Positions 1 through 64,000 of a DNA stretch of 64,000 nt are shown in pieces. The stretch is from positions 87,667 through 151,666 of the forward strand of contig VFKM01000012.1 in assembly GCA_009885545.1 (NCBI GenBank), read 5' to 3'. Origin of the DNA: Flavobacteriales bacterium (GTDB lineage Bacteria > Bacteroidota > Bacteroidia > Flavobacteriales_D > Crocinitomicaceae). The translations under genes and the position numbers were made by a program. How positions within the stretch are numbered: position 1 is the first letter of the stretch; every line of letters begins with the position of its first letter. The notes beneath the pieces were generated by a model. That model was not told where the DNA came from. It saw only the letters and a program-made list of their open reading frames with translations, and did not search any database.

Positions 1-1
1 C

Positions 2-229
2 AAAGCTAGGATTTTGTGTGGAGATATTCATCATCTTAGATTATATGGAATGGATTCACTTATTTACAATAAATCAAGCTATGGAATGATGCAATATAAA
101 AACATGGAACGCGACTGGATCAGACATTGTGGAAAGCTGAATGTATCAAGCTATATTGCTAGAGTAATTTTTTGGGACAAACTCCAGGCAAAAGATGATA
201 GTCGCTATTGGAGCTATGTTCTTGAATAA
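2..229 (+). CDS. C-terminal part of an unknown protein, truncated by window edge
   Basis: Frame stays open to the left edge (..KARILCGDIHHLRLYGMDSL..) and ends at TAA 229. Confidence 0.45.
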   Translation, partial: KARILCGDIHHLRLYGMDSLIYNKSSYGMMQYKNMERDWIRHCGKLNVSSYIARVIFWDKLQAKDDSRYWSYVLE

Positions 230-396
230 TATTTCCTCCAACCAATTTCATTTATTCTTAATGAAATTAACTTTATACTAAACTCACAGTAGCCTTTTAA
301 ATTAATTCAAATTAGTTTCATACATCCAACGCCATAAAAATATTTTACTATGGTTATAGTGTCTCCTAGAGCGATTAGAAGGGAATAATTAATATT

Positions 397-843
397 ATGA
401 GTTTTGAATTACGACAAGGGAATTTGTTTGAACAAATAGACCTCGATGGATTAGGTCAAGGGACTAATCTATACGGTAAAATGTTCGCAGGGATTGCTGC
501 TGTTTTTTACAAACAATATCCAGAAATGTTCAAAGAATATAAACTTGGGTGTGATTTCAGGATATTCAAACCTGGGGACGTTCATCATTATCAAGATCCA
601 ACAACAGGAAAACATATTTTTAACATGTTTTCCCAGGACTATCCAGGCCCAAATGCCAAAATTGAATGGCTTAGAGCTTCCTTGAAAGAAGCATTGGCTC
701 TTTGTGAAACTGTTGGCTGTTTATCGTTAGGTTGTCCAATGATTGGTGCTGGGATAGGATCCTTAAATCCAGATGATGTCTTAGAGGTTTTTAAAGAAGC
801 CGGGGAAGGTTCTTCAGTAAAACTGGTCGTTTGTGTCTTATAG
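397..843 (+). CDS. Macro-domain (ADP-ribose-binding) protein
   Basis: QGNLF..GLGQGTNLYGKMFAGIAAVF..GDVHHY..IFNMFSQDYPG..LGCPMIGAGIGSLNPDDV matches macro-domain pattern. Confidence 0.8.
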   Translation: MSFELRQGNLFEQIDLDGLGQGTNLYGKMFAGIAAVFYKQYPEMFKEYKLGCDFRIFKPGDVHHYQDPTTGKHIFNMFSQDYPGPNAKIEWLRASLKEALALCETVGCLSLGCPMIGAGIGSLNPDDVLEVFKEAGEGSSVKLVVCVL

Positions 844-1174
844 AATACAAGATGTAGAACTTGGCTGGGAATATACTCTTCCAGTAAGACAATTCAACTA
901 TACAATTGAAGCAAGGGAAATAAGCAAAGAAAATGTTTATGCAACATTTACAAAAAGTGAAAATTTATTTCAAAAGAACGGGGCAGTAAACATCCCAGGA
1001 GAATTCCTTGTAACAATTTGGCTTAGTCTAACAGTTAAAATTATTCCATTAAAGAAAGAAAACTTATATGATCATAGGGTCTTAATAACTAAAGAAGATA
1101 AAACAGGGAAAATATTGGATAAATTTGAATGCTTAGTAAGTACAAAAAGACTGATTAGTCTTCTATATCCATAG
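833..1174 (+). CDS. Hypothetical protein
   Basis: 113 aa ORF overlapping the macro gene end. Confidence 0.5.
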   Translation: MSYRIQDVELGWEYTLPVRQFNYTIEAREISKENVYATFTKSENLFQKNGAVNIPGEFLVTIWLSLTVKIIPLKKENLYDHRVLITKEDKTGKILDKFECLVSTKRLISLLYP

Positions 1175-2510
1175 GTCTGGAAGACAAACTTTCATTTAGA
1201 ATCTCATCATTATTAGAACTCCATTGTGACCGACCACGAACAAGATATTCTTTCCTTTTTAAAATTTTTGCAACAAGCTTATCTGTTGATTTAACAATCG
1301 GATACTGAAAGCAAAATTCTTGAATATAAGCATGTGTCCAACCATCCATTGCATCTGATAGTTTTTCAAGTTCTTCATCTGAAATTAAATAATCTTTCAA
1401 TGTTATGGCGATAAATTCTTTTCTTACTTCTTTAGTTGGAAGTAAGAATTCATAAATATCATCAATTCTTCCAGGTCTTAGAACTGCTGTATCAATTTTT
1501 CCTAAATCATTTGCAGTACAAAGAAGCGTAGCTCTATTCTTTAAAGTTTTTAAAACTTCAAGAAGATAAAGAAGAGTTGTAATTTCTCCAAAATGAATCC
1601 TATCAATATCATCAATTAGAATAAATTTGCATTCTAATGCTTCAAGAAGATGTTTTAATTCCGTTGTTGAAACATATTCTACTGAACGAAGAATCGATGT
1701 ATCAAGTTTAAGAACTTTTCCCGTAATTCTTCTTGAAAGCTCTATACAATAAGATGTTTTACCAGTACCTGGGCTACCAAATAAAACAAAGCTTCTTTGC
1801 TGATTTTGTATGTTCGCTGAGTCGATATCATCCTTCATCTCATTAAAAATTTCTTCTGGAAATTTATAGTTCAGAGGCGGCTCAATACGTTCAAGAGCAG
1901 AAACACAAACTCTATCATTTCGCAAAGAAATCGTAATCCTGTTATTGAAGCGATCAAACAGAATATTGGATAAATCATAATAAGTTGTTCCTTTTGGAGA
2001 TGCAAATCCAGAGAAAAATAAATTGGTTTGAGTTCCTTCACTAACTGATTTTGCAACATAAAGTCTGTATTCTTTCTCTTTATAATTAAAAACATAATGA
2101 TATACCATGTGATTAACATCAATCATGGTAGAGTATTCAACTGTTCCTTCGTTTTCAATTAAATTAAAAATGCTAATAAAAAGAAGATCTTCGAAAATTT
2201 CAACACCTTCTGTAGTATCTTCAATATAAGTTCTAAAATTTCTTTCAAAGTTATTATTTTTGCCTTTAAAAGATAAAAAATAATCGAAAATATTTTTTGA
2301 TTTATTTAGAATAGAAGGGAAATCATCTTTGGATTTTGCTAAGTTTTGTGTTATGTGTCCAATATCTTTAATCCATTTATTTATTGTTACATCATTCAAG
2401 CGAAACTTTTTTGGTAATCCGTGACGCATAACAAGATAGATGGCTCCCATGATTCCGATCATAGAGATTTGTACAAGTATGTTATTCCAGATTTTTTTTA
2501 GTTTTTTCAT
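1155..2510 (-). CDS. AAA+ ATPase, BCS1-like, with N-terminal TM segment
   Basis: Walker A GSPGTGKTS, Walker B FILIDDIDR, VLRPGRID sensor/arginine region. Confidence 0.85.
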   Translation of the reverse strand: MKKLKKIWNNILVQISMIGIMGAIYLVMRHGLPKKFRLNDVTINKWIKDIGHITQNLAKSKDDFPSILNKSKNIFDYFLSFKGKNNNFERNFRTYIEDTTEGVEIFEDLLFISIFNLIENEGTVEYSTMIDVNHMVYHYVFNYKEKEYRLYVAKSVSEGTQTNLFFSGFASPKGTTYYDLSNILFDRFNNRITISLRNDRVCVSALERIEPPLNYKFPEEIFNEMKDDIDSANIQNQQRSFVLFGSPGTGKTSYCIELSRRITGKVLKLDTSILRSVEYVSTTELKHLLEALECKFILIDDIDRIHFGEITTLLYLLEVLKTLKNRATLLCTANDLGKIDTAVLRPGRIDDIYEFLLPTKEVRKEFIAITLKDYLISDEELEKLSDAMDGWTHAYIQEFCFQYPIVKSTDKLVAKILKRKEYLVRGRSQWSSNNDEILNESLSSRPMDIED

Positions 2511-2563
2511 GCCTATCTCAAGCTTGTAGCTTAACAGATAAACAATAACAAACGAATGAGAAA

Positions 2564-3232
2564 CTACTCTTCTTTAATTTCCCAAATTTGGTGACATTCG
2601 CCAACAATAATAGAACCATTAGATACAAAAGTTAAACCAGTCACATATCTTGTAAATTTACCAACAAAATATTTTTCAGGAGGACCAAACAAACACAAAT
2701 AAAGTTTTTCTATATCAATATCTGAATGATCAGTCATCTTTGTATTGTCTGTCCCCATTTCAACTGGAACTAGTTTTATATTCTTCATAATTTTTGGCAT
2801 TGATATTTCAGCAGCAGCAAATAATTTTTTATTATAAGCTCCAAAACATCCAGTAATAAGTTTTTGTGGTGGAACCCAAGAAACAATACCAGCTTCTTTT
2901 GAATATGGTTCTCCAGTCCAATCTATCACTTTGAATGCAACAGTATAATACATCACATCATTTTTAGATGAATCTCCACAATAATCATCAAAAAGATATT
3001 CTAATGAAACAATTGTTATTCCTGTCTCTTCAAATGTTTCTCTGACGGCTGCATCCACAAAATTTTCCCCAACATCTAATTTTCCACCTGGGGTACCAAT
3101 ATCCTCAGGATCATGCTTTCTTGATACTCCAAGAACATATCCGTCAGATTTTCTTTGGATAAGAACTGATGAGGCATATTTTGGTTTGATATGTGGTAAT
3201 GGATTGATTTTAGTATCCACAGTCATATTCAT
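2564..3232 (-). CDS. Nudix hydrolase
   Basis: Nudix box GKLDVGENFVDAAVRETFEETGI. Confidence 0.9.
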   Translation of the reverse strand: MNMTVDTKINPLPHIKPKYASSVLIQRKSDGYVLGVSRKHDPEDIGTPGGKLDVGENFVDAAVRETFEETGITIVSLEYLFDDYCGDSSKNDVMYYTVAFKVIDWTGEPYSKEAGIVSWVPPQKLITGCFGAYNKKLFAAAEISMPKIMKNIKLVPVEMGTDNTKMTDHSDIDIEKLYLCLFGPPEKYFVGKFTRYVTGLTFVSNGSIIVGECHQIWEIKEE

Positions 3233-3767
3233 TTACTTCTATTTTATTTTTTGTGAATAGAATTTTTACATAATCACCAAATACAGATTCAAAAACTTCA
3301 TCTGGAATTCCGTGGATAACTTTAGCAACTTCTTTTTGACATTTTTGTATTAATTTTAATTTATGTTTATCTTCTTTGGAAAGCTTTAAACACTCTGCTG
3401 GATCTAAATAAAAACTAACATATAAATGATCACTTATAGCTTCTTTTATTAGATTCAACGGATCATCCTTTAGTGATGGATTCTCTTCCAATAATGACAT
3501 AAATGATTCTTTTACAAATTCAGGATAAGAATTATAATTAAACCATATAGATTCTGTTGAATCAAAACTAACTGTGAAACTACATGGATCACCATCATTG
3601 AAACCAGGAGTATAACATTTAATCTCAATAAGCAATAAGTCTGGATATGCTATAAACAGATTTTGCAATTGCTTTTTGAATGTTTCTTTTGTAATAGAGT
3701 TGACCTGCTTATCGTATTCTTTTTTAAGAGATTTTAATTTATTTAATTTATTTTCTTGTGGTTTCAT
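3210..3767 (-). CDS. Hypothetical protein, paralogue of 4376..4801
   Basis: Shares FNDGDPCSFTV and VFGDYVKI..KIEVNEYD with 4376..4801. Confidence 0.6.
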   Translation of the reverse strand: MKPQENKLNKLKSLKKEYDKQVNSITKETFKKQLQNLFIAYPDLLLIEIKCYTPGFNDGDPCSFTVSFDSTESIWFNYNSYPEFVKESFMSLLEENPSLKDDPLNLIKEAISDHLYVSFYLDPAECLKLSKEDKHKLKLIQKCQKEVAKVIHGIPDEVFESVFGDYVKILFTKNKIEVNEYDCGY

Positions 3768-4357
3768 TATTTTTTTCCTTTTTGAATAACATTTATTTGA
3801 GTTTTAAGAACTTCTAAGATCAATTCACAATCCCCTAAAGCAGTATGTTTTTTGGAGTCAATATCTTGACATCCAACCCAAGCAGCTTGTGAAACTAAAC
3901 TACAATTTATATTTTTTGGTAAAAAATGCATCATATCAAACATCATTGCATTTGATTGAGTATCGATAACACGTCTATTAAACAATGCAGAAACCAAACA
4001 GTTTTTATCAAGTCCTACTTTAGTTTCTGTTCTTTTTAAGAAATTAATATCGAAACTTACTCCATGACCGATAACAATCCAAGACTCTAGTTTCTGTTCT
4101 GTCATATAGAATCTAAGTGTTTCATTAATTTCTAACAAACATTGTTTTGAATCATCGGCTTGTATATGATGTCGATTGATATCAATTTTATTGATTTTCA
4201 TTGCTTCTGGATCAGTAACATATTTTGGATATTGAAATTTCCATTCTCTCTTTGCGAGAATATTAAGATCTTTATCAAGTAAAATAAATCCTGCTGTTAG
4301 TAACTGATATAAATCTGGATCTAAACCAGATGTCTCAGTATCAAATATTACATACAT
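3767..4357 (-). CDS. DnaQ-like DEDDh 3'-5' exonuclease
   Basis: FDTETSGL (ExoI), GHGVSFDINFL (ExoII), HTALGDCELI (ExoIII). Confidence 0.85.
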   Translation of the reverse strand: MYVIFDTETSGLDPDLYQLLTAGFILLDKDLNILAKREWKFQYPKYVTDPEAMKINKIDINRHHIQADDSKQCLLEINETLRFYMTEQKLESWIVIGHGVSFDINFLKRTETKVGLDKNCLVSALFNRRVIDTQSNAMMFDMMHFLPKNINCSLVSQAAWVGCQDIDSKKHTALGDCELILEVLKTQINVIQKGKK

Positions 4358-4375
4358 ATTCTAATATTTTCCCAT

Positions 4376-4801
4376 TTAGTTATGATCATTGTAATCCATT
4401 ATAACAACTTTGTCGCGAAATACAGCTATTTTTACATGATCACCAAAAACTAGTCTAAATAAATCATAAGCTTTTCCATCAACATGATCAGCAAAAAAAT
4501 ATTCTACAGTATCTTTTTTGTATTCTCCGCCTTCTGCTACCTCATAATAAAACCTGAATGCATTCTCTATTTCTTTTTCTGTCGTTATATCTTTTTTTGA
4601 TTTTGTTGCGGCGGCTATTCCTCCTTGAAGATGAAATTCACATTGTTCTCCATCATTGAAGTTGTCTGTATATTGACTCCAAAAAAAGAAGTGTGCTTCT
4701 GGACATTCTTCAAACAATTCTTTAAACCATGTCTCTAAAAGTTTAGTTTTGGATGTTTGTTTAACTTCATCCATTAATTCTATTAATGATTTTTTTTCCA
4801 T
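4376..4801 (-). CDS. Hypothetical protein, paralogue of 3210..3767
   Basis: FNDGEQCEFHL and VFGDHVKIAVFRDKVVIMDYND. Confidence 0.6.
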   Translation of the reverse strand: MEKKSLIELMDEVKQTSKTKLLETWFKELFEECPEAHFFFWSQYTDNFNDGEQCEFHLQGGIAAATKSKKDITTEKEIENAFRFYYEVAEGGEYKKDTVEYFFADHVDGKAYDLFRLVFGDHVKIAVFRDKVVIMDYNDHN

Positions 4802-4812
4802 ATTATTACCAA

Positions 4813-5526
4813 TTAATCTTGAAACATTGAAAGTACTTTTGAAGATGGCAGATTATCCTCTGGTTCTTCATCTTCGGAAAGTCCATCAGGATTCCTTTGT
4901 TCTTTATTTTTCCAAGCAGAAGACAAAACAAATTCGGATTCAAACTGTTCTATAGCTTTATCAACAATTTCTTTATCTCTTTCTAGTTGCCGATTTATAC
5001 TAGCTGTCATTGCTTTTCTTCTATATTCTGCGCCACCACCATCAATAAAGTCATCTTCTTGAATTTCTCTTTTTATTTCTTTAATGGTCGGCTCTGGCAC
5101 CATAACTGCAATATTGTCCATGTCATCAGATTGCACAGGAGCCTCATTAGCAGCTTCAAATTTTTTATCAAGGTCTTCCCAAGAAATAATTCTTTTGTTG
5201 ACTGCTGGGCCTCCTAGCCATTTTAAATGCTCTGTTCCAATAGCGTTGATTACTTCAGCTAAACTAGGAATGGTTCCAAGATCTTGAAGAACATGCTCTT
5301 CACCTATATCTCTTACAGAATATTCTTTTCCATCTGAATTCATTCTTACTTCTCCGTAAGTCAAGGCAAGCAATTGAATCCCAAATGAATTATGGAGAAT
5401 TGCTCTGTGCCTCATATCAGCAACATGGGCTTTAGTAAGATCAAAAAAATTATGCAGATCTGCATAATCTTCCCATTTGCCTCCATGTCTTTTGGCAGAA
5501 ATTTTAGCGTGTTGTAATGGTTTCAT
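4813..5526 (-). CDS. DUF6915-like protein
   Basis: HAKISAKRHGGKWEDYADLHNFFDLTKAHVADMRHRAILHNSFGIQL..GEEHVLQDLGTIPSLAEVI; family recalled, not searched. Confidence 0.55.
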   Translation of the reverse strand: MKPLQHAKISAKRHGGKWEDYADLHNFFDLTKAHVADMRHRAILHNSFGIQLLALTYGEVRMNSDGKEYSVRDIGEEHVLQDLGTIPSLAEVINAIGTEHLKWLGGPAVNKRIISWEDLDKKFEAANEAPVQSDDMDNIAVMVPEPTIKEIKREIQEDDFIDGGGAEYRRKAMTASINRQLERDKEIVDKAIEQFESEFVLSSAWKNKEQRNPDGLSEDEEPEDNLPSSKVLSMFQD

Positions 5527-5711
5527 GATATTCTCCTAATATCTCCTATTTCCCCAAAATTTGTTGCGTACAAATGCACTATTCTTCCTTCGATAAAGAA
5601 ATCGTGCCACTCGCCATGATATTCCAAATCATGAAATGGACCAAAATAAATTCCAACAGCTTCCTCGTTGAATTGATATAAATCACCAATTTTAAGTTCG
5701 TTTGAATTCAT
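5523..5711 (-). CDS. Small GDL-family protein
   Basis: LKIGDLYQFNEEAVGIYFG...RRIS. Confidence 0.7.
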   Translation of the reverse strand: MNSNELKIGDLYQFNEEAVGIYFGPFHDLEYHGEWHDFFIEGRIVHLYATNFGEIGDIRRIS

Positions 5712-5908
5712 GATATCTTTTCTACCTTTAAAGAATAATTGTTATAAGAAAATATTTCTATATTTCCATTTATAAGAAATTGCAAGCCACGATCAGAAAT
5801 ATAAAAGTTATCTGTATCACAATATCCAAGAAATAACCCAATATAACCAACAGGGAACAAAACAGCGTGATAAACTTTATACAAAGAACCTATTTCTAAA
5901 TTTTGCAT
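5708..5908 (-). CDS. Small GDL-family protein
   Basis: LEIGSLYKVYHAV..GLFLG..FLINGNIE..VEKIS. Confidence 0.7.
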   Translation of the reverse strand: MQNLEIGSLYKVYHAVLFPVGYIGLFLGYCDTDNFYISDRGLQFLINGNIEIFSYNNYSLKVEKIS

Positions 5909-5910
5909 TA

Positions 5911-6126
5911 TTACGATATCTTTTCTACTTCCTCTACGATATCTTCTAAATCCATTGCATGCAAACTGATAATTGTGCCTTTAATGAGAAATAAATAATA
6001 TGGGACATGCACATCACCATAAGCTTTATAATGATTCAATTTTAGATTTATGCCAAGAAAAATTCCAATTTCATCTGTTGTATGAAATTTATATAAAGAT
6101 CCTATTTCTAAATCCTCTTGTTTCAT
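5911..6126 (-). CDS. Small GDL-family protein
   Basis: LEIGSLYKFHTTDEIGIFLG..FLIKGTI..VEKIS. Confidence 0.7.
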   Translation of the reverse strand: MKQEDLEIGSLYKFHTTDEIGIFLGINLKLNHYKAYGDVHVPYYLFLIKGTIISLHAMDLEDIVEEVEKIS

Positions 6127-6341
6127 GATAACTTTTTCATATTTTCTAGTTGATCAAGATTATCATACCAATAGTGCAATGATTCGATTTTCCCTTGTAT
6201 TAAAAAAATATAAAATATTACACCACTTTTACTTTTACTTGTACCAAGATACAGACCAATTTTATTTTTGTAAAATTTATTATTTTTTATACCAAAACAG
6301 AAGTCATAAAGCGATCCCACTTCTAATTCATCTATATTCAT
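6123..6341 (-). CDS. Small GDL-family protein
   Basis: LEVGSLYDF..IGLYLG..FLIQGKIE..MKKLS. Confidence 0.7.
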   Translation of the reverse strand: MNIDELEVGSLYDFCFGIKNNKFYKNKIGLYLGTSKSKSGVIFYIFLIQGKIESLHYWYDNLDQLENMKKLS

Positions 6342-6568
6342 GATATTTTTACAATATCAGCAATTTCACCATTTAAATGCCATGGATTTGTAAGAGAAAG
6401 AATCAACTTCATACCTTTTATAAGAAAGATAGGACTCTTTCTTATAAAAGGTATATCGGATGTAGATTCTGGATTGAGGATTTCATAAGTTTGAAAACCA
6501 TAAAAGATACCTGTCACCACAGAATTAAGTTTATACAGAGAACCTATTTCAAGTTCTTCAAGTTTCAT
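6338..6568 (-). CDS. Small GDL-family protein
   Basis: LEIGSLYKLNSVVTGIFYG..FLIKGMK..IVKIS. Confidence 0.7.
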   Translation of the reverse strand: MKLEELEIGSLYKLNSVVTGIFYGFQTYEILNPESTSDIPFIRKSPIFLIKGMKLILSLTNPWHLNGEIADIVKIS

Positions 6569-6762
6569 GAAATCTTCTTTCCTTTCAGTCCATGCGAAAA
6601 AAAATATTCTATATTTCCATTTATAAGAAATTTTTTATAGATACGAGTACCTAATCTATTAAATACTTTTCTATGCTCCTGTTCTTCTCCAAGATACAAA
6701 CCAATCAATCCTTCTGGATTTAATTGATATAAAGATCCTATTTCGAGTTCGTTTGATTTCAT
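6565..6762 (-). CDS. Small GDL-family protein
   Basis: LEIGSLYQLNPEGLIGLYLG..FLINGNIE..GKKIS. Confidence 0.7.
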   Translation of the reverse strand: MKSNELEIGSLYQLNPEGLIGLYLGEEQEHRKVFNRLGTRIYKKFLINGNIEYFFSHGLKGKKIS

Positions 6763-6962
6763 GATAATTTTTTTATATTAATGTAAACAGAGAAGAATTC
6801 CGCTGCATTATATCTTACTATTTTACCACTTATAAGAAAATTGTGCGTAATAAAATTCGAATGATATCCCGTTTCTTCAGTACCAAGAAATATCCCAACC
6901 ACAGAATTAAATTGATATAGAGAACCTATATCCAAATCACTTTTTGTCATGTAGAATCTCAT
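6759..6962 (-). CDS. Small GDL-family protein
   Basis: LDIGSLYQFNSVVGIFLG..FLISGKI..IKKLS. Confidence 0.7.
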   Translation of the reverse strand: MRFYMTKSDLDIGSLYQFNSVVGIFLGTEETGYHSNFITHNFLISGKIVRYNAAEFFSVYINIKKLS

Positions 6963-7141
6963 GATAATCTTTCAAGAATTGGCAATGATTGAAACAAATA
7001 TTCCCTTGTTTCTCCATCAACAAGAAAAGCATGATAATTCCAATTAAAACTATTAGGACCGCCAAGTGGCTTAATATAAATTCCGACAATATTATCATGA
7101 ATTCTATACAAAGAACCTATTTTTAATAATTCCATCTTCAT
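6959..7141 (-). CDS. Small GDL-family protein
   Basis: LKIGSLYRIHDNIVGIYI..FLVDGET..LERLS. Confidence 0.7.
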   Translation of the reverse strand: MKMELLKIGSLYRIHDNIVGIYIKPLGGPNSFNWNYHAFLVDGETREYLFQSLPILERLS

Positions 7142-7449
7142 GATATCATTTTAAAAATTTCTGGTTGACTTATATCTAAATCTTCCATAGCATAACCTCT
7201 ATTGCAATTTGCCATCAAACGAATGTAATATGTCAGCACTGATGGTTCACGCTGTTTACAAGAAAAGAAATCCGATGCTGATATTGAACCATCTATTACA
7301 GAAACATACCAGAAATAGGACCACCTCATATCTTGAGCAGCCATATCCCTGTCCTTTGATTTACCATGACGAATTCTATTGATCACTTTTACAGTCTCAA
7401 TTGGATGCCTTTCAAGAGCCTGCTCATAAGTTATATTAGTAGTGGCCAT
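7138..7449 (-). CDS. Hypothetical protein
   Basis: 103 aa ORF in the cassette run, overlapping ATGA junction. Confidence 0.55.
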   Translation of the reverse strand: MATTNITYEQALERHPIETVKVINRIRHGKSKDRDMAAQDMRWSYFWYVSVIDGSISASDFFSCKQREPSVLTYYIRLMANCNRGYAMEDLDISQPEIFKMIS

Positions 7450-7480
7450 AAGGAGATGTTAATACAATGGGAATAGATTA

Positions 7481-8077
7481 TCAATGAAATTCTGTAAGTT
7501 TTTTGAACTCATTTAAAAAAAACTGTTCTGCTTCCTGTGGCAACATAGAAACAATTTTTTCTTCAAGAGGTATAACGCCAGGATGCTGAATCTGCCATTC
7601 CGATTCTGGTATATGAATCATTAGATCTCTTTTTTCTGCCATCAATGCTCTTTTATCTGCTAGATGAGTTGATGGAGGCTGAATAGGAGATAAACCAAAT
7701 TTTTCACATACAACCAACTGAATCCTATCCTCAATCTCAACAAAGAACTTAAACTCTGGAAGAACCTTTGTTGGTTTTGCTAAATCCGCTAGATAAGCTT
7801 CTGAGGCGTCGTGCATCAATCCCCACAACCTATCCTCTTGTGGAACTGCTCTTGACACCAAAACAGAATGTTGAGCTACTGAATAATATTCAGTAACATG
7901 TCCAGTAAATCTACATTTATTAGATAATGAGTGGGCGATATCTTCAATGCAAATATCTTCTGGTAATGGAGCTAATGGATAGAATCTTTTTCCTGTGAAT
8001 GTTTGAATCCAATTCCCACGATCAGTTCTTTTTTTTATTGTCATTTTTAGTTTCTTCTGTCGGTTCTTCATCTTCAT
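7481..8077 (-). CDS. HD-superfamily phosphohydrolase (phage/DatZ-YfbR-like)
   Basis: FTGKRFYPLAPLPEDICIEDIAHSLSNKCRFTGHVTEYYSVAQHSVLVS..LMHDASEAYLADL. Confidence 0.8.
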   Translation of the reverse strand: MKMKNRQKKLKMTIKKRTDRGNWIQTFTGKRFYPLAPLPEDICIEDIAHSLSNKCRFTGHVTEYYSVAQHSVLVSRAVPQEDRLWGLMHDASEAYLADLAKPTKVLPEFKFFVEIEDRIQLVVCEKFGLSPIQPPSTHLADKRALMAEKRDLMIHIPESEWQIQHPGVIPLEEKIVSMLPQEAEQFFLNEFKKLTEFH

Positions 8078-8222
8078 CTTTGCATTCGCAATTTGATCGT
8101 TTCAGATATTCAAAGGCTTCTTCAAGAAGTTTCTGGAGAATAATTGCTAATAGCCCAGGCAGAGTTGCAATTGCAACTTCTTTCCATATGCTGTGTTTTT
8201 TTGATAATGGATCAAAGACCAT
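8022..8222 (-). CDS. Small membrane-associated hypothetical protein
   Basis: Hydrophobic segment then acidic tail. Confidence 0.4.
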   Translation of the reverse strand: MVFDPLSKKHSIWKEVAIATLPGLLAIILQKLLEEAFEYLKRSNCECKDEDEEPTEETKNDNKKKN

Positions 8223-8509
8223 AGTAGAATTTTAGTTGATTGATATTATCGAAAAAATTAAAAAGTGGTGGAACTTGACGCATTCCACCGGAGATCCAAA
8301 TACTATATAAAATAATTGATTTAGGAAAATATTACATAATATTAGGCAGCGCATCCATTGGTACCAATAGGTGATGGAATCCGATTGGCTTTAACCACAC
8401 TTTTCCTACAGTGCAAGGGACCAATTTCTCTGAATTGCTAGCAAATTTCCCCTTCAAGGATTCATGCAAACTGGTCAAAGACCTCAAAGGTATTAATTTC
8501 TGCTGTTGG

Positions 8510-8650
8510 TTAATAAACCTCAAATTGTAATGGCTCTTCATTCAATTCTTGATAACTAGCCTCAGTATCTTTTATCCAATCAATTCGATGTTGCCCCAAC
8601 CATTCAATAAAAACTAAATCATTCAATAATTCTAGTTCATTATCTTCCAT
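8510..8650 (-). CDS. Small hypothetical protein (46 aa)
   Basis: MEDNELELLNDLVFIEWLGQHRIDWIKDTEASYQELNEEPLQFEVY, below track cutoff. Confidence 0.35.
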   Translation of the reverse strand: MEDNELELLNDLVFIEWLGQHRIDWIKDTEASYQELNEEPLQFEVY

Positions 8651-8651
8651 A

Positions 8652-8924
8652 TTATCTTTTCCTTTTTTTCATAAAAATAGGAATAAAAAATGAATCAGCT
8701 ACTGATACACTAACAATAACCTCACATCCTTCTGAGTTTTCAACTACTAAGGAAAATGAGTTTTCAACTATCTCAAAATTTGAACGAGTAACTTTTACAA
8801 TTTCCTCATTCTTTAGTTCTAAAGTAAGATGTTTTTTCTCAGCTTTAATGTTCGGATAACAGGGACAGTAGGGGATTTCTTTTGGAAGAAAAACTCTATA
8901 ATATGATCCGACCTTATATTCCAT
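8652..8924 (-). CDS. Hypothetical protein
   Basis: 90 aa ORF. Confidence 0.5.
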   Translation of the reverse strand: MEYKVGSYYRVFLPKEIPYCPCYPNIKAEKKHLTLELKNEEIVKVTRSNFEIVENSFSLVVENSEGCEVIVSVSVADSFFIPIFMKKRKR

Positions 8925-8962
8925 AATACTATTATACTATGATATTATTAAAACTACATCTA

Positions 8963-9676
8963 TTATTGATCTGTATCATTAGGTTTTAAGGTTTGAACTA
9001 ATTTTTTTAAGTGTCCAAGAGCCTGGGAATACCTGTGTCTGTTAGCACTTCCTCTAGCAAAACAATTGCGAACTCTATCAAGACCAGAAAGAGTCCTTTC
9101 CAAATCCGCGACATGATCATCAGATCCAAACATTACTTCTTTTCCATCAATAAGAATTATTTGATCTTTGTTTTTCTTTTCTAAAAGCATTAACTCAAAA
9201 GCTTCTTGAAGTGGCGTTTGGGCTGGTGGAGCACTTTGAGGTTGTGGCTGACCTTGACTCATCGGAGGTTGCTGTGCTTGTGATGGTTGTGGCTGCTCCA
9301 TAACCTGTGGCTCTGATGCATTTGGAGAATTGATTACGACCTTCCCAATTTCAGTTAAGATCTTATCAAGATTTATTTTTATTTCACTTGAAAGACTTTT
9401 CCAGAGAGTAGTCATTCTTCCAAATACCTCTGGATCAGAAAATGACTTTCCTCCACGAATGACATTCAATCTATCAACCATGGATTCAACAGTCAATGGA
9501 GCTCCATCAACACCTATAGGAGCTCCAGTATCTCCTCCTAATGGTTGTGGTGCATCAACTGGTTGAGTTGCTGGTGGAACAGCAGCCGGTTGTGCTACTG
9601 GAGGCTGTGCAGCATCAGCTTCAACAATCATTTTGAATCCTTCAAAAAGACATAACGCAAGTACTTGAGATCTCAT
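8963..9676 (-). CDS. Proline/glutamine-rich protein, probably virion-associated
   Basis: Low-complexity P/Q/A linkers between helical segments. Confidence 0.5.
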   Translation of the reverse strand: MRSQVLALCLFEGFKMIVEADAAQPPVAQPAAVPPATQPVDAPQPLGGDTGAPIGVDGAPLTVESMVDRLNVIRGGKSFSDPEVFGRMTTLWKSLSSEIKINLDKILTEIGKVVINSPNASEPQVMEQPQPSQAQQPPMSQGQPQPQSAPPAQTPLQEAFELMLLEKKNKDQIILIDGKEVMFGSDDHVADLERTLSGLDRVRNCFARGSANRHRYSQALGHLKKLVQTLKPNDTDQ

Positions 9677-9714
9677 TTATTACAAACTCCAATAATAAAT
9701 AGTCTTTAGTGCGG

Positions 9715-10149
9715 CTAGTACTCGGGACCAAGTTTTAGTTGCAGTTTTGCTAATTTACCTTCACCTATCGAAACATTAAAATCTATAATTCTCGCATTAA
9801 CAGTATTATCTATATTGGCAATTAATATCTTTGGAGAAATTTTTACAAGTTCTAAAGCTACTCTTTGTAATATGTCAAAAGAATAATCTCTTCTAAAAAA
9901 CTTATCTTCAACACGGGAAATTGAATAAGATGAAATTAAACCCATGAGTTCATAAGGAGTATTTTTTTCATCAAACACCAATGAGATTTTACAGCTTCTT
10001 GCATTCAGATTGGTTACTGAATATTGTGTTGGACTTGGTGGTTTCATATCTTCTATTATGGAAGTTGGATCAATTTCTATTTTAGCTTCTTCACTAATCA
10101 AAAAATCGCTTCCACCAGTGTTTATTATTTGCTCTTCTAAATTCATCAT
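9715..10149 (-). CDS. Hypothetical protein
   Basis: 144 aa ORF. Confidence 0.5.
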   Translation of the reverse strand: MMNLEEQIINTGGSDFLISEEAKIEIDPTSIIEDMKPPSPTQYSVTNLNARSCKISLVFDEKNTPYELMGLISSYSISRVEDKFFRRDYSFDILQRVALELVKISPKILIANIDNTVNARIIDFNVSIGEGKLAKLQLKLGPEY

Positions 10150-10459
10150 ACTCTTCCTTGATATCTTTAGTTATTTTTTTTCCAATCTCTTCTATAGAAA
10201 AAAACAAATCTACCTCTAAGTGCAAAAGATCAATATATCTAATTTCCATAAAATATTCAGAGGAATAAGCATGATGGTTTCTAAGAAGATTTAAAATAAA
10301 TTCTTGAGCTGTATCATTTGTTTGAAATTCTAAAGATATAATCGAATGATGCTTGTCAACCGCCAAATACTGCTCACTAATAGTCCGTGAAGCAGAACCA
10401 GTTGCTGTCAACATATAATAATTTAATTCCTTTAATATTTTTTTTGAACTGGATAACAA
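10094..10459 (-). CDS. Hypothetical protein
   Basis: 121 aa ORF. Confidence 0.45.
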   Translation of the reverse strand: MLSSSKKILKELNYYMLTATGSASRTISEQYLAVDKHHSIISLEFQTNDTAQEFILNLLRNHHAYSSEYFMEIRYIDLLHLEVDLFFSIEEIGKKITKDIKEEYDEFRRANNKHWWKRFFD

Positions 10460-10474
10460 ATCTATTTGGTGGGA

Positions 10475-11446
10475 TTAATCTTCATCTGTCTCTGTTTTTT
10501 TAGTAGATCCAGGCGGTCTTCCTCTTTTTTTAACAAGACCCAAATCAACATCTCTTTTTTTCATATTTCTTGCAATAAAATCTTGAAATGTCATTAAAAC
10601 ACTGCTTTTTTTACTAAAATCTTTCAATACAAGAGATTCAACATGGCCAGTTTCTCCATCTGCTGCAAGCTCTGCAAGATGTTGAATAATAATTTTCTCG
10701 TTATCGGATGGTTCGACTGAACTTATTCTTTCAGCAACAAATAAATCACTAAAAATAGCAGCAGCAGAATCCCCATCTTCTCCACCCTCTGCATCCATTT
10801 CACCAACCTTTTGCAGTAATAGAACATACTTGTCCAGAGCTTCATCAATGATCTCAGCAAATTCTTCTGGGTCTTCATTGATATGTGCAACTCTTATCTT
10901 CAAAACTTCGCAAGCTTTTCTTACAATCTGTCTGGCCCCCTCAGTTGTGACGCCCAAAATAGCTGCAATTTCATGAAGAGGTACATCGCCGGACTTACCG
11001 CAACCATCATCTTCTTCATCGGTATTTTTTGTCGATGGTCTTCCGCGTTTTTTTGCTGTTACAACTTCTCCAGCATCCTTCGCAGCAGCAATTGCATCTA
11101 AATCATCATCTACTTCCGTTTCCGCAGAGCCTAATGATTTACTTATTTGGTTTCTTCTTAAAAATTGCTCGATATATTCAACTGGAGACAACTTAAATTC
11201 ATTTGAATTTTGTTCGATGTATTTTATAACCTCTCCGTCTGAAATCTCAGATGGAATATCTGTGGACGTAACTCGTTTAGAGCCCTCCCTTTTCATCCAT
11301 TTACCAAACTCTTTTTTTTCATCTTCACTAAATGAATCTAAAAGTTCATCATACTTTGCTTCATTAAGATGCTTTTTGACTTCTTTACTTACCATCTCTT
11401 GAATTTTGGTTCTAAGTTTTGGATCAATCACAATATTCATATTCAT
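10475..11446 (-). CDS. DNA-binding protein with sigma-region-4-like HTH and two AT-hooks
   Basis: KKRGRPSTK and KKRGRPPGSTK; PLHEIAAILGVTTEGARQIVRKACEVL. Confidence 0.6.
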   Translation of the reverse strand: MNMNIVIDPKLRTKIQEMVSKEVKKHLNEAKYDELLDSFSEDEKKEFGKWMKREGSKRVTSTDIPSEISDGEVIKYIEQNSNEFKLSPVEYIEQFLRRNQISKSLGSAETEVDDDLDAIAAAKDAGEVVTAKKRGRPSTKNTDEEDDGCGKSGDVPLHEIAAILGVTTEGARQIVRKACEVLKIRVAHINEDPEEFAEIIDEALDKYVLLLQKVGEMDAEGGEDGDSAAAIFSDLFVAERISSVEPSDNEKIIIQHLAELAADGETGHVESLVLKDFSKKSSVLMTFQDFIARNMKKRDVDLGLVKKRGRPPGSTKKTETDED

Positions 11447-11556
11447 ATTTTGTTCCCTGAAGATTACCCGATTTCTGGACGATTATCAACTAAATTCTCT
11501 TGATTATAATTTAGAAACATAATTCGCAAACTAGCCTATTATCATTAAGTAGGATT

Positions 11557-11724
11557 ATGCAGATGAAATTATTAATAGAAAAACAACATAAAGAACTCAG
11601 CGGAGTATACAAGATCACAAACATAGATAACAACAAATTCTACATCGGATCAACTATAAATTTTAAATCAAGATTTCTTCATCATAAAAAATTATTAGAG
11701 AAAAGTCAACATTATAATGATTAA
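11557..11724 (+). pseudogene. Truncated GIY-YIG endonuclease remnant
   Basis: 55 aa MQMKLLIEKQHKELSGVYKITNIDNNKFYIGSTINFKSRFLHHKKLLEKSQHYND: GIY-YIG core then stop. Confidence 0.7.
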
Positions 11725-11738
11725 TGGAAAAAGAAAAT

Positions 11739-12014
11739 CTACGACTGGGTGGAAGATGCTGAGTCAGAAGGAGGTTGCAAATCTGGAGTCTTTGAATCCT
11801 TAGAAGCAGCTTCTGTGTTCCTTCTTCCATAATATAGCGCCAGGAGCGGCGCTAGATACAAGGAAGCCTCACTTCCACTGAATGCTCTAATATCTACGTG
11901 ACCAATTTTGGCAACTATTGAAACCAATAACCATAATGAAACAATTGAAAATCCTATTGCGACCATTGTGAATGAAAAGGATTTTTTTCCATCCGAGTTT
12001 TTTAACATAAACAT
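11739..12014 (-). CDS. Small membrane protein, possibly holin-like
   Basis: Two hydrophobic segments: FTMVAIGFSIVSLWLLVSIVA and SLYLAPLLALYYGRR. Confidence 0.4.
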   Translation of the reverse strand: MFMLKNSDGKKSFSFTMVAIGFSIVSLWLLVSIVAKIGHVDIRAFSGSEASLYLAPLLALYYGRRNTEAASKDSKTPDLQPPSDSASSTQS

Positions 12015-12060
12015 ATCTGTTTCCTTCTAACTTTAACTAGAAGGAAACAGAATGATTTCT

Positions 12061-12528
12061 TCAAGAATGAATTCTCTTTTCTGATTTTTTCCACCCTCTA
12101 TGAGATTTTAATTTACCTGAAAGTAATCTGCATACACTTGAGGCTGTAAGATTGTGATCTTTACAAAATCTGCGTATATTTCCTATCTTATATCTCCTAT
12201 TATGTGGAGATAGTACGAAACCACAAATACGTTCATTAGGTTGGTTTACAGGAAGTTTCCAGCCTCTATGAGATTTTAATTTACCAGAAAACAATTCCCA
12301 AATTCCAGAAGTTCTTAAATTGTGGGTTTCACAAAATTTTAAAAGATTTTTTACTCTATAAATCATTCCATCTGGAGCTACTATTTTACCAAATACTTTT
12401 CCTTTTCGTCTTTCCTTTTTATGTTTTACTTTCTTGTATTTGTATATTCTCTTCTTTTTTGGAGGTTTTAATATTTTGAATGAATAGTTCACAATAACAT
12501 TGTAGAATATTTTAGTAAATTTATTCAT
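12061..12528 (-). CDS. Stand-alone homing-endonuclease DNA-binding repeats (no nuclease domain)
   Basis: Two repeats: RVKNLLKFCETHNLRTSGIWELFSGKLKSHRGWK and KIGNIRRFCKDHNLTASSVCRLLSGKLKSHRGWK. Confidence 0.65.
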   Translation of the reverse strand: MNKFTKIFYNVIVNYSFKILKPPKKKRIYKYKKVKHKKERRKGKVFGKIVAPDGMIYRVKNLLKFCETHNLRTSGIWELFSGKLKSHRGWKLPVNQPNERICGFVLSPHNRRYKIGNIRRFCKDHNLTASSVCRLLSGKLKSHRGWKKSEKRIHS

Positions 12529-12560
12529 TTCCTGAGAAATGCTATCGAAATCATTATGAT

Positions 12561-13274
12561 CTAAATGAATTTTGAATACATAATTTGGTGCTTTATTTTT
12601 TGTATGAAGTACAAAACGTACTCCAGGAAATTTTTTAATGAATTCTTTTCTTTTTTCCCAAAGAAAAAGTTTAGGAGCATAATGATTAGAAATAATCTTC
12701 CAATGCCGACATATATCAATAAACTAGTCAGAAGCCCTAAAGCAAATCCTCCAACACCTAAACCAACATATAACCAAGGACTAGTTGGAGTATTAATCCT
12801 CGTCAAGTTATAAACTTGATTTAACTCTGCTTCCTGAGTTCTTAATCTCAGAAGATATGTTTCTGTTAAAGTATTAATTGTCGTTTGCAAAAGAGCAATA
12901 TCTGCTATTGATCTAGCTGCCATTCTATCAAGATCAGCTTGACTATTAATCCTACATTGTTCCCTTTGACCCCTGAATTCTACCTCTACTCTTGCAACTG
13001 CTGGTCCATTGAATAATACACCAGCAAATGGTGCTGGTTGCCCAGATCTAAGTGGAGCTATAATTTCTCCAGCATCATCAGAAAATCTTACAGATGCATC
13101 GGAAACAGATGGTAAGATTACTCTATATGCAGATAGGTCAACATCAGGTACTATTAAGGAAGCATCAGAGTAGTTGTTTGGTGTTCTATGTGGAAGACGT
13201 TGCAGACTAGAGCATGATAAAATATTTAATATTAACAGTATTAAAAATATTGCTTTAAATGGTTTATTATTCAT
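12561..13274 (-). CDS. Lipoprotein with C-terminal TM segment, possible spanin component
   Basis: MNNKPFKAIFLILLILNILSCSS lipobox; start moved downstream of track start. Confidence 0.45.
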   Translation of the reverse strand: MNNKPFKAIFLILLILNILSCSSLQRLPHRTPNNYSDASLIVPDVDLSAYRVILPSVSDASVRFSDDAGEIIAPLRSGQPAPFAGVLFNGPAVARVEVEFRGQREQCRINSQADLDRMAARSIADIALLQTTINTLTETYLLRLRTQEAELNQVYNLTRINTPTSPWLYVGLGVGGFALGLLTSLLIYVGIGRLFLIIMLLNFFFGKKEKNSLKNFLEYVLYFIQKIKHQIMYSKFI

Positions 13275-13281
13275 AAAATTA

Positions 13282-13719
13282 TTAGTTAATATTTGTGTTA
13301 TTAGAGGGTAAAACTTGAAAACCAAAAAGTGAATTAACTCTGGCTGCCATTAACTCTGGATTGTTGTTTGTTTCTGCAATAATATCTCTTAGCTCTTGTT
13401 TTTTTATTTTTGAAAGATTATCCAAAGCTTCTGAATGAGTCTGATTTATTCTTACAATTGTAGCTCTATATTCACTTTCAATTCTTACTCGTTCCGCTAC
13501 ATCATTTGCATGAATTCTGTTTAGCTGTTCTATCTCTTGTCTGTGTCTTAAACTGATTGTTTCTCTTTCCTCTGTTAGTTGCTCAAGAAGCTCAGCTTTA
13601 TTTTTTGCAAATAGTATAATCCAAATTGAGACACCTCCAAAAACGACTACCCACCAATAGTTTTTAATATAAGATGCAATGATTAATAAATGTTTTTTTA
13701 TTGTTTGTAATGTATTCAT
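13282..13719 (-). CDS. N-terminal TM plus coiled-coil protein, possible i-spanin-like
   Basis: WWVVVFGGVSIWIILFA followed by long charged coiled coil. Confidence 0.4.
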   Translation of the reverse strand: MNTLQTIKKHLLIIASYIKNYWWVVVFGGVSIWIILFAKNKAELLEQLTEERETISLRHRQEIEQLNRIHANDVAERVRIESEYRATIVRINQTHSEALDNLSKIKKQELRDIIAETNNNPELMAARVNSLFGFQVLPSNNTNIN

Positions 13720-13723
13720 AGGT

Positions 13724-14167
13724 TCAGTTAAGATTTAATTTTTTATTTGGCGTGACATGACCTGGAGTTTTGAATAATTCTTCTTCAAAATCTAGATTTT
13801 CATCTTCCTCGTGGTTATGATCACAAGGTTCCTCTATTTTTTCATCATCTTCATCATCTGTCTCACATTGATGTTCAAGGCTTCCATCCATAATAGAAGC
13901 CATATATGATGATATCTCTTGTTGTATTTTTATATTATTATTAATGTCTTCTAGTCTTTTAACTACTAAAAACATTACATCCTCTAATGATTTGATTCTG
14001 CGAGACAGAGCAGAAAGTTCTGTTCCTTTCATTTTTTCTGTTACTTCCTTAAAAAGTTTTTCATTTTCATCAGTTGGCATCGTAATCAATTCCTCTCCTT
14101 TTTCCGTATCCATGTTAAAATCTGTCATGTCCTTTAACCAATCCAAAGTTTTTTTTAATTTTAACAT
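13724..14167 (-). CDS. Hypothetical coiled-coil acidic protein
   Basis: 147 aa ORF. Confidence 0.45.
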   Translation of the reverse strand: MLKLKKTLDWLKDMTDFNMDTEKGEELITMPTDENEKLFKEVTEKMKGTELSALSRRIKSLEDVMFLVVKRLEDINNNIKIQQEISSYMASIMDGSLEHQCETDDEDDEKIEEPCDHNHEEDENLDFEEELFKTPGHVTPNKKLNLN

Positions 14168-14196
14168 ATTATGAATTCCTTCTTTCTAAAACATAT

Positions 14197-14934
14197 TCAA
14201 CTACCCGAAGGTCCATCTGCTGCTGCTCCATCTGCAATTGGAGCTGATCCATAATCCCTGCTCTTGTCTTCTTTGTCTCTTGCACTTATACCATATTGCA
14301 AATCAAGTTTTGTCATTAGTTCTCTTGCAACAGTGTTGTTATAGTTTTTTGCAATATAGGTTTGTGCTCTTCTCAATATGGTTGTTTTTGGATCTAATAA
14401 AGTATCAATATTCATTATAAGCCTTGCTGTTAATGAAGCAAATGTATTAATATCAATTTTTGGTGTAGGAATCTCAGGCGCATCTGTAGCTTCTCCGCCA
14501 GCCCCCGGAGGAGCTCCCATATCTGGCATGCCCGAATCTGCTCCGCCTGGATCTGGGGCTCCTGCTGCGCCTCCTACGGGATCTGGTGGGGCTCCTGCTG
14601 CCATAGGATCGTCTGCTTCGAATAAAAATGTTTTCAGATTTTTAAAGGCTTTATAAAACTCTTCTTGAACCATCATTGGCTCACTTGATAATTCTCTCCC
14701 AAGAAGCGAGGCTTCCTTTTCATATTGAATGAATAAACTATCAACTTTTTGATCAAGAGAAATTCCTTGAGGTTGTTCAGTTGTTTGCGGAGAAATAACC
14801 TGTATAGGTTCAAAAACAGTTTCTTGTTCAAAAAGTTTTATTTTTGTAAAATTTCCAAGCCAAGGATTCTTTTGTTTATATTCTTCATTTACCCAACTCA
14901 TAACTTTTATTCTTGGTTTATTTTTCATTTTCAT
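14197..14934 (-). CDS. Gly/Pro/Ala-linker protein, probably structural
   Basis: DDPMAAGAPPDPVGGAAGAPDPGGADSGMPDMGAPPGAGG linker. Confidence 0.5.
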   Translation of the reverse strand: MKMKNKPRIKVMSWVNEEYKQKNPWLGNFTKIKLFEQETVFEPIQVISPQTTEQPQGISLDQKVDSLFIQYEKEASLLGRELSSEPMMVQEEFYKAFKNLKTFLFEADDPMAAGAPPDPVGGAAGAPDPGGADSGMPDMGAPPGAGGEATDAPEIPTPKIDINTFASLTARLIMNIDTLLDPKTTILRRAQTYIAKNYNNTVARELMTKLDLQYGISARDKEDKSRDYGSAPIADGAAADGPSGS

Positions 14935-15758
14935 ACCAACTGCTTTGAAACGATTCTATCTTGTCCAATCGGAGGCTCTCTAGATGGCATAAGTGCTATT
15001 GTTTTTGGTTCGACAGCAGCACTTACTGGTTCTATCATAAAGAGTTTATTAAGGTTACACATTTCAGCAATAATCATTCTTGCCTCAACAACTGCCCAAT
15101 TAATCTCTAACATCATTGCATTGATATAGTTTCTTCTGTCTCCTGGATAATCTTTAAACCATGCATGGTGATGCATGTCCAAAACTAATACTGGAATCCC
15201 CATCATTGGAACATTGGTTGTATGTGATTCTAAAAAGGTATTAAAATATTTTTGTTTAAAAGGATCAAAATATAACAAAACCCATCCTTCTCTTGCACTC
15301 ATAGCAGAAGCAATGAAATCTAGTTGCCATTTATCAAAGTTGCCCCATTCTTTGGCAATTCTAAGAAAAGGAACTGAATCCATTCTTATCTCAGAATGAA
15401 GATCTGAGATGTTTGTGAAGTAAAGTTCATGCAACTTCACCCCATTCAGATTATATTGTTCATCAAGCTTGAGATTTCTATAATCTGAGTTTGATGAATT
15501 TTCAATTCCTGCTTTATCCATTGCATCAATTCTAGAAGAAATTTTATTATGTGAATCAATATGATTTTTATATTGACCAAAATGAAGTTCCTTTGTAATA
15601 CCAGAAAGATATTCTGTTTTTAGATTGAATGCTCTTGGAGAAAGAATAGTTGCAACTTCATTTAATGCTTTTATTGCTCCTTCTCTAATAGAGCCAATAA
15701 TTGGCTTTAATTGTGAGCGGATATGTTGTGCTGTTTTGGTATCTAGTTTTAATTCCAT
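14931..15758 (-). CDS. Fe/Mn superoxide dismutase-like protein
   Basis: KLHELYFTNI; VLVLDMHHHAWFKDYPGDRRNYINAMMLEINWAVVEAR resembles SOD metal-binding regions. Confidence 0.7.
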   Translation of the reverse strand: MELKLDTKTAQHIRSQLKPIIGSIREGAIKALNEVATILSPRAFNLKTEYLSGITKELHFGQYKNHIDSHNKISSRIDAMDKAGIENSSNSDYRNLKLDEQYNLNGVKLHELYFTNISDLHSEIRMDSVPFLRIAKEWGNFDKWQLDFIASAMSAREGWVLLYFDPFKQKYFNTFLESHTTNVPMMGIPVLVLDMHHHAWFKDYPGDRRNYINAMMLEINWAVVEARMIIAEMCNLNKLFMIEPVSAAVEPKTIALMPSREPPIGQDRIVSKQLV

Positions 15759-15796
15759 AAGACCTTGTTATGTTTAAATATTAATGTTCGAAACAG

Positions 15797-18700
15797 TTAT
15801 TTGATCCATTGATCTTTATTGAGCTTATGAATCTTATTTGGAAATGTACTGAATCCAAAATCTGTTTTCCCAGTGAACTCAGCTACGATTATATCATTTT
15901 GTTTTAAACCTTTGCCGGTTCCTTTATAATTCCATATCATACACATATGTTCCCGCATTGATTCGCCAAACAATTTCAGTTTCAAATAAGGTTTACCTGT
16001 TTTGGTTGTTGCTAATGCTGCTGATGATACTGCTGCCCAACATTTACTATCAGGAATCCATTCATCAATTGGAATAATCCCTTCTTTATCAAGTGCTTCT
16101 TGTATATCATCTGGAACTATAAGAGAGAAATCAACAGAGCCTGCTAACTCTTGTTGAGTTAGCATTTTTTCTTCTGGAGTCCAATCAGGCATATCCTTTG
16201 ATTCTTCAATAAGATTTTTCATCAACTCTCTAACATTATTATTTTTCTTTCTAGCAGAAGTTCTTTTTAGAAGATCATAGTTTTCTATCAAGACATGGTG
16301 CATTTGCTTATAGTTGCTAAATGTTTTTTCTATCCCAACTAGATCCATTGAGTCAAGTGCTTCGAGTGAAATAAGTGTGGATAGAGCTCTCTTGTTGAAT
16401 TTGGAATGTCTCCAAGTTCCATTTTCATTGATCAAGAGATCCTCTGCTGTTTTATATGGTTTGTTTTGTTTCAGTTCCCATAAAACAGTTTTACCAACAT
16501 ATTTTAAAGAAGAAAATCCTGGAACTAGATTCTTCTGTTGCGTTGGATGAATGGCAAATCCATAAGAAGAATTGTTAATATCTGGTTTAGAGATTTTGTA
16601 TCCCAGTTTTTTTGCTTCTTTTATAGCTACTGCTTTTGGATCTTCTTGGTTTGTAGAAGATCCCTTGCTTTCTGTGCAATAGTCAAGATATGTTGTTATC
16701 CATTCATCTGGATAATATGTAAGAAAATATGCACATTGAAAAGTTGCAATAGCATAAGAGACTGCATGAGCTTTTACGAAACTATATGCCACCAACGACT
16801 TCATATTATGAAAAATTTCTGATGAAGTTTTAGAATCTATCCCATTAACTTCTTCACATTTTTTAACGAATTCTAACTGCAAAACATCTCTTTCTGCTGC
16901 TGCTTTATCTTTTTCGCTAATATTTTTCTTTGTGAAGGATTTTCTTACTCCGTCGCATTCATCTAATGGGACTCCAGCAAGTTTATGATAAATCATTAAC
17001 AATTGTTCTTGAAATACAAGGAGCCCAGAAGTTTCATTATACACTTCTTTGAGCAATGGATGTTGATAAACAACTAATTCAGGTTTTGATCTATTTTTCA
17101 AAAACTGTTTATCCACACCTAAGCCCAAAGGGCCAGGTCTAAACACACTTGTAGCTATTGCAATATCAATAATATTTTTTGGCTTCATTTGTCTCATGAA
17201 TTCTTGTGTGTTTTTTTGTACAAATTGAAACGTACCAGAAAAATGTCCTTCCCAAAACACATGTTTGTAAACCTTCTCATCAGTCATTGGATTATTGTCT
17301 GGATGAAGATGTTCAAAAAACCATTTTTTTATTTCTGGAAAACTTGGATTTTTATTTCCAGTTTTTATTAAAATTTTTCTCGTACATTCCTCAAACATTT
17401 TAAGAGTGCCTAACCCAAGAATATCAAACTTGAGTAATCCAAATTCTTCTAAATGCCTATTGTTCAGACCCTCAGCCCATGGAGTTTGTAACTGACCACC
17501 AGAGGCAATTATTGGCATTGCCTCCTTCGTATTTGAAGCCAAAATTACGCCACCAGCATGCCTAGATGTACTTTTTATTTGTTTGAACAAAACTTTTATT
17601 GTAGTTTGAAATTCCGGATATTTTTCTAATAGCTGTTTAAAAGTTGGAGAATACTCCATGGCATCTTCAAAAGTAAGAACCCATACAGCTTTATCAAATC
17701 CAGGTTCTGATTTTTTGGAGGCCAACACCTCAACTTCAATTCTGGAGGTTAATGGATTGATTTCTTCAAATGGCACTCCATGTAATTTTGCTACATCTTT
17801 GATCAAAGATCTTAATTGCAACTGATTAAAATTTGAAACTGCAATTACATTCTCTCTGCCAAAATATTCTGATAAAATTTCAATAGCATGCTCTCTATCT
17901 GCACTATCACTATCTATGTCAGCCATAGATAGTTTTTTCTTGCTTAAAAATCTGGAAAATAATAAATTAAATCTTATTGGATCTACTTGAGTAATATTCA
18001 AACAATAAGCTAACAGCGATCCAGCAGCAGAACCTCTTCCAGCACCCATTAACATTTCACTAGAAATTAATTCAGCAATTTTATAATAAGTTAAAAAATA
18101 TTTTGCTAACTTTAACTCTTTAACAGTATCCAATTCATATTGAAGCCTTTCAATATATTCTTCGTTTTTATCTCTTTTTCTCCAAATTAATCCATCTATA
18201 GCTTTGCGAACTAATTCAGTAAAAGCTGCTTTAGTTTCATCCCCCTTTTTTGAATCAATTAGAACTTTTAATTTATCTGTAGATAAATCAGAAATTTGAG
18301 ATAGCACAGGAAGTTTGATGGATTTATCAAACTCTAATTCACCTATCATTTGATGAGCTATATCGTGAGTTCTTTCAATGGCTTCACAAACCTCATCGTT
18401 ATATTTCTCAAAATATTCTTTATAAGGTTCTGAATATCTAAGGTAACTTTCCCACATTTGAATATGGTTTTTTGGATATAACTCACACTTTAGTTCATCA
18501 ATGGTTTTTGGAAGTAGATTTACATCAAAGGTTCCTTTGGTCTTTGAAGACCAAGCCATTGCTTTGTAAATTTCTCTTTCTCTCCAATGAACTGGATTAG
18601 AATAATGAGCATCGGCTGTCGCTACAATTTTTATCCCAGTTCTTCTGGAACATTCAAGGATATGAAGATTAACAAGCGACTGAATCGGTAGCCGATTAAA

Positions 18701-19513
18701 TTGTAATTCCAAGAAATAGTTTTCTGGGCCTAAAGCCTCAAGAAATTTCTCAGAATATTCCTTTAATCTTTTTTGAACTTTTTCAAAATCATGGGTGGTT
18801 TCTGGTCCCAAATCTTTAAGATTTTCATATCCAGTAAGCTCTTCATAAATTATTTTGCTGGCAGTTCCGCCAATACACGCCGATAATCCTATCACATTCC
18901 CATTAGTATTGGCGGCTAATGATTTAAAATCCATTCTTGGATAACGATAGAATCCATTAATATAAGATTCAGATGTTAACCTGAATAAACTTTTAATTCC
19001 AGCAGAGTTCTTTGGAAGTAATACTAAATGGTTTCTTTGAAACAAAGGATTAAACCATTTTGAAACTTTAGATTCAGCTTCATCTTCTATTACGGTTCCA
19101 GATTCCTCATTTTCATCCTTTTTAACATTTAATTCATCAAGTTCAGATTCAGTTGAAGCCAACTCATTCCCAATTAATTCTAATTCAGATTTTATAGTTT
19201 TTTTTCTTTTTGGAGCCAAAGATCCAGAAGCCTTTGCCTCTGCATGAAGTTTTCTCCAATCATCTAATGAATCAATAAAATACGCTTCAATCCCAGGAAT
19301 GGCTTTGAAGGCTATCCCTTTTTTCTTTAGGTCTTTTACTTTTATCTGCTGAAATGGAATTCCATTTTGATGCCCGTGATCTGTCAATGCCAAAGAATCA
19401 GATCCATTCGACAATGCAAAATCAATATGCTCTTGTGGATAGCCAATCGAGTCTCCTATAGATAATGAATGGCTGTGTAATCCCGTGAACCTATTTGGAG
19501 TTTTTTGTGACAT
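15797..19513 (-). CDS. dnaE: DNA polymerase III alpha subunit (family C), with PHP domain
   Basis: FTGLHSHSLSIGDS..ALTDHGHQNG (PHP); GAGRGSAAGSLLAYCLNI; MADIDSDSADR; SRHAGGVILA. Confidence 0.92.
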   Translation of the reverse strand: MSQKTPNRFTGLHSHSLSIGDSIGYPQEHIDFALSNGSDSLALTDHGHQNGIPFQQIKVKDLKKKGIAFKAIPGIEAYFIDSLDDWRKLHAEAKASGSLAPKRKKTIKSELELIGNELASTESELDELNVKKDENEESGTVIEDEAESKVSKWFNPLFQRNHLVLLPKNSAGIKSLFRLTSESYINGFYRYPRMDFKSLAANTNGNVIGLSACIGGTASKIIYEELTGYENLKDLGPETTHDFEKVQKRLKEYSEKFLEALGPENYFLELQFNRLPIQSLVNLHILECSRRTGIKIVATADAHYSNPVHWREREIYKAMAWSSKTKGTFDVNLLPKTIDELKCELYPKNHIQMWESYLRYSEPYKEYFEKYNDEVCEAIERTHDIAHQMIGELEFDKSIKLPVLSQISDLSTDKLKVLIDSKKGDETKAAFTELVRKAIDGLIWRKRDKNEEYIERLQYELDTVKELKLAKYFLTYYKIAELISSEMLMGAGRGSAAGSLLAYCLNITQVDPIRFNLLFSRFLSKKKLSMADIDSDSADREHAIEILSEYFGRENVIAVSNFNQLQLRSLIKDVAKLHGVPFEEINPLTSRIEVEVLASKKSEPGFDKAVWVLTFEDAMEYSPTFKQLLEKYPEFQTTIKVLFKQIKSTSRHAGGVILASNTKEAMPIIASGGQLQTPWAEGLNNRHLEEFGLLKFDILGLGTLKMFEECTRKILIKTGNKNPSFPEIKKWFFEHLHPDNNPMTDEKVYKHVFWEGHFSGTFQFVQKNTQEFMRQMKPKNIIDIAIATSVFRPGPLGLGVDKQFLKNRSKPELVVYQHPLLKEVYNETSGLLVFQEQLLMIYHKLAGVPLDECDGVRKSFTKKNISEKDKAAAERDVLQLEFVKKCEEVNGIDSKTSSEIFHNMKSLVAYSFVKAHAVSYAIATFQCAYFLTYYPDEWITTYLDYCTESKGSSTNQEDPKAVAIKEAKKLGYKISKPDINNSSYGFAIHPTQQKNLVPGFSSLKYVGKTVLWELKQNKPYKTAEDLLINENGTWRHSKFNKRALSTLISLEALDSMDLVGIEKTFSNYKQMHHVLIENYDLLKRTSARKKNNNVRELMKNLIEESKDMPDWTPEEKMLTQQELAGSVDFSLIVPDDIQEALDKEGIIPIDEWIPDSKCWAAVSSAALATTKTGKPYLKLKLFGESMREHMCMIWNYKGTGKGLKQNDIIVAEFTGKTDFGFSTFPNKIHKLNKDQWIK

Positions 19514-19553
19514 TTAATTGATTCATTATGTCACGGAATGGTTAAGAAAGAAA

Positions 19554-19748
19554 CTAGGCTGCGTCACTAAAGCTTGTCAAAATATTATTTGTTTCGGCAG
19601 TTGTTTTGTCAACTTCAAAAAGCTTTTTTATTGCTTTATCAAGTTTTTCCTCTATTTTAGAGAGCTTCTTTGTTAGTTCTTCATGATTGTCTCTGACTTC
19701 TTCTGCTAGATTTTGTATTGATTGATGAATATCTTTGTCAGTGACCAT
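19554..19748 (-). CDS. Small coiled-coil protein
   Basis: 64 aa heptad-like. Confidence 0.4.
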   Translation of the reverse strand: MVTDKDIHQSIQNLAEEVRDNHEELTKKLSKIEEKLDKAIKKLFEVDKTTAETNNILTSFSDAA

Positions 19749-19760
19749 TATGTTTAATTC

Positions 19761-20051
19761 TCACTCTTCTTGTTTTAAATATTCTCCCATATTTTTAATT
19801 CGATCTACCAATTTTGGTTTGGAAGTCGTATTCGCAGTTGTAGTTTCAACAGGTGGTAAAATAGAATTATCTTCCACAAAATTATTTTTATTATCAGTAA
19901 AAGCAGTTGGATTTGTTGGTCTGTTGGCACCGCATCTCAAACAATCCATTGTGGATTCTGAATGTACGTTTTTACAATATTCACAGATCCATTTTGAATT
20001 AGTCAGTGCTGCCATCATAGGATTGAATGGGTTGAAGGGTCTTACTTCCAT
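19761..20051 (-). CDS. RanBP2-type zinc-finger protein
   Basis: SKWICEYCKNVHSESTMDCLRCGANRPTNP. Confidence 0.6.
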   Translation of the reverse strand: MEVRPFNPFNPMMAALTNSKWICEYCKNVHSESTMDCLRCGANRPTNPTAFTDNKNNFVEDNSILPPVETTTANTTSKPKLVDRIKNMGEYLKQEE

Positions 20052-20107
20052 TTGTAGAAAAACTCCTAGTACTCAGACTTAGCTATCCACAAAATCCTTG
20101 CAACCAA

Positions 20108-20500
20108 TTATTTTTCAATTAACAAAATATGTAATGACAATGCTTTTTTAATTTTATCCATCAATTGGTTTTGAATTTCTGGCTCCAAATCCTTGAACCA
20201 TCTTAATAGATCATTTCCTTTTTTATTGTTGCATTCTCCGCATAATAAAATTAGATTCTCTTTTCTGTTGGAAGAACCTAATGATTTTGGAACCACATGA
20301 TCCATAGTAAGTTTATCTCTCTCTGAGAGAGAACCACCCGGCTTCTTGCATCTAGCACATTGGTTGCTAAATTCTTTTACTATAGCAATTCTTGAATTAA
20401 GTGTAACTCTATCTTTTTTTCTTGAATTTCTTCCCTGTTTAATAGGAAAATCAGTTAAAAATAGAATTAGTTCTAAAGGTGATTCTAGAAAACTTTTCAC
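20108..20500 (-). CDS. HNH endonuclease
   Basis: CARCKK..KLTMDHVVPKSLGSSNRKENLILLCGECNNKKGN. Confidence 0.88.
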   Translation of the reverse strand: MKSFLESPLELILFLTDFPIKQGRNSRKKDRVTLNSRIAIVKEFSNQCARCKKPGGSLSERDKLTMDHVVPKSLGSSNRKENLILLCGECNNKKGNDLLRWFKDLEPEIQNQLMDKIKKALSLHILLIEK

Positions 20501-20985
20501 CTTAGGAAGCTAAGATTTTTGGCCGCATGCCATGCTTGATTTCCATTATCCCAAAGAACCCTTACCATATCTGGCATATCAACTGGATGCCTGATTACAA
20601 TCCCGTCTCGCCATTCGCCAGCAGCATTTTGAGTCTTTACAAGATTTCCAGATCTAAAGAAAAATCCTGTTGGAGACATCGAAGCAACTGTCTCCAATGT
20701 ACCAGCGGCTGTTGGGTCAGCTTTAATGATTTTTGCTGCCTCCTCTACAGAATCTTTCAACCTGTTCTCGGCATCCCTTGTAGCCTTGGCTCTCTCAGCC
20801 AATTCAGCATTTGATGGTCTTCCACGCTTCTTTGGAGAATCAATTGTTGATGCAGTACTATAACGCACAGGGGCCTCATTAGGAGGTGATAAATTCTTTT
20901 TTGAGGTAGTAGTTGGTTTTTCTTTTGAACGCACGGACGGAGCTTCTAATGGTGTTACTGTCGAACTGATTAATGATCTCAACAT
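20497..20985 (-). CDS. AT-hook protein with C-terminal GDL/SH3-barrel-like domain
   Basis: KKRGRPSNAELAERAKATRD; FRSGNLVKTQ..GIVIRHPVDMPDMVRVLWDNGNQAWHAAKNLSFL. Confidence 0.6.
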   Translation of the reverse strand: MLRSLISSTVTPLEAPSVRSKEKPTTTSKKNLSPPNEAPVRYSTASTIDSPKKRGRPSNAELAERAKATRDAENRLKDSVEEAAKIIKADPTAAGTLETVASMSPTGFFFRSGNLVKTQNAAGEWRDGIVIRHPVDMPDMVRVLWDNGNQAWHAAKNLSFLR

Positions 20986-21016
20986 ATAAATATGTTATCA
21001 TCTACAGAAATGAATA

Positions 21017-21385
21017 TCAACTGATTTCTTCTTTTGTGATTTCTTCTTTTGGAAAGAACAAAGAATGCAGCATGAGACTTAGAAAATAAGATACAACTAA
21101 TGTTAAACCACTTGGAATTCCGTATGGAACCAGTAGTGCTGCCAAAGCTGCTCCAATGCAAAAATTTGAAATAAAAATTATATACAAATTAGAAGAAGCA
21201 TACTTTGTCCTTGAATCTAAATCAGAAAAAATAAAAAGCGGGATATGACAAATCCCAACTATTGTAATAATCAATGGAAAAACCAAAGAATAACGAAGCT
21301 TTGTATTACCAAAACTTAAAAGTCTCATATAAATATTCATAAAAAATTCTGTTAATTGATTTATTAATTCTTTGATTTTATTCAT
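21017..21385 (-). CDS. Membrane protein
   Basis: Several TM-like segments; start likely MNKIKEL at 21385 rather than the track start. Confidence 0.5.
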   Translation of the reverse strand: MNKIKELINQLTEFFMNIYMRLLSFGNTKLRYSLVFPLIITIVGICHIPLFIFSDLDSRTKYASSNLYIIFISNFCIGAALAALLVPYGIPSGLTLVVSYFLSLMLHSLFFPKEEITKEEIS

Positions 21386-21554
21386 TTTTTGGTTCCTTGT
21401 AACCACACAAACTGCATGTTTTATTTTGCTGTTTATATCTTCCACACCAAACACATTTCCCATCAAAACTATGAGTCCAACAGTTGTTTTTGATAGGATC
21501 TTTTTTGGCCATGCAAATACAAAATGATTGCCAATTTTTTGGGCATAGCTTCAT
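21378..21554 (-). CDS. Cys-rich (zinc-ribbon-like) microprotein, 58 aa
   Basis: MKLCPKNWQSFCICMAKKDPIKNNCWTHSFDGKCVWCGRYKQQNKTCSLCGYKEPKNE; overlaps next start (ATGAATAA). Confidence 0.6.
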   Translation of the reverse strand: MKLCPKNWQSFCICMAKKDPIKNNCWTHSFDGKCVWCGRYKQQNKTCSLCGYKEPKNE

Positions 21555-21572
21555 TTTTGAATGATAACAGTC

Positions 21573-21785
21573 TCAACTAATCTTTTCAATGGAAAATCCT
21601 TCTATGTTTTTATTCCATATATCATAGATCACAGAATCACCTTTGGTAAAAATAAGACATCGATTAGTATATGCTGCTCCAATAGGATTCTTAATCACTA
21701 TTCCAAATAATGTTTGATTTGCAAGATGCGAATGATATCCTTCGCCATATGTTAACTTAACTAAGTCTCCTGTTTTTAGTTTCAT
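21573..21785 (-). CDS. Small GDL-family protein
   Basis: LKTGDLVKLTYGEGYH..GIVIKN..IEKIS. Confidence 0.65.
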   Translation of the reverse strand: MKLKTGDLVKLTYGEGYHSHLANQTLFGIVIKNPIGAAYTNRCLIFTKGDSVIYDIWNKNIEGFSIEKIS

Positions 21786-21797
21786 GTGTCATCACTA

Positions 21798-22133
21798 TTA
21801 GTATGAACGTACTTTTTCTTCTATTCTTCTCATTGATTCTTCTACATGCTCACGCATTAATGTCATATAAACATCAAGCAATGGTTTAAATCTTAAAAGT
21901 CTTTCCTCGCCACTAAGACCCAACATATGACCTGAAAGGCATTCCGTAGTCTTTAACCTATTTAAAATCACTGGATTTCTATTTCCAGGATTCCATTCTC
22001 CAAAAAGAGTTCCAGCAAGCAGTAAAAGAACTTCTCTATAATGATCAGGATTTTCAAAATACATATGCGGTACAAGTAGCGGTGCTACCATACTACAAAT
22101 CCAATTACTATTCATATTAAATAATTGTAACAA
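21798..22133 (-). CDS. Hypothetical protein
   Basis: 111 aa ORF. Confidence 0.5.
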   Translation of the reverse strand: MLQLFNMNSNWICSMVAPLLVPHMYFENPDHYREVLLLLAGTLFGEWNPGNRNPVILNRLKTTECLSGHMLGLSGEERLLRFKPLLDVYMTLMREHVEESMRRIEEKVRSY

Positions 22134-22164
22134 AAATTTTTACTGGAAACAACGAATATTCTGA

Positions 22165-22479
22165 TCAAAAATAATAGGTTTCAATAATATTATCTTTTAT
22201 AATAATTTTTCCTTTGTCTTTATCTTCTTTGCCTTGCCAATACATAGAACCATTTAAAAGATATCCCCAAGGCTCAAAACAAAATTTAATTCGTTCTTTT
22301 ATCCTAGGAATAAAATCATTAAATTTTTTTATACCATTCCACCCAATAAAGGTTCTATCAGAATTTAAATCCCAATCACCTAATGATTTATGGGTTGTCT
22401 TAAGAAATTCATTAATATATTCCTTTGTTAGAGGTTTATTTAAATCCCAATAACCATCAAAACTTATTCTTCGTTTCAT
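22165..22479 (-). CDS. Hypothetical phage protein
   Basis: 104 aa; C-terminal GSMYWQGKEDKDKGKIIIKDN. Confidence 0.5.
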   Translation of the reverse strand: MKRRISFDGYWDLNKPLTKEYINEFLKTTHKSLGDWDLNSDRTFIGWNGIKKFNDFIPRIKERIKFCFEPWGYLLNGSMYWQGKEDKDKGKIIIKDNIIETYYF

Positions 22480-22484
22480 AAATT

Positions 22485-22748
22485 TTATTCAACCTTGTTA
22501 AGACGAATTTTAGATACAAGCATAAAGTTTTGATAAGTGTAAATTATTCCCATATTTGTTAACATTGATAATACTCGTGTTCTTTTCTTAAACCAGGAGA
22601 CAGGGATTACCCATTTGATGTCGTATCGATAATTTAAATCATACAAATCTGTTCCATTGTTTGTGTAAATAAGAGATGGAAGACCTGTGCCTGCATCACT
22701 CGTTTCAACAAAATAAAGTTCACCTATTTCTAATTTTTGACACTTCAT
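22485..22748 (-). CDS. Small GDL-family protein
   Basis: LEIGELYFVETSDAG. Confidence 0.55.
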   Translation of the reverse strand: MKCQKLEIGELYFVETSDAGTGLPSLIYTNNGTDLYDLNYRYDIKWVIPVSWFKKRTRVLSMLTNMGIIYTYQNFMLVSKIRLNKVE

Positions 22749-23008
22749 TCTGTTGCAGTATATGTTAAACTACCGGATGCCAACAACAATGTAATGCGAC
22801 TTTTATCCTCTACTACTAATCCATACTTTGTTAGAAACAAACAATCATGTTTTATAAGATCGCAGAATATAAGCCAATCACCATTTATCAAAGATAGCAC
22901 TTGTGTAGTATTTAATATCCTCCAAAGATGCCCATATTCAGTATTATCTTTGTAAAACAAAAGAGAGCCGTATTCTAATTCCTGAGTTGGCCTATTGTAA
23001 CTTTTCAC
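22745..23008 (-). CDS. Small GDL-family protein
   Basis: LEYGSLLFYKDNTEYGHLWRIL. Confidence 0.55.
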   Translation of the reverse strand: MKSYNRPTQELEYGSLLFYKDNTEYGHLWRILNTTQVLSLINGDWLIFCDLIKHDCLFLTKYGLVVEDKSRITLLLASGSLTYTATE

Positions 23009-24018
23009 ATTCCTTCTCCGTAATGTAGTTTAAGAATTTCTTCTGCTCTTGTCTTGTATTTATCACTAATAAACCAGGATTTTGTATTTGGTTTATATTT
23101 TCTATGATTATACGGAATTGTTTTGATATCTGCTACAACCTTGTAAGTTCTATCTTTTTCCCAAACCATGGTGAACTCGACACCATCTTTAGCTTCAAGA
23201 AAACGAACAAAACTATTACTAGATTTAGTTGGATTATTTACAATAATTTCTGCTGGCCGAGTTGCAAGCCAATTCAATGCCTCTACAACAACATCTTCTG
23301 CCTTTTCTTCAAAACAAGGCCAATATGTCATGGCAGCACTCAGAAATTCTTCATGATACTTTGCCGGAACTCTATAAGGAGTCTTGTCTCCGCGATACTT
23401 TGGAACTGTACTGCCATTTAATTTCTTAATCGCAGCATAACCTGGCTTGCAACTTGAGCCAGTCAAACAAAGCATTCCAACAGAAGTATCGAACCAAATT
23501 TTGGATTCACCTGTTGATGCTTTCCCTTCAAGGACAGAAGCAACTGCAACATATCCAAGTTGCCTTACAATCTCGATAAGATTCTTCCTGGTAGTTCCAT
23601 CAATACCTGGGAAAGATAAAATCCAATCTATAATGCGAATAAACCCTCTTGTATCATTTCCATCATGAAAAAAGTTATATAAATCTGGATTTGATTTCAT
23701 CGCTGCACTCATAGCAGGAATAACATTATCTTTTAAAATATTCCACACTGGAACTGTAATGCTTGGCAGTTTTGCAATATCAACAGAATCGGAATAGGCC
23801 AAAACCATCACGTAATTTGCTTTGATTGTTTTTGCAAACAATGCTGTATTTTTATTCGCACAGATTGGGCCTATTCCATTAACTACGGATGCATAATCCG
23901 TAAGTGGTAATTGACACCTAGCGCATCTGTGCCTTTCCCAATTTGACTTGGAATTCAAAAGTGAACCACAAATAGATTTGATCATTTCGACTGCATGATT
24001 AATTGAACTCATAGGCAA
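23005..24018 (-). CDS. DUF6011-like zinc-binding domain protein
   Basis: RCARCQLPLTDYASVVNGIGPICANK; C-terminal IKTIPYNHRKYKPNTKSWFI. Confidence 0.5.
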   Translation of the reverse strand: MPMSSINHAVEMIKSICGSLLNSKSNWERHRCARCQLPLTDYASVVNGIGPICANKNTALFAKTIKANYVMVLAYSDSVDIAKLPSITVPVWNILKDNVIPAMSAAMKSNPDLYNFFHDGNDTRGFIRIIDWILSFPGIDGTTRKNLIEIVRQLGYVAVASVLEGKASTGESKIWFDTSVGMLCLTGSSCKPGYAAIKKLNGSTVPKYRGDKTPYRVPAKYHEEFLSAAMTYWPCFEEKAEDVVVEALNWLATRPAEIIVNNPTKSSNSFVRFLEAKDGVEFTMVWEKDRTYKVVADIKTIPYNHRKYKPNTKSWFISDKYKTRAEEILKLHYGEGM

Positions 24019-24089
24019 ATCATAACATCTGGACTACCGAATATCAACCAAATAATTTATATTATTTATAATCCGTGCTAATAGCAAAT

Positions 24090-24362
24090 TCAATTAAATT
24101 TTACCAATTTGTGAAAATGTGAGCACAAAAAAATACATCCAAGCTTTGGATGCAAAACATAGAAAAACCTATAAGAGGTATTATTTTGAAATTCATTTAA
24201 AAATAAACATAAAGAATCATTTTCTACCTTAATCGAAGATCTATTTTCTTCAGTATCTTCTGGTTTTATGTAACCAAACCACTCTGTATCGGCGCTACAG
24301 GTACCAAGACACCAATTATCATTTTTTATCTGACAAAGATCTCCTCGTTTAATGCTTATCAT
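24090..24362 (-). CDS. Small GDL-family protein
   Basis: IKRGDLCQIKNDNWCLGTC. Confidence 0.65.
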   Translation of the reverse strand: MISIKRGDLCQIKNDNWCLGTCSADTEWFGYIKPEDTEENRSSIKVENDSLCLFLNEFQNNTSYRFFYVLHPKLGCIFLCSHFHKLVKFN

Positions 24363-24610
24363 GATATTTTAACCAAGGTGTGAAACCTTCCAGAAAGATA
24401 ACATAATCCAAATGCAGGCAAAAACACATAGAAAATATTATCTTTTTTATTGTATTCTAACATAATACAATGAGAAAAGTTTAAAACAGGTTTTGAATTA
24501 GAAAAATTAATACTAGAGTCCATGTAAGCAACCCAAGTTTCGTATTTTGTTATTATTGTGTTAAGCGTTATTAGACAAAGATCATAAGGCTTAATTTCTG
24601 ATTTAATCAT
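24359..24610 (-). CDS. Small GDL-family protein
   Basis: IKPYDLCLITLNT..GRFHTLVKIS. Confidence 0.6.
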   Translation of the reverse strand: MIKSEIKPYDLCLITLNTIITKYETWVAYMDSSINFSNSKPVLNFSHCIMLEYNKKDNIFYVFLPAFGLCYLSGRFHTLVKIS

Positions 24611-24902
24611 TATTTTTAATCTCTTTTAATAATTTTTCTTCAATGTTTTTATGAATTTCTAATATTTCTTCAAATGATTGGACAATACCAACAAGAGCGA
24701 CGCAACCACCTTTTCTTTTTTTTACTTCTATTGCTTGTAATTTTAATAAAAATGAAGAAGTGCCCCTACAGACATTCATACCATAAATCAATGAATCAAA
24801 TGAATGTTTTAAAGCATTATCATCACCAGAGCAAAACATTTTAGGATATAAAAAAATGTTTTGGATCATATCAGAAATTTCTTTAAAGTTGAGAGCTATC
24901 AT
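24603..24902 (-). CDS. Hypothetical protein
   Basis: 99 aa ORF. Confidence 0.45.
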   Translation of the reverse strand: MIALNFKEISDMIQNIFLYPKMFCSGDDNALKHSFDSLIYGMNVCRGTSSFLLKLQAIEVKKRKGGCVALVGIVQSFEEILEIHKNIEEKLLKEIKNND

Positions 24903-25171
24903 TCTGGTGCCACATCATATTCTATTAACTTATGGTAAAGACTGGACAGATATATTATACCATATTGAGGCGAAAAAATAACAAACATTTGATTGCTAAA
25001 ATCATATTTCTCAAATTGCTTTCCTAAAAAAATACATAAAATATTATCAATACGCATAGGAGTTCGATATAACTTATTAATTTCACATTTAGTGTAACCA
25101 AACCATGTATCATAATTTATTTGATCAGTAGTTATAATCTTGCAAAGATCTCCAGGTTTAATGTTATTCAT
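24899..25171 (-). CDS. Small GDL-family protein
   Basis: IKPGDLCKIITTDQ..YGIIYLSSLYHKLIEY. Confidence 0.65.
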   Translation of the reverse strand: MNNIKPGDLCKIITTDQINYDTWFGYTKCEINKLYRTPMRIDNILCIFLGKQFEKYDFSNQMFVIFSPQYGIIYLSSLYHKLIEYDVAPE

Positions 25172-25439
25172 GATATTTTATTAGCTTATGATAATATCTG
25201 GACAAGTAAATTATACCATACCTCGGTGAAAAAACCTGTAGCATTGTTCCAGTTTCGTAATGACTAATCTCTGTCACAGAGTTAATGAAAATACAGAGAG
25301 ATCCGTTTTCTATTGGTGCTAAAGTTCTGAATTTTACATAAGGTGGACAAGTGGTGTAACCATGCCAATAATCTCTACGAGATGGGGTATTATTTTTAAT
25401 TTCACACAAATCCCCTATCTCAACAACTTCTTCAATCAT
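25164..25439 (-). CDS. Small GDL-family protein
   Basis: VEIGDLCEIKNNT..RYGIIYLSRYYHKLIKY. Confidence 0.65.
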   Translation of the reverse strand: MIEEVVEIGDLCEIKNNTPSRRDYWHGYTTCPPYVKFRTLAPIENGSLCIFINSVTEISHYETGTMLQVFSPRYGIIYLSRYYHKLIKYHE

Positions 25440-25734
25440 CTTCTTTCACAACCTCATGATCAATAAAGTAATGATATTTTTCAGCTATATAAACTAAACC
25501 ATGTTTTGGAGAAAATATAAGATGATATACTCTTTCTTCATCATCGTTTTCTTCTGTAGAGAGATAAATAACTAGCAAATTATCTAAAAATCTTGTTGTT
25601 TCTGAGCCAATTTGCGGTTTATAATATGGATAAGAACAATCATATGGATGCACGTCTGTATGATCATCAGCATAATAAGACCGTACTTTATATAAATCTC
25701 CTGGTTTTGGATTTTTTATAGTTTTACATTCCAT
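25432..25734 (-). CDS. Small GDL-family protein
   Basis: PKPGDLYKVRSYY..KHGLVYIAEKYHYFID. Confidence 0.65.
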   Translation of the reverse strand: MECKTIKNPKPGDLYKVRSYYADDHTDVHPYDCSYPYYKPQIGSETTRFLDNLLVIYLSTEENDDEERVYHLIFSPKHGLVYIAEKYHYFIDHEVVKEDD

Positions 25735-25773
25735 TATGGGATCATACGATAATCTGAAACAATAGTAAAGCTA

Positions 25774-26496
25774 TTAATAACTTAAAAACTCTAACTTTAC
25801 TTTTGCGCCGAGTAACAATTCAGCTAATTCTGGTTCTTGTAAAACTTTTATTAGATCTTCACCAACCCCATTAACCAAACATTGTTTTTTTATCAATCTT
25901 GTTCCATGTGAATAATCTGAATAGAAATTACCATGATCAGTTGCATTTAATCCTTGGATTACAGAACCATCTTTTTTATGCCAACCATAAATTGCAACTT
26001 TATCTGTTCCTTTAACTCTATTTGTTAAAACAATATCTTTTTTATGACCAGTAACAAGATCTCCAAGAATGAAACCAGTTCTATTCTTTAATTGATTTTG
26101 TATTTTCTCATTATGTTTTACAGAAGCTGCAAACGAAGTTCTAGCTGGTTCTCCTTGTTTTGGAGAATAGGGAGATGGCTCTAATTGAACCTTGGCTTGT
26201 TTCCATATGAGATCAACACAAAAATATGGAGGAAGAATACAATCCATTCCAGTAGCAATTCTTGAAGCTGTTTTTGGAAGTAAACAAACTCTAAGATATT
26301 CAGAGTCTTCACCTACTGAAAGGTAATCTGGTGAGACTAAAATTCTAATTTCATTTTTTTGATCTTTGGCAACTACTGTAGCAAATTTATCAAAAAACTG
26401 TGGATATTTTTTTTGATTTAAAATAAGATCTTCAACATATTTTTCTATGTTTAATGTTTTTTGTTTTTGAGCAGCATCTATTATCTCAGCTAACAT
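25774..26496 (-). CDS. Conserved hypothetical protein
   Basis: GHKKDIVLT..KVAIYGWHKKDGSVIQGLNATDHGNFYSDYSHGTRLI. Confidence 0.55.
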   Translation of the reverse strand: MLAEIIDAAQKQKTLNIEKYVEDLILNQKKYPQFFDKFATVVAKDQKNEIRILVSPDYLSVGEDSEYLRVCLLPKTASRIATGMDCILPPYFCVDLIWKQAKVQLEPSPYSPKQGEPARTSFAASVKHNEKIQNQLKNRTGFILGDLVTGHKKDIVLTNRVKGTDKVAIYGWHKKDGSVIQGLNATDHGNFYSDYSHGTRLIKKQCLVNGVGEDLIKVLQEPELAELLLGAKVKLEFLSY

Positions 26497-26644
26497 ATTT
26501 TAGGTTCTCCTCGTAAACACAATTAACATAATGTGTCTTTACAAAATATACTTTCCATTCCATTGAATTTAATCTTTCAAGTAAAATAATATAATACTTC
26601 TTTCCATACAGGCACAAATCACCTCTTTTCAAATAATCTTTCAT
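26486..26644 (-). CDS. Small GDL-family protein (52 aa)
   Basis: MKDYLKRGDLCLYGKKYYIILLERLNSMEWKVYFVKTHYVNCVYEENLKYVS, below track cutoff. Confidence 0.55.
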   Translation of the reverse strand: MKDYLKRGDLCLYGKKYYIILLERLNSMEWKVYFVKTHYVNCVYEENLKYVS

Positions 26645-26904
26645 TGCTGATCATTTATAACAAGATAGTCACCAGGAAAAATCTTTCCAAATCCACAAAG
26701 AATTGATAGGGCATCCCTTGGAGTTTTCTCTTTCTGTTGAAAGATATCATCCCATTCCTCTGGAGAATAATCAAGACATGTAACATATTCATACTCTTTT
26801 CGAGTATATGGCATTTTCACTTCACACATGTCTTCTGGAATATCTAAAAGAATTGATAATAAGACCTTAATTTCTGTTGTTTTTATTTCTTTAAAATAAA
26901 TCAC
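26641..26904 (-). CDS. Hypothetical protein
   Basis: 87 aa ORF. Confidence 0.45.
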   Translation of the reverse strand: MIYFKEIKTTEIKVLLSILLDIPEDMCEVKMPYTRKEYEYVTCLDYSPEEWDDIFQQKEKTPRDALSILCGFGKIFPGDYLVINDQQ

Positions 26905-27099
26905 TTAAATCTCCTCGTACTATTATTAATTATCCAACATAACCAATATCTTCTCTATGATTAACTTTCTCCACCAAAGAACCACTCTAGGAAGCTTTTA
27001 AATGAATCCAAGTAAGTTGGACGAACGTTGGTCCGTATAAAATTTTAAAGTTCATTAACAAGGCTCCTAGTGATTCTAATAATAAGTTTTAGTTGCATG

Positions 27100-27357
27100 T
27101 TAGACTGCCTCTAAACAATGATAGTTTGCAATAATCCAGATTATATTAGGTTTCAATGATGGACAATATAACTGATGAAACATACTAGTACTATTTTTTT
27201 CAAATGAATTTCCCAAATATATTCCCAATACATTGTCTAATGGGAAATCTAAGAAAATACTTTTTATTAATGGTTCTTTGTATGGAAAAAACGCTTTTAT
27301 ATGATCGTGTTCTTTGTGACGGCTAACAATCTTATATAAGTCTCCATATTCATACAT
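27100..27357 (-). CDS. Small GDL-family protein
   Basis: YEYGDLYKIVSRHKEHDH. Confidence 0.65.
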   Translation of the reverse strand: MYEYGDLYKIVSRHKEHDHIKAFFPYKEPLIKSIFLDFPLDNVLGIYLGNSFEKNSTSMFHQLYCPSLKPNIIWIIANYHCLEAV

Positions 27358-27595
27358 TTGATAACCTAGCTTGTAGGATTTTTTTTCGCTTCACAAACCA
27401 ATTATAAATAAAAAATGTTATTGTTTTTGGCATGATCCAAAATATCCAAAAAATCAAAACCAAAAACCACACAGCAGCAAATGAATTTATTTCACTTAAC
27501 GAATAATCATCTGATGTAATAAAATACAGAAGAAGATTTTTACAACAAAATCCAAAAAAAATATAAAACCATATAAAAATAATAGTAAACATCAT
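27350..27595 (-). CDS. Small membrane protein
   Basis: Two hydrophobic segments. Confidence 0.45.
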   Translation of the reverse strand: MMFTIIFIWFYIFFGFCCKNLLLYFITSDDYSLSEINSFAAVWFLVLIFWIFWIMPKTITFFIYNWFVKRKKILQARLSNV

Positions 27596-27604
27596 GTCAT
27601 TCCC

Positions 27605-27919
27605 TTACATTTCTTCTAATCTATGATAACGTAAATTGATCCATAGTATTTTTACTGGACTAGTGGGACAATACACTTTACAATAAGTGTATGGATTATA
27701 AACATATTTTATACATCCAAGATAAATTACAAGTGCTTCATCTAATGAAAAAAACTTAATGCTACAAACACTTGGTTCATTATTAGCATCACAATATGGA
27801 TGATACGGCAACCCCTGTAATCCATATTCTATATGTCGGCTAATAACTTTATATAATCCACCTGTTTCCATTATTTTGAAATATTCTTCAAATTTAAAAT
27901 TAAACTCTCCTTGATCCAT
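27605..27919 (-). CDS. Small GDL-family protein
   Basis: METGGLYKVISRHIEYG, paralogous to 27100..27357; extended N-terminus. Confidence 0.6.
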   Translation of the reverse strand: MDQGEFNFKFEEYFKIMETGGLYKVISRHIEYGLQGLPYHPYCDANNEPSVCSIKFFSLDEALVIYLGCIKYVYNPYTYCKVYCPTSPVKILWINLRYHRLEEM

Positions 27920-28476
27920 TCCCAGGTTTCTGCATAGTGACCATAATCATCGCTCGGATCAGTATAAAGATCCAACCAATATTTGCTTGCTGCTCCATAA
28001 TCTTTTATTGTTTTATCAAGAATAATCTGTTCAGCAAATAATAAAATTCTCAATGAATGAAATATTTTCTTCTTTCCTTGCTCTGTCAGTCCTGATTCAA
28101 ACTTTGTTTTTGATTTATTCCAATCTCTTAAAGATGTCTCCAGGGCAGATTTACAAATATCAATTGGCTTGTTATTGAAATTGGTTGATATTAAAGTTTC
28201 TTTTAGTTTAATTTCTTTTGGAAGGAATATGCATTCAAGAGATAGTATCGAAGGTTCCTTAAGAGATTTTCTCCAACTGCCAACAGAATGAATGACGACA
28301 TTGATCCTATCATTATAAAACATATCTTGTCTTTGTTCTATTATTCCAGAAACTATAAGATAATCCTCATCTGAGGATTCATTATTAGTCCCGTAAACAT
28401 GGGAGCCAGCAGGATAAGCATTCAAAATTTGATCTTCTTGAATTTTTATCAATTTAGACAGCGTTGGAATATCCAT
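27871..28476 (-). CDS. Nucleotidyltransferase-fold protein
   Basis: AYPAGSHVYGTNNESSDEDYLIV (GSx..G..SDxD). Confidence 0.75.
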   Translation of the reverse strand: MDIPTLSKLIKIQEDQILNAYPAGSHVYGTNNESSDEDYLIVSGIIEQRQDMFYNDRINVVIHSVGSWRKSLKEPSILSLECIFLPKEIKLKETLISTNFNNKPIDICKSALETSLRDWNKSKTKFESGLTEQGKKKIFHSLRILLFAEQIILDKTIKDYGAASKYWLDLYTDPSDDYGHYAETWEWIKESLILNLKNISK

Positions 28477-28485
28477 TTAAATCAA

Positions 28486-29448
28486 CTAAAATGACCCCGG
28501 CGCAACCTGGATACAAGTCAAACCAATATCTCGATATTGTTTAACAACAGAATCACGATCATCCAAAATATACTTAATATAATATTTTCCTTTGAACTCT
28601 CTTTCAAAGATTTCTTTTTTAATAATAGTATCTTTCCTACTGTCTCCTGCTGGACGCATAAACAGTCCATCAAAAGGAATGCCATTGGCGGTCAGCCAGT
28701 TCTCAGTAAGATCTCTACAAGATCCATCTCTTCCTGAGACTGCAAAAACAGGAACCTCAGATTCATATTCCATTTTAACAATCCCAGCAACTGGTTCGTT
28801 CACGTCGTCCATTGAAACCTTATGCCAATCATATGGTCCACGCTTTCCATTCATAAGTGCGACTGTGCCATCGATATCAAATATAATACAATGTGGCAAT
28901 TCAATATCTTGAATATATTTTTCTTCTGTGTTTGCAACTACTGAACTAGAAAACTCCATTTCTTGATCTTGTTCAGTTATCACATGAACTTTAAATGACT
29001 TTGACGATAATGATTTCTTTTGATCGTTGAATAAATTCTCCATTGATCTAATAACTTTTTTACCAACTCTTGGCGTTCTTTCTCCGTCCCTTTTAATACA
29101 GGTTTCTACAGAAACATCAAAAAATACCATTTCAAGATCAGCACGTCCATGAGACAAGGTATCAATATGCCTTTCATGTTTTGCAGATAGATTAGTATCT
29201 GCGACAATTACTGATTTTCCTGTCTTGATTGCATCTTGAATAATCTGATCACGGATTCCTAAAAGGAATATTTCATTTCCTTTTGAAGACTCTCCAGCAT
29301 CCAACATTAATCTCAGGTCATCCTTGCAAACAAGTTTAATTTTGTTTGGAAAAAGCTTTAATTGATTTTTGGCCCAAGTAGATTTTGCAGATCCAGGCAA
29401 GCCACAAGTTAAAATTATTTTAGGCTTTGAATAATCAATGAATAACAT
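28486..29448 (-). CDS. pseT: Polynucleotide kinase/3'-phosphatase (T4 Pnkp-like)
   Basis: ILTCGLPGSAKSTWAK (P-loop) plus FDIDGTVALMNGKRGPYDWHKV..VFAVSGRDG HAD domain. Confidence 0.88.
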   Translation of the reverse strand: MLFIDYSKPKIILTCGLPGSAKSTWAKNQLKLFPNKIKLVCKDDLRLMLDAGESSKGNEIFLLGIRDQIIQDAIKTGKSVIVADTNLSAKHERHIDTLSHGRADLEMVFFDVSVETCIKRDGERTPRVGKKVIRSMENLFNDQKKSLSSKSFKVHVITEQDQEMEFSSSVVANTEEKYIQDIELPHCIIFDIDGTVALMNGKRGPYDWHKVSMDDVNEPVAGIVKMEYESEVPVFAVSGRDGSCRDLTENWLTANGIPFDGLFMRPAGDSRKDTIIKKEIFEREFKGKYYIKYILDDRDSVVKQYRDIGLTCIQVAPGSF

Positions 29449-29501
29449 GAGTAATAGCTTACTTCAAATAAAAGGACTAATAAACCAATTTGTTCACGAA
29501 T

Positions 29502-29751
29502 CTATTCTGTAGTTGGTTCACTACGTTCATAGCCAGCAACCTTTTTTAAAGAATATACTTTATCTTCTAACATAAGTCGAAATATTCCAAAATAGTAACC
29601 TCCTTCGCCATTGTATGTTTTTGATAACTCCTTTGCCTCTTTTTTGGCCTCCTTAAGAGTAGAATAGGATTCTTCACCAAATCCATTAATGAGAAATTGA
29701 CAATCGGATCTATACGGAAGAACAAACCATGCATTAAAGTTTTTTTTATAT
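29502..29751 (-). CDS. Open frame without an ATG/GTG/TTG start
   Basis: ..NFNAWFVLPYRSDCQFLINGFGEESYSTLKEAKKEAKELSKTYNGEGGYYFGIFRLMLEDKVYSLKKVAGYERSEPTTE*. Confidence 0.35.
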
Positions 29752-29754
29752 ATG

Positions 29755-30012
29755 TTATCCTATCACAGAGAAGAAAGAAAAAAATAGATTATTGTTTTCA
29801 CGATAAATTCCACCATATGAGATCATGATTCTTCGTTTACAATAATATAAAATAGCTTTTTCTTCGATGATTCCCAAATAAATTAGTAAATCATCAGACT
29901 CACATTCTTCTATGGTAAATCCATTTACTGGATATGCAGTATAATACCTTGACGAATGTTGGGTGACATGCTTTAGTAAAGTTCCTGGTTCTAAATTAAA
30001 AATTTCTTTCAT
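29755..30012 (-). CDS. Small GDL-family protein
   Basis: LEPGTLLKHVTQHSSRY. Confidence 0.55.
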   Translation of the reverse strand: MKEIFNLEPGTLLKHVTQHSSRYYTAYPVNGFTIEECESDDLLIYLGIIEEKAILYYCKRRIMISYGGIYRENNNLFFSFFSVIG

Positions 30013-30042
30013 AATTCAATATTAGTCTAATTGGTACTAACT

Positions 30043-30291
30043 TTATGAAACTATCTCGAACCACTCAAAAAGTTCTGCATCTATTGCTTTATTAGCTTTA
30101 ACAAACCAAACAAGAGTATGTTGTAGACTACAAGAATACAAGTGAATAAATCTGTGATCTTGGTATGTAATAATATTTGTTAAAATAAATAAACTACCAA
30201 TATCATAGGTATGCTCTTTACTGCCACCTTCAATACCATATAACCAATTTGCTTTCTTACATCTTATCAGTGATCCAATTGTAAAATTCAT
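30043..30291 (-). CDS. Small GDL-family protein
   Basis: FTIGSLIRCKKANW..FEIVS. Confidence 0.6.
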   Translation of the reverse strand: MNFTIGSLIRCKKANWLYGIEGGSKEHTYDIGSLFILTNIITYQDHRFIHLYSCSLQHTLVWFVKANKAIDAELFEWFEIVS

Positions 30292-30566
30292 TAAGATACA
30301 ACCTCAAAATATAATGAAAGAGCTTCATCTATCTCGTCTTCATTAAAAGACCATCGATTACAGTATTGGAATTGACAAGAGAATAAATCAACACATACAA
30401 CCCCTTCCCTACAAGGATCTTTCTCAATATTTTTTACCAAAAACAAGCTACCAATATTGTATTTGTCTGCAACTATTGATCTATAATAAGAATGTTGTTT
30501 TATACATTTTATTAAATTACCAATTTTAAATTTAGATTTTATCATGAAACTAATTTGAACATGCAA
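30291..30566 (-). CDS. Small GDL-family protein
   Basis: FKIGNLIKCIKQHSYY..FEVVS. Confidence 0.6.
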   Translation of the reverse strand: MHVQISFMIKSKFKIGNLIKCIKQHSYYRSIVADKYNIGSLFLVKNIEKDPCREGVVCVDLFSCQFQYCNRWSFNEDEIDEALSLYFEVVS

Positions 30567-30826
30567 ACAATGTGTTCAAGTAAATACCACCGGAAAATCT
30601 GGCTTGTTTTACAATGCAACAATAAATGATATGAAACAAAAGTTGAAGGATCGATTGATTTGCCAAGATATAATGATAAATCATTCGGGATAATACGTAT
30701 ACACATTTTTGGATACAAATCCGTATCCAAAAATGCAAAGACTTCCTCGGTGTGCTCCAACAAATCACCGACAGATACCTCAGATATTTTCATTAAAAGT
30801 TTCCACTTTAACAATGAATAATTCAT
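30542..30826 (-). CDS. Small GDL-family protein
   Basis: VSVGDLLEHTEEV..FKLVS. Confidence 0.6.
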   Translation of the reverse strand: MNYSLLKWKLLMKISEVSVGDLLEHTEEVFAFLDTDLYPKMCIRIIPNDLSLYLGKSIDPSTFVSYHLLLHCKTSQIFRWYLLEHIVCMFKLVS

Positions 30827-30992
30827 TAAAATCTATTACAGTTTGTTCTTTGCAACAAAACACATAGAAACTTTTAGTCTTTACTTTACTTTTTCCAATA
30901 ACAATACCAAAACCTGAGAGAAGGTCGTCCCATAGTCTCCTCCCATAGTCATTCAACTTCACCAAATCTCCTATTTGAATTTTACTTTTCAT
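30780..30992 (-). CDS. Small GDL-family protein
   Basis: IQIGDLVKLNDYGRRL..GIVIGK. Confidence 0.65.
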   Translation of the reverse strand: MKSKIQIGDLVKLNDYGRRLWDDLLSGFGIVIGKSKVKTKSFYVFCCKEQTVIDFNELFIVKVETFNENI

Positions 30993-31183
30993 AACCTACT
31001 CAACAATGTTAGTTCTGAATGAATAAAAAAATGCTCAATCCCCATACACCAAACAAGATAATAGATGCCATGTGCGCTTGGATGTTTTAGTATAACACCA
31101 AGCACATTTGCAGAGTGAAGAGGGGGAATTGTGCATCTTACCAAATCTCCAACTCGAAAATCAACAGAAAGCTCATCATCCAT
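30989..31183 (-). CDS. Small GDL-family protein
   Basis: FRVGDLVRCTIPPL..GVILKH. Confidence 0.65.
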   Translation of the reverse strand: MDDELSVDFRVGDLVRCTIPPLHSANVLGVILKHPSAHGIYYLVWCMGIEHFFIHSELTLLSRL

Positions 31184-31598
31184 TTATGTTTTTTCCATAA
31201 ACAATTTTGTCCTCACAATGAACAAAATTGCATTCATCAATTTTTTCTTCTGGTGATAATATCAAATGAAACCAAGGATTCAAATAAGGATGATAAGAAA
31301 TCTTCAAAACATAATCTGGTGGCTTTTGTTGGTTAAAAGCTATCAATGTTCCAACAACAAATGCATGAACATTCTTCTTTTTTTCTTGCAGAACTCTTTG
31401 TCTTCCAGCTTTTTGTACAACAAAATGAACATTTTCAAGTCGAATAGAATATACATAACCAACAACTTTTGTTTTGTATATAACAGACCAACACTGTTTA
31501 TGAAGGTTCCAATAGACTTTTACCTTTTTACCAATAAATGAATCAATCATTTTTTGCTTTTTTGTTTGTGTTATATCGAATTTTTGGTTTGAGTCCAA
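31176..31598 (-). CDS. Conserved phage hypothetical protein
   Basis: KVKVYWNLHKQCWSVIYKTKVVGYVYSI..AGRQRVLQEKKKNVHAFVVGTL. Confidence 0.55.
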   Translation of the reverse strand: MDSNQKFDITQTKKQKMIDSFIGKKVKVYWNLHKQCWSVIYKTKVVGYVYSIRLENVHFVVQKAGRQRVLQEKKKNVHAFVVGTLIAFNQQKPPDYVLKISYHPYLNPWFHLILSPEEKIDECNFVHCEDKIVYGKNING

Positions 31599-31914
31599 TT
31601 TGTTTCATTAGACCCTTCCAAGTTCTACCATGTTTTCTATCACTCTTCCAAGAATTTGGAAAACAATCTGCAAGATACCAGTCAACCACATGACAAACCT
31701 CATGAAATATAATTTCCTTCTGCTGCCCCAGTTTAATATTTTTAAATCGTTTAACTGATACTGTTATGTATCCAATTCCATTGCGACAAGAGGCAGATGC
31801 AAGATGTTTTTTTAATTGCTTTGATAATGTTAAAATAACAGGAATATCTTTTATCAAAACAAACTTGTTTAAACAATCATGAATATATTTTTTTAATTGA
31901 ATGCGATCAATCAC
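31543..31914 (-). CDS. SprT-like zinc metalloprotease
   Basis: IIFHEVCHVVD (HExxH) and KHGRTWKGLMKQIGLKP. Confidence 0.75.
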   Translation of the reverse strand: MIDRIQLKKYIHDCLNKFVLIKDIPVILTLSKQLKKHLASASCRNGIGYITVSVKRFKNIKLGQQKEIIFHEVCHVVDWYLADCFPNSWKSDRKHGRTWKGLMKQIGLKPKIRYNTNKKAKND

Positions 31915-31954
31915 AATATGAGTATATCGAATTTTGATACGAATATCAACAGAA

Positions 31955-32590
31955 TTATTTGTGAGATTTTTTAATTGAATTTAAAGATTCAAGAACAGCA
32001 GTTTTAATTGATCTTTGAATGGATTCATTAACAAGTGTTCCAGATGGACCAGTCATACCTTGAGGAGGAGAAGATACCATCGTTTGATTAGATTGGTTTT
32101 GTTGTTGAACATTCTGTTGAGGTGGTTGTTGTCTTGTCATTTGATCTAAGACTGGCATTACTTGTTGGTTTATTAAATTATGAGGTTTGTTTAAAAAATC
32201 AGCTATTTGCTTATATTGAGGACCAAGTTTAGCAGCCTGAGAGCTCGCTAATTTAGCTGCATTTGTAAATCCTGCCACGATTGTATCAGAAATTGTTTTA
32301 TTGATTTTTTGTTGTGCAGCTAATTTTGCTTTGGCTTCAGAATTTTGGTATGCTTTTGTTGCTGCATCCTTCGCTTGTCCATAGGCACCAGAGACTTTAT
32401 TTTGTACTGTAGCAGAGGCATTACCAATAGCTTTTCCAGCAGCCCCCATTAAACCAGATGCCATGCCCTTCAATCCAGCAAGAAGCTCATTTAGTTGCTC
32501 TTGATCAATTTCTCCACGCTCATAAAGATTGCGGACCTCTTTGGTTGTCTCAAGTAAAATTAAAGATTTAAGTCGTTGGTTTGAAGCCAT
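31955..32590 (-). CDS. Ala/Gly-rich helical protein, possibly virion-associated
   Basis: GMASGLMGAAGKAIGNASATVQNKVSGAYGQAKDAATKAY. Confidence 0.45.
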   Translation of the reverse strand: MASNQRLKSLILLETTKEVRNLYERGEIDQEQLNELLAGLKGMASGLMGAAGKAIGNASATVQNKVSGAYGQAKDAATKAYQNSEAKAKLAAQQKINKTISDTIVAGFTNAAKLASSQAAKLGPQYKQIADFLNKPHNLINQQVMPVLDQMTRQQPPQQNVQQQNQSNQTMVSSPPQGMTGPSGTLVNESIQRSIKTAVLESLNSIKKSHK

Positions 32591-32600
32591 AGCAATTCCC

Positions 32601-33167
32601 TTATGATCTTCTAATCTGTTTGCGAACTGATTCCCTTACCATTGAACGAATAGATTCTCTTAATTTATTTTCTCTCAGACCACCACGTCCACCAGCAGGA
32701 CTAAAGATCCCACGTCCACCAGTACTAGGATTTCTACCAGACGGCATCTCCATCTGTGGATCAGTAACAGCCTTGGCGCTCTTAGATGCATCCATTCTAC
32801 TGACAGCATCTGCTGCTTTTCCAATATCATGAAGTACATTTCTTAATCCAGCGGATACCTCTGGAGATAACTCCATCCCACTTTCCTCAAGTTCAGTATG
32901 AAGGGCTGCCACTCTCTTTTCCATTGAAGATAGTTCCACTTCCGCTTTCTTCAGTAATCCAGTTCTTCCAGATTGTTCCCTGGACGCTCCAAAAGCCTTG
33001 GAGGCTGCTCCAACTCCAGCTTTAATAGCATCAAATAAACCTTCATTGATTACTCTGCTAAATAATTCTTCCAACTCTTGTCTTGATGGTTCATAACCAG
33101 ATTCTCTAATATGTGTTACTAATGCTTCTTTGATTAAAGAAGTTAATTCTGAACTTTTGATCTTCAT
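32601..33167 (-). CDS. Helical protein, possibly virion-associated
   Basis: 188 aa; C-terminal LRESIRSMVRESVRKQIRRS. Confidence 0.45.
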   Translation of the reverse strand: MKIKSSELTSLIKEALVTHIRESGYEPSRQELEELFSRVINEGLFDAIKAGVGAASKAFGASREQSGRTGLLKKAEVELSSMEKRVAALHTELEESGMELSPEVSAGLRNVLHDIGKAADAVSRMDASKSAKAVTDPQMEMPSGRNPSTGGRGIFSPAGGRGGLRENKLRESIRSMVRESVRKQIRRS

Positions 33168-33241
33168 TTCTTGATGCTTTCCTTGTTGGAGTTAAATAGC
33201 ATCAAAAACTAATTTAACCAAAACAGATTCTAGCGATATCT

Positions 33242-33580
33242 TTAGTTGTTTTTTAAATCTGGTACTTGAACAAATGATTCTTTAAGATTCAACAAATTTT
33301 TAATTTTAGTACAATCATCTGCTTTAAGAAGAATTTCATCAAAATGCCCATATTTTGATTTATAACCAAAGATATATTTCAATCCTTCCCATAACCTTCC
33401 AAAAAATGATTTATGATCATAGAGATAAACATGAAAACAAAAATCTCCAAATTCTTGATCATAATCAAATACAACGAAATGCTCTTGTGAAGAGCATTCA
33501 CATCTAACATACAAAGTTTCAGTTTGTGGTTTTTTTCTAGACATATAATAAAATTGTTTTATCCTTTGGAAGAGCACCAT
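33242..33580 (-). CDS. Hypothetical protein
   Basis: 112 aa ORF. Confidence 0.45.
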   Translation of the reverse strand: MVLFQRIKQFYYMSRKKPQTETLYVRCECSSQEHFVVFDYDQEFGDFCFHVYLYDHKSFFGRLWEGLKYIFGYKSKYGHFDEILLKADDCTKIKNLLNLKESFVQVPDLKNN

Positions 33581-33833
33581 ATGTTTGCAACAGACAAATC
33601 AATGTAGGGACTCCATCACATGAACAATCTTTTGTATCATTGATCCAATCTTCATCTGTTCCAACAGTTTCACTATTCGGATCAAAATTGCTAACTTCTC
33701 TTAAATGGTAACCTCCAGCATACTCATGCTGCATAAAAGTTGCAATCGTAGTTTTATAATCATGTGTAAAATGTTTTTGACATAAGGTTTCAAACTCTTC
33801 TATTGTTAGAGTAATTGCATCAATGTTTATCAA
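33537..33833 (-). CDS. Hypothetical protein
   Basis: 98 aa ORF. Confidence 0.45.
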   Translation of the reverse strand: MINIDAITLTIEEFETLCQKHFTHDYKTTIATFMQHEYAGGYHLREVSNFDPNSETVGTDEDWINDTKDCSCDGVPTLICLLQTYGALPKDKTILLYV

Positions 33834-33840
33834 ATATTCC

Positions 33841-34089
33841 TTATTCGACTTGTTTTGTAAGAGTATTTAAATAATGTGTTTCACTAATAGATGTTTCAAG
33901 AATCCCATATTTTGTGATTATTTTAGCAATACCAGCATAACCTCTTGAATTACATGCTATACAACTTATACAAATGATGAAGTCACCTGTAACAAACTCA
34001 AACGTTTTTTTACTATAGTTGAAATGGAATTGAAAATCTTCTTTACATAACAAAAGATTCATCCCGCTAAATTTATCAATTATATTCAT
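33841..34089 (-). CDS. Hypothetical protein, weak GDL-family resemblance
   Basis: FEFVTGDFIICISCIACNSRG. Confidence 0.4.
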   Translation of the reverse strand: MNIIDKFSGMNLLLCKEDFQFHFNYSKKTFEFVTGDFIICISCIACNSRGYAGIAKIITKYGILETSISETHYLNTLTKQVE

Positions 34090-34200
34090 ATTTTATTGTA
34101 GTTATGCAAAAATTATGTTATTAAATCCAAGTAAAGATACTCGAAATCTTGCCTCTTAGATTATGATTCTAGAGTCCAACCTTTGGCTACTTGGAAATTA

Positions 34201-34422
34201 TTATGATATTTTTTTAATAATATATATTGTATTGCTTATGAAAACAATGTTTAGTCTTTTTGGGTCTAGCGCCTTTATAAGTCCATTATTATAAACAGAA
34301 TTAATAACAATTAAATATCGTAAGTCTTTTTTACAAGAATTATAATATGATTCATTCCAGAATGTACGCAAGGATACTTCAATTAAATCACCAACTTTCA
34401 TGAAGATACAATGCAGATACAA
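34201..34422 (-). CDS. Small GDL-family protein
   Basis: MKVGDLIEVSLRTFW..IKKIS. Confidence 0.65.
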   Translation of the reverse strand: MYLHCIFMKVGDLIEVSLRTFWNESYYNSCKKDLRYLIVINSVYNNGLIKALDPKRLNIVFISNTIYIIKKIS

Positions 34423-34928
34423 TCAAAAATATTCGAGCGTCTTGTTTTCAGTTTGCTTCCAGAAGAATCCTCTATTGTAAATTCAAAATCAGGTTTACCA
34501 TTATCTAGTTTCTTACCAGAATCAATAATAGCAATAATAGTTCCAAAAAATGATAAATCAAGTTCATACTTTTCTTGCATTCCAGCTAAAGAAACTATTC
34601 TTGCAACTGGTTTGATAAACCTTACATCAACTACACTTCCAACTTCAACTGATACTCTTGACATATCACCTCCTAATTTTCTTATTCTGTGCCCACGCTC
34701 TGTAACCCCAAAAATACCTTGTGGAAATAAAAAGGTATGTAGTCTTAAATTTTCTGGATTTAACAGAAAAAATTCCGATTCAATATAAATACCAATCGCT
34801 TCTTTTGGAGTATTGTTATAAAGTTTGTTATTCATATCATACCATGCATAATGCTTTTTTATACCCCAGTATATTGGATAGCTTGAAACCAGATATAATT
34901 CTCCAACAATAAAACTTAGGTCGTCCAA
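34398..34928 (-). CDS. Two-domain GDL-family protein
   Basis: FIVGELYLVSSYPIYWG.. and VEVGSVVDVRFIKPVARIV. Confidence 0.5.
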   Translation of the reverse strand: MDDLSFIVGELYLVSSYPIYWGIKKHYAWYDMNNKLYNNTPKEAIGIYIESEFFLLNPENLRLHTFLFPQGIFGVTERGHRIRKLGGDMSRVSVEVGSVVDVRFIKPVARIVSLAGMQEKYELDLSFFGTIIAIIDSGKKLDNGKPDFEFTIEDSSGSKLKTRRSNIFDCICIVSS

Positions 34929-35424
34929 ATTATTACCTTTAAATCATCTTAGAATGCCCTTTAAATCAATTTAATTTACTTCATTGAAGTCTGACATCAA
35001 AAATAATTCGCATTCATTTAATTGTCACAGAATGAATAGCATAACTCTGATTGATTAACAACTAATTTAGAATCCCTTGTGAAAATTGAATTCACTCTTT
35101 TTGGCTCGTAACCAAATGTGCGCTCCATCACACTCAAGGGACTTGATAAGCAACTATTTTTGAGAGTCGTTGCTCAATTTATCTCTACACACTTGTCTGC
35201 TCCACATCTCGATCCCAAACTTAGAACTACTGTCTTCCACTTTATCTTTTCTTTTCAATTGTTATTTATCTAATATAAAATTTTTATAACGTTTTGATCA
35301 TTATCTTATGGTCGAACAGAAATACCTTATTAGGGTAGCCATGATTGTTGCAAAAGAGTTGCCGGGTTCACGGCAGCAAATAAGCATGGTTCAGGAATAT
35401 TAAACTTTTGCTATTCCTTAATTC

Positions 35425-35928
35425 TTATTGTTCAGGAACAATCTTTGTATTACCTTCAGCTATTAGTGCTTTGATCTTAGAAATTCTAAGATCATTTTCT
35501 TCTACCATCAAAGGTAATTTTTTTAGTTCCTTATCATCATACAAGGAAGCTGGTATATATGAATTAGTTGAATCAACATAAGCTCTTTCCCTTGAAAGAT
35601 TCTCCCCTGATACAACTAAGTTTTGCATCAAAGATCCTGTGCGATCAAGCATCCCGCGCATTTTAATGCAGTATGCTAAACTTACCTTTCCGCCATTAAA
35701 ATTCAACATAGTTAAAGTATTGAATTTTTCTTGGGTTGTTTCAAAAGAAACAAGTTTATTTAACAGAAAATCCCTTTTCATTAAAAGTTCTGGTAAAGAT
35801 TCAATCTCATGTGTTGAAACAGAATCTCTTGGAACCCTGGTTGTTGGACTTCTAGATAAGAGCCTTTCATTCTCTTTGATTGACTTTTTAATTGCTTCAA
35901 TATTTTCTTTTAATTCAAATCCATTCAT
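35425..35928 (-). CDS. Hypothetical protein
   Basis: 167 aa helical ORF. Confidence 0.5.
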   Translation of the reverse strand: MNGFELKENIEAIKKSIKENERLLSRSPTTRVPRDSVSTHEIESLPELLMKRDFLLNKLVSFETTQEKFNTLTMLNFNGGKVSLAYCIKMRGMLDRTGSLMQNLVVSGENLSRERAYVDSTNSYIPASLYDDKELKKLPLMVEENDLRISKIKALIAEGNTKIVPEQ

Positions 35929-35989
35929 ATTAATTCCTTAAATTTCTTATACCTGTATATTAAACCTTATGACTTATGAAACCAATTCA

Positions 35990-36172
35990 TTATTCCCAAC
36001 GGCTGAGAAGCGCCATTTCAGTGTTATAAAAATAGAAACATTCGCCGTCAGAAATTAGTTGAACACCACATCCATGATTATGTTTGTAGCATTCTACAAC
36101 AATTCCTATGCAAAGACGAAGATTAATTCCAACAACACAACATACTAAATCTCCAAGTTTAAAAGGCTTCAT
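35990..36172 (-). CDS. Small GDL-family protein
   Basis: FKLGDLVCCVVGINLRLCIGIVVE. Confidence 0.65.
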   Translation of the reverse strand: MKPFKLGDLVCCVVGINLRLCIGIVVECYKHNHGCGVQLISDGECFYFYNTEMALLSRWE

Positions 36173-36514
36173 TTATTCTCTGGCAAATTGTTCATTTATA
36201 CGTTTTTCAAGTTCTGCGTTCCATCCTGGTTGTTTATATTCATTTATCATACACCAAGTTATTTCTCTTACTTCTGTATCAGATTCTCCAATACCATATT
36301 CTGGCATCAAAGAATTTAAAGAATTGAATAAGTTCATAGCATCCTCAACAGAACATCCTTTATCGATCAAAACATAAGATCTTATAAGAATATGATCCAA
36401 ATGCTTTGTTGCCTCTTTATATTTCTTTGTTTTATTTTGACTTAGGAGACTCCAATCCTCTGGAAGTTGATATGTTTTTCCTTTTACTATTTTTATTCTA
36501 TTATTTCTTTTCAT
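36173..36514 (-). CDS. Hypothetical protein
   Basis: Likely starts MKRNNRIKIVKGKTYQ just inside the RF2 stop region. Confidence 0.45.
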   Translation of the reverse strand: MKRNNRIKIVKGKTYQLPEDWSLLSQNKTKKYKEATKHLDHILIRSYVLIDKGCSVEDAMNLFNSLNSLMPEYGIGESDTEVREITWCMINEYKQPGWNAELEKRINEQFARE

Positions 36515-37626
36515 ATTTGCTATGAATTGTATTCCGTTCAACAGAATGTAGCAACCATTTTTCAAGAAACTCATTTAGATTGCCATTCAATACTGAATCT
36601 ATATCATACTCCATATGATTAGTTCTTACATCCTTCACATAAGATGTTGGATTAAAAGAATAAGTTCTTATATGCCTACCGAAAGAAATATTTTCCTTAT
36701 TTGAATTAAAAGATTTATCAAATTCTTCAGATTGCTCCTTCTCAGCCTTTTCTTCTAATGCTTGTTTTAATTTTTCTTTCGCAATACGAAAATTTTCATT
36801 TTGAGACCGTTCGGTTCTTGAATTAATTACAATTCCAGTTTCCTTATGAATAAGCCTTGAGGCACTCGAAACCTTATTTACGTTTTGGCCTCCCTTACCA
36901 CCAGATCTACATGCTTGTCTTATATAATCATTTTTGTTAATTTCAATATCAATTGAATTATCTATTTCTGGCTTCACATGAACAGATGCAAACGAAGTTT
37001 CTCTTTTGCCTTGAGAAGAATATGGAGATACCCTTTTGATTCTATGAACTCCCGATTCACCTCGCAAAAATCCAAATACATTTTTTCCTGATATTATAAA
37101 AGAAACATTCTTAATGCCAGCAACATTTCCTTGAAGTTGATTTAAAAGTTTAAATTTGAATCCTTGTTTATCAGCCCATTTACTATACATTCTTAAGAGC
37201 ATCTGGACAAAATCCTGAGATTCAGTCCCGCCAGCCCCAGCATTAATTTCAATCAATGCATTTCTATTAGATTCTTCTCCGTTTAAACAAGACTCCAATT
37301 CAAGATCTTTTAGTTGTTGTGCAATTTTGGTACTAGTCACCATCAATTCATTAAAATAAAAACAATCATCAACCTCAGATAAACATTCAATCAATTCTAA
37401 AGAATCAATTATATTAGTTTCTAATTTTTCAAATGATTCAATACAAGTTTTTAATGTTTCTAATTCTTTCAAAAGAGAAACATTAAGGTATTCTTCTTGT
37501 ACCTGCGTCTCTAATTCCTCTAAACGTATTTTCTTCTTAGAGATGTCAAAGACACTCCAAAAGCGAAGTTAGTTTATTTTGTGACCTAACGAAATCTTGC
37601 TTAATTATATTTTTTGTTTGTTCCAT
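36501..37626 (-). CDS. prfB: Peptide chain release factor 2, expressed via +1 programmed frameshift
   Basis: GAGGTESQDF, GVHRIKRVSPYSSQGKRETSF, RSGGKGGQNVNK; zero-frame MEQTKNIIKQDFVRSQNKLTSLLECL* then +1 DISKKKIRLEELETQ. Confidence 0.92.
37545..37560 (-). promoter_or_regulatory. RF2-type +1 frameshift site
   Basis: Minus strand TTGGAG TGT CTT TGA C: SD-like GGAG, CTT slip codon, in-frame TGA, then C. Confidence 0.92.
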
Positions 37627-38120
37627 TTTAATGCCTCATCATATTCTTTACTATCAGTTAAGAAACATTTTGTTTGATTATGATTCATTGCCCAAACCCA
37701 TTCGCCACCAATATCACCTCCGGGCTTAATACCATATCTTAATATAGCTTGAAGCATCTGATCTTCTCTAATATCAAAAATTGAATTATCTTCAGTGTTA
37801 GCAACCTTATAAGCTCTGCCACCTTGTCCTCTTATATCAATATCCAAAAGAATCAGACTCTTCATTGGAAGATTTAAACGAATAGTGGGAGCTATTATAT
37901 TGGTAGTTGTACACCGTACAAAATAACCTCCTCCATTTTGATATTTTTGGAAACTCCATTCTACATTAGCCCAGCTACAAGCTGACATTCGCTGATTAAC
38001 AGATGAAGGATTAAAATAAAAACTATCCAGATAAGGTTCTTTTCTATTAGGATATAATGGTTGTTGAACGTATCCAATATTTGATAAAGTTTTAATCATT
38101 TTTATTCTGGATCCCTCCAA
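37605..38120 (-). CDS. Hypothetical protein
   Basis: 171 aa ORF overlapping the prfB start. Confidence 0.55.
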   Translation of the reverse strand: MEGSRIKMIKTLSNIGYVQQPLYPNRKEPYLDSFYFNPSSVNQRMSACSWANVEWSFQKYQNGGGYFVRCTTTNIIAPTIRLNLPMKSLILLDIDIRGQGGRAYKVANTEDNSIFDIREDQMLQAILRYGIKPGGDIGGEWVWAMNHNQTKCFLTDSKEYDEALKWNKQKI

Positions 38121-39121
38121 AAACTCGGAAATCTTGGGACTAAATCTTTACTTAACTCTTGATATTTCACAGTAATCTTAGAACCAATCTTTGGTGGGTT
38201 CTTTCTTTCTTGGTCACTAAAACCAGTTCCAACATTAAACTCAACTCCATTATCCATTATAACATCCAAGGAACCCATTACTCCCTTGTGCTTTCCTTTT
38301 CCTTTTTGATATCCAATAACAGTAACTTCACAATCAAGAAAAGATTTAACTTTTAAAAGTGTGTGCGATCTACCTGACTCATATAAACTATTTGGATCAC
38401 GAAGCATGATTCCTTCATAACCGTACTTCTCTGCTAATTCAAGATGCCAAGCAACCATATCTTTATATGTTTTTTTAGAAGGAACTGCAATAATATCTTG
38501 ATCCAAAAGATCAATTTGATTTTTACCTCTTTCACTAAATGGAAACATAGCTTTTAAATCATCCATGCGCCCCATAAAGGACTTTGGATTATTTGGCATA
38601 TCAAATACCATAAATTTAATTTGCTGCCACTCCTGGTCAGCTGGAGTGCCTTTACGGACTATAGAAACAGTCTCTTGGAATCTTCCATTCCCAGCAAACA
38701 ATTCACCATCTAAAACAATCCCTTTTGGCATTAGATCTTTAAACCATTGTGGAGCATAGTATTCGTTTCCCAATCTAGACCAAAATTTGGTTCCATCCCA
38801 CCAAGCTCTAACGCCGTCTAATTTGTAAGCAACAAACCAACCAGATACATCAATTTCTTCATTCCACACATGAGCAAGTAAGCAAGGAGGAACATTCTTT
38901 AATACTATTTTTGGTTGTTTCATAATGGCAGGATTCATGCCACCAAATCCATTTGAAACATTTGCTTTAATATGTTTACAGGTTCTTTGATCAATTGGTA
39001 AAGATTGTAGTCTCCAAGCCACACAATCACAGCTAACAATACCTCCAATCATTTTAATTTCATAAGGTTTTTTCGCTGAGCCTTGAATAAAAATAGATTC
39101 ACCTTCGTTTAAATGTTTCAT
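38102..39121 (-). CDS. ATP-dependent DNA ligase with N-terminal SWIM zinc finger
   Basis: CDCVAWRLQSLPIDQRTCKHI; YKLDGVRAWW, DGELF, EGIMLRDPNS. Confidence 0.85.
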   Translation of the reverse strand: MKHLNEGESIFIQGSAKKPYEIKMIGGIVSCDCVAWRLQSLPIDQRTCKHIKANVSNGFGGMNPAIMKQPKIVLKNVPPCLLAHVWNEEIDVSGWFVAYKLDGVRAWWDGTKFWSRLGNEYYAPQWFKDLMPKGIVLDGELFAGNGRFQETVSIVRKGTPADQEWQQIKFMVFDMPNNPKSFMGRMDDLKAMFPFSERGKNQIDLLDQDIIAVPSKKTYKDMVAWHLELAEKYGYEGIMLRDPNSLYESGRSHTLLKVKSFLDCEVTVIGYQKGKGKHKGVMGSLDVIMDNGVEFNVGTGFSDQERKNPPKIGSKITVKYQELSKDLVPRFPSFWRDPE

Positions 39122-39164
39122 GTTTTGGAGACACTATATCAAAGATACCAATTACTTACAAGAC

Positions 39165-39407
39165 TTAACTGATTTTACTATAGTCTGACGCAAATATTTC
39201 TTCACTGTATAAAACTATTTTCCCAAAGCCAAATCTTGATAAAATTTCAATAACCATTCCATGCATCGAACAAACAATAAACCAATCTCCATCATATAAA
39301 TATTTTATTTCATATTCATACGAAATTGACTTCTCTGGTCCACGATAAATGATTAAATCTCCAATACCAAAACCCAAGTTATTAATTGCGTCCATAGTGA
39401 GACACAT
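39165..39407 (-). CDS. Small GDL-family protein
   Basis: FGIGDLIIYRG..SDYSKIS. Confidence 0.6.
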   Translation of the reverse strand: MCLTMDAINNLGFGIGDLIIYRGPEKSISYEYEIKYLYDGDWFIVCSMHGMVIEILSRFGFGKIVLYSEEIFASDYSKIS

Positions 39408-39411
39408 AAAA

Positions 39412-40362
39412 TTAGTATTTGTGTTTCTTATAAAGCTCAGAAGCTATCTTGGCAACTGATTTTGAATGTTGATTAACCATTTTAAGATTTGATGATTGTG
39501 ATCCGCATCCAGTACCTGGATGCCAAGTCTTTCTTAAAAAAGAAACCATAGACTGAATATATTGAAAGTCAGAAATATCTCTGATTAAATCTGTTGCTTT
39601 TTCTTTTGTTACAGATTGTATATTTTCAACAATCCATCCACGATAAGGTTTGATACCTCTAGCACCCTCTTGGCTCCTTAAACCAGTAATAAATTTATTA
39701 TCAAAATTATATTCGTCCGAGAATACTAATATCTCTTTATGATTTTTGCTGGCTGGCACTAAGAATCCTTTATCCATTTCTTTTGAATTGAACAATTCCA
39801 TGCCATGATTAAAAATTGTTTCTGGAGTGTGTGGCTCCCCAATTTTTCCTGGCTTGCACAAGTTTAAATCATCTTGAATTTTTATTCCAAGCATTGATTG
39901 ATAAACATCTTCTCTAATCATTGTTTGTGAAACTGGGAGTTGCATATCTTGACGATAGTAATCATCACGAAGTAATAAACAACCATTTTGTAAAGCAATA
40001 AGTAATTTATCTAAATCCATTCCTTTTTTTACTGAATAGTCCCAACAAGACCCATCTCCTTTTTCTCTCTCAACAATTCTTTGATCAAGAAAGTATTTCC
40101 AATATTGCCAGTTTAGACATTCTGTATCAACATCCTCAACCGATCCATAATCGTCATATGATGCCCTAATAGGAACTAGTTCTGGATACCAGAAATCACC
40201 AGAGTATACTCCCTCTGTCCCTGCTCGCGGATTAAAAGTTTCTCCATCTCTTCTATAAGAATCCATTGTATATGGATTCTTTGTCAAAAGAAGAAATCTT
40301 ACCTTTTCACCAGAATGGATCGGTAACTGACTGATCTGACAAGTGCCATTAAAACATCCCAT
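39412..40362 (-). CDS. Conserved hypothetical protein
   Basis: MGCFNGTCQISQLPIHSGEKVRFLLL. Confidence 0.55.
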   Translation of the reverse strand: MGCFNGTCQISQLPIHSGEKVRFLLLTKNPYTMDSYRRDGETFNPRAGTEGVYSGDFWYPELVPIRASYDDYGSVEDVDTECLNWQYWKYFLDQRIVEREKGDGSCWDYSVKKGMDLDKLLIALQNGCLLLRDDYYRQDMQLPVSQTMIREDVYQSMLGIKIQDDLNLCKPGKIGEPHTPETIFNHGMELFNSKEMDKGFLVPASKNHKEILVFSDEYNFDNKFITGLRSQEGARGIKPYRGWIVENIQSVTKEKATDLIRDISDFQYIQSMVSFLRKTWHPGTGCGSQSSNLKMVNQHSKSVAKIASELYKKHKY

Positions 40363-40363
40363 G

Positions 40364-40543
40364 TTAATTTCCTGGCTTCTTCAAACAAACTCCGCAAACG
40401 TATTCATAGCAAATTCCCTCAAGATGCAAACCGCACTCAGTACAATTATTTGTTGTTGGCTCTCTAAAACATTCCGTACAAACGTAACCATTAAATGGAT
40501 CTAGTAATGAATCAGTTTCTTTATTGCAACTCCAACAATTCAT
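40364..40543 (-). CDS. Cys-rich zinc-ribbon microprotein, 59 aa
   Basis: MNCWSCNKETDSLLDPFNGYVCTECFREPTTNNCTECGLHLEGICYEYVCGVCLKKPGN. Confidence 0.65.
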   Translation of the reverse strand: MNCWSCNKETDSLLDPFNGYVCTECFREPTTNNCTECGLHLEGICYEYVCGVCLKKPGN

Positions 40544-40950
40544 GATGAATATAGTCCATATCCACCAATGTTAATTGTTCCACTTTCTTCAATTTGTTCT
40601 ATGACACAAGTTGGTTTACCAAGCTTAATAACAAAACAATAAAGTTGAAAATAGGAACTTGGGCATATGAATATATTCTGATCTTTATCTTCTTGATTAG
40701 GAAACTCATCAATCTCAACATCATCTTCTTTTATACCAAGAAGCATTAGCTTTTTCCAGTTTTCATACGGGAAAGTATTAGCTTCATAATCGGCACAAAA
40801 ATCTGTAAGATCAAAACCTGCAATCTTGCATCCTTTTTTGTAAGCTTTTTATATTTCTTTTGCTGTTAAATTAGAAGAAACATAAAAATCATCTGATCTA
40901 TTATGTCCATCACAAGACCAATCACCAACTGTTAGCTTTATAATATACAA
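40540..40950 (-). pseudogene. Hypothetical gene interrupted by one in-frame TAA
   Basis: (TTG)YIIKLTVGDWSCDGHNRSDDFYVSSNLTAKEI*KAYKKGCKIAGFDLTDFCADYEANTFPYENWKKLMLLGIKEDD.. Confidence 0.6.
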
Positions 40951-40997
40951 TTTATAGTTCCTTTTATTCTAAAAAATAATACTTTTTTTTAATGCAG

Positions 40998-41069
40998 TGA
41001 CTCATAACGGTTTCGATCCGTTTTCACAAGCCTGAGAAGCTCGGGGCCTAGCCAGTAGCCGAATGAGCC
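40998..41069 (-). tRNA. tRNA-Glu(CTC)
   Basis: Acceptor GGCTCAT/ATGAGTC; anticodon loop TTCTCAG; T-loop ATCGAAA. Confidence 0.65.
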
Positions 41070-41091
41070 GAATATCCATAAAAAGCGTCAA

Positions 41092-41162
41092 TATAGAGAC
41101 AAAAAATTTAATAAGTTTTTTTTTGATTAATTTAAATGTAAACTTATTAGGCATTCTCTATA
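41092..41162 (-). repeat. Structured intergenic element E1
   Basis: TATAGAGA...TCTCTATA outer and ATAAGTTT...AAACTTAT inner inverted repeats; AAATGTAAACTT core. Confidence 0.6.
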
Positions 41163-41286
41163 ATTCATCGAGATATGTTTATGGAATATCCCTAATATTG
41201 CAGCTTGACATAAAAAATGTTTCCTTTTCTACAGCACCTAGTGCCGATTTCTTACTTTACCAAGATTCAACATTAATATCAACCAA

Positions 41287-41601
41287 TTATTCAACTGAAC
41301 TAATGATCTGAATACATCCGTCTTTTAACAAAGATTCCATTCTTTCGAAAGAACAATAACATAATTTATAGCTGCTAAAATCAAAAATCAAACACGGATC
41401 TTTAACTGACACTATTATCAGTAAGGCTCCTTGTGTGATAACATTATTTTTATATCCTAAATTTGAATTGGCAATTTCCATTATTATTGGAAAGCATATT
41501 ATTTTAATTAAATCTCCTTGTTTCATTTTAATCAGCTCTGATGTAGAAACTCGAATTCTATCAACTTGTTTCAGAGACAAGTCACAACATCCCGTTGCCA
41601 T
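41287..41601 (-). CDS. GDL-family protein
   Basis: MKQGDLIKIICFPI. Confidence 0.55.
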   Translation of the reverse strand: MATGCCDLSLKQVDRIRVSTSELIKMKQGDLIKIICFPIIMEIANSNLGYKNNVITQGALLIIVSVKDPCLIFDFSSYKLCYCSFERMESLLKDGCIQIISSVE

Positions 41602-41647
41602 CAGAATTATTTTTTTTGAGTAACAGTAATATTGCTACTCTTAAAAA

Positions 41648-41989
41648 TTAAAGTCCTTCACTAAATTCATAGCAACCACCTTCCATCTCATCTCTACAAA
41701 TAAATAATCTCCCAATGCCTTTTTTTGTTAAGACGGAAAAAGAACGAGAATTATAATAATAATTAGGAACATATAACTCTCTTATAACAATGAACCAATC
41801 ATTAATACTGAGATAATCAAGTGCAGAATCTACACTTAAATTTATATTGGAATAAACAGTTTTTTCTGTACCATTATAAAAAATTAAATCTCCAGACTTT
41901 ATATTTTCAAACTTCTTTACAAAATTCAGTTTTCTAAAAACACTCATAATATTTTTGATTGGTGCGTCTGGAAATACTCGCAATTTCAC
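41648..41989 (-). CDS. GDL-family protein
   Basis: IKSGDLIFYNGTEK; resembles 39165..39407. Confidence 0.55.
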   Translation of the reverse strand: MKLRVFPDAPIKNIMSVFRKLNFVKKFENIKSGDLIFYNGTEKTVYSNINLSVDSALDYLSINDWFIVIRELYVPNYYYNSRSFSVLTKKGIGRLFICRDEMEGGCYEFSEGL

Positions 41990-42036
41990 TTTTTTGGGTA
42001 AGAGCCAAATGTGCTACTTTAACACTACAAACGCAG

Positions 42037-42264
42037 TTATTCTATATATTTACCTGTCAATAAACTTTTAACATTCTTAGTCTTCTCAACTAAGCTAATC
42101 TCTGACTTATCCAATTTAATCAGTTTGTTGTTGTATTTTGATGCAATTACCTCGCAAGCAAAAATAATTAATTGAACCTGTTCATCATCCTCAATCACAT
42201 TTGTATGCATTAATCCTTTAAGGGTATTATAACATACTTCTAAATCACTTTTAGGTTGCTTCAT
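42037..42264 (-). CDS. Hypothetical protein
   Basis: 75 aa ORF. Confidence 0.4.
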   Translation of the reverse strand: MKQPKSDLEVCYNTLKGLMHTNVIEDDEQVQLIIFACEVIASKYNNKLIKLDKSEISLVEKTKNVKSLLTGKYIE

Positions 42265-42551
42265 GAATCCCTAATGTCACTTTGAAAGTCTATTCCAGCA
42301 AAAACTCTTCTCAATTTCGTTATATCATCTTCTGTCTCTAAAGTAATTTCTTTATAGGAAGAAAGATTGGTAGGGCTCTCAGATTGCTTTCTTTGATCAG
42401 AAAGACTTATTCTAAAGCTGATGAATTCTGCCAAAACAAATATTTTAGCAATCTGTTCTAAAAATGGATTTAAGTCCTCTGTTGCAAGAACCTTTAAAAG
42501 GATTTTTTCACAATTTTGTAATTCTTCTATTGTTAGTGCATTATTTTCCAT
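42261..42551 (-). CDS. Hypothetical protein
   Basis: 96 aa ORF. Confidence 0.45.
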   Translation of the reverse strand: MENNALTIEELQNCEKILLKVLATEDLNPFLEQIAKIFVLAEFISFRISLSDQRKQSESPTNLSSYKEITLETEDDITKLRRVFAGIDFQSDIRDS

Positions 42552-42722
42552 GACTTACTTTATCACCTCACAAAATTTTTCTCACCAATTTTCCACGTAA
42601 TAAGTTATTTCAAAATTCCATAAATTATTTGAAGAAGGCAGACTAATCGAAAGCCACTCCATTACTGGAGCAATCCCGCTTCGAACGGGTTCCAGAAGCC
42701 CTGTCTGGTTTACCTTCCTTAG

Positions 42723-42809
42723 CTGAGAGCAGAGATCCTGATTCCCAGACCATTTAACTGGTCCCGTCACATTTCCAGTGTGCGGTAGCCCCTGGCTACT
42801 TTACTCTCA
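42723..42809 (-). tRNA. tRNA-Ser(GGA)
   Basis: Acceptor TGAGAGT/GCTCTCA, G73; anticodon loop CTGGAAA; long variable arm GACCA..TGGTC. Confidence 0.65.
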
Positions 42810-43058
42810 AGTTTTAATCGCTTGTAAAAAAAATGACTCTACTGCTGATATCGATATCCAATCCTTAATGTAAGGGTGTATGGCAACCATATTGTGTTGA
42901 CTTGTTGCACAAGCTGAGAATATTTTCATACCATCCATTAGGTTCTTTGATTTTTTTATATAATCAGAAATATACACACACTGCTCTTCAGTTAGTTTAT
43001 TATTTTTAATAAACTCAACCAATTCTTCCTGACTTAATTTGTTTAAGACATTACTCAT
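42807..43058 (-). CDS. Hypothetical protein
   Basis: 83 aa ORF. Confidence 0.45.
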   Translation of the reverse strand: MSNVLNKLSQEELVEFIKNNKLTEEQCVYISDYIKKSKNLMDGMKIFSACATSQHNMVAIHPYIKDWISISAVESFFLQAIKT

Positions 43059-43107
43059 ATTGCTTATACTACTTTATCCATCTTGCCATTTCAAGTGATA
43101 TTTTTAG

Positions 43108-43198
43108 CAGAAGAGGCAGAGTACGATTCTACAAGACCATTTCTGGTTCAACTATTTAGCAAATAGTCTCCGTCGTCCAACATTCGGATTGCTCTTCT
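43108..43198 (-). tRNA. tRNA-Ser(GCT)
   Basis: Acceptor AGAAGAG/CTCTTCT, G73; anticodon arm ACTAT TTGCTAA ATAGT; long variable arm; T-loop ATCGTAC. Confidence 0.75.
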
Positions 43199-43230
43199 AA
43201 ATTATTCAACTATTGTACATTTCTTTAAAC

Positions 43231-43524
43231 TCAGCTTAACAAGCGCCACATCTGATGATATGTATTCACCCAACCAATTCCATTCAGAGCCAAAATATTA
43301 GCTTTATCAACAGGCTTTGTTACTATAACAAAAGCACCACCATCTGGTTCAGAAATAGCAGATTCTAATCCAAATTGTTGAAAAATCTTTATTCCAGCTC
43401 CAAATCTCTGTGCAAGATCCACAGATCTTGATTTCTGCAAATCTCTAACACGTTTTCTAATTGCACCCTTGCGTTCAGTGCGCTTTGTCCTCTTACTGAC
43501 TTCAGTTGATTTAATTTGTTTCAT
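43231..43524 (-). CDS. Hypothetical basic protein
   Basis: 97 aa ORF. Confidence 0.45.
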   Translation of the reverse strand: MKQIKSTEVSKRTKRTERKGAIRKRVRDLQKSRSVDLAQRFGAGIKIFQQFGLESAISEPDGGAFVIVTKPVDKANILALNGIGWVNTYHQMWRLLS

Positions 43525-43533
43525 AATTTAATC

Positions 43534-43875
43534 TTAGCGTTCTATTGCTTCTAGTCTTTTTCTTTCCAGGGCCAATTCCTCATTATGTTTCTTGATTAAG
43601 TGTCCGGCTGCGTTGATTACCTCGACAAGATCAGTAAATGCGGTAAAACAATGCTGTTTTCCTAGTTTACCACATTCGGAACAAGTCCTGTATAATTCTA
43701 AATTTGAAGCCACCTGCTCCTTGCCACAACAAACAAATTTATTTATCGTTTTAAACGATCTGATATCGTTTAGAACATCTCCTAAAGGAAAGTTTAAATT
43801 TTCATCGCACTTCATACAATATGAAGCTTCTAAGAAATCACAATCAAATTCTTTGCAGCATCCTGAACATTCCAT
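43534..43875 (-). CDS. Zinc-ribbon protein, paralogue of 43926..44261
   Basis: CSGCCKEF..YCMKC..FVCCGKEQ..CSECGK. Confidence 0.55.
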   Translation of the reverse strand: MECSGCCKEFDCDFLEASYCMKCDENLNFPLGDVLNDIRSFKTINKFVCCGKEQVASNLELYRTCSECGKLGKQHCFTAFTDLVEVINAAGHLIKKHNEELALERKRLEAIER

Positions 43876-43925
43876 GAATAGATCATATCATGGATATGAA
43901 TCAAATACAACAAATTTGGTATCCA

Positions 43926-44261
43926 TTATTTTATTTCCGTAGAAGCTAATTCTAAATCATGATCTTCCCACCATTTCTTGGCTTCATGAAGAATATCCCA
44001 AGTATCAGTCGTCATAAGAATATGCTTTTTATTGCTTTTTTTTGAACAGAAAGAACATTTATCATAAAAAGTCATATTAGAAGAATATTGCTCTTTATCA
44101 CAACAAACAAAGGATCTAACCTTTCTGAAATCTTCAAACTCTTCCAAAACTTTATCGTGATAATATGATTTTTTATCTTGACAATTATAACAGATTATAT
44201 AATCACTTATATCTTCAGTTAAAAAAATTTGACAACAATCAGAGCAATTAAATTGTTCCAT
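43926..44261 (-). CDS. Zinc-ribbon protein, paralogue of 43534..43875
   Basis: CSDCCQIF..ICYNC..FVCCDKEQ..CSFCSK. Confidence 0.55.
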   Translation of the reverse strand: MEQFNCSDCCQIFLTEDISDYIICYNCQDKKSYYHDKVLEEFEDFRKVRSFVCCDKEQYSSNMTFYDKCSFCSKKSNKKHILMTTDTWDILHEAKKWWEDHDLELASTEIK

Positions 44262-44262
44262 G

Positions 44263-44454
44263 CTAAGAAACTTTCTCCCAGTGATAGCCAGAATCGAATC
44301 CTTCTAATCCACAAGGCAATATCCAATATTTATAAAGATTATAATCTTTATAAATGCATAAAGCTAATTGTCCATATTGAACTGGCACGAAACCACACGT
44401 CCCAGTATAGGTATTTCTAACTAAATCACCAGGTTTAAATTTAGGTTTCGGCAT
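44263..44454 (-). CDS. Small GDL-family protein
   Basis: FKPGDLVRNTYTGTCGFV..WEKVS. Confidence 0.65.
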   Translation of the reverse strand: MPKPKFKPGDLVRNTYTGTCGFVPVQYGQLALCIYKDYNLYKYWILPCGLEGFDSGYHWEKVS

Positions 44455-44685
44455 TTAGAATTCTCTTATTGCCAACATCTTATCTTCACCCTCAACTGGT
44501 GATACAGATAATTTTCCTTTTCTTGGAATCCATTTACCTACCTCAGAATAGTAATCTTCTATTAGAAGATATCTACCACCCTCTGCAAATTCTATCGCAA
44601 CGATTTTTGTAACAGCATCCCTGTGCGCAACAATAATATCTCCTACTTCAACTTCATCTCTTTTTAACATTAAAACTTTATTCAT
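44455..44685 (-). CDS. Small GDL-family protein
   Basis: VEVGDIIVAHRDAVTKIVAIE. Confidence 0.6.
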   Translation of the reverse strand: MNKVLMLKRDEVEVGDIIVAHRDAVTKIVAIEFAEGGRYLLIEDYYSEVGKWIPRKGKLSVSPVEGEDKMLAIREF

Positions 44686-44697
44686 TTTTAATTTCTT

Positions 44698-44886
44698 TCA
44701 ACTTACAAATTTCCAATTACCAATTGATCCTATTACAATTATTTTTTGTTTTAACAAATAAACTTTTACCCATTGAATCTTTTCATAAGATTTAAATACT
44801 AATCCGAAATCACCCTTTGATAATCCGTATATCGTATGGAAAACACCGCCAGATGATAAACTTTCAACTAAATCTCCAGGCTTCAT
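44698..44886 (-). CDS. Small GDL-family protein
   Basis: MKPGDLVESLSSGG..GLVFKS..WKFVS. Confidence 0.65.
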   Translation of the reverse strand: MKPGDLVESLSSGGVFHTIYGLSKGDFGLVFKSYEKIQWVKVYLLKQKIIVIGSIGNWKFVS

Positions 44887-44934
44887 AATATGATTTTAAA
44901 TCATAACACTTAGCCCATCAAGCAACAAGGATTA

Positions 44935-45318
44935 TTATTGTTGACAGCTACCAGAAAAATATCCAAGATATGTTTGTTCTTGTGTATTAACATATACATA
45001 AAATCCATAACTTATATTAATATTATGAATCAAAGTTAATCCACCATTGGCTGCTACTGATAAAAATCTTATTGTACTTTCTCCGTATGGTCCACGCCAA
45101 ACTTGTCTTATAAGAACTGAATAAGGATTTCTATTCCTGATGTATCCGTCTTCTTCTGATAGATCATTGAAATCTAATGCACAGTTATGGAGTGTTAAAC
45201 CTATATCTGTTTCTACAATTCTTGTAGGATCTATATTTGACGGAAGAGTCTTATATACTTGTTCTTGTTGGTAACAAGCAACAAGACACAATAATAAAAC
45301 TAATAACCGACATTTCAT
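44935..45318 (-). CDS. Predicted lipoprotein
   Basis: MKCRLLVLLLCLVACYQQ lipobox; track start 45390 lies in a tRNA. Confidence 0.55.
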   Translation of the reverse strand: MKCRLLVLLLCLVACYQQEQVYKTLPSNIDPTRIVETDIGLTLHNCALDFNDLSEEDGYIRNRNPYSVLIRQVWRGPYGESTIRFLSVAANGGLTLIHNINISYGFYVYVNTQEQTYLGYFSGSCQQ

Positions 45319-45326
45319 AAACTTAG

Positions 45327-45394
45327 ATCGGATGCAGTTACTCGAAAACTGGTAGAATGGGTCAAAGCCATTTTTGGCACCTTGCCTCACCCGA
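45327..45394 (-). tRNA. tRNA-Gln(TTG)
   Basis: Acceptor TCGGGTG/CATCCGA; anticodon arm AATGG CTTTGAC CCATT; T-arm CAGTT TTCGAGT AACTG. Confidence 0.7.
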
Positions 45395-45498
45395 ACAAAC
45401 TAACATTACTTAACTATTGCTAATGACAGTCCAACAACAAGTACACTCTGTAATAAGAGAATTGGTTTTAAATAAAAAGAAAAGTAACATTTTTATCA

Positions 45499-45612
45499 TG
45501 TTTATATTTTAATTACTAACCCTAAATCACCTATATTAATATCAAAATCATTGGGATCAGTATAAGTCCTAAATGATAAATTTTTAATCAAATCTCCAAC
45601 TTCAAATTCCAT
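45499..45612 (-). CDS. Short GDL-family member (37 aa)
   Basis: MEFEVGDLIKNLSFRTYTDPNDFDINIGDLGLVIKI. Confidence 0.4.
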
Positions 45613-45613
45613 T

Positions 45614-45805
45614 TCAACTTACTTTCTGTAATATATTTCCATAAAGCCAATATTCTATTTGTTTTTTAAATATGTAAACTTTAACATATCCATGCGTGTA
45701 GATTGAACCAAGTTCAGTAACCAGACAAAGTTCTCCTTGTTTTATGAAAGAACTATCTTCTGTTGCTTTTAATAAGTCACCTACTTTAAACTCAAATGTT
45801 AACAT
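45614..45805 (-). CDS. Small GDL-family protein
   Basis: FKVGDLLKATEDSSF..LQKVS. Confidence 0.65.
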   Translation of the reverse strand: MLTFEFKVGDLLKATEDSSFIKQGELCLVTELGSIYTHGYVKVYIFKKQIEYWLYGNILQKVS

Positions 45806-45821
45806 AAAAATTTACTTATTT

Positions 45822-45892
45822 TGGTACATGCAGTCAAAATCGAATTGACAAAGTATCTTTGTAAGAGATACGCCTAACCTTTAGTTGCATGC
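45822..45892 (-). tRNA. tRNA-Val(TAC), CCA encoded
   Basis: Acceptor GCATGCA/TGCATGT+ACCA; loop CTTACAA; T-arm GTCAA TTCGATT TTGAC. Confidence 0.7.
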
Positions 45893-45996
45893 AAATTATT
45901 TCTTGATAAAATAATAAAAAATTAAATTACCAATCAAAAAACCAACTATTCCGCAAAAACATATCATAAAAAGTTGAATCATTAATATTTCCTTAG

Positions 45997-46071
45997 AGGG
46001 ACCATTCAGATTCGAACTGAACTCATGTGAATCACAATCACACGGCTTAAACCATCTAGCCTATAGTCCCT
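45997..46071 (-). tRNA. tRNA-His(GTG)
   Basis: Acceptor GGGACTA/TGGTCCC; anticodon arm TGTGA TTGTGAT TCACA; T-arm TTCAG TTCGAAT CTGAA. Confidence 0.75.
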
Positions 46072-46203
46072 TTGCGCGGTTTATGGATCTATGATCTCCT
46101 AAAAAACAAATTCAGGAGATACCGCAAACCATTTCTTTCACTGGACGCCTTCCTGTCTATCACCTTGGTTGATTGCGCAATTAGGGGCCATTCCAGTAAA
46201 TCT

Positions 46204-46374
46204 TTATAAGAGATAATTTTTATTATTTAGACTTTCAAACTCTTCTAAATCTAAAGATCTATAATGTTCGTCATCTTCACTATCGTAAATATTAGTTTGA
46301 CACTCGTAACATACAGTATCTGTTTCGCTATATGATTTTATAATTTCTTTATCACAAACATTACAAATTCTCAT
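46204..46374 (-). CDS. Zinc-ribbon-like microprotein, 56 aa
   Basis: MRICNVCDKEIIKSYSETDTVCYECQTNIYDSEDDEHYRSLDLEEFESLNNKNYLL. Confidence 0.5.
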   Translation of the reverse strand: MRICNVCDKEIIKSYSETDTVCYECQTNIYDSEDDEHYRSLDLEEFESLNNKNYLL

Positions 46375-46380
46375 TATATT

Positions 46381-46836
46381 TTACAACCACTGTTCTACAG
46401 AATCAGTTTCTTCAATATCAGAAAACGTAAAATAAACACTAAAGTCTTTTACAAACTCTTCTAAAGATTCTTTGTTAATTGAGACAGCAGTTGGTTCCAA
46501 TTCTCCAACATTACTATATTGAGAACTATTAAAACAAACTACAGCAAACTCAGTTCCAGTTTTCTTCCAAAATCCATCTTTATATAAGCGTTTTTTATTA
46601 CCAAAACGAGACTCATCTTCAATAAATTCCCAACCATCTTGTGGTAAAAGAAATAATTTTCTTTGCTCTTCACCAGAAGAGCAAACTTGCTCCTTATTAT
46701 CTTCTGTTTCTATTTCATCATAACAATCTGAAATATATTTACCAGAGTCAAATATTTTATTCACTACTAATGAGTTTCTTATTTCGAAAACGCTGCATAC
46801 AAAGGGAACTACATCACTTATACAACCATGGCTCAT
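46381..46836 (-). CDS. Hypothetical protein
   Basis: 151 aa ORF. Confidence 0.5.
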   Translation of the reverse strand: MSHGCISDVVPFVCSVFEIRNSLVVNKIFDSGKYISDCYDEIETEDNKEQVCSSGEEQRKLFLLPQDGWEFIEDESRFGNKKRLYKDGFWKKTGTEFAVVCFNSSQYSNVGELEPTAVSINKESLEEFVKDFSVYFTFSDIEETDSVEQWL

Positions 46837-46875
46837 GAACCAAACATAGCAAAATCAAGTATCAATGACAAGCGG

Positions 46876-47121
46876 TTATATCAGTTTCATACCAACAAAT
46901 GTTCCTACTAAGGCACCCATAAGATAAATTGCCATATTAAACTTATCATTTGATGTGACGACTTCTTTTAATGCAACAAGATACAATATAGTGTAAATTC
47001 CATCTAGGAATACAGCACGCATTACTGCTCTATCTTGAACCGCTGCAACATCCATATAAAATATTATATGACTTACTAGTGGTGCAAAAAATAAAAGCAA
47101 GTAACGCTTATTCGTTGTCAT
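46876..47121 (-). CDS. Small membrane protein
   Basis: 81 aa, TM-like. Confidence 0.45.
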   Translation of the reverse strand: MTTNKRYLLLFFAPLVSHIIFYMDVAAVQDRAVMRAVFLDGIYTILYLVALKEVVTSNDKFNMAIYLMGALVGTFVGMKLI

Positions 47122-47279
47122 TTTTTGTATGTAACTGGAACTGGTCTTGCATCAAACAAATTCTCTTTTGTTGGAGAGCTTATTTTTGTGCATCCACAAA
47201 GCAAAACTTGATGGTTGCTTCCATCAGAATATGCAGTAGAACCACAAACTGAACATTTAAAATAATGTTGATATGACAT
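47118..47279 (-). CDS. Zinc-ribbon-like microprotein, 53 aa
   Basis: MSYQHYFKCSVCGSTAYSDGSNHQVLLCGCTKISSPTKENLFDARPVPVTYKK. Confidence 0.5.
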   Translation of the reverse strand: MSYQHYFKCSVCGSTAYSDGSNHQVLLCGCTKISSPTKENLFDARPVPVTYKK

Positions 47280-47280
47280 T

Positions 47281-47463
47281 TTATTTTTTTACCGTATTCC
47301 TATCATTTTCTTCTATTAATTTGTTTACATAATCCCATAGATGCTGAAATCTCTCATTGTCAATCTCTGATCTTTTACAGTTATCATTGAAATGATATTT
47401 CTTATTAATTTCTACAATTTGATCATAATAAGGTTTAAGCTTTTTAAAAAATTCTTCTGTCAA
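47281..47463 (-). CDS. Hypothetical protein, related to N-terminus of 47885..48169
   Basis: FKKLKPYYDQIVEINKKYHF vs LEKKIRPFLDEVCILNKKYRW. Confidence 0.45.
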   Translation of the reverse strand: MTEEFFKKLKPYYDQIVEINKKYHFNDNCKRSEIDNERFQHLWDYVNKLIEENDRNTVKK

Positions 47464-47488
47464 TCTATCTTATTCTTTCTTGTCTTTG

Positions 47489-47549
47489 TGGGTCCGCAAG
47501 GAATTAAACCAAGTCTTCTTAAAGCGTGCTATCATTACACTACAGACCC
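47489..47549 (-). tRNA. Truncated tRNA-like gene, about 60 nt, no full anticodon arm
   Basis: Acceptor GGGTCTG/CGGACCC and D-arm GTGTAATGATAGCAC intact; middle too short. Confidence 0.45.
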
Positions 47550-47884
47550 TGACATAAGGTTTTTATTTTATGTTAGAAACCCTAAGAAACTAACATTTAG
47601 TATATATCCTTCGCGGAGCCGGTTTTGGATCTTGGAAATCAACCAAAACAGATTACTACATCTCCAAGTTGAATTTGATTTTGAATGTCTCAAATTCAGA
47701 ATTGTAATCTTTACACAAGCGCATCCTTTACAGGATTCCGTCAAACATGCATTCCTATTAGGTTCAACATGTTTTTGGGTGATGGCTATCAACTAAACTT
47801 TGATGCTCCTCCTTCGATTTTCACGAAGACTGTAACAACATTTAGTGTTGCCGCCTCTAAATATTGGGCTACAGGAACTTAACT

Positions 47885-48169
47885 TTATCCTCCAATTGCT
47901 ATTGGAGCTAATTTACATTTTTTAATATTTGGACAAATACCATCAAATATGGATGATCTTCTTTCAGAGCCGCATTCAGGACAAGGAGAAAGTGGATGAG
48001 CTTTATCATATTCTAGATCAAGATTTCTCATTGCTTGCCATAAAAAATTAGATCTTTCTCTATCTTCTGATGAAAAAACTGTAGACAAAGGCCATCTATA
48101 TTTCTTATTAAGAATACAAACTTCATCAAGAAATGGTCGAATCTTTTTTTCTAATTCATCTTTTGTCAT
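47885..48169 (-). CDS. Zinc-ribbon hypothetical protein
   Basis: CPECGSERRSSIFDGICPNIKKC. Confidence 0.5.
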   Translation of the reverse strand: MTKDELEKKIRPFLDEVCILNKKYRWPLSTVFSSEDRERSNFLWQAMRNLDLEYDKAHPLSPCPECGSERRSSIFDGICPNIKKCKLAPIAIGG

Positions 48170-48185
48170 AATATTGTTAACTTGG

Positions 48186-48248
48186 TCAGAACAAGTAGTT
48201 GAATCGTTTTGTTTTAAAAGGATGTAAACAATTCTAGCATTTCTGATG
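48186..48248 (-). repeat. Structured element E2, exact copy of E3
   Basis: 63-nt exact direct repeat with 52180..52242; outer stem TCAGAA/TTCTGA. Confidence 0.9.
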
Positions 48249-48316
48249 GTAGCCGATCTAGAATTTGAATCTAGAAGAACCGATAATCGGTCGGTTATGT
48301 TACCATTACATCAATC
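48247..48316 (-). tRNA. tRNA-Ile(GAT)-like, CCA encoded, C33
   Basis: Acceptor GGCCGAT/ATCGGCT+ACCA; anticodon arm ACCGA CCGATTA TCGGT; T-arm CTAGA TTCAAAT TCTAG. Confidence 0.6.
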
Positions 48317-48329
48317 GGCCATATGTATT

Positions 48330-48713
48330 TTATTTCGTTAAATCCGATTCTAATTTTTTCTTTAGATCTTCAAACATCTTTAAATCCTTGTCTCTTTGAG
48401 AGAGTTTCTTTTTTTCTCTTACTTCCTTCATTTTTTTAATATGAACTAGCTTCTTGACTTCTTCCTTCTCCTGTAATACTTTGGCATTTGAAAGAATAGT
48501 TATGACTGTTTCTTCTTGAGGAGAAGATGGCTGATAAATAATCAACATTCTCTCATATGCATCAAAACCAATATCTTTTGTACATCTAATTTGTTGTAGA
48601 GTACGGATTTCTTCCTCAGTTACTTCTGCCCAATCAGTAATAGATTTCGCAATAAATTCAGAACCATAATCATCATATATCGTATTACCAAAAACAATAG
48701 CTACTTTTGTCAT
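48330..48713 (-). CDS. Hypothetical protein
   Basis: 127 aa ORF. Confidence 0.5.
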   Translation of the reverse strand: MTKVAIVFGNTIYDDYGSEFIAKSITDWAEVTEEEIRTLQQIRCTKDIGFDAYERMLIIYQPSSPQEETVITILSNAKVLQEKEEVKKLVHIKKMKEVREKKKLSQRDKDLKMFEDLKKKLESDLTK

Positions 48714-48759
48714 GATCTGATCATACCTTATTCAAGTCTTGATTGCAACTGATTTCTGG

Positions 48760-48866
48760 AGCCCTAGATCCGAGTCGAACGGATGACATCCTTATTTATC
48801 ATTAGGCGCTCTTCCACGATCTTACTCGATTGGCCACTCTTTGTGATCTCACTGAGCTACTAGGGC
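48760..48866 (-). tRNA. tRNA-like gene with about 34-nt insertion in the D-loop
   Basis: Acceptor GCCCTAG/CTAGGGC, T-arm ATCCG TTCGACT CGGAT, D-stem GCTC/GAGC separated by about 42 nt. Confidence 0.6.
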
Positions 48867-49021
48867 AAATATTAATCCTCTGTTCAGAGTACTACAAATT
48901 AACTTATTGAAGTTAAATGTACAAAACACAACTTTACTGTAACCTGCCTTGACTTTTCAGGCGTAGAAGATTAATATAGTCTAGTCTGGGATAAGAGAAT
49001 CGAACCGAACTGCAAACTTAG

Positions 49022-49094
49022 TCAGATGTGCAAGAATCGCACTTGCCTCCTCCGGTATCCAAAACCGGCGTGTCGCTAATGGCACCCACATCTG
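49022..49094 (-). tRNA. tRNA-Pro(TGG)
   Basis: Acceptor CAGATGT/ACATCTG; anticodon arm CCGGT TTTGGAT ACCGG; T-arm GCAAG TGCGATT CTTGC. Confidence 0.75.
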
Positions 49095-49123
49095 TTGTAG
49101 AATCTTTTTTTCAGTAATCTTTG

Positions 49124-49193
49124 TCGGGTGTAATAGTGTCGCACTATTTCTCAAAACCAAACAAAGGTTTTGCGGATACTACCTCCACACCTG
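49124..49193 (-). tRNA. tRNA-Thr(TGT)
   Basis: Anticodon arm AAACC TTTGTTT GGTTT; T-arm AATAG TGCGACA CTATT; acceptor one mismatch. Confidence 0.6.
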
Positions 49194-49322
49194 TAAAATA
49201 TCATTGTTCACAATAATCATATTTTTGTGAATAATCCACTTTAAAAGAGTTGGTTCTTCCCGTAAACTCTTTCTCTATGGGAAGAAAGACTTCCACATAC
49301 AGGGCATTCCTTTATAAATGTT

Positions 49323-49484
49323 TTATACCAATGCTTCTTTTGTGTTCTTGATATATTCTTCATAGTTTATCCATTTATTGTACAGGCTTCCACATTTGGA
49401 ACAAACACATTCCCCTGTAGTCCATTCAGATTTACTTAATTCAAATTCATAAAAACATTCACAACATTTAAATTTGGGATTCAT
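49323..49484 (-). CDS. Zinc-ribbon microprotein, 53 aa
   Basis: MNPKFKCCECFYEFELSKSEWTTGECVCSKCGSLYNKWINYEEYIKNTKEALV. Confidence 0.5.
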   Translation of the reverse strand: MNPKFKCCECFYEFELSKSEWTTGECVCSKCGSLYNKWINYEEYIKNTKEALV

Positions 49485-49499
49485 TCTTGTTTCTTTTGG

Positions 49500-49588
49500 T
49501 CCGATGTCCTGGTGCTGCCCCAGGCTCTAGACGGTAATCGACCGTAACCCGTTATAAGCGGGCTCGAGGCGCTGGCCTCCCACATCGG
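49500..49588 (-). tRNA. Class-II tRNA-like gene, anticodon-position TAT
   Basis: Acceptor CCGATGT/ACATCGG; GAGG/CCTC; GCCCG CTTATAA CGGGT; variable arm ACGGT/ACCGT; T-arm CCTGG GGCAGCA CCAGG. Confidence 0.55.
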
Positions 49589-49645
49589 AACTCTTCATGA
49601 CCACAACATAACAGAACCAGATCAGTAAAACAAGTGATAATTTAA

Positions 49646-50704
49646 GTGCCTCCATACATCCTATTCGAAAAATGTGATACTATTAACAAAACTATGACAA
49701 CTTATATCAAATGCGTATGCTCACAGTGCTCAATTACTTTTGAACGACATAGAAAACAATTTTATAAACTTAAAAGAACAAGTAATGTCTTCTGTAATAA
49801 AAAATGTTCATCTTTATTTCGTGCAAATTCAAAAATTTATCAATGCTCTCAATGTGGACAAAATACAAAACCCATAGTGCCATCACAGATTAGTGAAACA
49901 GGAAATGTCTTCTGCAATCATTCGTGTTCGGCAACATATCATAACACACATAAAACTAAAGGTTATAGACGTTCTAAATTAGAAATTTGGCTCGAAGAAG
50001 AATTGCGTCAAAAATATACTGTTTTAGATCTTTATTGTAATAAAATTGATTCTATCAATGCAGAACTTGATATACATTTCCCAAAACTAAGAATTGCTTT
50101 TGAACTTAATGGGATATTCCATTATAAACCAATCTATGGTCATAAAAAATTGTTACAAACACAAACCACCGATAATAAAAAATTACAACTTTGCTTAAAT
50201 AATAATATAGAATTACATATTTTAGATGTTTCTAAAATCAAGCATTTAACCCAACAAATAAAAAACAATTATTTAAATCTTATTTCTACAATGGTAGATA
50301 ATAAAATCACAACATATACAGATCTTGGGTTTGATATTAAATCATTAGATCCAATGAGAGGAAGAACCAATCCTCCTCCTCCAAAAAAAGAAAAACAAAT
50401 AACTTATCAAACTTCCAAACATCTTGAAACAGCTATGCTCTGGCAATCCCAAATAGATAATGAAAATATTACCCAAGCAGATATTGCTAGAAGGGAAGGA
50501 TTTTCAAGAGTTTATGTTATGAGAATCCTTAGATTGCAATACCTTCCAGAAGATATTAAAGATACTCTTCTTAAGAGAACTTGTGGTCAAGTTAACTTGG
50601 GTCGGATGCTTGATCTAGCATATGAATATAAACAAAAGGCTACTCCATCTGATAGTAACGATCTATCCTTGACACAAGTTAACAGCTTGCCGCGATCACC
50701 ATGA
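49646..50704 (+). CDS. Zinc-finger homing endonuclease of Vsr/EDxHD-like fold with C-terminal HTH
   Basis: CxxC fingers; SKLEIWLEEELRQKY..AELDIHFPKLRIAFELNGIFHY..KKLQLCLNNNIELHIL; ITQADIARREGFSRVYVMRIL. Confidence 0.7.
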   Translation: MPPYILFEKCDTINKTMTTYIKCVCSQCSITFERHRKQFYKLKRTSNVFCNKKCSSLFRANSKIYQCSQCGQNTKPIVPSQISETGNVFCNHSCSATYHNTHKTKGYRRSKLEIWLEEELRQKYTVLDLYCNKIDSINAELDIHFPKLRIAFELNGIFHYKPIYGHKKLLQTQTTDNKKLQLCLNNNIELHILDVSKIKHLTQQIKNNYLNLISTMVDNKITTYTDLGFDIKSLDPMRGRTNPPPPKKEKQITYQTSKHLETAMLWQSQIDNENITQADIARREGFSRVYVMRILRLQYLPEDIKDTLLKRTCGQVNLGRMLDLAYEYKQKATPSDSNDLSLTQVNSLPRSP

Positions 50705-50717
50705 TTGCTAAGATGGA
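50643..50717 (-). tRNA. tRNA-Asn(GTT), antisense overlap with endonuclease 3' end
   Basis: Acceptor TCCATCT/AGATGGA, G73; anticodon arm GCAAG CTGTTAA CTTGT; T-arm GATAG ATCGTTA CTATC. Confidence 0.7.
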
Positions 50718-50729
50718 AAAGAAACGTGA

Positions 50730-50803
50730 AGCGGGATACCAGCCACGATCTGGTAACTTCTGTGTGGAGCACAGTGGTTTTGCCAATTAAAAACTAATCC
50801 CGC
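50730..50803 (-). tRNA. tRNA-Gly(TCC), T73
   Basis: Acceptor GCGGGAT/ATCCCGC; D-arm GTTT/AAAC; anticodon region CTGTG CTCCA CACAG; T-arm ACCAG ATCGTGG CTGGT. Confidence 0.65.
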
Positions 50804-50857
50804 AAAAAAAGGGGTCCGCAAACCCCATCAGAACAAAAACAAATACAGTTTTTGTGG

Positions 50858-50928
50858 TGCCTCTAGAGATGTACGAGATCTCAATCAACAGTTTCTAAGA
50901 CTGTTCGCTCTCTTTGGCGTATAGAGGC
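50858..50928 (-). tRNA. tRNA with TAG anticodon (Leu box), short variable loop
   Basis: Acceptor GCCTCTA/TAGAGGC; ACAGT CTTAGAA ACTGT; T-arm GAGAT CTCGTAC ATCTC. Confidence 0.7.
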
Positions 50929-51259
50929 TTGTTCCCATCATTGACCTAGATGAGAGAAGATGATCCTAACTGCAACTGAAAGGATTATCAAGGGAATTAT
51001 CGCTGAGTCCATTTCCTGCATAGGGAGATAGATTCCAATTATCGCAACTTTCTGGTCTTTTTTTAAGAAACATACTAGCGCACCGGCTATTCAGCCGCAC
51101 CAGTTATTATAAGCTGTACTGGCACATTCCTTTTTATAAAACTTGTTTAAGGCACAAGAAGGTGTAAAAGGACACCTAGACCATAAATTGCAATCAGCGA
51201 CAGTCATCTGACGTTTGTTGGTCGCACAACAACAACTCTTTTGGAGGGAGTCATCGCGG

Positions 51260-51329
51260 CAGGATAGAAGATAATCGAAATCTTACAAAAAAGTTTTGGA
51301 GACTTTTCGGCAACCCTGTGCGCTATCCT
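51260..51329 (-). tRNA. tRNA-Trp(CCA), G73
   Basis: Acceptor AGGATAG/CTATCCT; AAAGT CTCCAAA ACTTT; T-arm AAGAT TTCGATT ATCTT. Confidence 0.75.
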
Positions 51330-51759
51330 ACAACAGAATTTCTCACATTCTGTTTTTAATCTTCTTACTTATCGATTTTCAGAAGATCATTGTTGGTTTG
51401 TTTTAAATAGAAAACCAACAAAATAATAATGGTAATTTAAAGTCAGCCATCACTGCTATATGTTGTTTTAACGAGGAACATACAAAGCTCGGAGTCCTTA
51501 TTAATTTCTATACCTCTAAAACTCTCTAGGATGCTTTTAAATAAATAGAAACATATTAAATGGTCAAGGGAACTAGTCGCGAATTAGTATCTTCTAGGCA
51601 CCAGCCTAGTGCTTTACTTTAAGCTATCCCTCATTAGACAGAAATCGAACCTGTGTCTTGATCTTTCAGATCATATTCTGCCGTTTTTCCAATTCTGTTG
51701 GTACCGACATTCCATCGCTGAACGATTTGGAAAACACTCTGAACTACACAATTCCATGA

Positions 51760-51826
51760 TTGCAAAAAACAGAATCGAACTGTTACTGCCCCAAAGTCTC
51801 GGAGCATTCTGACCTTCAGTTTTGCG
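51760..51826 (-). tRNA. tRNA-like gene with 8-nt anticodon loop, identity unclear
   Basis: Acceptor CGCAAAA/TTTTGCA; T-arm AACAG TTCGATT CTGTT; TGCTCC GAGACTTT GGGGCA. Confidence 0.45.
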
Positions 51827-52017
51827 ATTATCTCAACAATATTGAATTAAAGTCTTTTGAAGATGACTAATCTTCAATCAACCTTGGTTCTTCAAGAACT
51901 ACAACCAATAATTTAGTCAAAATCTAATTGTAGTTTTTTCTCCAAGATATCTTAGTCTCAACAAAATTTAAAAAGATGTTTACGTGTGCTGCTTCTACAC
52001 TAGACAGGAATAAACAA

Positions 52018-52087
52018 TTCCTGCCCCTGGTACCGCCCCAGGTCCACGATCACTTAATGATGTAATCCTTCAATGCATTTGAGACAA
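52018..52087 (-). tRNA. Degenerate tRNA-like gene, TAA anticodon (Leu box)
   Basis: Loop ATTAAGT; T-arm CCTGG GGCGGTA CCAGG; weak acceptor. Confidence 0.4.
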
Positions 52088-52090
52088 TTG

Positions 52091-52163
52091 GAGCGAGAGG
52101 AGGATTTGAACCTACCATCCTATAGGTTATGAGCCTACCGTGCAACCTTAACACTTTCTCGCG
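52091..52163 (-). tRNA. tRNA-Met/Ile2(CAT)
   Basis: GTAGG CTCATAA CCTAT; T-loop TTCAAAT; D-arm GTGTTAAGGTTGCAC. Confidence 0.7.
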
Positions 52164-52179
52164 ATACAGACAGTTTTAA

Positions 52180-52242
52180 TCAGAACAAGTAGTTGAATCG
52201 TTTTGTTTTAAAAGGATGTAAACAATTCTAGCATTTCTGATG
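52180..52242 (-). repeat. Structured element E3, exact copy of E2
   Basis: 63-nt identity with 48186..48248. Confidence 0.9.
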
Positions 52243-52244
52243 TT

Positions 52245-52319
52245 TGGTGGAAAAGGAGGAACTTGAATCCTCAATTAACGGGTGCAAACCGTTTGTTATC
52301 CCAATTTAACTACAATCCC
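52245..52319 (-). tRNA. tRNA-Ala(TGC), CCA encoded
   Basis: AACGG TTTGCAC CCGTT; T-arm GAGGA TTCAAGT TCCTC; G3:U70 in acceptor GGGATTG/CTTTTCC. Confidence 0.7.
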
Positions 52320-52390
52320 ATTAATCCATTTTAAGTTTGGATAAACAATTTTAAGAAAGAAACTTTTTGACAACTCAAATAGAGTCTGAG

Positions 52391-52463
52391 TACCCATGAC
52401 AAGATTTGAACTTGCATACAAAAGATTTTGAATCTTTTCGCGATCCAGTTTGCGTACATGGGC
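52391..52463 (-). tRNA. tRNA with CAA anticodon (Leu box), short variable loop
   Basis: Acceptor GCCCATG/CATGGGT; AAAGA TTCAAAA TCTTT; T-arm GCAAG TTCAAAT CTTGT. Confidence 0.7.
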
Positions 52464-52465
52464 TA

Positions 52466-52529
52466 AAGAACAGACAAGAAATTTAACAAGTTTTGCGTTA
52501 AATGTAAACTTGTCAGGTATTCTGTTCTT
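52466..52529 (-). repeat. Structured element E4
   Basis: AAGAACAG/CTGTTCTT outer and ACAAGTTT/AAACTTGT inner stems; AAATGTAAACTT core. Confidence 0.7.
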
Positions 52530-52531
52530 GG

Positions 52532-52598
52532 TGGGTTCTCTTGGACTTAAACCAAGGACTTCCATTTTCATGGCACTCTTTCGCTGAGTTAAGAACCC
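52532..52598 (-). tRNA. tRNA-like gene with shortened anticodon arm
   Basis: Acceptor GGGTTCT/AGAACCC, D-arm ACTC/GAGT, T-arm CTTGG TTTAAGT CCAAG; anticodon arm only CCAT GAAA ATGG. Confidence 0.55.
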
Positions 52599-52687
52599 TG
52601 ATTAAATATCAATTCAGGTTGCGATCCTAAAATATGTGTTATGTACTTCCGCAGAGCTAGCAGGGATATTGTTATGATATTTAATAG

Positions 52688-52759
52688 TGCTTCATGTTGG
52701 TACCGCGCCAACCTTTTTTGCTCTTCAGGCAAATGCTAATCTATCTCAGCTAATGAAGC
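52688..52759 (-). tRNA. tRNA-Phe(GAA)
   Basis: Acceptor GCTTCAT/ATGAAGC; TTTGC CTGAAGA GCAAA; T-arm GTTGG CGCGGTA CCAAC. Confidence 0.7.
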
Positions 52760-52769
52760 TAAAAAAACA

Positions 52770-52840
52770 TGGAACTTGATGGACTTGAACCACCGACCTC
52801 CTACAACCAAGTAAGTGCTCTTTCGCTGAGCTAAAATTCC
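52770..52840 (-). tRNA. tRNA-Thr(GGT)-like with 6-nt anticodon loop
   Basis: Acceptor GGAATTT/AAGTTCC; D-arm GCTC AGCGAAA GAGC; CTTAC TTGGTT GTAGG; T-loop TTCAAGT. Confidence 0.6.
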
Positions 52841-52845
52841 ACTGG

Positions 52846-52911
52846 CTCGATAGGAAATAATCGAAATTTCAGAAATGTTTATAAGGCATTTCGCCACCTT
52901 GGCTCTACCGG
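52846..52911 (-). tRNA. tRNA-like gene, anticodon-position TAT
   Basis: Acceptor CCGGTAG/CTATCGA; loop (C)CTTATAA(A); T-arm GAAAT TTCGATT ATTTC. Confidence 0.5.
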
Positions 52912-53104
52912 ATGCGAATCAGAACTTATCATCATTCTGATTCAGTGTCAAGTATTTAAGCGACCTCAACAAACGCTGATATAGCAGACCTATACCTATC
53001 AAGTGATTTTATTTTTACGAGTGATAACCACGATAACTTATCTCGGATTCTAAAATCCTCAAAACAAAAGAGAAAGGAGGCGAAGATATTGTTTTGAGGA
53101 TTGG

Positions 53105-53175
53105 CGGGCCTACGGAGTTACGCTCTCCGGTTACCAAAGTGACAATCTGGTGTCCTGCTATTGAACGATAAGCCC
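53105..53175 (-). tRNA. tRNA-Asp(GTC), G73
   Basis: Acceptor GGGCTTA/TAGGCCC; CCAGA TTGTCAC TTTGG; T-arm CGGAG AGCGTAA CTCCG. Confidence 0.75.
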
Positions 53176-53325
53176 TTAACGTAAATTTATATTGTTCCTG
53201 CGCCTTAAATTTACAAATTTGGAATCGCAACTAGTTCTACTAGAAATCAAGACTGGTTTTTTGAAAAGAGTAAAACGATGTTCGTTAAACTTATAAAATC
53301 GGTAGTCTTTCACGCTGATTTAATC

Positions 53326-53402
53326 TGGTGACCCCATCCAGGTATGATCTGGAACTCACAACGGGTGAAAACCGTGTATTTTGCCAATTAAACTATGGAG
53401 CC
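53326..53402 (-). tRNA. tRNA-Glu(TTC), CCA encoded
   Basis: Acceptor GGCTCCA/TGGGGTC+ACCA; loop TTTTCAC; T-arm TCCAG ATCATAC CTGGA. Confidence 0.75.
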
Positions 53403-53480
53403 AAAAGGATCTTAAAAATATAAGATCCGGTGCGCTCCTACTAGGACAACGAAAGCATCCGTTCAGATCACAATTAAGAC

Positions 53481-53543
53481 AGAGACAAATGATTTGACAA
53501 GTTGTGATTGTATTTGGAAATGTAAACTTATCTAGTATTCTCT
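53481..53543 (-). repeat. Structured element E5
   Basis: AGAGA..TCTCT ends; ACAAGTT / AACTTaT; AAATGTAAACTT core. Confidence 0.55.
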
Positions 53544-53548
53544 ATCGG

Positions 53549-53631
53549 TGCGGGTGTAAGTAATCGAAACTTATTGGCTTTTAGACCCAGGCATTTACAG
53601 TGCCCTATCCCACCATGGGAAACTCACCCGC
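53549..53631 (-). tRNA. tRNA-Tyr(GTA), class II
   Basis: Acceptor GCGGGTG/CACCCGC; CTGTAAA loop; long variable arm; T-arm TAAGT TTCGATT ACTTA. Confidence 0.8.
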
Positions 53632-53716
53632 ATATTAGCTCCATTCATCATGGAGCCTGAAACCTTATTGTCAAAGACCTTAACATGATCTCATTAAAAT
53701 GAGATTAGTCAAGTAG

Positions 53717-53787
53717 AGGAAGTAATTTGTAACGATCAAATAACAAAGGAATTTTGCAGATTCCTTGCACAACCTTGTGATACTTCC
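53717..53787 (-). tRNA. tRNA-Cys(GCA), U73
   Basis: Acceptor GGAAGTA/TACTTCC; GGAAT CTGCAAA ATTCC; T-arm ATTTG ATCGTTA CAAAT. Confidence 0.7.
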
Positions 53788-53847
53788 TTTTTCAGAGAAC
53801 CAACTCTATCAAACTCCTGAATCAATAACAAGTACTTTTTTTCTTGG

Positions 53848-53920
53848 AGCCCGCAGTCAAAATTGAATTGACATCTTCTGAGTACAAAACAGAAATAATA
53901 AGCCTTTATACTATACGGGC
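53848..53920 (-). tRNA. tRNA-like gene, probable TGT anticodon, 9-nt apical loop
   Basis: Acceptor GCCCGTA/TGCGGGC; TTCTG TTTTGTACT CAGAA; T-arm GTCAA TTCAATT TTGAC. Confidence 0.5.
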
Positions 53921-53977
53921 CAAATAACTTTCTAAGCCTGTTAAATTATATATGTGGCAACTTTAAAATGTATCAAA

Positions 53978-54235
53978 TTAAATTTGAGTTGAAAGAGATA
54001 ATAAATGTTGAGCTAGACTTTGTAATTGATGTTTATTTATTTCAAAAACAATAGTTGATTCATAAGGAACGCCAGTTAAAGTTTTACTTTTTATAGTAAA
54101 GTAAAATCTTTTATTTTCATATGGATCCTCAATAGATGAACAATTTTTATCATCAACAGTAAGAGTGTCATCATCAGAAAATCCAGTAACAAATTCTTTT
54201 ATCATATGTTTGTCGCTGCTGGCTCCAAAAACCAA
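53978..54235 (-). CDS. Hypothetical protein
   Basis: 85 aa ORF. Confidence 0.4.
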   Translation of the reverse strand: MVFGASSDKHMIKEFVTGFSDDDTLTVDDKNCSSIEDPYENKRFYFTIKSKTLTGVPYESTIVFEINKHQLQSLAQHLLSLSTQI

Positions 54236-54278
54236 TTTCTCTGGAGCCCATGCAGCTTACAATCAATCCGCTCTCAAA

Positions 54279-55166
54279 TCAACCGAATTTTCTACCTGCT
54301 CTTTTAACAGAAAGAGAATTTGATAAATAATCATTTCTATAAATCGGCTCTATCGCGAATCCAACTTTATCCCATTTTCTTTTTAATTTTGGTACGCTAA
54401 TATCATTCAATATCCGCAAAATCTTAAGAGCCCTATTCCCTGTAACTTTATATCGAAAAATTTTTGAATTTTGTTTTTCGATATTAACTTGTGGATTGAA
54501 ATGTCCTATTGGTGGAACCAATATGTCAATTATATCTTTAATCCATAATATCATTTTTTCTGTTCCAATAACAGCCAAACTTATTCTGTTAGATTGTGAA
54601 AGAGATATTGTCCCATCACCATCAATATACCCGATTATAAATGGAAGTTTCACATCAAAATTTGTTATTTGAATAGGCGGCTCCAATGTTAATGATTTTT
54701 TAGCACCAATATTATAATTAAGCCATAAATCATTCACTAGTTCTTTTCCGCAGATATTAACATTTACATTGCTATATTCTTTCTCTGCTAAATGAGGCAA
54801 CAATTTTCTTTTTTCTGTATTTGTTTTCAAATCTCCATTATGACCCATAGTTTTAGCAAAAAGAATAACGTGTTCTCTATCTGTTGCTGCTAATCTCAAA
54901 GAAATTTGATGTTCTTTTTCTTTAATACAACCATCAGCAGCAAGAAACCCAGCCCAATATGAAGATAATAAAGAGTACTCTTTAAAAAATGTTTTATTTA
55001 TTTGATAAAGTTTTCGGGGTCCAACTTTTAATTGAAGCTTCCTTTTCATTTCTGCTATCCCGTGGTAAGTTCTTTCAGGAAGAAACTCCATCAATTTTGT
55101 CACAGAATTTGCTTCAATATTATTTTTTAATATTTCTATTTCTTTAAGAGACCATCGTGATGCCAT
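54279..55166 (-). CDS. LAGLIDADG homing endonuclease
   Basis: Two motifs: YWAGFLAADGCIKE and FIIGYIDGDGTIS. Confidence 0.88.
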   Translation of the reverse strand: MASRWSLKEIEILKNNIEANSVTKLMEFLPERTYHGIAEMKRKLQLKVGPRKLYQINKTFFKEYSLLSSYWAGFLAADGCIKEKEHQISLRLAATDREHVILFAKTMGHNGDLKTNTEKRKLLPHLAEKEYSNVNVNICGKELVNDLWLNYNIGAKKSLTLEPPIQITNFDVKLPFIIGYIDGDGTISLSQSNRISLAVIGTEKMILWIKDIIDILVPPIGHFNPQVNIEKQNSKIFRYKVTGNRALKILRILNDISVPKLKRKWDKVGFAIEPIYRNDYLSNSLSVKRAGRKFG

Positions 55167-55184
55167 AGCACATATAACTATATG

Positions 55185-56759
55185 CTACTCACTGTCTGAC
55201 GACATTAATTTAATATTATTAATTTTCTCCAACCAAGCATTTGGTTCATTATTTAAGAATGAACCGATTACTTCAAAAACTGAATCATTACCGAATCCGC
55301 CTACGTTCAATACATCCTTTTGTGTATTTGTTTGAGTTGTGACTCCTGCTGCTAGATCCACAAGAACAAGTTTTGCTTTTCGATTGCGTTTTTTGAATGC
55401 AGCCCATTCGTTAGCTAATCCTGTTCCTTGAACAAAGTAACGACCATTTGCCCAGCTTTCATTATCTGACAAAATAATGACAGATTCGCCAATTGCTTTT
55501 TGTTGGTTTAAAACCATTAACATTGCTGAACAATCGGTTCCTCCACCATTCGCCCCAATTCGATTTGTATTAGTCATGACAGTGTCACGAGGATTTAATG
55601 TTAGTTTTTCTGCTCTCGTATCAAATCTATAAACATCACAATCCTTTGATGATCTCAGGAAGGATGCAGCCATTAGGGCAGCTACTTCATTACAAGAAAC
55701 CTTACTGGTTGCTGTTCCTCTATTTCCTGTAACCGATGCTGTCATAGAAGCAGAACAATCTACACCAATAAAGGTTTTTCCTTTTAGTTCTGGAACATTC
55801 TCTGTTGCAACCTCCATAGCATCTTGCAATGCATTTTTAATTGGCATTGGAAGAGAATCATCAGTATTCTTATATGCCGTAAATAATTGATATGGAAATA
55901 CTTTTACCTTTTTAATAGTATCTCTATCTGAGAGTCTCTTCGCAATCATATTCACCATGTTTGGATTTTTTAAGACATCATGGCGCATGAATGTATTAAG
56001 ATTCATTCTTGTCATATGCCAAGGAGCAGTTTTTGCAATTTCTGTCCATTCCTCGGAAGATAGATCAAGAGCAGTCAACATTTGGAAAGGAACATTTGGG
56101 ACTTTTCTTGTTCCTTTTGATGCCTTTTTGAATGTTTCAAATTCTTGAACCACTTGTGGCAACTTTTCAAAAGCCACTTCTCTTCCAAGAAGATAAGCGT
56201 AAAAAGCTTCTCTTGCCTGTGTTGGTGGTTTTGGATGGACCATTTTAATAACATCAACCAAAGTTGGATCATTTCCAACTGAATCCTCAAGAAGTTGGGT
56301 ATCTGTTCTGTAGTTAAGAAAACTTTGGATCATTTTCTTTGCAGAAGATCCAAATGATTTTTTCCCTGTAACACCTGAACGGACTGCTTGGCAGAAATTC
56401 CTTAAAGTTTTTCCATTTCTTACAACCCTTGGGAAAACTGCCTTAAAGAGTTTGTTATCTCTTCCCATGAGAGTTGCCAGAAGCAACGCAGAAGAATCCT
56501 TCATAAAGGCAAATTCAAAAGAATAAATAGTCAACTTTGCATGAAACAAAGGACTAACTTCTTGTACAAGACGCAATACATCCTCTAAAGTTTCTTCTCC
56601 AGAAGAATAATAAGTTCCATTAAAGGTTCCTGTGCAAGCTAGTTGAGCAAGAGCCTTCTCGGAGGAAAGTTTGTAAGCTACTCCACCAGCTTTATTAGAG
56701 GTATTGGTTGACTTTACTAAATGCTTTGAGGACAATGATTTGAAAATATCTTTATTCAT
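55185..56759 (-). CDS. rsr: TROVE-vWA (Ro60/Rsr-like) RNA-binding protein
   Basis: NKAGGVAYKLSSEKALAQLACTGTFNGTYY; MKDSSALLLATLMG; HPKPPTQAREA; MIDAS VDCSASMT; GGGTDC; SDNESWAN. Confidence 0.88.
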   Translation of the reverse strand: MNKDIFKSLSSKHLVKSTNTSNKAGGVAYKLSSEKALAQLACTGTFNGTYYSSGEETLEDVLRLVQEVSPLFHAKLTIYSFEFAFMKDSSALLLATLMGRDNKLFKAVFPRVVRNGKTLRNFCQAVRSGVTGKKSFGSSAKKMIQSFLNYRTDTQLLEDSVGNDPTLVDVIKMVHPKPPTQAREAFYAYLLGREVAFEKLPQVVQEFETFKKASKGTRKVPNVPFQMLTALDLSSEEWTEIAKTAPWHMTRMNLNTFMRHDVLKNPNMVNMIAKRLSDRDTIKKVKVFPYQLFTAYKNTDDSLPMPIKNALQDAMEVATENVPELKGKTFIGVDCSASMTASVTGNRGTATSKVSCNEVAALMAASFLRSSKDCDVYRFDTRAEKLTLNPRDTVMTNTNRIGANGGGTDCSAMLMVLNQQKAIGESVIILSDNESWANGRYFVQGTGLANEWAAFKKRNRKAKLVLVDLAAGVTTQTNTQKDVLNVGGFGNDSVFEVIGSFLNNEPNAWLEKINNIKLMSSDSE

Positions 56760-56860
56760 TTTATTTATTCCTTAATATTGAAGAAGGATCGTATCATAAA
56801 CCGACAAAGAGTTGCAACCAATTAATGATCACAACTCCTTTGTCAAATGTTTCCGATGAA

Positions 56861-58180
56861 TTATTTTCCGCGCTTTTTAGGTGCTGGAGTAGAAGGGACA
56901 GTTTCTGGTTCAACTTCCTTTTTTTCTTTTGTCATAGTAGGAAGAATTCTGATAAGATATTCCTTCAAAAGTGGATGAATTGCCACAATGTTTTCCTGAA
57001 TTTGTGACGCAGCCTGGAATACTGCTGTTGCTGGTTCCGCTGGAGCTTCTTTGATAAAAGCTACCAAGTTCAGAATCTGTGGTTTTGTCATTGTTGTCTT
57101 GGACACAACATCTCCCACAAGTTGGGAGAGTTCAACATATTTCACATTTTTCTTTTCTGGTGTATCACAAAAGCTTTCAAGGCGCTTTTTTGCTTTTGGC
57201 CAATCAGTGAGGACATCCTTCGCTGTAATATCATTTAATCTATTCTTGGCAAAATCCCAAAACTTGTTTCCAGCCGCAAACCCTACCATTGATGCTGCCA
57301 TCCAAAGAAATGTCTTTTCTTCTGGATTTGAATACAAACCTGCATAGCGTAATTCTGCGTCCAGGTTTCCCCAAGCTCTTCTATCTGGGTATTTTGTATT
57401 TGGCTCATGAACTCCTTGGAAATCTAAAAGTTTATCGTTGTGTTCATTTGAGCGAATGAACTCAACAAGACAAGGATCGCAATTATCTTTTGCCCATTCA
57501 AGCCAATCTCCTACTGATGGTTCAAGATCAATGATTGCATATCTGCTGATTGCAGCAGGATCCATTGATGTAACATCAAACTGATCTCCAATGTTACAAG
57601 CAATATACATCCTTGTACCTTCATGAAGGGACATTCCATAAAATGCTTTTGAGTCAGCAAGCTGGAATGTTGCCTGTTCTACTCCCTTGATTGCTCTGTT
57701 AAGTTCATCTAAAAACAAAGCACAAGGAAATCTACAAGTTAAAGTAAGCCAAGCACACTGCTTGAAAATAGTTCCATGTTCTGAATCAAATGGAAGACCG
57801 ACAATATCTCCCTCGGTCATCTGCGAGAGACGCCTCTCTACAACAGGTAATCCCATATCATGGTGCCAAGTGCCATGAGGCATATGTTTTGTTGGAGTGT
57901 ACCCAAAATACTTCTCATTAGAGGCATTCTTAAGCCAAAACTTATCTAGAGCTTTTACAACCGAGGATTCTGCAACTAATGCTTGTGTGGCCTTGCCACA
58001 GAAAGCATAATCCTTGTATTCGTCCACAGGAATCTTTTCCGCAACTTGATAGATACCCTGACTTTTTCCAATACCTGGCCTTCCTCTAACCATTACGGCT
58101 CTGTTGGCGCTAAATGCACAGAGTAGTTTTTGGAAATTGCCCATGTTCATGTTAAATTCATTCGCCATTTTTTGTCTCAA
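56861..58180 (-). CDS. MoxR-family AAA+ ATPase
   Basis: VRGRPGIGKSQ Walker A; ALFLDELNRA Walker B. Confidence 0.82.
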   Translation of the reverse strand: MRQKMANEFNMNMGNFQKLLCAFSANRAVMVRGRPGIGKSQGIYQVAEKIPVDEYKDYAFCGKATQALVAESSVVKALDKFWLKNASNEKYFGYTPTKHMPHGTWHHDMGLPVVERRLSQMTEGDIVGLPFDSEHGTIFKQCAWLTLTCRFPCALFLDELNRAIKGVEQATFQLADSKAFYGMSLHEGTRMYIACNIGDQFDVTSMDPAAISRYAIIDLEPSVGDWLEWAKDNCDPCLVEFIRSNEHNDKLLDFQGVHEPNTKYPDRRAWGNLDAELRYAGLYSNPEEKTFLWMAASMVGFAAGNKFWDFAKNRLNDITAKDVLTDWPKAKKRLESFCDTPEKKNVKYVELSQLVGDVVSKTTMTKPQILNLVAFIKEAPAEPATAVFQAASQIQENIVAIHPLLKEYLIRILPTMTKEKKEVEPETVPSTPAPKKRGK

Positions 58181-58335
58181 CTTTCGACACAGACCTTAGC
58201 ATCCCAGAACCAATAATCCAAGCAATAACTAGAACCTTGTTTTCAAGCAAAATACATTTAAAATATGAGGACTATTTTTCAAATAGCAATATTGCTTGAA
58301 TCTTCACAGATATTTAAGGTATAGTCGAAAACACT

Positions 58336-59649
58336 ATGACAGCCAAAAAAACAAAAGGTATCAATGTACGTCACGAGCCAGACCCGACTCTTCCCGCTCA
58401 AGCATATAATTTTGATCAAAATTATATTGATATTTTATTCAAAGAGCCATTTCTTGGCTCGGTTTCAATTGAAATCACCAAGAAACCAGATTGGCAGTGC
58501 GATACAGCGTATGTAGGAGTCAACATCGAAACCATGAGTATCATCATGGGGTATAATCCAGATTTCATGCTTCAACAATCTCCAGAAAAGCGTGGAGGTC
58601 TTATTAGACATGAACTTTATCATGTTGTACTAAAACATATTTTAGATCGAGCACCTACAAATAAAACTTACAGAATGATCCATAATCTCGCTGCTGATCT
58701 CGCAATTAATTCTATAATTGGAGAAGAGAATCTGCCGGATTGTGGAATCATCCCAGGAAAAAGACCAAAACATTGCGAGGATGAAGACCTTGCAAACCTT
58801 ATTGAAAGCTTTCCACTGAATGAATCACTTGAATGGTATTTTGAAAGATTGCTTTCTTACGCAAAAGGAAAATCAGATGGAGAAGGTGATGCAGAATATA
58901 CTCTTCAAATAGGAAATGAAGATGGAGAAACAATGGATGGGCATGGTAACTGGGGTGATATTCCTGATGAAATCAAGGATATTGTTGCGGGTAAAATGGA
59001 AAACTCTTTGAGAAAAGCTGCTAATAGAGCGCAAAATAACTCATGGGGTTCTGTTCCTTCTCATATGCAGGCAGCAATTTTAGCTTCTTTAAAGAGAGAA
59101 GTTGATTGGAGAGCTGTTTTAAGAATGTTTCTTGGTCGATGCAGAAGCACAGAAAGAGATTCTACAATCAAAAAAATCAACAAGAAGATGCCATACAAAT
59201 TCCCTGGCGTTAAGAGACACAATCATGCAAGACTTTTATTTGCAGTTGATCAATCTGGTTCTATGAGTGATGAGGATGTACAGCTTTGTCTATCAGAAGC
59301 TTTTTCTTGCTCTCAAGAGGGAGAAATTGATGTTGTTAATTTTGACTGTTCAGTTGATGTAGATTCTCTGAAATCTGTTAAAAAAGGAAAAACATTTCCT
59401 TGGGTAAGAACTAGGTGTGGTGGTACGAATTTTGATTCAGTTCGTGAATTTGTATCAAACCATAAAAACAAAGGACGCTGGGATGGATTAGTAATTTTAA
59501 CAGATGGTTATGCTCCAACTATGGCAGCAGCACCAAGATTGAGAGTCCTTTGGTTAATAACTCCATCTGGAACCATGGAAGCTATTCGACCAAATGACTT
59601 AGTTATTAAAATGAATTCAGGAAAAAAATTACCATCATTACATGGATAA
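58336..59649 (+). CDS. vWA-like domain metallopeptidase (DUF2201-like)
   Basis: IRHELYHVVLKH (HExxH) and FAVDQSGSMSDEDV MIDAS-like. Confidence 0.82.
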   Translation: MTAKKTKGINVRHEPDPTLPAQAYNFDQNYIDILFKEPFLGSVSIEITKKPDWQCDTAYVGVNIETMSIIMGYNPDFMLQQSPEKRGGLIRHELYHVVLKHILDRAPTNKTYRMIHNLAADLAINSIIGEENLPDCGIIPGKRPKHCEDEDLANLIESFPLNESLEWYFERLLSYAKGKSDGEGDAEYTLQIGNEDGETMDGHGNWGDIPDEIKDIVAGKMENSLRKAANRAQNNSWGSVPSHMQAAILASLKREVDWRAVLRMFLGRCRSTERDSTIKKINKKMPYKFPGVKRHNHARLLFAVDQSGSMSDEDVQLCLSEAFSCSQEGEIDVVNFDCSVDVDSLKSVKKGKTFPWVRTRCGGTNFDSVREFVSNHKNKGRWDGLVILTDGYAPTMAAAPRLRVLWLITPSGTMEAIRPNDLVIKMNSGKKLPSLHG

Positions 59650-59656
59650 CATTTTA

Positions 59657-60109
59657 CTAAAACAAATTTTCTACAATCAATCCTCGTTTGATTGCGATTT
59701 CTCTACAATGAACCGAACCACCAGTTATTTCATTTGGATCAATATAAGAAATTAACATTTCTGAGTTGTCCACAATCCATTCATTTCTTTTAAAATTCAT
59801 CCATGTTTGGTACTCTCCTTCACATACAACTACAATTTCTTTAGCTTTTTCTAAAAGAGTTATATACCGACTCTGACCATCTCTATTCCATCTGGTTGCT
59901 TGATTGATATGTGGAACTGCTGCGATCAATTCAATATTGTTTTCAATGCATACCTCTGCAACCAATGTATCAAACCCTATAGCCATTCCACTTATCACGC
60001 ACTCAGGACCAAAAGATAATAGCATCTCTTTAATTTTTAATTTGATCTGTTCTTCTGGATGCTTCAAGGCTCTATGACCAGTTACACCAATTGTTTTATA
60101 TTTTGTCAT
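59657..60109 (-). CDS. SLOG-superfamily (YpsA/DUF1273-like) protein
   Basis: IGVTGHRAL..VISGMAIGFDTLVAEVCIENNIELIAAVP. Confidence 0.7.
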   Translation of the reverse strand: MTKYKTIGVTGHRALKHPEEQIKLKIKEMLLSFGPECVISGMAIGFDTLVAEVCIENNIELIAAVPHINQATRWNRDGQSRYITLLEKAKEIVVVCEGEYQTWMNFKRNEWIVDNSEMLISYIDPNEITGGSVHCREIAIKRGLIVENLF

Positions 60110-60756
60110 AGAATCAATTCTATCTAATTTTCTTTTCCCTCAAACCACAATAGAGGCACAGGCACCTCTCCTCTAGTACACATTCTAAAATGCATAGCAG
60201 GCTCAACAGCCGCTTCAAAACATTTTTATGACCTTGTGACCATCATTCAAGTTTGAATTCATTTAAAAGGCTCCTGTGAGGTTTATTAAACCTTATAATG
60301 AATAGAAGCTATTCTATCTGTTAAGATAGGATTTTGGATATCCAACACATTATATGGAGGCGTACCACAAAAGGGAGCCCAGTTACCATATAGTTCAGTT
60401 GCACCTTTGGTGCAACTGCGAAAATATTGATTTGGTTCTTTTTTGAACAGTCAATACAGACAGCAGTGAATAGTTTAAAACTGATTTGTAAAATCTAAAC
60501 AATCATTCAAAACATTTATAATCATTAACTTTCCTGGTCACGCTACCTGACGGTAGTTCGGCTGTCTAAAGACTTTATCCACTTACTGTTGACCTTTTGC
60601 GGAGTATTTGATTTTCAGTTTTGTTTGAGCGTCTAGCTCTCACGTTGCTTAAATATATCATTAGAACTGATTCTTTCAAATTTTTAATATCAATAGAATT
60701 AATTCTAAATTTTATCAAATCCATTAAACAGATTCTATCCTTTAAATAAAGGTAAA
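60110..60756. other. Long divergent intergenic region rich in hairpins
   Basis: No convincing ORF; CAGTTGCACC TTT GGTGCAACTG, AGGTTT ATT AAACCT, CTACC TGAC GGTAG hairpins. Confidence 0.6.
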
Positions 60757-61032
60757 TTGGCAATGAAGATTCATCCCCATATTAAACATTATGTCCGCTC
60801 TGTTCTGTTAGCAGACTCTAAATCCAAAGATGACAAATGGAAAGAGATCGTAGTAAAAGAATTAGAAGAAAAATTATTTGCTAATATTCCTACCACAATA
60901 ACAATTGAATCATATCAAAAGTCAGTGGATACTGTTGTTAAAGAATTTGAAGATAATGATATGAAAAATTTCCTTAATCAAATCAAAATAGCATTCAAAC
61001 AAATCCCGTTAAATCTTCTTAAAAATGCATGA
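60757..61032 (+). CDS. Hypothetical protein
   Basis: 91 aa ORF overlapping deformylase start. Confidence 0.5.
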   Translation: MAMKIHPHIKHYVRSVLLADSKSKDDKWKEIVVKELEEKLFANIPTTITIESYQKSVDTVVKEFEDNDMKNFLNQIKIAFKQIPLNLLKNA

Positions 61033-61553
61033 AATTCTATATTGAAAATATCCCAAATCATATTTGGAATTCATCCAATAAAGTCCTGCTGGCAAAAGAT
61101 ATAAAACCAGCCACAGAAACCATTATAACAATATCAAATGAATTAATTGATAATATCTGGCTTTTGATAAAACTTGGATTAGAAAATGATGGAATCGGAT
61201 TCGCAGCCACACAGACAGGAATTCAGAAAAAACTATTTGTAATAGAGGATCCAACAGATTTATCTAATCCTTGCTGGATCCCTTATATTAATCCTTCTTA
61301 TTATAGACTTAATAGCGAAATGGATTGTTGTTTAGAAGGATGCTTATCAGTTCCTGATGCTCAAATATCTGTATCGCGTCCTAAAAACATCGTCGGTCAA
61401 TGGAAAGGAATAACTTCTTCATCAACCAACAATCCTATTTCATTAAAACATAAAAGAGAGAAACTGAATCCTTTGTTTGGCAGATGCTTTCAACATGAAC
61501 ACGATCATTTAATGGGCATTAGCATTCTAGATAAATCTATTATTCAACCGTAA
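61029..61553 (+). CDS. def: Peptide deformylase
   Basis: GIGFAATQTG, EGCLSVPD, QHEHDHLMG. Confidence 0.88.
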   Translation: MKFYIENIPNHIWNSSNKVLLAKDIKPATETIITISNELIDNIWLLIKLGLENDGIGFAATQTGIQKKLFVIEDPTDLSNPCWIPYINPSYYRLNSEMDCCLEGCLSVPDAQISVSRPKNIVGQWKGITSSSTNNPISLKHKREKLNPLFGRCFQHEHDHLMGISILDKSIIQP

Positions 61554-61905
61554 TTTTTCTTGCTGGTTTTGATTCTAGTTTTTTGAATCGAACCACCAAA
61601 AGACCATCCTTGCATGAAGCTTTAATATCATCCAAATTAAAGATCTCAGCGTCAACTAAAACACTTTCTTTAAACTTAGATTCACTTTTTATTCCTTTAA
61701 TTTGTAAAAAGTTTTTCTTGTTTTCTGAGACAAGTTCTATGGAAATATTATCTTTTGACCAACCAGGAACCTTTAATTTATAAAAATATTCATTTTCATT
61801 ATCTGTCTTTTGTTTTATAACTCGCATAATCCAATCATCATTCAAAAATCTTCTCGCTATTAAAAAATCTCTTTCTCGATTTATAAAATCTTCACCTAAC
61901 CACAT
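61540..61905 (-). CDS. Hsp20/alpha-crystallin small heat shock protein
   Basis: LKVPGWSKDNISIELV..ASCKDGLLVVRFKK. Confidence 0.8.
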   Translation of the reverse strand: MWLGEDFINRERDFLIARRFLNDDWIMRVIKQKTDNENEYFYKLKVPGWSKDNISIELVSENKKNFLQIKGIKSESKFKESVLVDAEIFNLDDIKASCKDGLLVVRFKKLESKPARKITVE

Positions 61906-62012
61906 ATTTAATTTCCTTGTTTCTCGAGCCTTTGCTCGCCATCACCTATCTTAATCACTCTATCACAGAAGTCAAGAACAATAGTTACTTTTATCGAAAG
62001 GTAACATTTTCC

Positions 62013-62684
62013 ATGTCAACAACAACTGATTCATCTTATAAAACACCAGAAATAGTTCAAGCCTATTTTGATGAAATCGTCAAACCATACGCTCCAAAAG
62101 TGAAAATAGAACTCAAAAAAAATTCTAATCTTATGAAAACAATAGGTTGGATCTTCAAAACATTAAAATTTAATCCATTGTTCATGGAAAGATATTTTAC
62201 TACCATCGGCCAAACAATCTATATACCAGAAACAGCCAAAACAATGGATGATAATCATCTGCTGCAAATTGTGATACATGAATGCCTGCATATGTTTGAT
62301 GAAAATAGGCTATCGAAACCATTATATGTTTTTCTTTATATGAGCCCACAAATATTAGCATTGTTTGCATTGTTTGCTTTCTTTAGTAATTGGTTTCTTC
62401 TATGTCTTCTATTTCTTTTGCCTATTCCTTCTCCAGGAAGATTCTGGCTAGAACTAAGAGCATACAGAGTCTCTGTACTTTATACAAAACATATGCAAGG
62501 CAATAAAGATGATATCCTGAATTTAACTCATGGTTGGATCGTAGAACAATTATCAAAGAAGTTTTATTACTTTTGCTGGCCATTCAAATCACACATTATT
62601 GCATGCCTGAAAGATGAATCCTTTCTTGCAAAACCAGAGTATGTTAAAATGAAAGAATTCTTAACTAAACATAATATATCCTAA
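62013..62684 (+). CDS. Membrane-associated putative zinc metallopeptidase
   Basis: VIHECLHMFD (HExxH), TM segments, ELRAYR; start likely 62013. Confidence 0.55.
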   Translation: MSTTTDSSYKTPEIVQAYFDEIVKPYAPKVKIELKKNSNLMKTIGWIFKTLKFNPLFMERYFTTIGQTIYIPETAKTMDDNHLLQIVIHECLHMFDENRLSKPLYVFLYMSPQILALFALFAFFSNWFLLCLLFLLPIPSPGRFWLELRAYRVSVLYTKHMQGNKDDILNLTHGWIVEQLSKKFYYFCWPFKSHIIACLKDESFLAKPEYVKMKEFLTKHNIS

Positions 62685-62685
62685 T

Positions 62686-63654
62686 ATGATTAAATTTCCT
62701 AAAAACTATAAACTTATCAAAGAAGCAACAGATCCATTGGCTCCTCCAGTTGATGCCACAATACCAGATTCTGGAGCTCCAACAACAGATCCAGGAACCG
62801 GAATCGAACCACCAGCTGGAGACCCCTCTTTAGATTCATTAGGAGCTCTACCGGGAAGCTCCCCAGAAATGGGTGGAGATTCGGGCATGCCAGGAACAGA
62901 GGCGACAGATGGGGCTCCTGGTGGATTAGATGCAGCAGGTTCCATTTTACCATCTGGTGGTGGAGGAGGTGGTGGTGGTGGAGGAGCTGGATTTACCGGA
63001 GGAGAATCTGGCGGTGGAGAAGAACCAACAGAGGATGAAAAGCCAGAAAATAAAGGATTGTTAGATATTGAGGATCCAGTAAAAGCTGCAAAAGAAACAA
63101 TGCAGTTTACGACTAATATCCCCGAAATACTTAAAGTTATTAAAGCTAGTATGGAGAATGATGACAACGCAAAAATAAAAATACAAGATGTAATTAAAAA
63201 ACTAAAAACAGAAAAAAATCATACATTACATCTTGTAGCAAGAAGACTTGAATTGTTTATGTCCCCATTACTAGAAGGAAAAAGAAATATGAAACAAAAA
63301 ATTCCATCGAAAACAGAGATTCTAAAAGAATATATCAAAGAAGAAATTAAATTAGAAACAGCTCGACAACTGAATGAAAATTCACACTTCACAGCTGAAA
63401 GAAACCTAGAAGATCTAGCTGTAAAAACTATAAGAGATTTTGAAAAACATCTCTTATCAGAACTTGGACTACAGCCATTAGATGAAATGAACCCTGATTC
63501 TCAAGAACATTATAAACAAATTGTTGATCAAATAACAATAATATTCAAAACAGCCATAAAAGAAAGAGTAAAGTTATTTGCATCTCTTCCAAAACTAAAT
63601 GATGTATCTTCCGATAAGAAATCAGATTCATCCATCCAATCACAACAACAATAA
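62686..63654 (+). CDS. Gly/Pro-linker protein, probably structural
   Basis: PSGGGGGGGGGGAGFTGGESGGGEE linker, helical C-terminus. Confidence 0.5.
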   Translation: MIKFPKNYKLIKEATDPLAPPVDATIPDSGAPTTDPGTGIEPPAGDPSLDSLGALPGSSPEMGGDSGMPGTEATDGAPGGLDAAGSILPSGGGGGGGGGGAGFTGGESGGGEEPTEDEKPENKGLLDIEDPVKAAKETMQFTTNIPEILKVIKASMENDDNAKIKIQDVIKKLKTEKNHTLHLVARRLELFMSPLLEGKRNMKQKIPSKTEILKEYIKEEIKLETARQLNENSHFTAERNLEDLAVKTIRDFEKHLLSELGLQPLDEMNPDSQEHYKQIVDQITIIFKTAIKERVKLFASLPKLNDVSSDKKSDSSIQSQQQ

Positions 63655-63751
63655 ATTCTTTTCATTTAATAATTCTAATACAATCTAATACATACTACCC
63701 AAGGAATCCTAAAATATCCATCACAGGATCTTCCAAAAGGTAAAATACAAT

Positions 63752-64000
63752 ATGTCAGAAGAAACAACAGACGAAAGAGAAACAAGAAATTCAGTCTTCT
63801 CTGGTCAACAACAACATTCACAACTCCCACAATCTCGCCCACCATCAGAACTTGATATCGATCTTCCAGCTGCTGGAATCCCTCTTCCATCACTAGGAAA
63901 AATCTATGACAAAGAACCACTAAAAGATTGTCAAGAACTAGAAATCAAAGCAATGACAGCCCAAGAAGAAGATATTCTCCTTAATAGAAACTTCATTCGT
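63752..64000 (+). CDS. T4 gp26-like baseplate protein, truncated by window edge
   Basis: IDLPAAGIPLPSLGKIYDKEPLKDCQELEIKAMTAQEEDILLNRNFIR. Confidence 0.65.
   Translation, partial: MSEETTDERETRNSVFSGQQQHSQLPQSRPPSELDIDLPAAGIPLPSLGKIYDKEPLKDCQELEIKAMTAQEEDILLNRNFIR

Follow-up and report, generated by a model that had tools for sequence, protein, structure and literature searches.

A T4-like phage appears to express its RF2 through the RF2-sensing +1 programmed frameshift of bacterial prfB genes, a reading to which we give a probability of about 0.8 on the strength of the sequence. The gene occupies the minus strand of the 64-kb window (the whole stretch of DNA analysed) and is written in two frames that meet at a prfB-type slippery site. 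It retains the conserved RF2 residues, it is encoded on a phage contig, and two further phage contigs carry the same arrangement. By analogy with the bacterial gene, we infer the frameshifting itself, its sensitivity to RF2 and its benefit to the phage.

The programmed frameshift in prfB, by which RF2 sets its own production, is a textbook example of autoregulation. It has been surveyed in >12,000 bacterial genomes, and the cassette is near-invariant wherever synthesis of RF2 depends on shifting (PMC12421855). The 2025 prfB survey deals exclusively with bacteria, its single mention of phage being in a reference, and the paper on Lak phages names RF2 but describes no frameshift. The open-licence literature searched yielded no account of prfB frameshifting in a phage, and the novelty is limited to that scope: within it, the virus-borne RF2 with the bacterial switch is new, and the same switch on bacterial prfB is known.

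The predicted frameshift site

An ATG (37626-37624) starts a minus-strand frame of 26 sense codons that is closed by a TGA (37548-37546) in the context GGAG-TGT-CTT-TGA-C, in which TGT lies at 37554-37552 and CTT at 37551-37549 (Table 1). The preliminary description gave this frame, its stop, the site and the +1 continuation, and called the whole an intact bacterial-type cassette in a phage RF2 gene. All of its coordinates are exact on the minus strand, and the elements, their spacing and their location are as it claimed. There is a leader ORF with a start codon, a UGA at the position homologous to the bacterial switch (at the Asp that opens the conserved part of RF2), a CUU_U slip and a trailing C; the Shine-Dalgarno (SD)-like element 3 nt upstream of the CUU is present as GGAG, though weak. 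The 14-base motif GGAGNNNCTTTGAC has a single occurrence in the window, against a mean of 0.03 in shuffled sequence (3 of 100 shuffles contain one copy).

Upstream of the site, the +1 frame reads TAA-CTT-CGC-TTT-TGG-AGT-GTC-TTT-GAC; its stop lies seven codons ahead of the site, and the interval contains no ATG, GTG or TTG. Full-length RF2 therefore needs the shift, and the fallback start is an internal TTG at 37472. The duplex between GGAG and the anti-SD, a 4-bp contact only, was computed at -6.4 kcal/mol versus -10.7 for the E. coli site. Given the weaker contact, basal frameshifting may be lower at the phage site, and the set-point of its response to RF2 could differ from that of E. coli. 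A hairpin is predicted over the site (window 37480-37570, z -2.0), with z of -2.6 and -0.9 at two other phage sites described below (L060 and L069, respectively) and of +0.7 and +0.2 at two cellular sites, a sample too small to interpret.

Table 1. Features of the phage RF2 locus, in window coordinates
Feature	Position	Strand	Details
Zero-frame leader ORF	37546..37626	-	26 codons + UGA; product MEQTKNIIKQDFVRSQNKLTSLLECL*; from sequence and gain in prfB profile match
GAGG, possible ribosome-binding site	37634..37637	-	7 nt 5' of ATG 37626; from sequence
Internal SD-like GGAG	37555..37558	-	3 nt 5' of slippery codon; bacterial prfB spacing
Slippery CTT_T	37548..37551	-	P-site Leu codon and first base of the stop
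In-frame stop TGA, then C	37545..37548	-	weak UGA-C context; C at 37545
+1-frame RF2 body	36501..37547	-	348 residues + stop; starts at GAC 37547, stop 36503-36501
Stop-recognition tripeptide SPY	37020..37028	-	residues 174-176; RF2-type SPx, not RF1 PxT
Catalytic GGQ	36885..36893	-	residues 219-221; peptidyl-hydrolysis motif, invariant in both alignments made
Switch-loop Phe for usual bacterial Trp (SFGRHIRTY)	36681..36683	-	residue 289; from residue comparison with viral and bacterial RF2s
171-aa ORF 5' of RF2	37605..38120	-	22-nt overlap between its end and the RF2 start
ATP-dependent DNA ligase	38102..39121	-	two genes upstream of RF2

The RF2 protein

The best profile for the +1 frame, by a wide margin, is NCBIfam prfB, at 347.1 bits, with RF1 models at 203-218. 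Joining leader and body raises the prfB score to 354.5 bits (versus 203.8 for prfA and 218.2 for PRK00591), which places the product nearer RF2 than RF1, and moves the start of the match from profile position 18 to 5, a gain of 13 positions. Because joining lifts the score and lengthens the N-terminal match, the leader peptide appears to be true RF2 sequence. The closest relatives in a search of solved structures are the B. subtilis and E. coli RF2s, and an AlphaFold model of the body (mean pLDDT 83) has RF2 8p16 as its top PDB match. Profile, structure search, model and the GGQ and SPY motifs bear out the original identification of the gene as RF2.

Core residues of the protein are intact, and identity with bacterial RF2s is about 40-47%. 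Neither the +1 frame nor the joined product reaches the curated TIGR00020 cut-off of 370 bits, which is a naming threshold and marks no functional residue; L060 and L069 pass it, at 408 and 420. The lower score is consistent with fast divergence of this RF2. Because the sequence is fast-evolving, scores below the cut-off and has lost the usual switch-loop Trp, its release activity at UGA and UAA and its stop-codon range are putative.

The SPY tripeptide had been described as a departure from the SPF known from RF2. It is in fact ordinary: 24 of the 106 bacterial RF2s compared have it, too many for a novel motif. The replacement of the switch-loop Trp by Phe, overlooked in the preliminary description, is the rarer feature: Phe occurs in 12 of 18 viral RF2s versus 1 of 106 bacterial ones, and Trp in 105 of the 106. 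In the E. coli and Thermus ribosomes this Trp stacks in the decoding centre. A Phe that is common to most phage RF2s and near-absent in bacteria is a separate, testable hint that these factors act differently in the decoding centre.

The phage and its possible host

The contig (157,908 bp) is that of a phage, as had been supposed, and of a T4-like one: it encodes a T4-type portal with an intein, rIIA, a sigma factor, a PolIII-alpha-like DNA polymerase, DNA ligase, polynucleotide kinase-phosphatase and 11 tRNAs. The intein splits the portal gene (G000:C147 75602-78958; L019 15602-18958). The polynucleotide kinase-phosphatase (window 28486-29448) and a possible RNA ligase, recognised by eye from its opening residues (G000:C147 46245-46868), accompany the tRNA genes and could form a tRNA-repair pair. 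Elsewhere in the window, a Ro60/TROVE-vWA protein, an ATPase (phrog_1297) and a DUF2201/VWA protein are encoded consecutively (55185-59649), and ARAGORN assigns a two-base anticodon (gg) to a tRNA-like gene at 52769-52841.

The bin that holds the contig comes from a Bacteroidota-like lineage, is 89% complete and has RF1 and an ArfB-like gene; a search of this incomplete genome found no cellular RF2. SD motifs are associated with 27% of the contig genes versus 9% after shuffling, and with 4% of sampled bin genes versus 5% (Fisher p 5e-8). Because contig genes use SD motifs and bin genes do not, the bin is doubtful as the host, and the phage may infect another organism. The RF2 genes compared from the genus of the bin are single-frame, without the switch, and the order's remaining families give a mixed picture. 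Portal-relatives in IMG/VR are about 50% identical, on contigs of up to 260 kb, and no RF was detected in them; the two that were sampled likewise use SD motifs, and TGA closes the majority of their genes. In the window phage, TAG closes about 11-15% of ORFs. TAG recoding, considered as a reason to carry RF2, was rejected, being unseen in this phage at that level of TAG use.

Other phage RF2 genes and phylogeny

Two further IMG/VR phage contigs encode a leader ORF, a slippery CTT_TGA and a +1 RF2 body with the same spacing. One (L060; IMG/VR 3300037310_000404, 127 kb) has the site GGAG-TTC-CTT-TGA-T. It is a less clear-cut case, since an ATG also precedes the site in the +1 frame, and its phage status rests on IMG/VR, as a scan of five large proteins from the contig revealed no phage hallmark. 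The other (L069; IMG/VR 3300028800_000066, 88 kb), with the site TTGGTG-TCG-CTT-TGA-C, places its RF2 in a 19-tRNA array and has a large terminase on the same contig. An RF2 with a canonical site, on a 13.5-kb contig (L055), groups with alphaproteobacteria and was set aside.

Nearly all other IMG/VR RF2 genes compared at full length are a single frame from ATG. The exception (L073; IMG/VR 3300031758_008397, about 855-1910) is an RF2-like gene whose leader ends in CTT-TAG-AC; it lacks both an SD-like element and an in-frame ATG ahead of the body. Its contig appears to use the standard code, and the arrangement may reflect a shift at an RF1 codon, initiation at a non-ATG codon or an indel. A 214-kb contig with a single-frame RF2 (L058; IMG/VR 3300011008_000004) has a portal match that reads through two TAG codons, and this suggests a TAG-recoded phage. 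In an exploratory comparison, 13% of ORFs (44/334) end in TAG in the switch phages versus 4% (7/179) in RF2 phages without the switch (Fisher p 6e-4), which, with ORFs called mechanically on contigs that differ in base composition and are in some cases related, is a lead and not a result.

In the trees made, the window RF2 sits on the longest or a near-longest branch. The careful tree, in which its branch is the longest, resolves several separate phage RF2 groups and puts the window RF2 outside Bacteroidota; an AU test rejects neither a Bacteroidota placement nor one that joins the window RF2 with L060 and L069. Shared ancestry with these two is thus neither shown nor rejected by the sequences. 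Recent capture from the lineage of the bin was considered and finds no support, given the single-frame RF2s of its genus-mates, an identity of at most 47% to RF2s of the order, and the placement outside Bacteroidota. Searches of IMG/VR with the window RF2 ORF alone (P0002) and with the DNA polymerase returned nothing, as did megablast of window positions 1-20000 against phage records. The exact strong site AGGRGGTNTCTTTGAC occurs in 90 IMG/VR stretches, none of them with RF2, and the best 80 matches kept from a scan of genome contigs are all bacterial-type RF2s with at most 45% identity.

A proposed RF2 switch and its alternatives

We propose that a ribosome on the leader would arrive at CUU-UGA-C, where termination at UGAC would compete with slippage of tRNA-Leu, and, by analogy with prfB, the supply of RF2 would decide the outcome. 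Ample active RF2, from host or phage, would lead to termination and release of the 26-residue peptide. Were RF2 scarce, a pause, the weak UGAC and base-pairing between GGAG and the anti-SD would allow tRNA-Leu to shift from CUU to UUU, and the ribosome would go on to make the full-length protein. In this way an infecting phage would supplement UGA and UAA termination only where capacity falls short, and would be spared the cost of excess RF2. The preliminary description proposed that the phage adjusts its own RF2 to UGA termination capacity. Autoregulation is a reasonable conclusion because the leader stop is UGA followed by C, but the pool sensed would probably be that of host and phage together, so adjustment of the phage's own factor is one interpretation among several.

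So, is the cassette a working switch? Several observations count against it: the cassette is missing from most RF2 genes of phages, which can therefore do without it; the portal-relatives of the window phage show no RF; the 4-bp SD-like element is weaker than canonical; and the RF2 itself is long-branched and falls below the profile cut-off. The first and third of these would suit ancestral baggage, in which the +1 shift would still occur, held at a near-constant level by ample host RF2, and would lower output with no regulatory benefit; Flavobacterium johnsoniae showed no obvious loss of laboratory fitness once its frameshift was removed (PMC8710568). Yet the site elements were kept while the rest of the gene diverged from bacterial RF2, and deletion of one base would make RF2 constitutive, so the long persistence of the site points to some use; we consider baggage unlikely, though worth keeping in view. 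The prevalence of the switch-loop Phe in phage RF2s could instead point to a factor for ribosome rescue or stop-codon takeover, for example one that tolerates sense or recoded codons through an altered switch loop. This we find improbable for a phage that appears not to recode TAG.

The stop could also stem from an extra T in CTTTGAC introduced in sequencing or assembly, or from a genuine frameshift mutation in a gene under decay, and the cassette would then be a coincidence. The sequence is a metagenome assembly, known here from the assembled contig alone, and the long-branch RF2 looks relaxed, but GGQ and the core residues are intact, and an indel leaves the GGAG at 3-nt spacing, the choice of UGA as the stop, the trailing C and the exact homologous position unexplained. 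Because two other phage contigs carry the switch with the same spacing, it is not a lone indel, and we regard this account as very improbable. The ORF caller reports a 323-aa ORF from the internal TTG, as if the shift were unused and the working product began there. Such a product would be about 25 residues shorter and without the first helix of the model (H2-18), and the leader has an ATG and a GAGG and extends the prfB profile match, so we give an internal start hardly any credence.

The RF2 switch remains our preferred reading, and its presence in a phage suggests that infected cells can be limited by termination at UGA. A phage that keeps it, set against the majority of phage RF2s without it, offers a clean comparison for what selects RF2 autoregulation. 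More speculatively, and at somewhat less than even odds, some large phages may have a distinct class of RF2 marked by the switch-loop Phe, a few of them placing it under a frameshift that reads the pooled RF2 of host and virus and releases the virus's own factor only when the cell runs short, in effect a virus-encoded translational homeostat.

Comparison with known systems

The window gene resembles bacterial prfB in its leader of about 25 codons, its SD-like element 3 nt from the CUU and its +1 RF2 body. The sites of E. coli (AGGGGG-UAU-CUU-UGA-C) and F. johnsoniae (AGGAGG-UAU-CUU-UGA-C) share with it the CUU_U slip and UGA-C. Unlike these genes, it is phage-encoded, its SD-like element is only GGAG, its body is about 40% identical and its switch loop has Phe. 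The RF2s of Lak megaphages, which infect Prevotella, are likewise phage-encoded and have SPY. However, in the three Lak genomes examined RF2 is a single frame with no leader or slippery site and with a switch-loop Trp, it groups inside Bacteroidota RF2s without the switch, and Lak phages recode TAG whereas the window phage keeps the standard code. L060 and L069 share with the window gene the leader, the CTT_TGA slip, the +1 body and the switch-loop Phe. They are only 36-40% identical to the window RF2, and they differ from it at the site, L060 in having TGA-T and an upstream +1-frame ATG, and L069 in having GGTG for GGAG.

Follow-up and report, generated by a model that had tools for sequence, protein, structure and literature searches.

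The tRNA array of the phage contig analysed here contains many units in which the elbow departs from the textbook sequence, and the departures come in matched pairs. Judged from these sequences, the altered units are very probably working phage tRNAs, whose elbows would be held together by substitute contacts, with both partners of a contact changed in concert. Gene finders, modification enzymes and structural models all depend on residues U54, U55, C56, A58, G18 and G19, which are treated as near-invariant in tRNAs. Where these residues are naturally replaced in pairs, the substitutions reveal the contacts that are truly required in the elbow, and suggest that it can be built in ways beyond those of the textbook picture.

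The window, by which we mean the whole 64,000-nt stretch of DNA that was analysed, comes from a phage contig of 158 kb that is binned in a bacterial MAG. The array occupies positions 40997–53920 of the minus strand, on which all features mentioned below are located, and contains about 35 units, with canonical and non-canonical ones mixed. A structure scanner that scores the stems and ignores the T-loop sequence identified 23 units on the array strand of the window and none on the opposite strand, while six control scans gave 0–1 units each. With a stricter threshold, the scan of 14 sources (the contig under study, related phages and phage-like genome contigs) yielded 177 tRNA-like units on the array strands, compared with 0 on the opposite strands. 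ARAGORN recovers only 11 of the approximately 35 array units, and phage tRNA counts obtained with standard tools are thus too low. In the Rfam tRNA model, 13 array units score above the gathering score, among them the altered Glu-TTC, Asp, Phe, Pro and Lys units, and the remainder fall below it.

The original prediction was that T-loops with A54 and U58 in place of U54 and A58 occur in six otherwise coherent tRNAs, as a result of covariation rather than decay. All six are present: tRNA-Ser(GCT) at 43109–43198 (T-loop ATCGTAC at 43121–43127), tRNA-Asn(GTT) at 50644–50717 (ATCGTTA at 50656–50662, D-loop ATGGT), tRNA-Gly(TCC) at 50731–50803 (ATCGTGG at 50743–50749, GG in the D-loop), tRNA-Asp(GTC) at 53106–53175 (AGCGTAA at 53118–53124), tRNA-Glu(TTC) at 53330–53402 (ATCATAC at 53342–53348, with U55, GG in the D-loop) and tRNA-Cys(GCA) at 53718–53787 (ATCGTTA at 53730–53736, D-loop AGGT). 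Each has a fully paired 5-bp T-stem and 7-bp acceptor stem, and an A/U combination where the canonical U54-A58 would be expected. The set is larger than predicted. Beyond the window, A54/U58 also occurs in Lys-TTT at two loci, and other combinations at 54/58 are seen in tRNA-Phe(GAA) at 52689–52759 (CGCGGTA, C54/G58), tRNA-Leu(TAG) at 50859–50928 (CTCGTAC, C54/U58, no GG in the D-loop), a class II tRNA with a UAU anticodon at 49501–49588 (GGCAGCA, G54/G58), tRNA-Ser(GGA) at 42724–42809 (ATCAGGA, A54/G58) and tRNA-Glu(CTC) at 40999–41069 (ATCGAAA, A54/A58). The comparison across relatives that had been suggested as a check ties A54 to U58: among the 177 units from 14 sources, U58 is present in 10 of 12 units with A54 and in 2 of 165 units without it (p = 7e-13, a value that overstates the certainty, as do those of the other covariation tests, since the units are not phylogenetically independent). 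We know of no cell that has the reversed A54/U58 pair.

The 54/58 covariation is therefore real, but two further elbow contacts, 18/55 and 19/56, also vary in a matched fashion. A second association, which the original prediction had missed and which is stronger, links residue 55 to the D-loop. With residues 18 and 19 assigned from the D-loop motif rather than from a structure, GG is present in the D-loop of 154 of 157 units with U55 and of 1 of 16 units with G55 (p = 8e-18, 14 sources, with the same overstatement; p = 7e-13 when the contig under study is left out). Nearly all of the 15 G55 units without GG have AG instead, that is, A18. In the array, this combination is seen in the Asp unit (D-loop AATAGCA, A18 G19), the Phe unit (ATAGAT, A18), the class II unit (CAGC, A18 G19), tRNA-Pro(TGG) at 49023–49094 (T-loop TGCGATT, D-loop CCATTAGCGA, A18 G19) and tRNA-Lys(CTT) at 41964–42034 (TGCGAGT, D-loop with AAAGTA, A18 G19). 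The standard set of G18 G19 with U55 C56 is absent from these five units and retained in five of the six tRNAs originally listed. G55 is also found in a compact tRNA-Thr(TGT)-like unit of uncertain acceptor register at 49125–49191 (TGCGACA) and, together with A56, in a tRNA-like unit with an uncertain anticodon at 47805–47878 (TGAAAAT, no GG in the D-loop). No G55 was found in canonical arrays scanned in the same manner (L022, L029, L034, T5 and LinStu).

At the third contact, 19/56, some units have switched from G-C to A-U or U-A. Within the array, G18 A19 is combined with U56 in a tRNA-like unit with a 12-nt anticodon arm at 52533–52598 (T-loop TTTAAGT, D-loop AGCGAAA, fold z -3.6) and in a short tRNA-like unit at 47490–47549 (TTTAATT, D-loop TAATGATA), for which the minimum free energy fold is not a cloverleaf. 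A few units do not fit the matched pattern, among them a Pro unit in L016 (TGCAAAT) and the unit at 52771–52840, where A19 faces C56.

Altered elbows recur in several phage lineages (L016, L019, L021, L031 and L040), and the swaps are shared by unrelated phages, some of them cultured. The Met-CAT tRNA of Myxococcus phage Mx1 has a TGCGATT T-loop and TTAGA in the D-loop (A18/G55), the mycobacteriophages LinStu, Pleione, Alice and Issimir have Gly-GCC and Asp-GTC tRNAs with ATCGTAA (A54/U58), the same T-loop is found in the Asp tRNA of Arthrobacter phage Talia1610, and Ile-GAT of phage T5 has A19/U56. In the host genus, tRNA-Arg has itself undergone a switch at 19/56, with GA and TTTGAAT in some species and GT and TTAGAAT in others. 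Nucleotide searches gave no match, either for the array in cultured phages or for single altered tRNAs, and viral contigs yielded no relatives when the DNA polymerase and LAGLIDADG genes were used as markers. The gene for a Ro60/TROVE RNA-binding protein that adjoins the array (55185–56759) was the marker by which relatives were found. Within the host order, Ro60 is present in only 2 of 399 genomes, one of which is the contig's own, and there is thus no near relative for a tRNA-by-tRNA comparison. As a side observation, the motif RTTTACAT is enriched in L016 and shows no enrichment in the window overall.

The elbow is the site at which contacts between the D-loop and the T-loop produce the L shape. 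In the proposed arrangement, the T-loop would be capped by a 54-58 pair that may be U-A, A-U, G-G, C-G or A-A, residue 18 would slot into the T-loop next to residue 55 as either G18 with U55 or A18 with G55, and the outer 19-56 pair could be G-C, A-U or U-A. The acceptor and T stems, the anticodon loop and the discriminator base appear normal, which would leave an altered tRNA fit for charging and for use on host ribosomes; we infer that the altered RNAs are made, folded as an L and charged. It could be argued that they are instead pseudogenes in which conserved bases have been lost at random, given that many units have lost T-loop consensus bases and that several score poorly with standard tools. 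However, the base changes come in pairs, the same altered forms persist in different phages, and pairing in the acceptor and T stems is kept to the same degree in altered and canonical units (11.76 and 11.86 of 12 positions, respectively). Furthermore, the discriminator base is the one expected for the amino acid, according to a table drawn from general knowledge, in all 16 altered units of the window, where permutation gives 8.1. The paired changes largely refute decay, which we regard as highly improbable, and the original preference for covariation is supported by the 54/58 association, the matched 18/55 switch, the stems and the discriminators. A nearest-neighbour test gave weak support for the retention of isoacceptor bodies by altered tRNAs (9 of 31 against 3.3 expected, p = 0.004). 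Some units could also be tRNA-like RNAs with no role in translation, acting for example as decoys or as Ro60 partners, since the Ro60 gene of relatives is located within the array or next to it and the anticodon arm is truncated in two window units and one Mx1 unit. This is improbable as well, because most altered units have a 7-nt anticodon loop and a matching discriminator base.

If the altered units are working tRNAs, the simplest cause of their form is compensated drift in tRNAs that need to work for one infection alone. A possible, if doubtful, cause is selection for escape from a host factor that reads the elbow, be it a defence nuclease that attacks tRNAs or an enzyme that modifies them; this concerns the cause and is compatible with a function in translation. 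The contig encodes a set of proteins for the repair and quality control of tRNAs (RNA ligase, polynucleotide kinase/phosphatase, Thg1-like polymerase and Ro60), phage tRNAs have been proposed to evade host tRNA nucleases through changes in the anticodon loop (PMC10264068), and they reportedly enable evasion of retrons (PMC11555353). However, many different amino acids are affected, a single array mixes canonical and altered units, and no elbow-specific defence was identified. The original suggestion that the purpose is to dodge TrmA at U54 and TruB at U55 is weak. U55, the TruB target, is retained in five of the six tRNAs originally listed, and in most A54/U58 units. In the host MAG (89% complete), TruB is present, the U5-methyltransferase family has one partial match, TrmFO has no match above the cut-off, and a TrmI-type m1A58 enzyme was not found; with no clear enzyme for either modification, there is perhaps little m5U54 or m1A58 to escape. 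The altered sequences necessarily remove these target sites, but escape from modification would be no more than a putative reason for the alteration. The broader idea that phages have repeatedly and independently evolved interchangeable, fully functional elbow architectures, the reversed A54/U58 pair among them, and keep these because they hide phage tRNAs from a host defence or surveillance factor that detects the normal elbow, seems unlikely to us.

The occurrence of A54/U58 in cultured mycobacteriophages and of A18/G55 in cultured Mx1 makes function, modification and nuclease sensitivity directly testable in laboratory strains. In cluster C1 mycobacteriophages, tRNAs with altered anticodon loops have been proposed to evade host tRNases (PMC10264068), and it is in the same group of mycobacteriophages that the Gly and Asp tRNAs with A54/U58 occur; in a text search of that paper, which is devoted to anticodon loops, neither the T arm nor the elbow was found to be mentioned. 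The scaffold of the compact units, with 0–1 linker nucleotides, a 4–6-nt D-loop with GG, a 6–7-bp anticodon stem (7 bp in Cys) and a 1–4-nt variable loop, resembles tRNAPyl, the synthetic ZtRNA (PMC6337575) and bovine mitochondrial tRNASer(UGA), and most compact units share the UUCRA T-loop of ZtRNA. They differ in being natural tRNAs of phages: those of the window are specific for Cys, Trp, Val and Gln (two units), alongside one unit with UAU, and those of Mx1 for Arg (three units). Most units with altered elbows do not have this compact form.

In the canonical elbow, G18 contacts Psi55, G19 pairs with C56 and U54-A58 forms a reverse-Hoogsteen pair (PMC7912444; PMC4810234). The phage units share the cloverleaf, the 7-nt T-loop and the contact positions, but swap the identities at 54/58, 18/55 and 19/56 in matched pairs. 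The eukaryotic initiator tRNA has A54-A58 (PMC7912444), as do Glu-CTC and, in relatives, Ser-CGA and Ser-GGA, but in the phages this combination is found in elongator tRNAs, alongside several other solutions. Further parallels come from the laboratory. E. coli suppressor tRNAs were reportedly selected from randomised D-loop and T-loop libraries (by Zagryadskaya in 2003 and Doyon in 2004), and in these U54-A58 is said to have been replaced by G54-G58 or G54-A58, while G55 is said to have required A18 as a "specific purine trap." To our knowledge, A54/U58 and C54/G58 were not among the solutions recovered. The sequence signature of the trap, A18 when residue 55 is G, is found in the phage units, and both A18/G55 and G54/G58 thus appear to be natural counterparts of solutions previously known just from laboratory selection.

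The phage contig (C147; 157,908 bases, binned in a 3.16-Mb MAG, with the window spanning bases 87667-151666) encodes a portal protein, rIIA and rIIB, and a DnaE-type DNA polymerase, and is a tailed phage. Its tRNA array, which occupies roughly 40997-53920 of the minus strand, adjoins a Ro60/TROVE gene; Ro60 is present in 2 of 399 genomes of the host order, one of which is the window's own. The contig, including the pieces L010 and L012, also has genes for RNA ligase (L012 875-2068), polynucleotide kinase/phosphatase (window 28486-29448), a Thg1-like protein (L010 9681-10496) and a peptide-chain release factor (window 36501-37472). The phage tRNA-His gene carries A at -1 and U at 73, instead of G and C. 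A plus-strand ORF (49646-50704) with homing-endonuclease-like matches and a ParB-type HTH lies antisense to the array and overlaps the tRNA-Asn gene.

ARAGORN identified 11 tRNAs, and Rfam with relaxed filters 13 in the array region. A loop-blind scanner, in which the acceptor, D, anticodon and T stems are scored and T-loop and D-loop sequences earn no credit, recovered 23 units on the array strand versus 0 on the other, and 0-1 unit per scan in six 15-kb controls; the total came to about 35 after a further scan aimed at compact tRNAs and hand curation. At a strict threshold, 14 sources (this contig, viral and genome contigs of Ro60-bearing relatives, and the cultured Myxococcus phage Mx1) yielded 177 units on the array strands and 0 opposite. 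The counts from these sources are pooled over related phages, which are not independent samples, and the p-values are too optimistic.

In the normal elbow, the T-loop is capped by U54-A58, residue 18 inserts beside 55, and 19-56 is the outer pair (PMC7912444, PMC4810234). The 54/58 combinations among the 177 units were U/A (157), A/U (10), G/G (3), C/U (2), A/A (2), C/A (2) and C/G (1). U58 was found in 10 of the 12 A54 units versus 2 of the 165 others (p = 7e-13 across 14 sources, related phages not being independent). This association and the intact stems support the original prediction that the 54/58 change is covariation rather than decay, and the six T-loops on which it was based are all present, each with complete T and acceptor stems.

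The 18/55 covariation had been missed. With residues 18 and 19 assigned from the D-loop motif, 154 of 157 U55 units (14 sources) have GG in the D-loop, as opposed to 1 of 16 G55 units, nearly all of which have AG in its place (examples are Asp AATAGCA, Pro CCATTAGCGA and Lys TAAAGTA; Fisher p = 8e-18, or 7e-13 without this contig, related phages not being independent). The sole exception, an Asn unit in a relative (L019; D-loop AGGAAGTT), also has AG at the right place. The pattern amounts to an exchange of G18-U55 for A18-G55. No G55 was found in the same scan of arrays L022, L029, L034, T5 and LinStu, used as internal controls. The 54/58 and 18/55 changes are separable, because five of the six tRNAs originally listed keep U55 and GG, and Asp alone has both swaps.

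A third switch concerns 19/56. Units with U55 and U56 have GA in the D-loop, namely window 52533-52598 and 47490-47549 (minus), a unit at L017 9648, and phage T5 tRNA-Ile (D-loop AGCGATCTA, T-loop TTTAAAT). In the host genus, some species have a tRNA-Arg with D-loop AACTGAATA and T-loop TTTGAAT (A19-U56), and others have one with D-loop AACTGTATA and T-loop TTAGAAT (U19-A56) (L057, L060, L067-L086), a clean case of an A-U versus U-A switch within one genus.

Altered units have on average 11.76 of 12 acceptor and T pairs, and canonical units 11.86. The discriminator base, compared with the identities generally known for each amino acid, was as expected in 16 of 16 altered contig units whose anticodon could be read (14 from the window and two tRNA-Lys from elsewhere on the contig); 100,000 shuffling trials gave a mean of 8.1 and never 16. 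The expected Glu A73 agrees with the host's own tRNA-Glu. Judged by their sequences, the altered units do not appear to be decaying, and we regard them as functional tRNAs in which the elbow is compensated.

Why the elbows changed can be explained in several ways. Compensated drift requires no added assumption. Escape from TrmA and TruB was suggested originally, but five of the six tRNAs concerned still have the TruB target U55. The host MAG contains TruB and, for m5U54 enzymes, no more than a partial match to the family and a TrmFO match below threshold; a TrmI-type enzyme was not found in this MAG, whose organism may not be the phage host, and such absences are soft, given its 89% completeness. 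A tRNA-cleaving defence may be what is being escaped, in keeping with the phage tRNA repair genes (RNA ligase, kinase/phosphatase, Thg1-like protein and Ro60), but nothing points to a nuclease that reads the elbow.

At least two of the elbow variants occur beyond this phage group (T5, LinStu). The LinStu Gly/Asp region matches 210 phage records, and T-loops were read in eight. ATCGTAA (A54/U58) is found in Gly-GCC and Asp-GTC of the mycobacteriophages LinStu, Pleione, Alice and Issimir, in Asp of Sauce, Ronan and Pinkcreek, whose Gly is another tRNA and has the canonical TTCAAAT, and in Asp of Arthrobacter phage Talia1610. Mx1 Met-CAT, unannotated in the deposited record, combines a TGCGATT T-loop with a D-loop containing TTAGA. 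Relatives have altered-elbow tRNAs of the amber-suppressor (CTA) type, at L017 9648-9721 (A19/U56) and L019 6629-6699 (A18/G55 with G54/G58).

Other architectures were also unusual. The tRNA-like units at 52533-52598 and 47490-47549 (minus), and at 712-777 of Mx1 (L066), have truncated anticodon arms, with a stem of 3-4 bp and a loop of 4 nt; 52533-52598 and the Mx1 unit fold as complete mini-cloverleafs with an encoded ACCA end. Anticodon loops of 6 nt occur at 52771-52840 (TTGGTT) and 51565-51633 (CTGGTG), both minus. Class II tRNAs with long variable arms and UAU anticodons, in three different phages (window 49501-49588, minus; L019 6895-6982; L031 5132-5218), possibly serve unusual AUA decoding. 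A tRNA-like unit at 48761-48866 (minus) carries about 33 additional D-loop bases, with GATC near both ends, which may be an insertion or intron. Two-helix hairpins are dispersed between the tRNA units (53466-53556, 52466-52540, 52177-52250, 48183-48256 and 41090-41175, minus; also L016 2908-2985 and 4870-4945). Their apical loop holds an invariant GUUUACAU, and the stem sequences vary among copies with pairing kept. They could be a phage small RNA or a Ro60 partner.

Compact tRNAs (Cys 53718-53787, UAU 52847-52911, Trp 51261-51329, Val 45826-45892, Gln 45328-45394 and Gln 41537-41605, minus; three Arg in Mx1, L066 6602-6815) have a linker of 0-1 nt, a D-loop of 4-6 nt with GG, an anticodon stem of 6-7 bp and a variable loop of 1-4 nt, an architecture that matches tRNAPyl and the synthetic ZtRNA. 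For the elbows, the comparison is with suppressor selections that Steinberg's group made in E. coli, in which G54-G58 and G54-A58 reportedly replace U54-A58, and G55 is said to require A18. Our natural data agree with both of these reported results, and A54/U58 is an addition to them.
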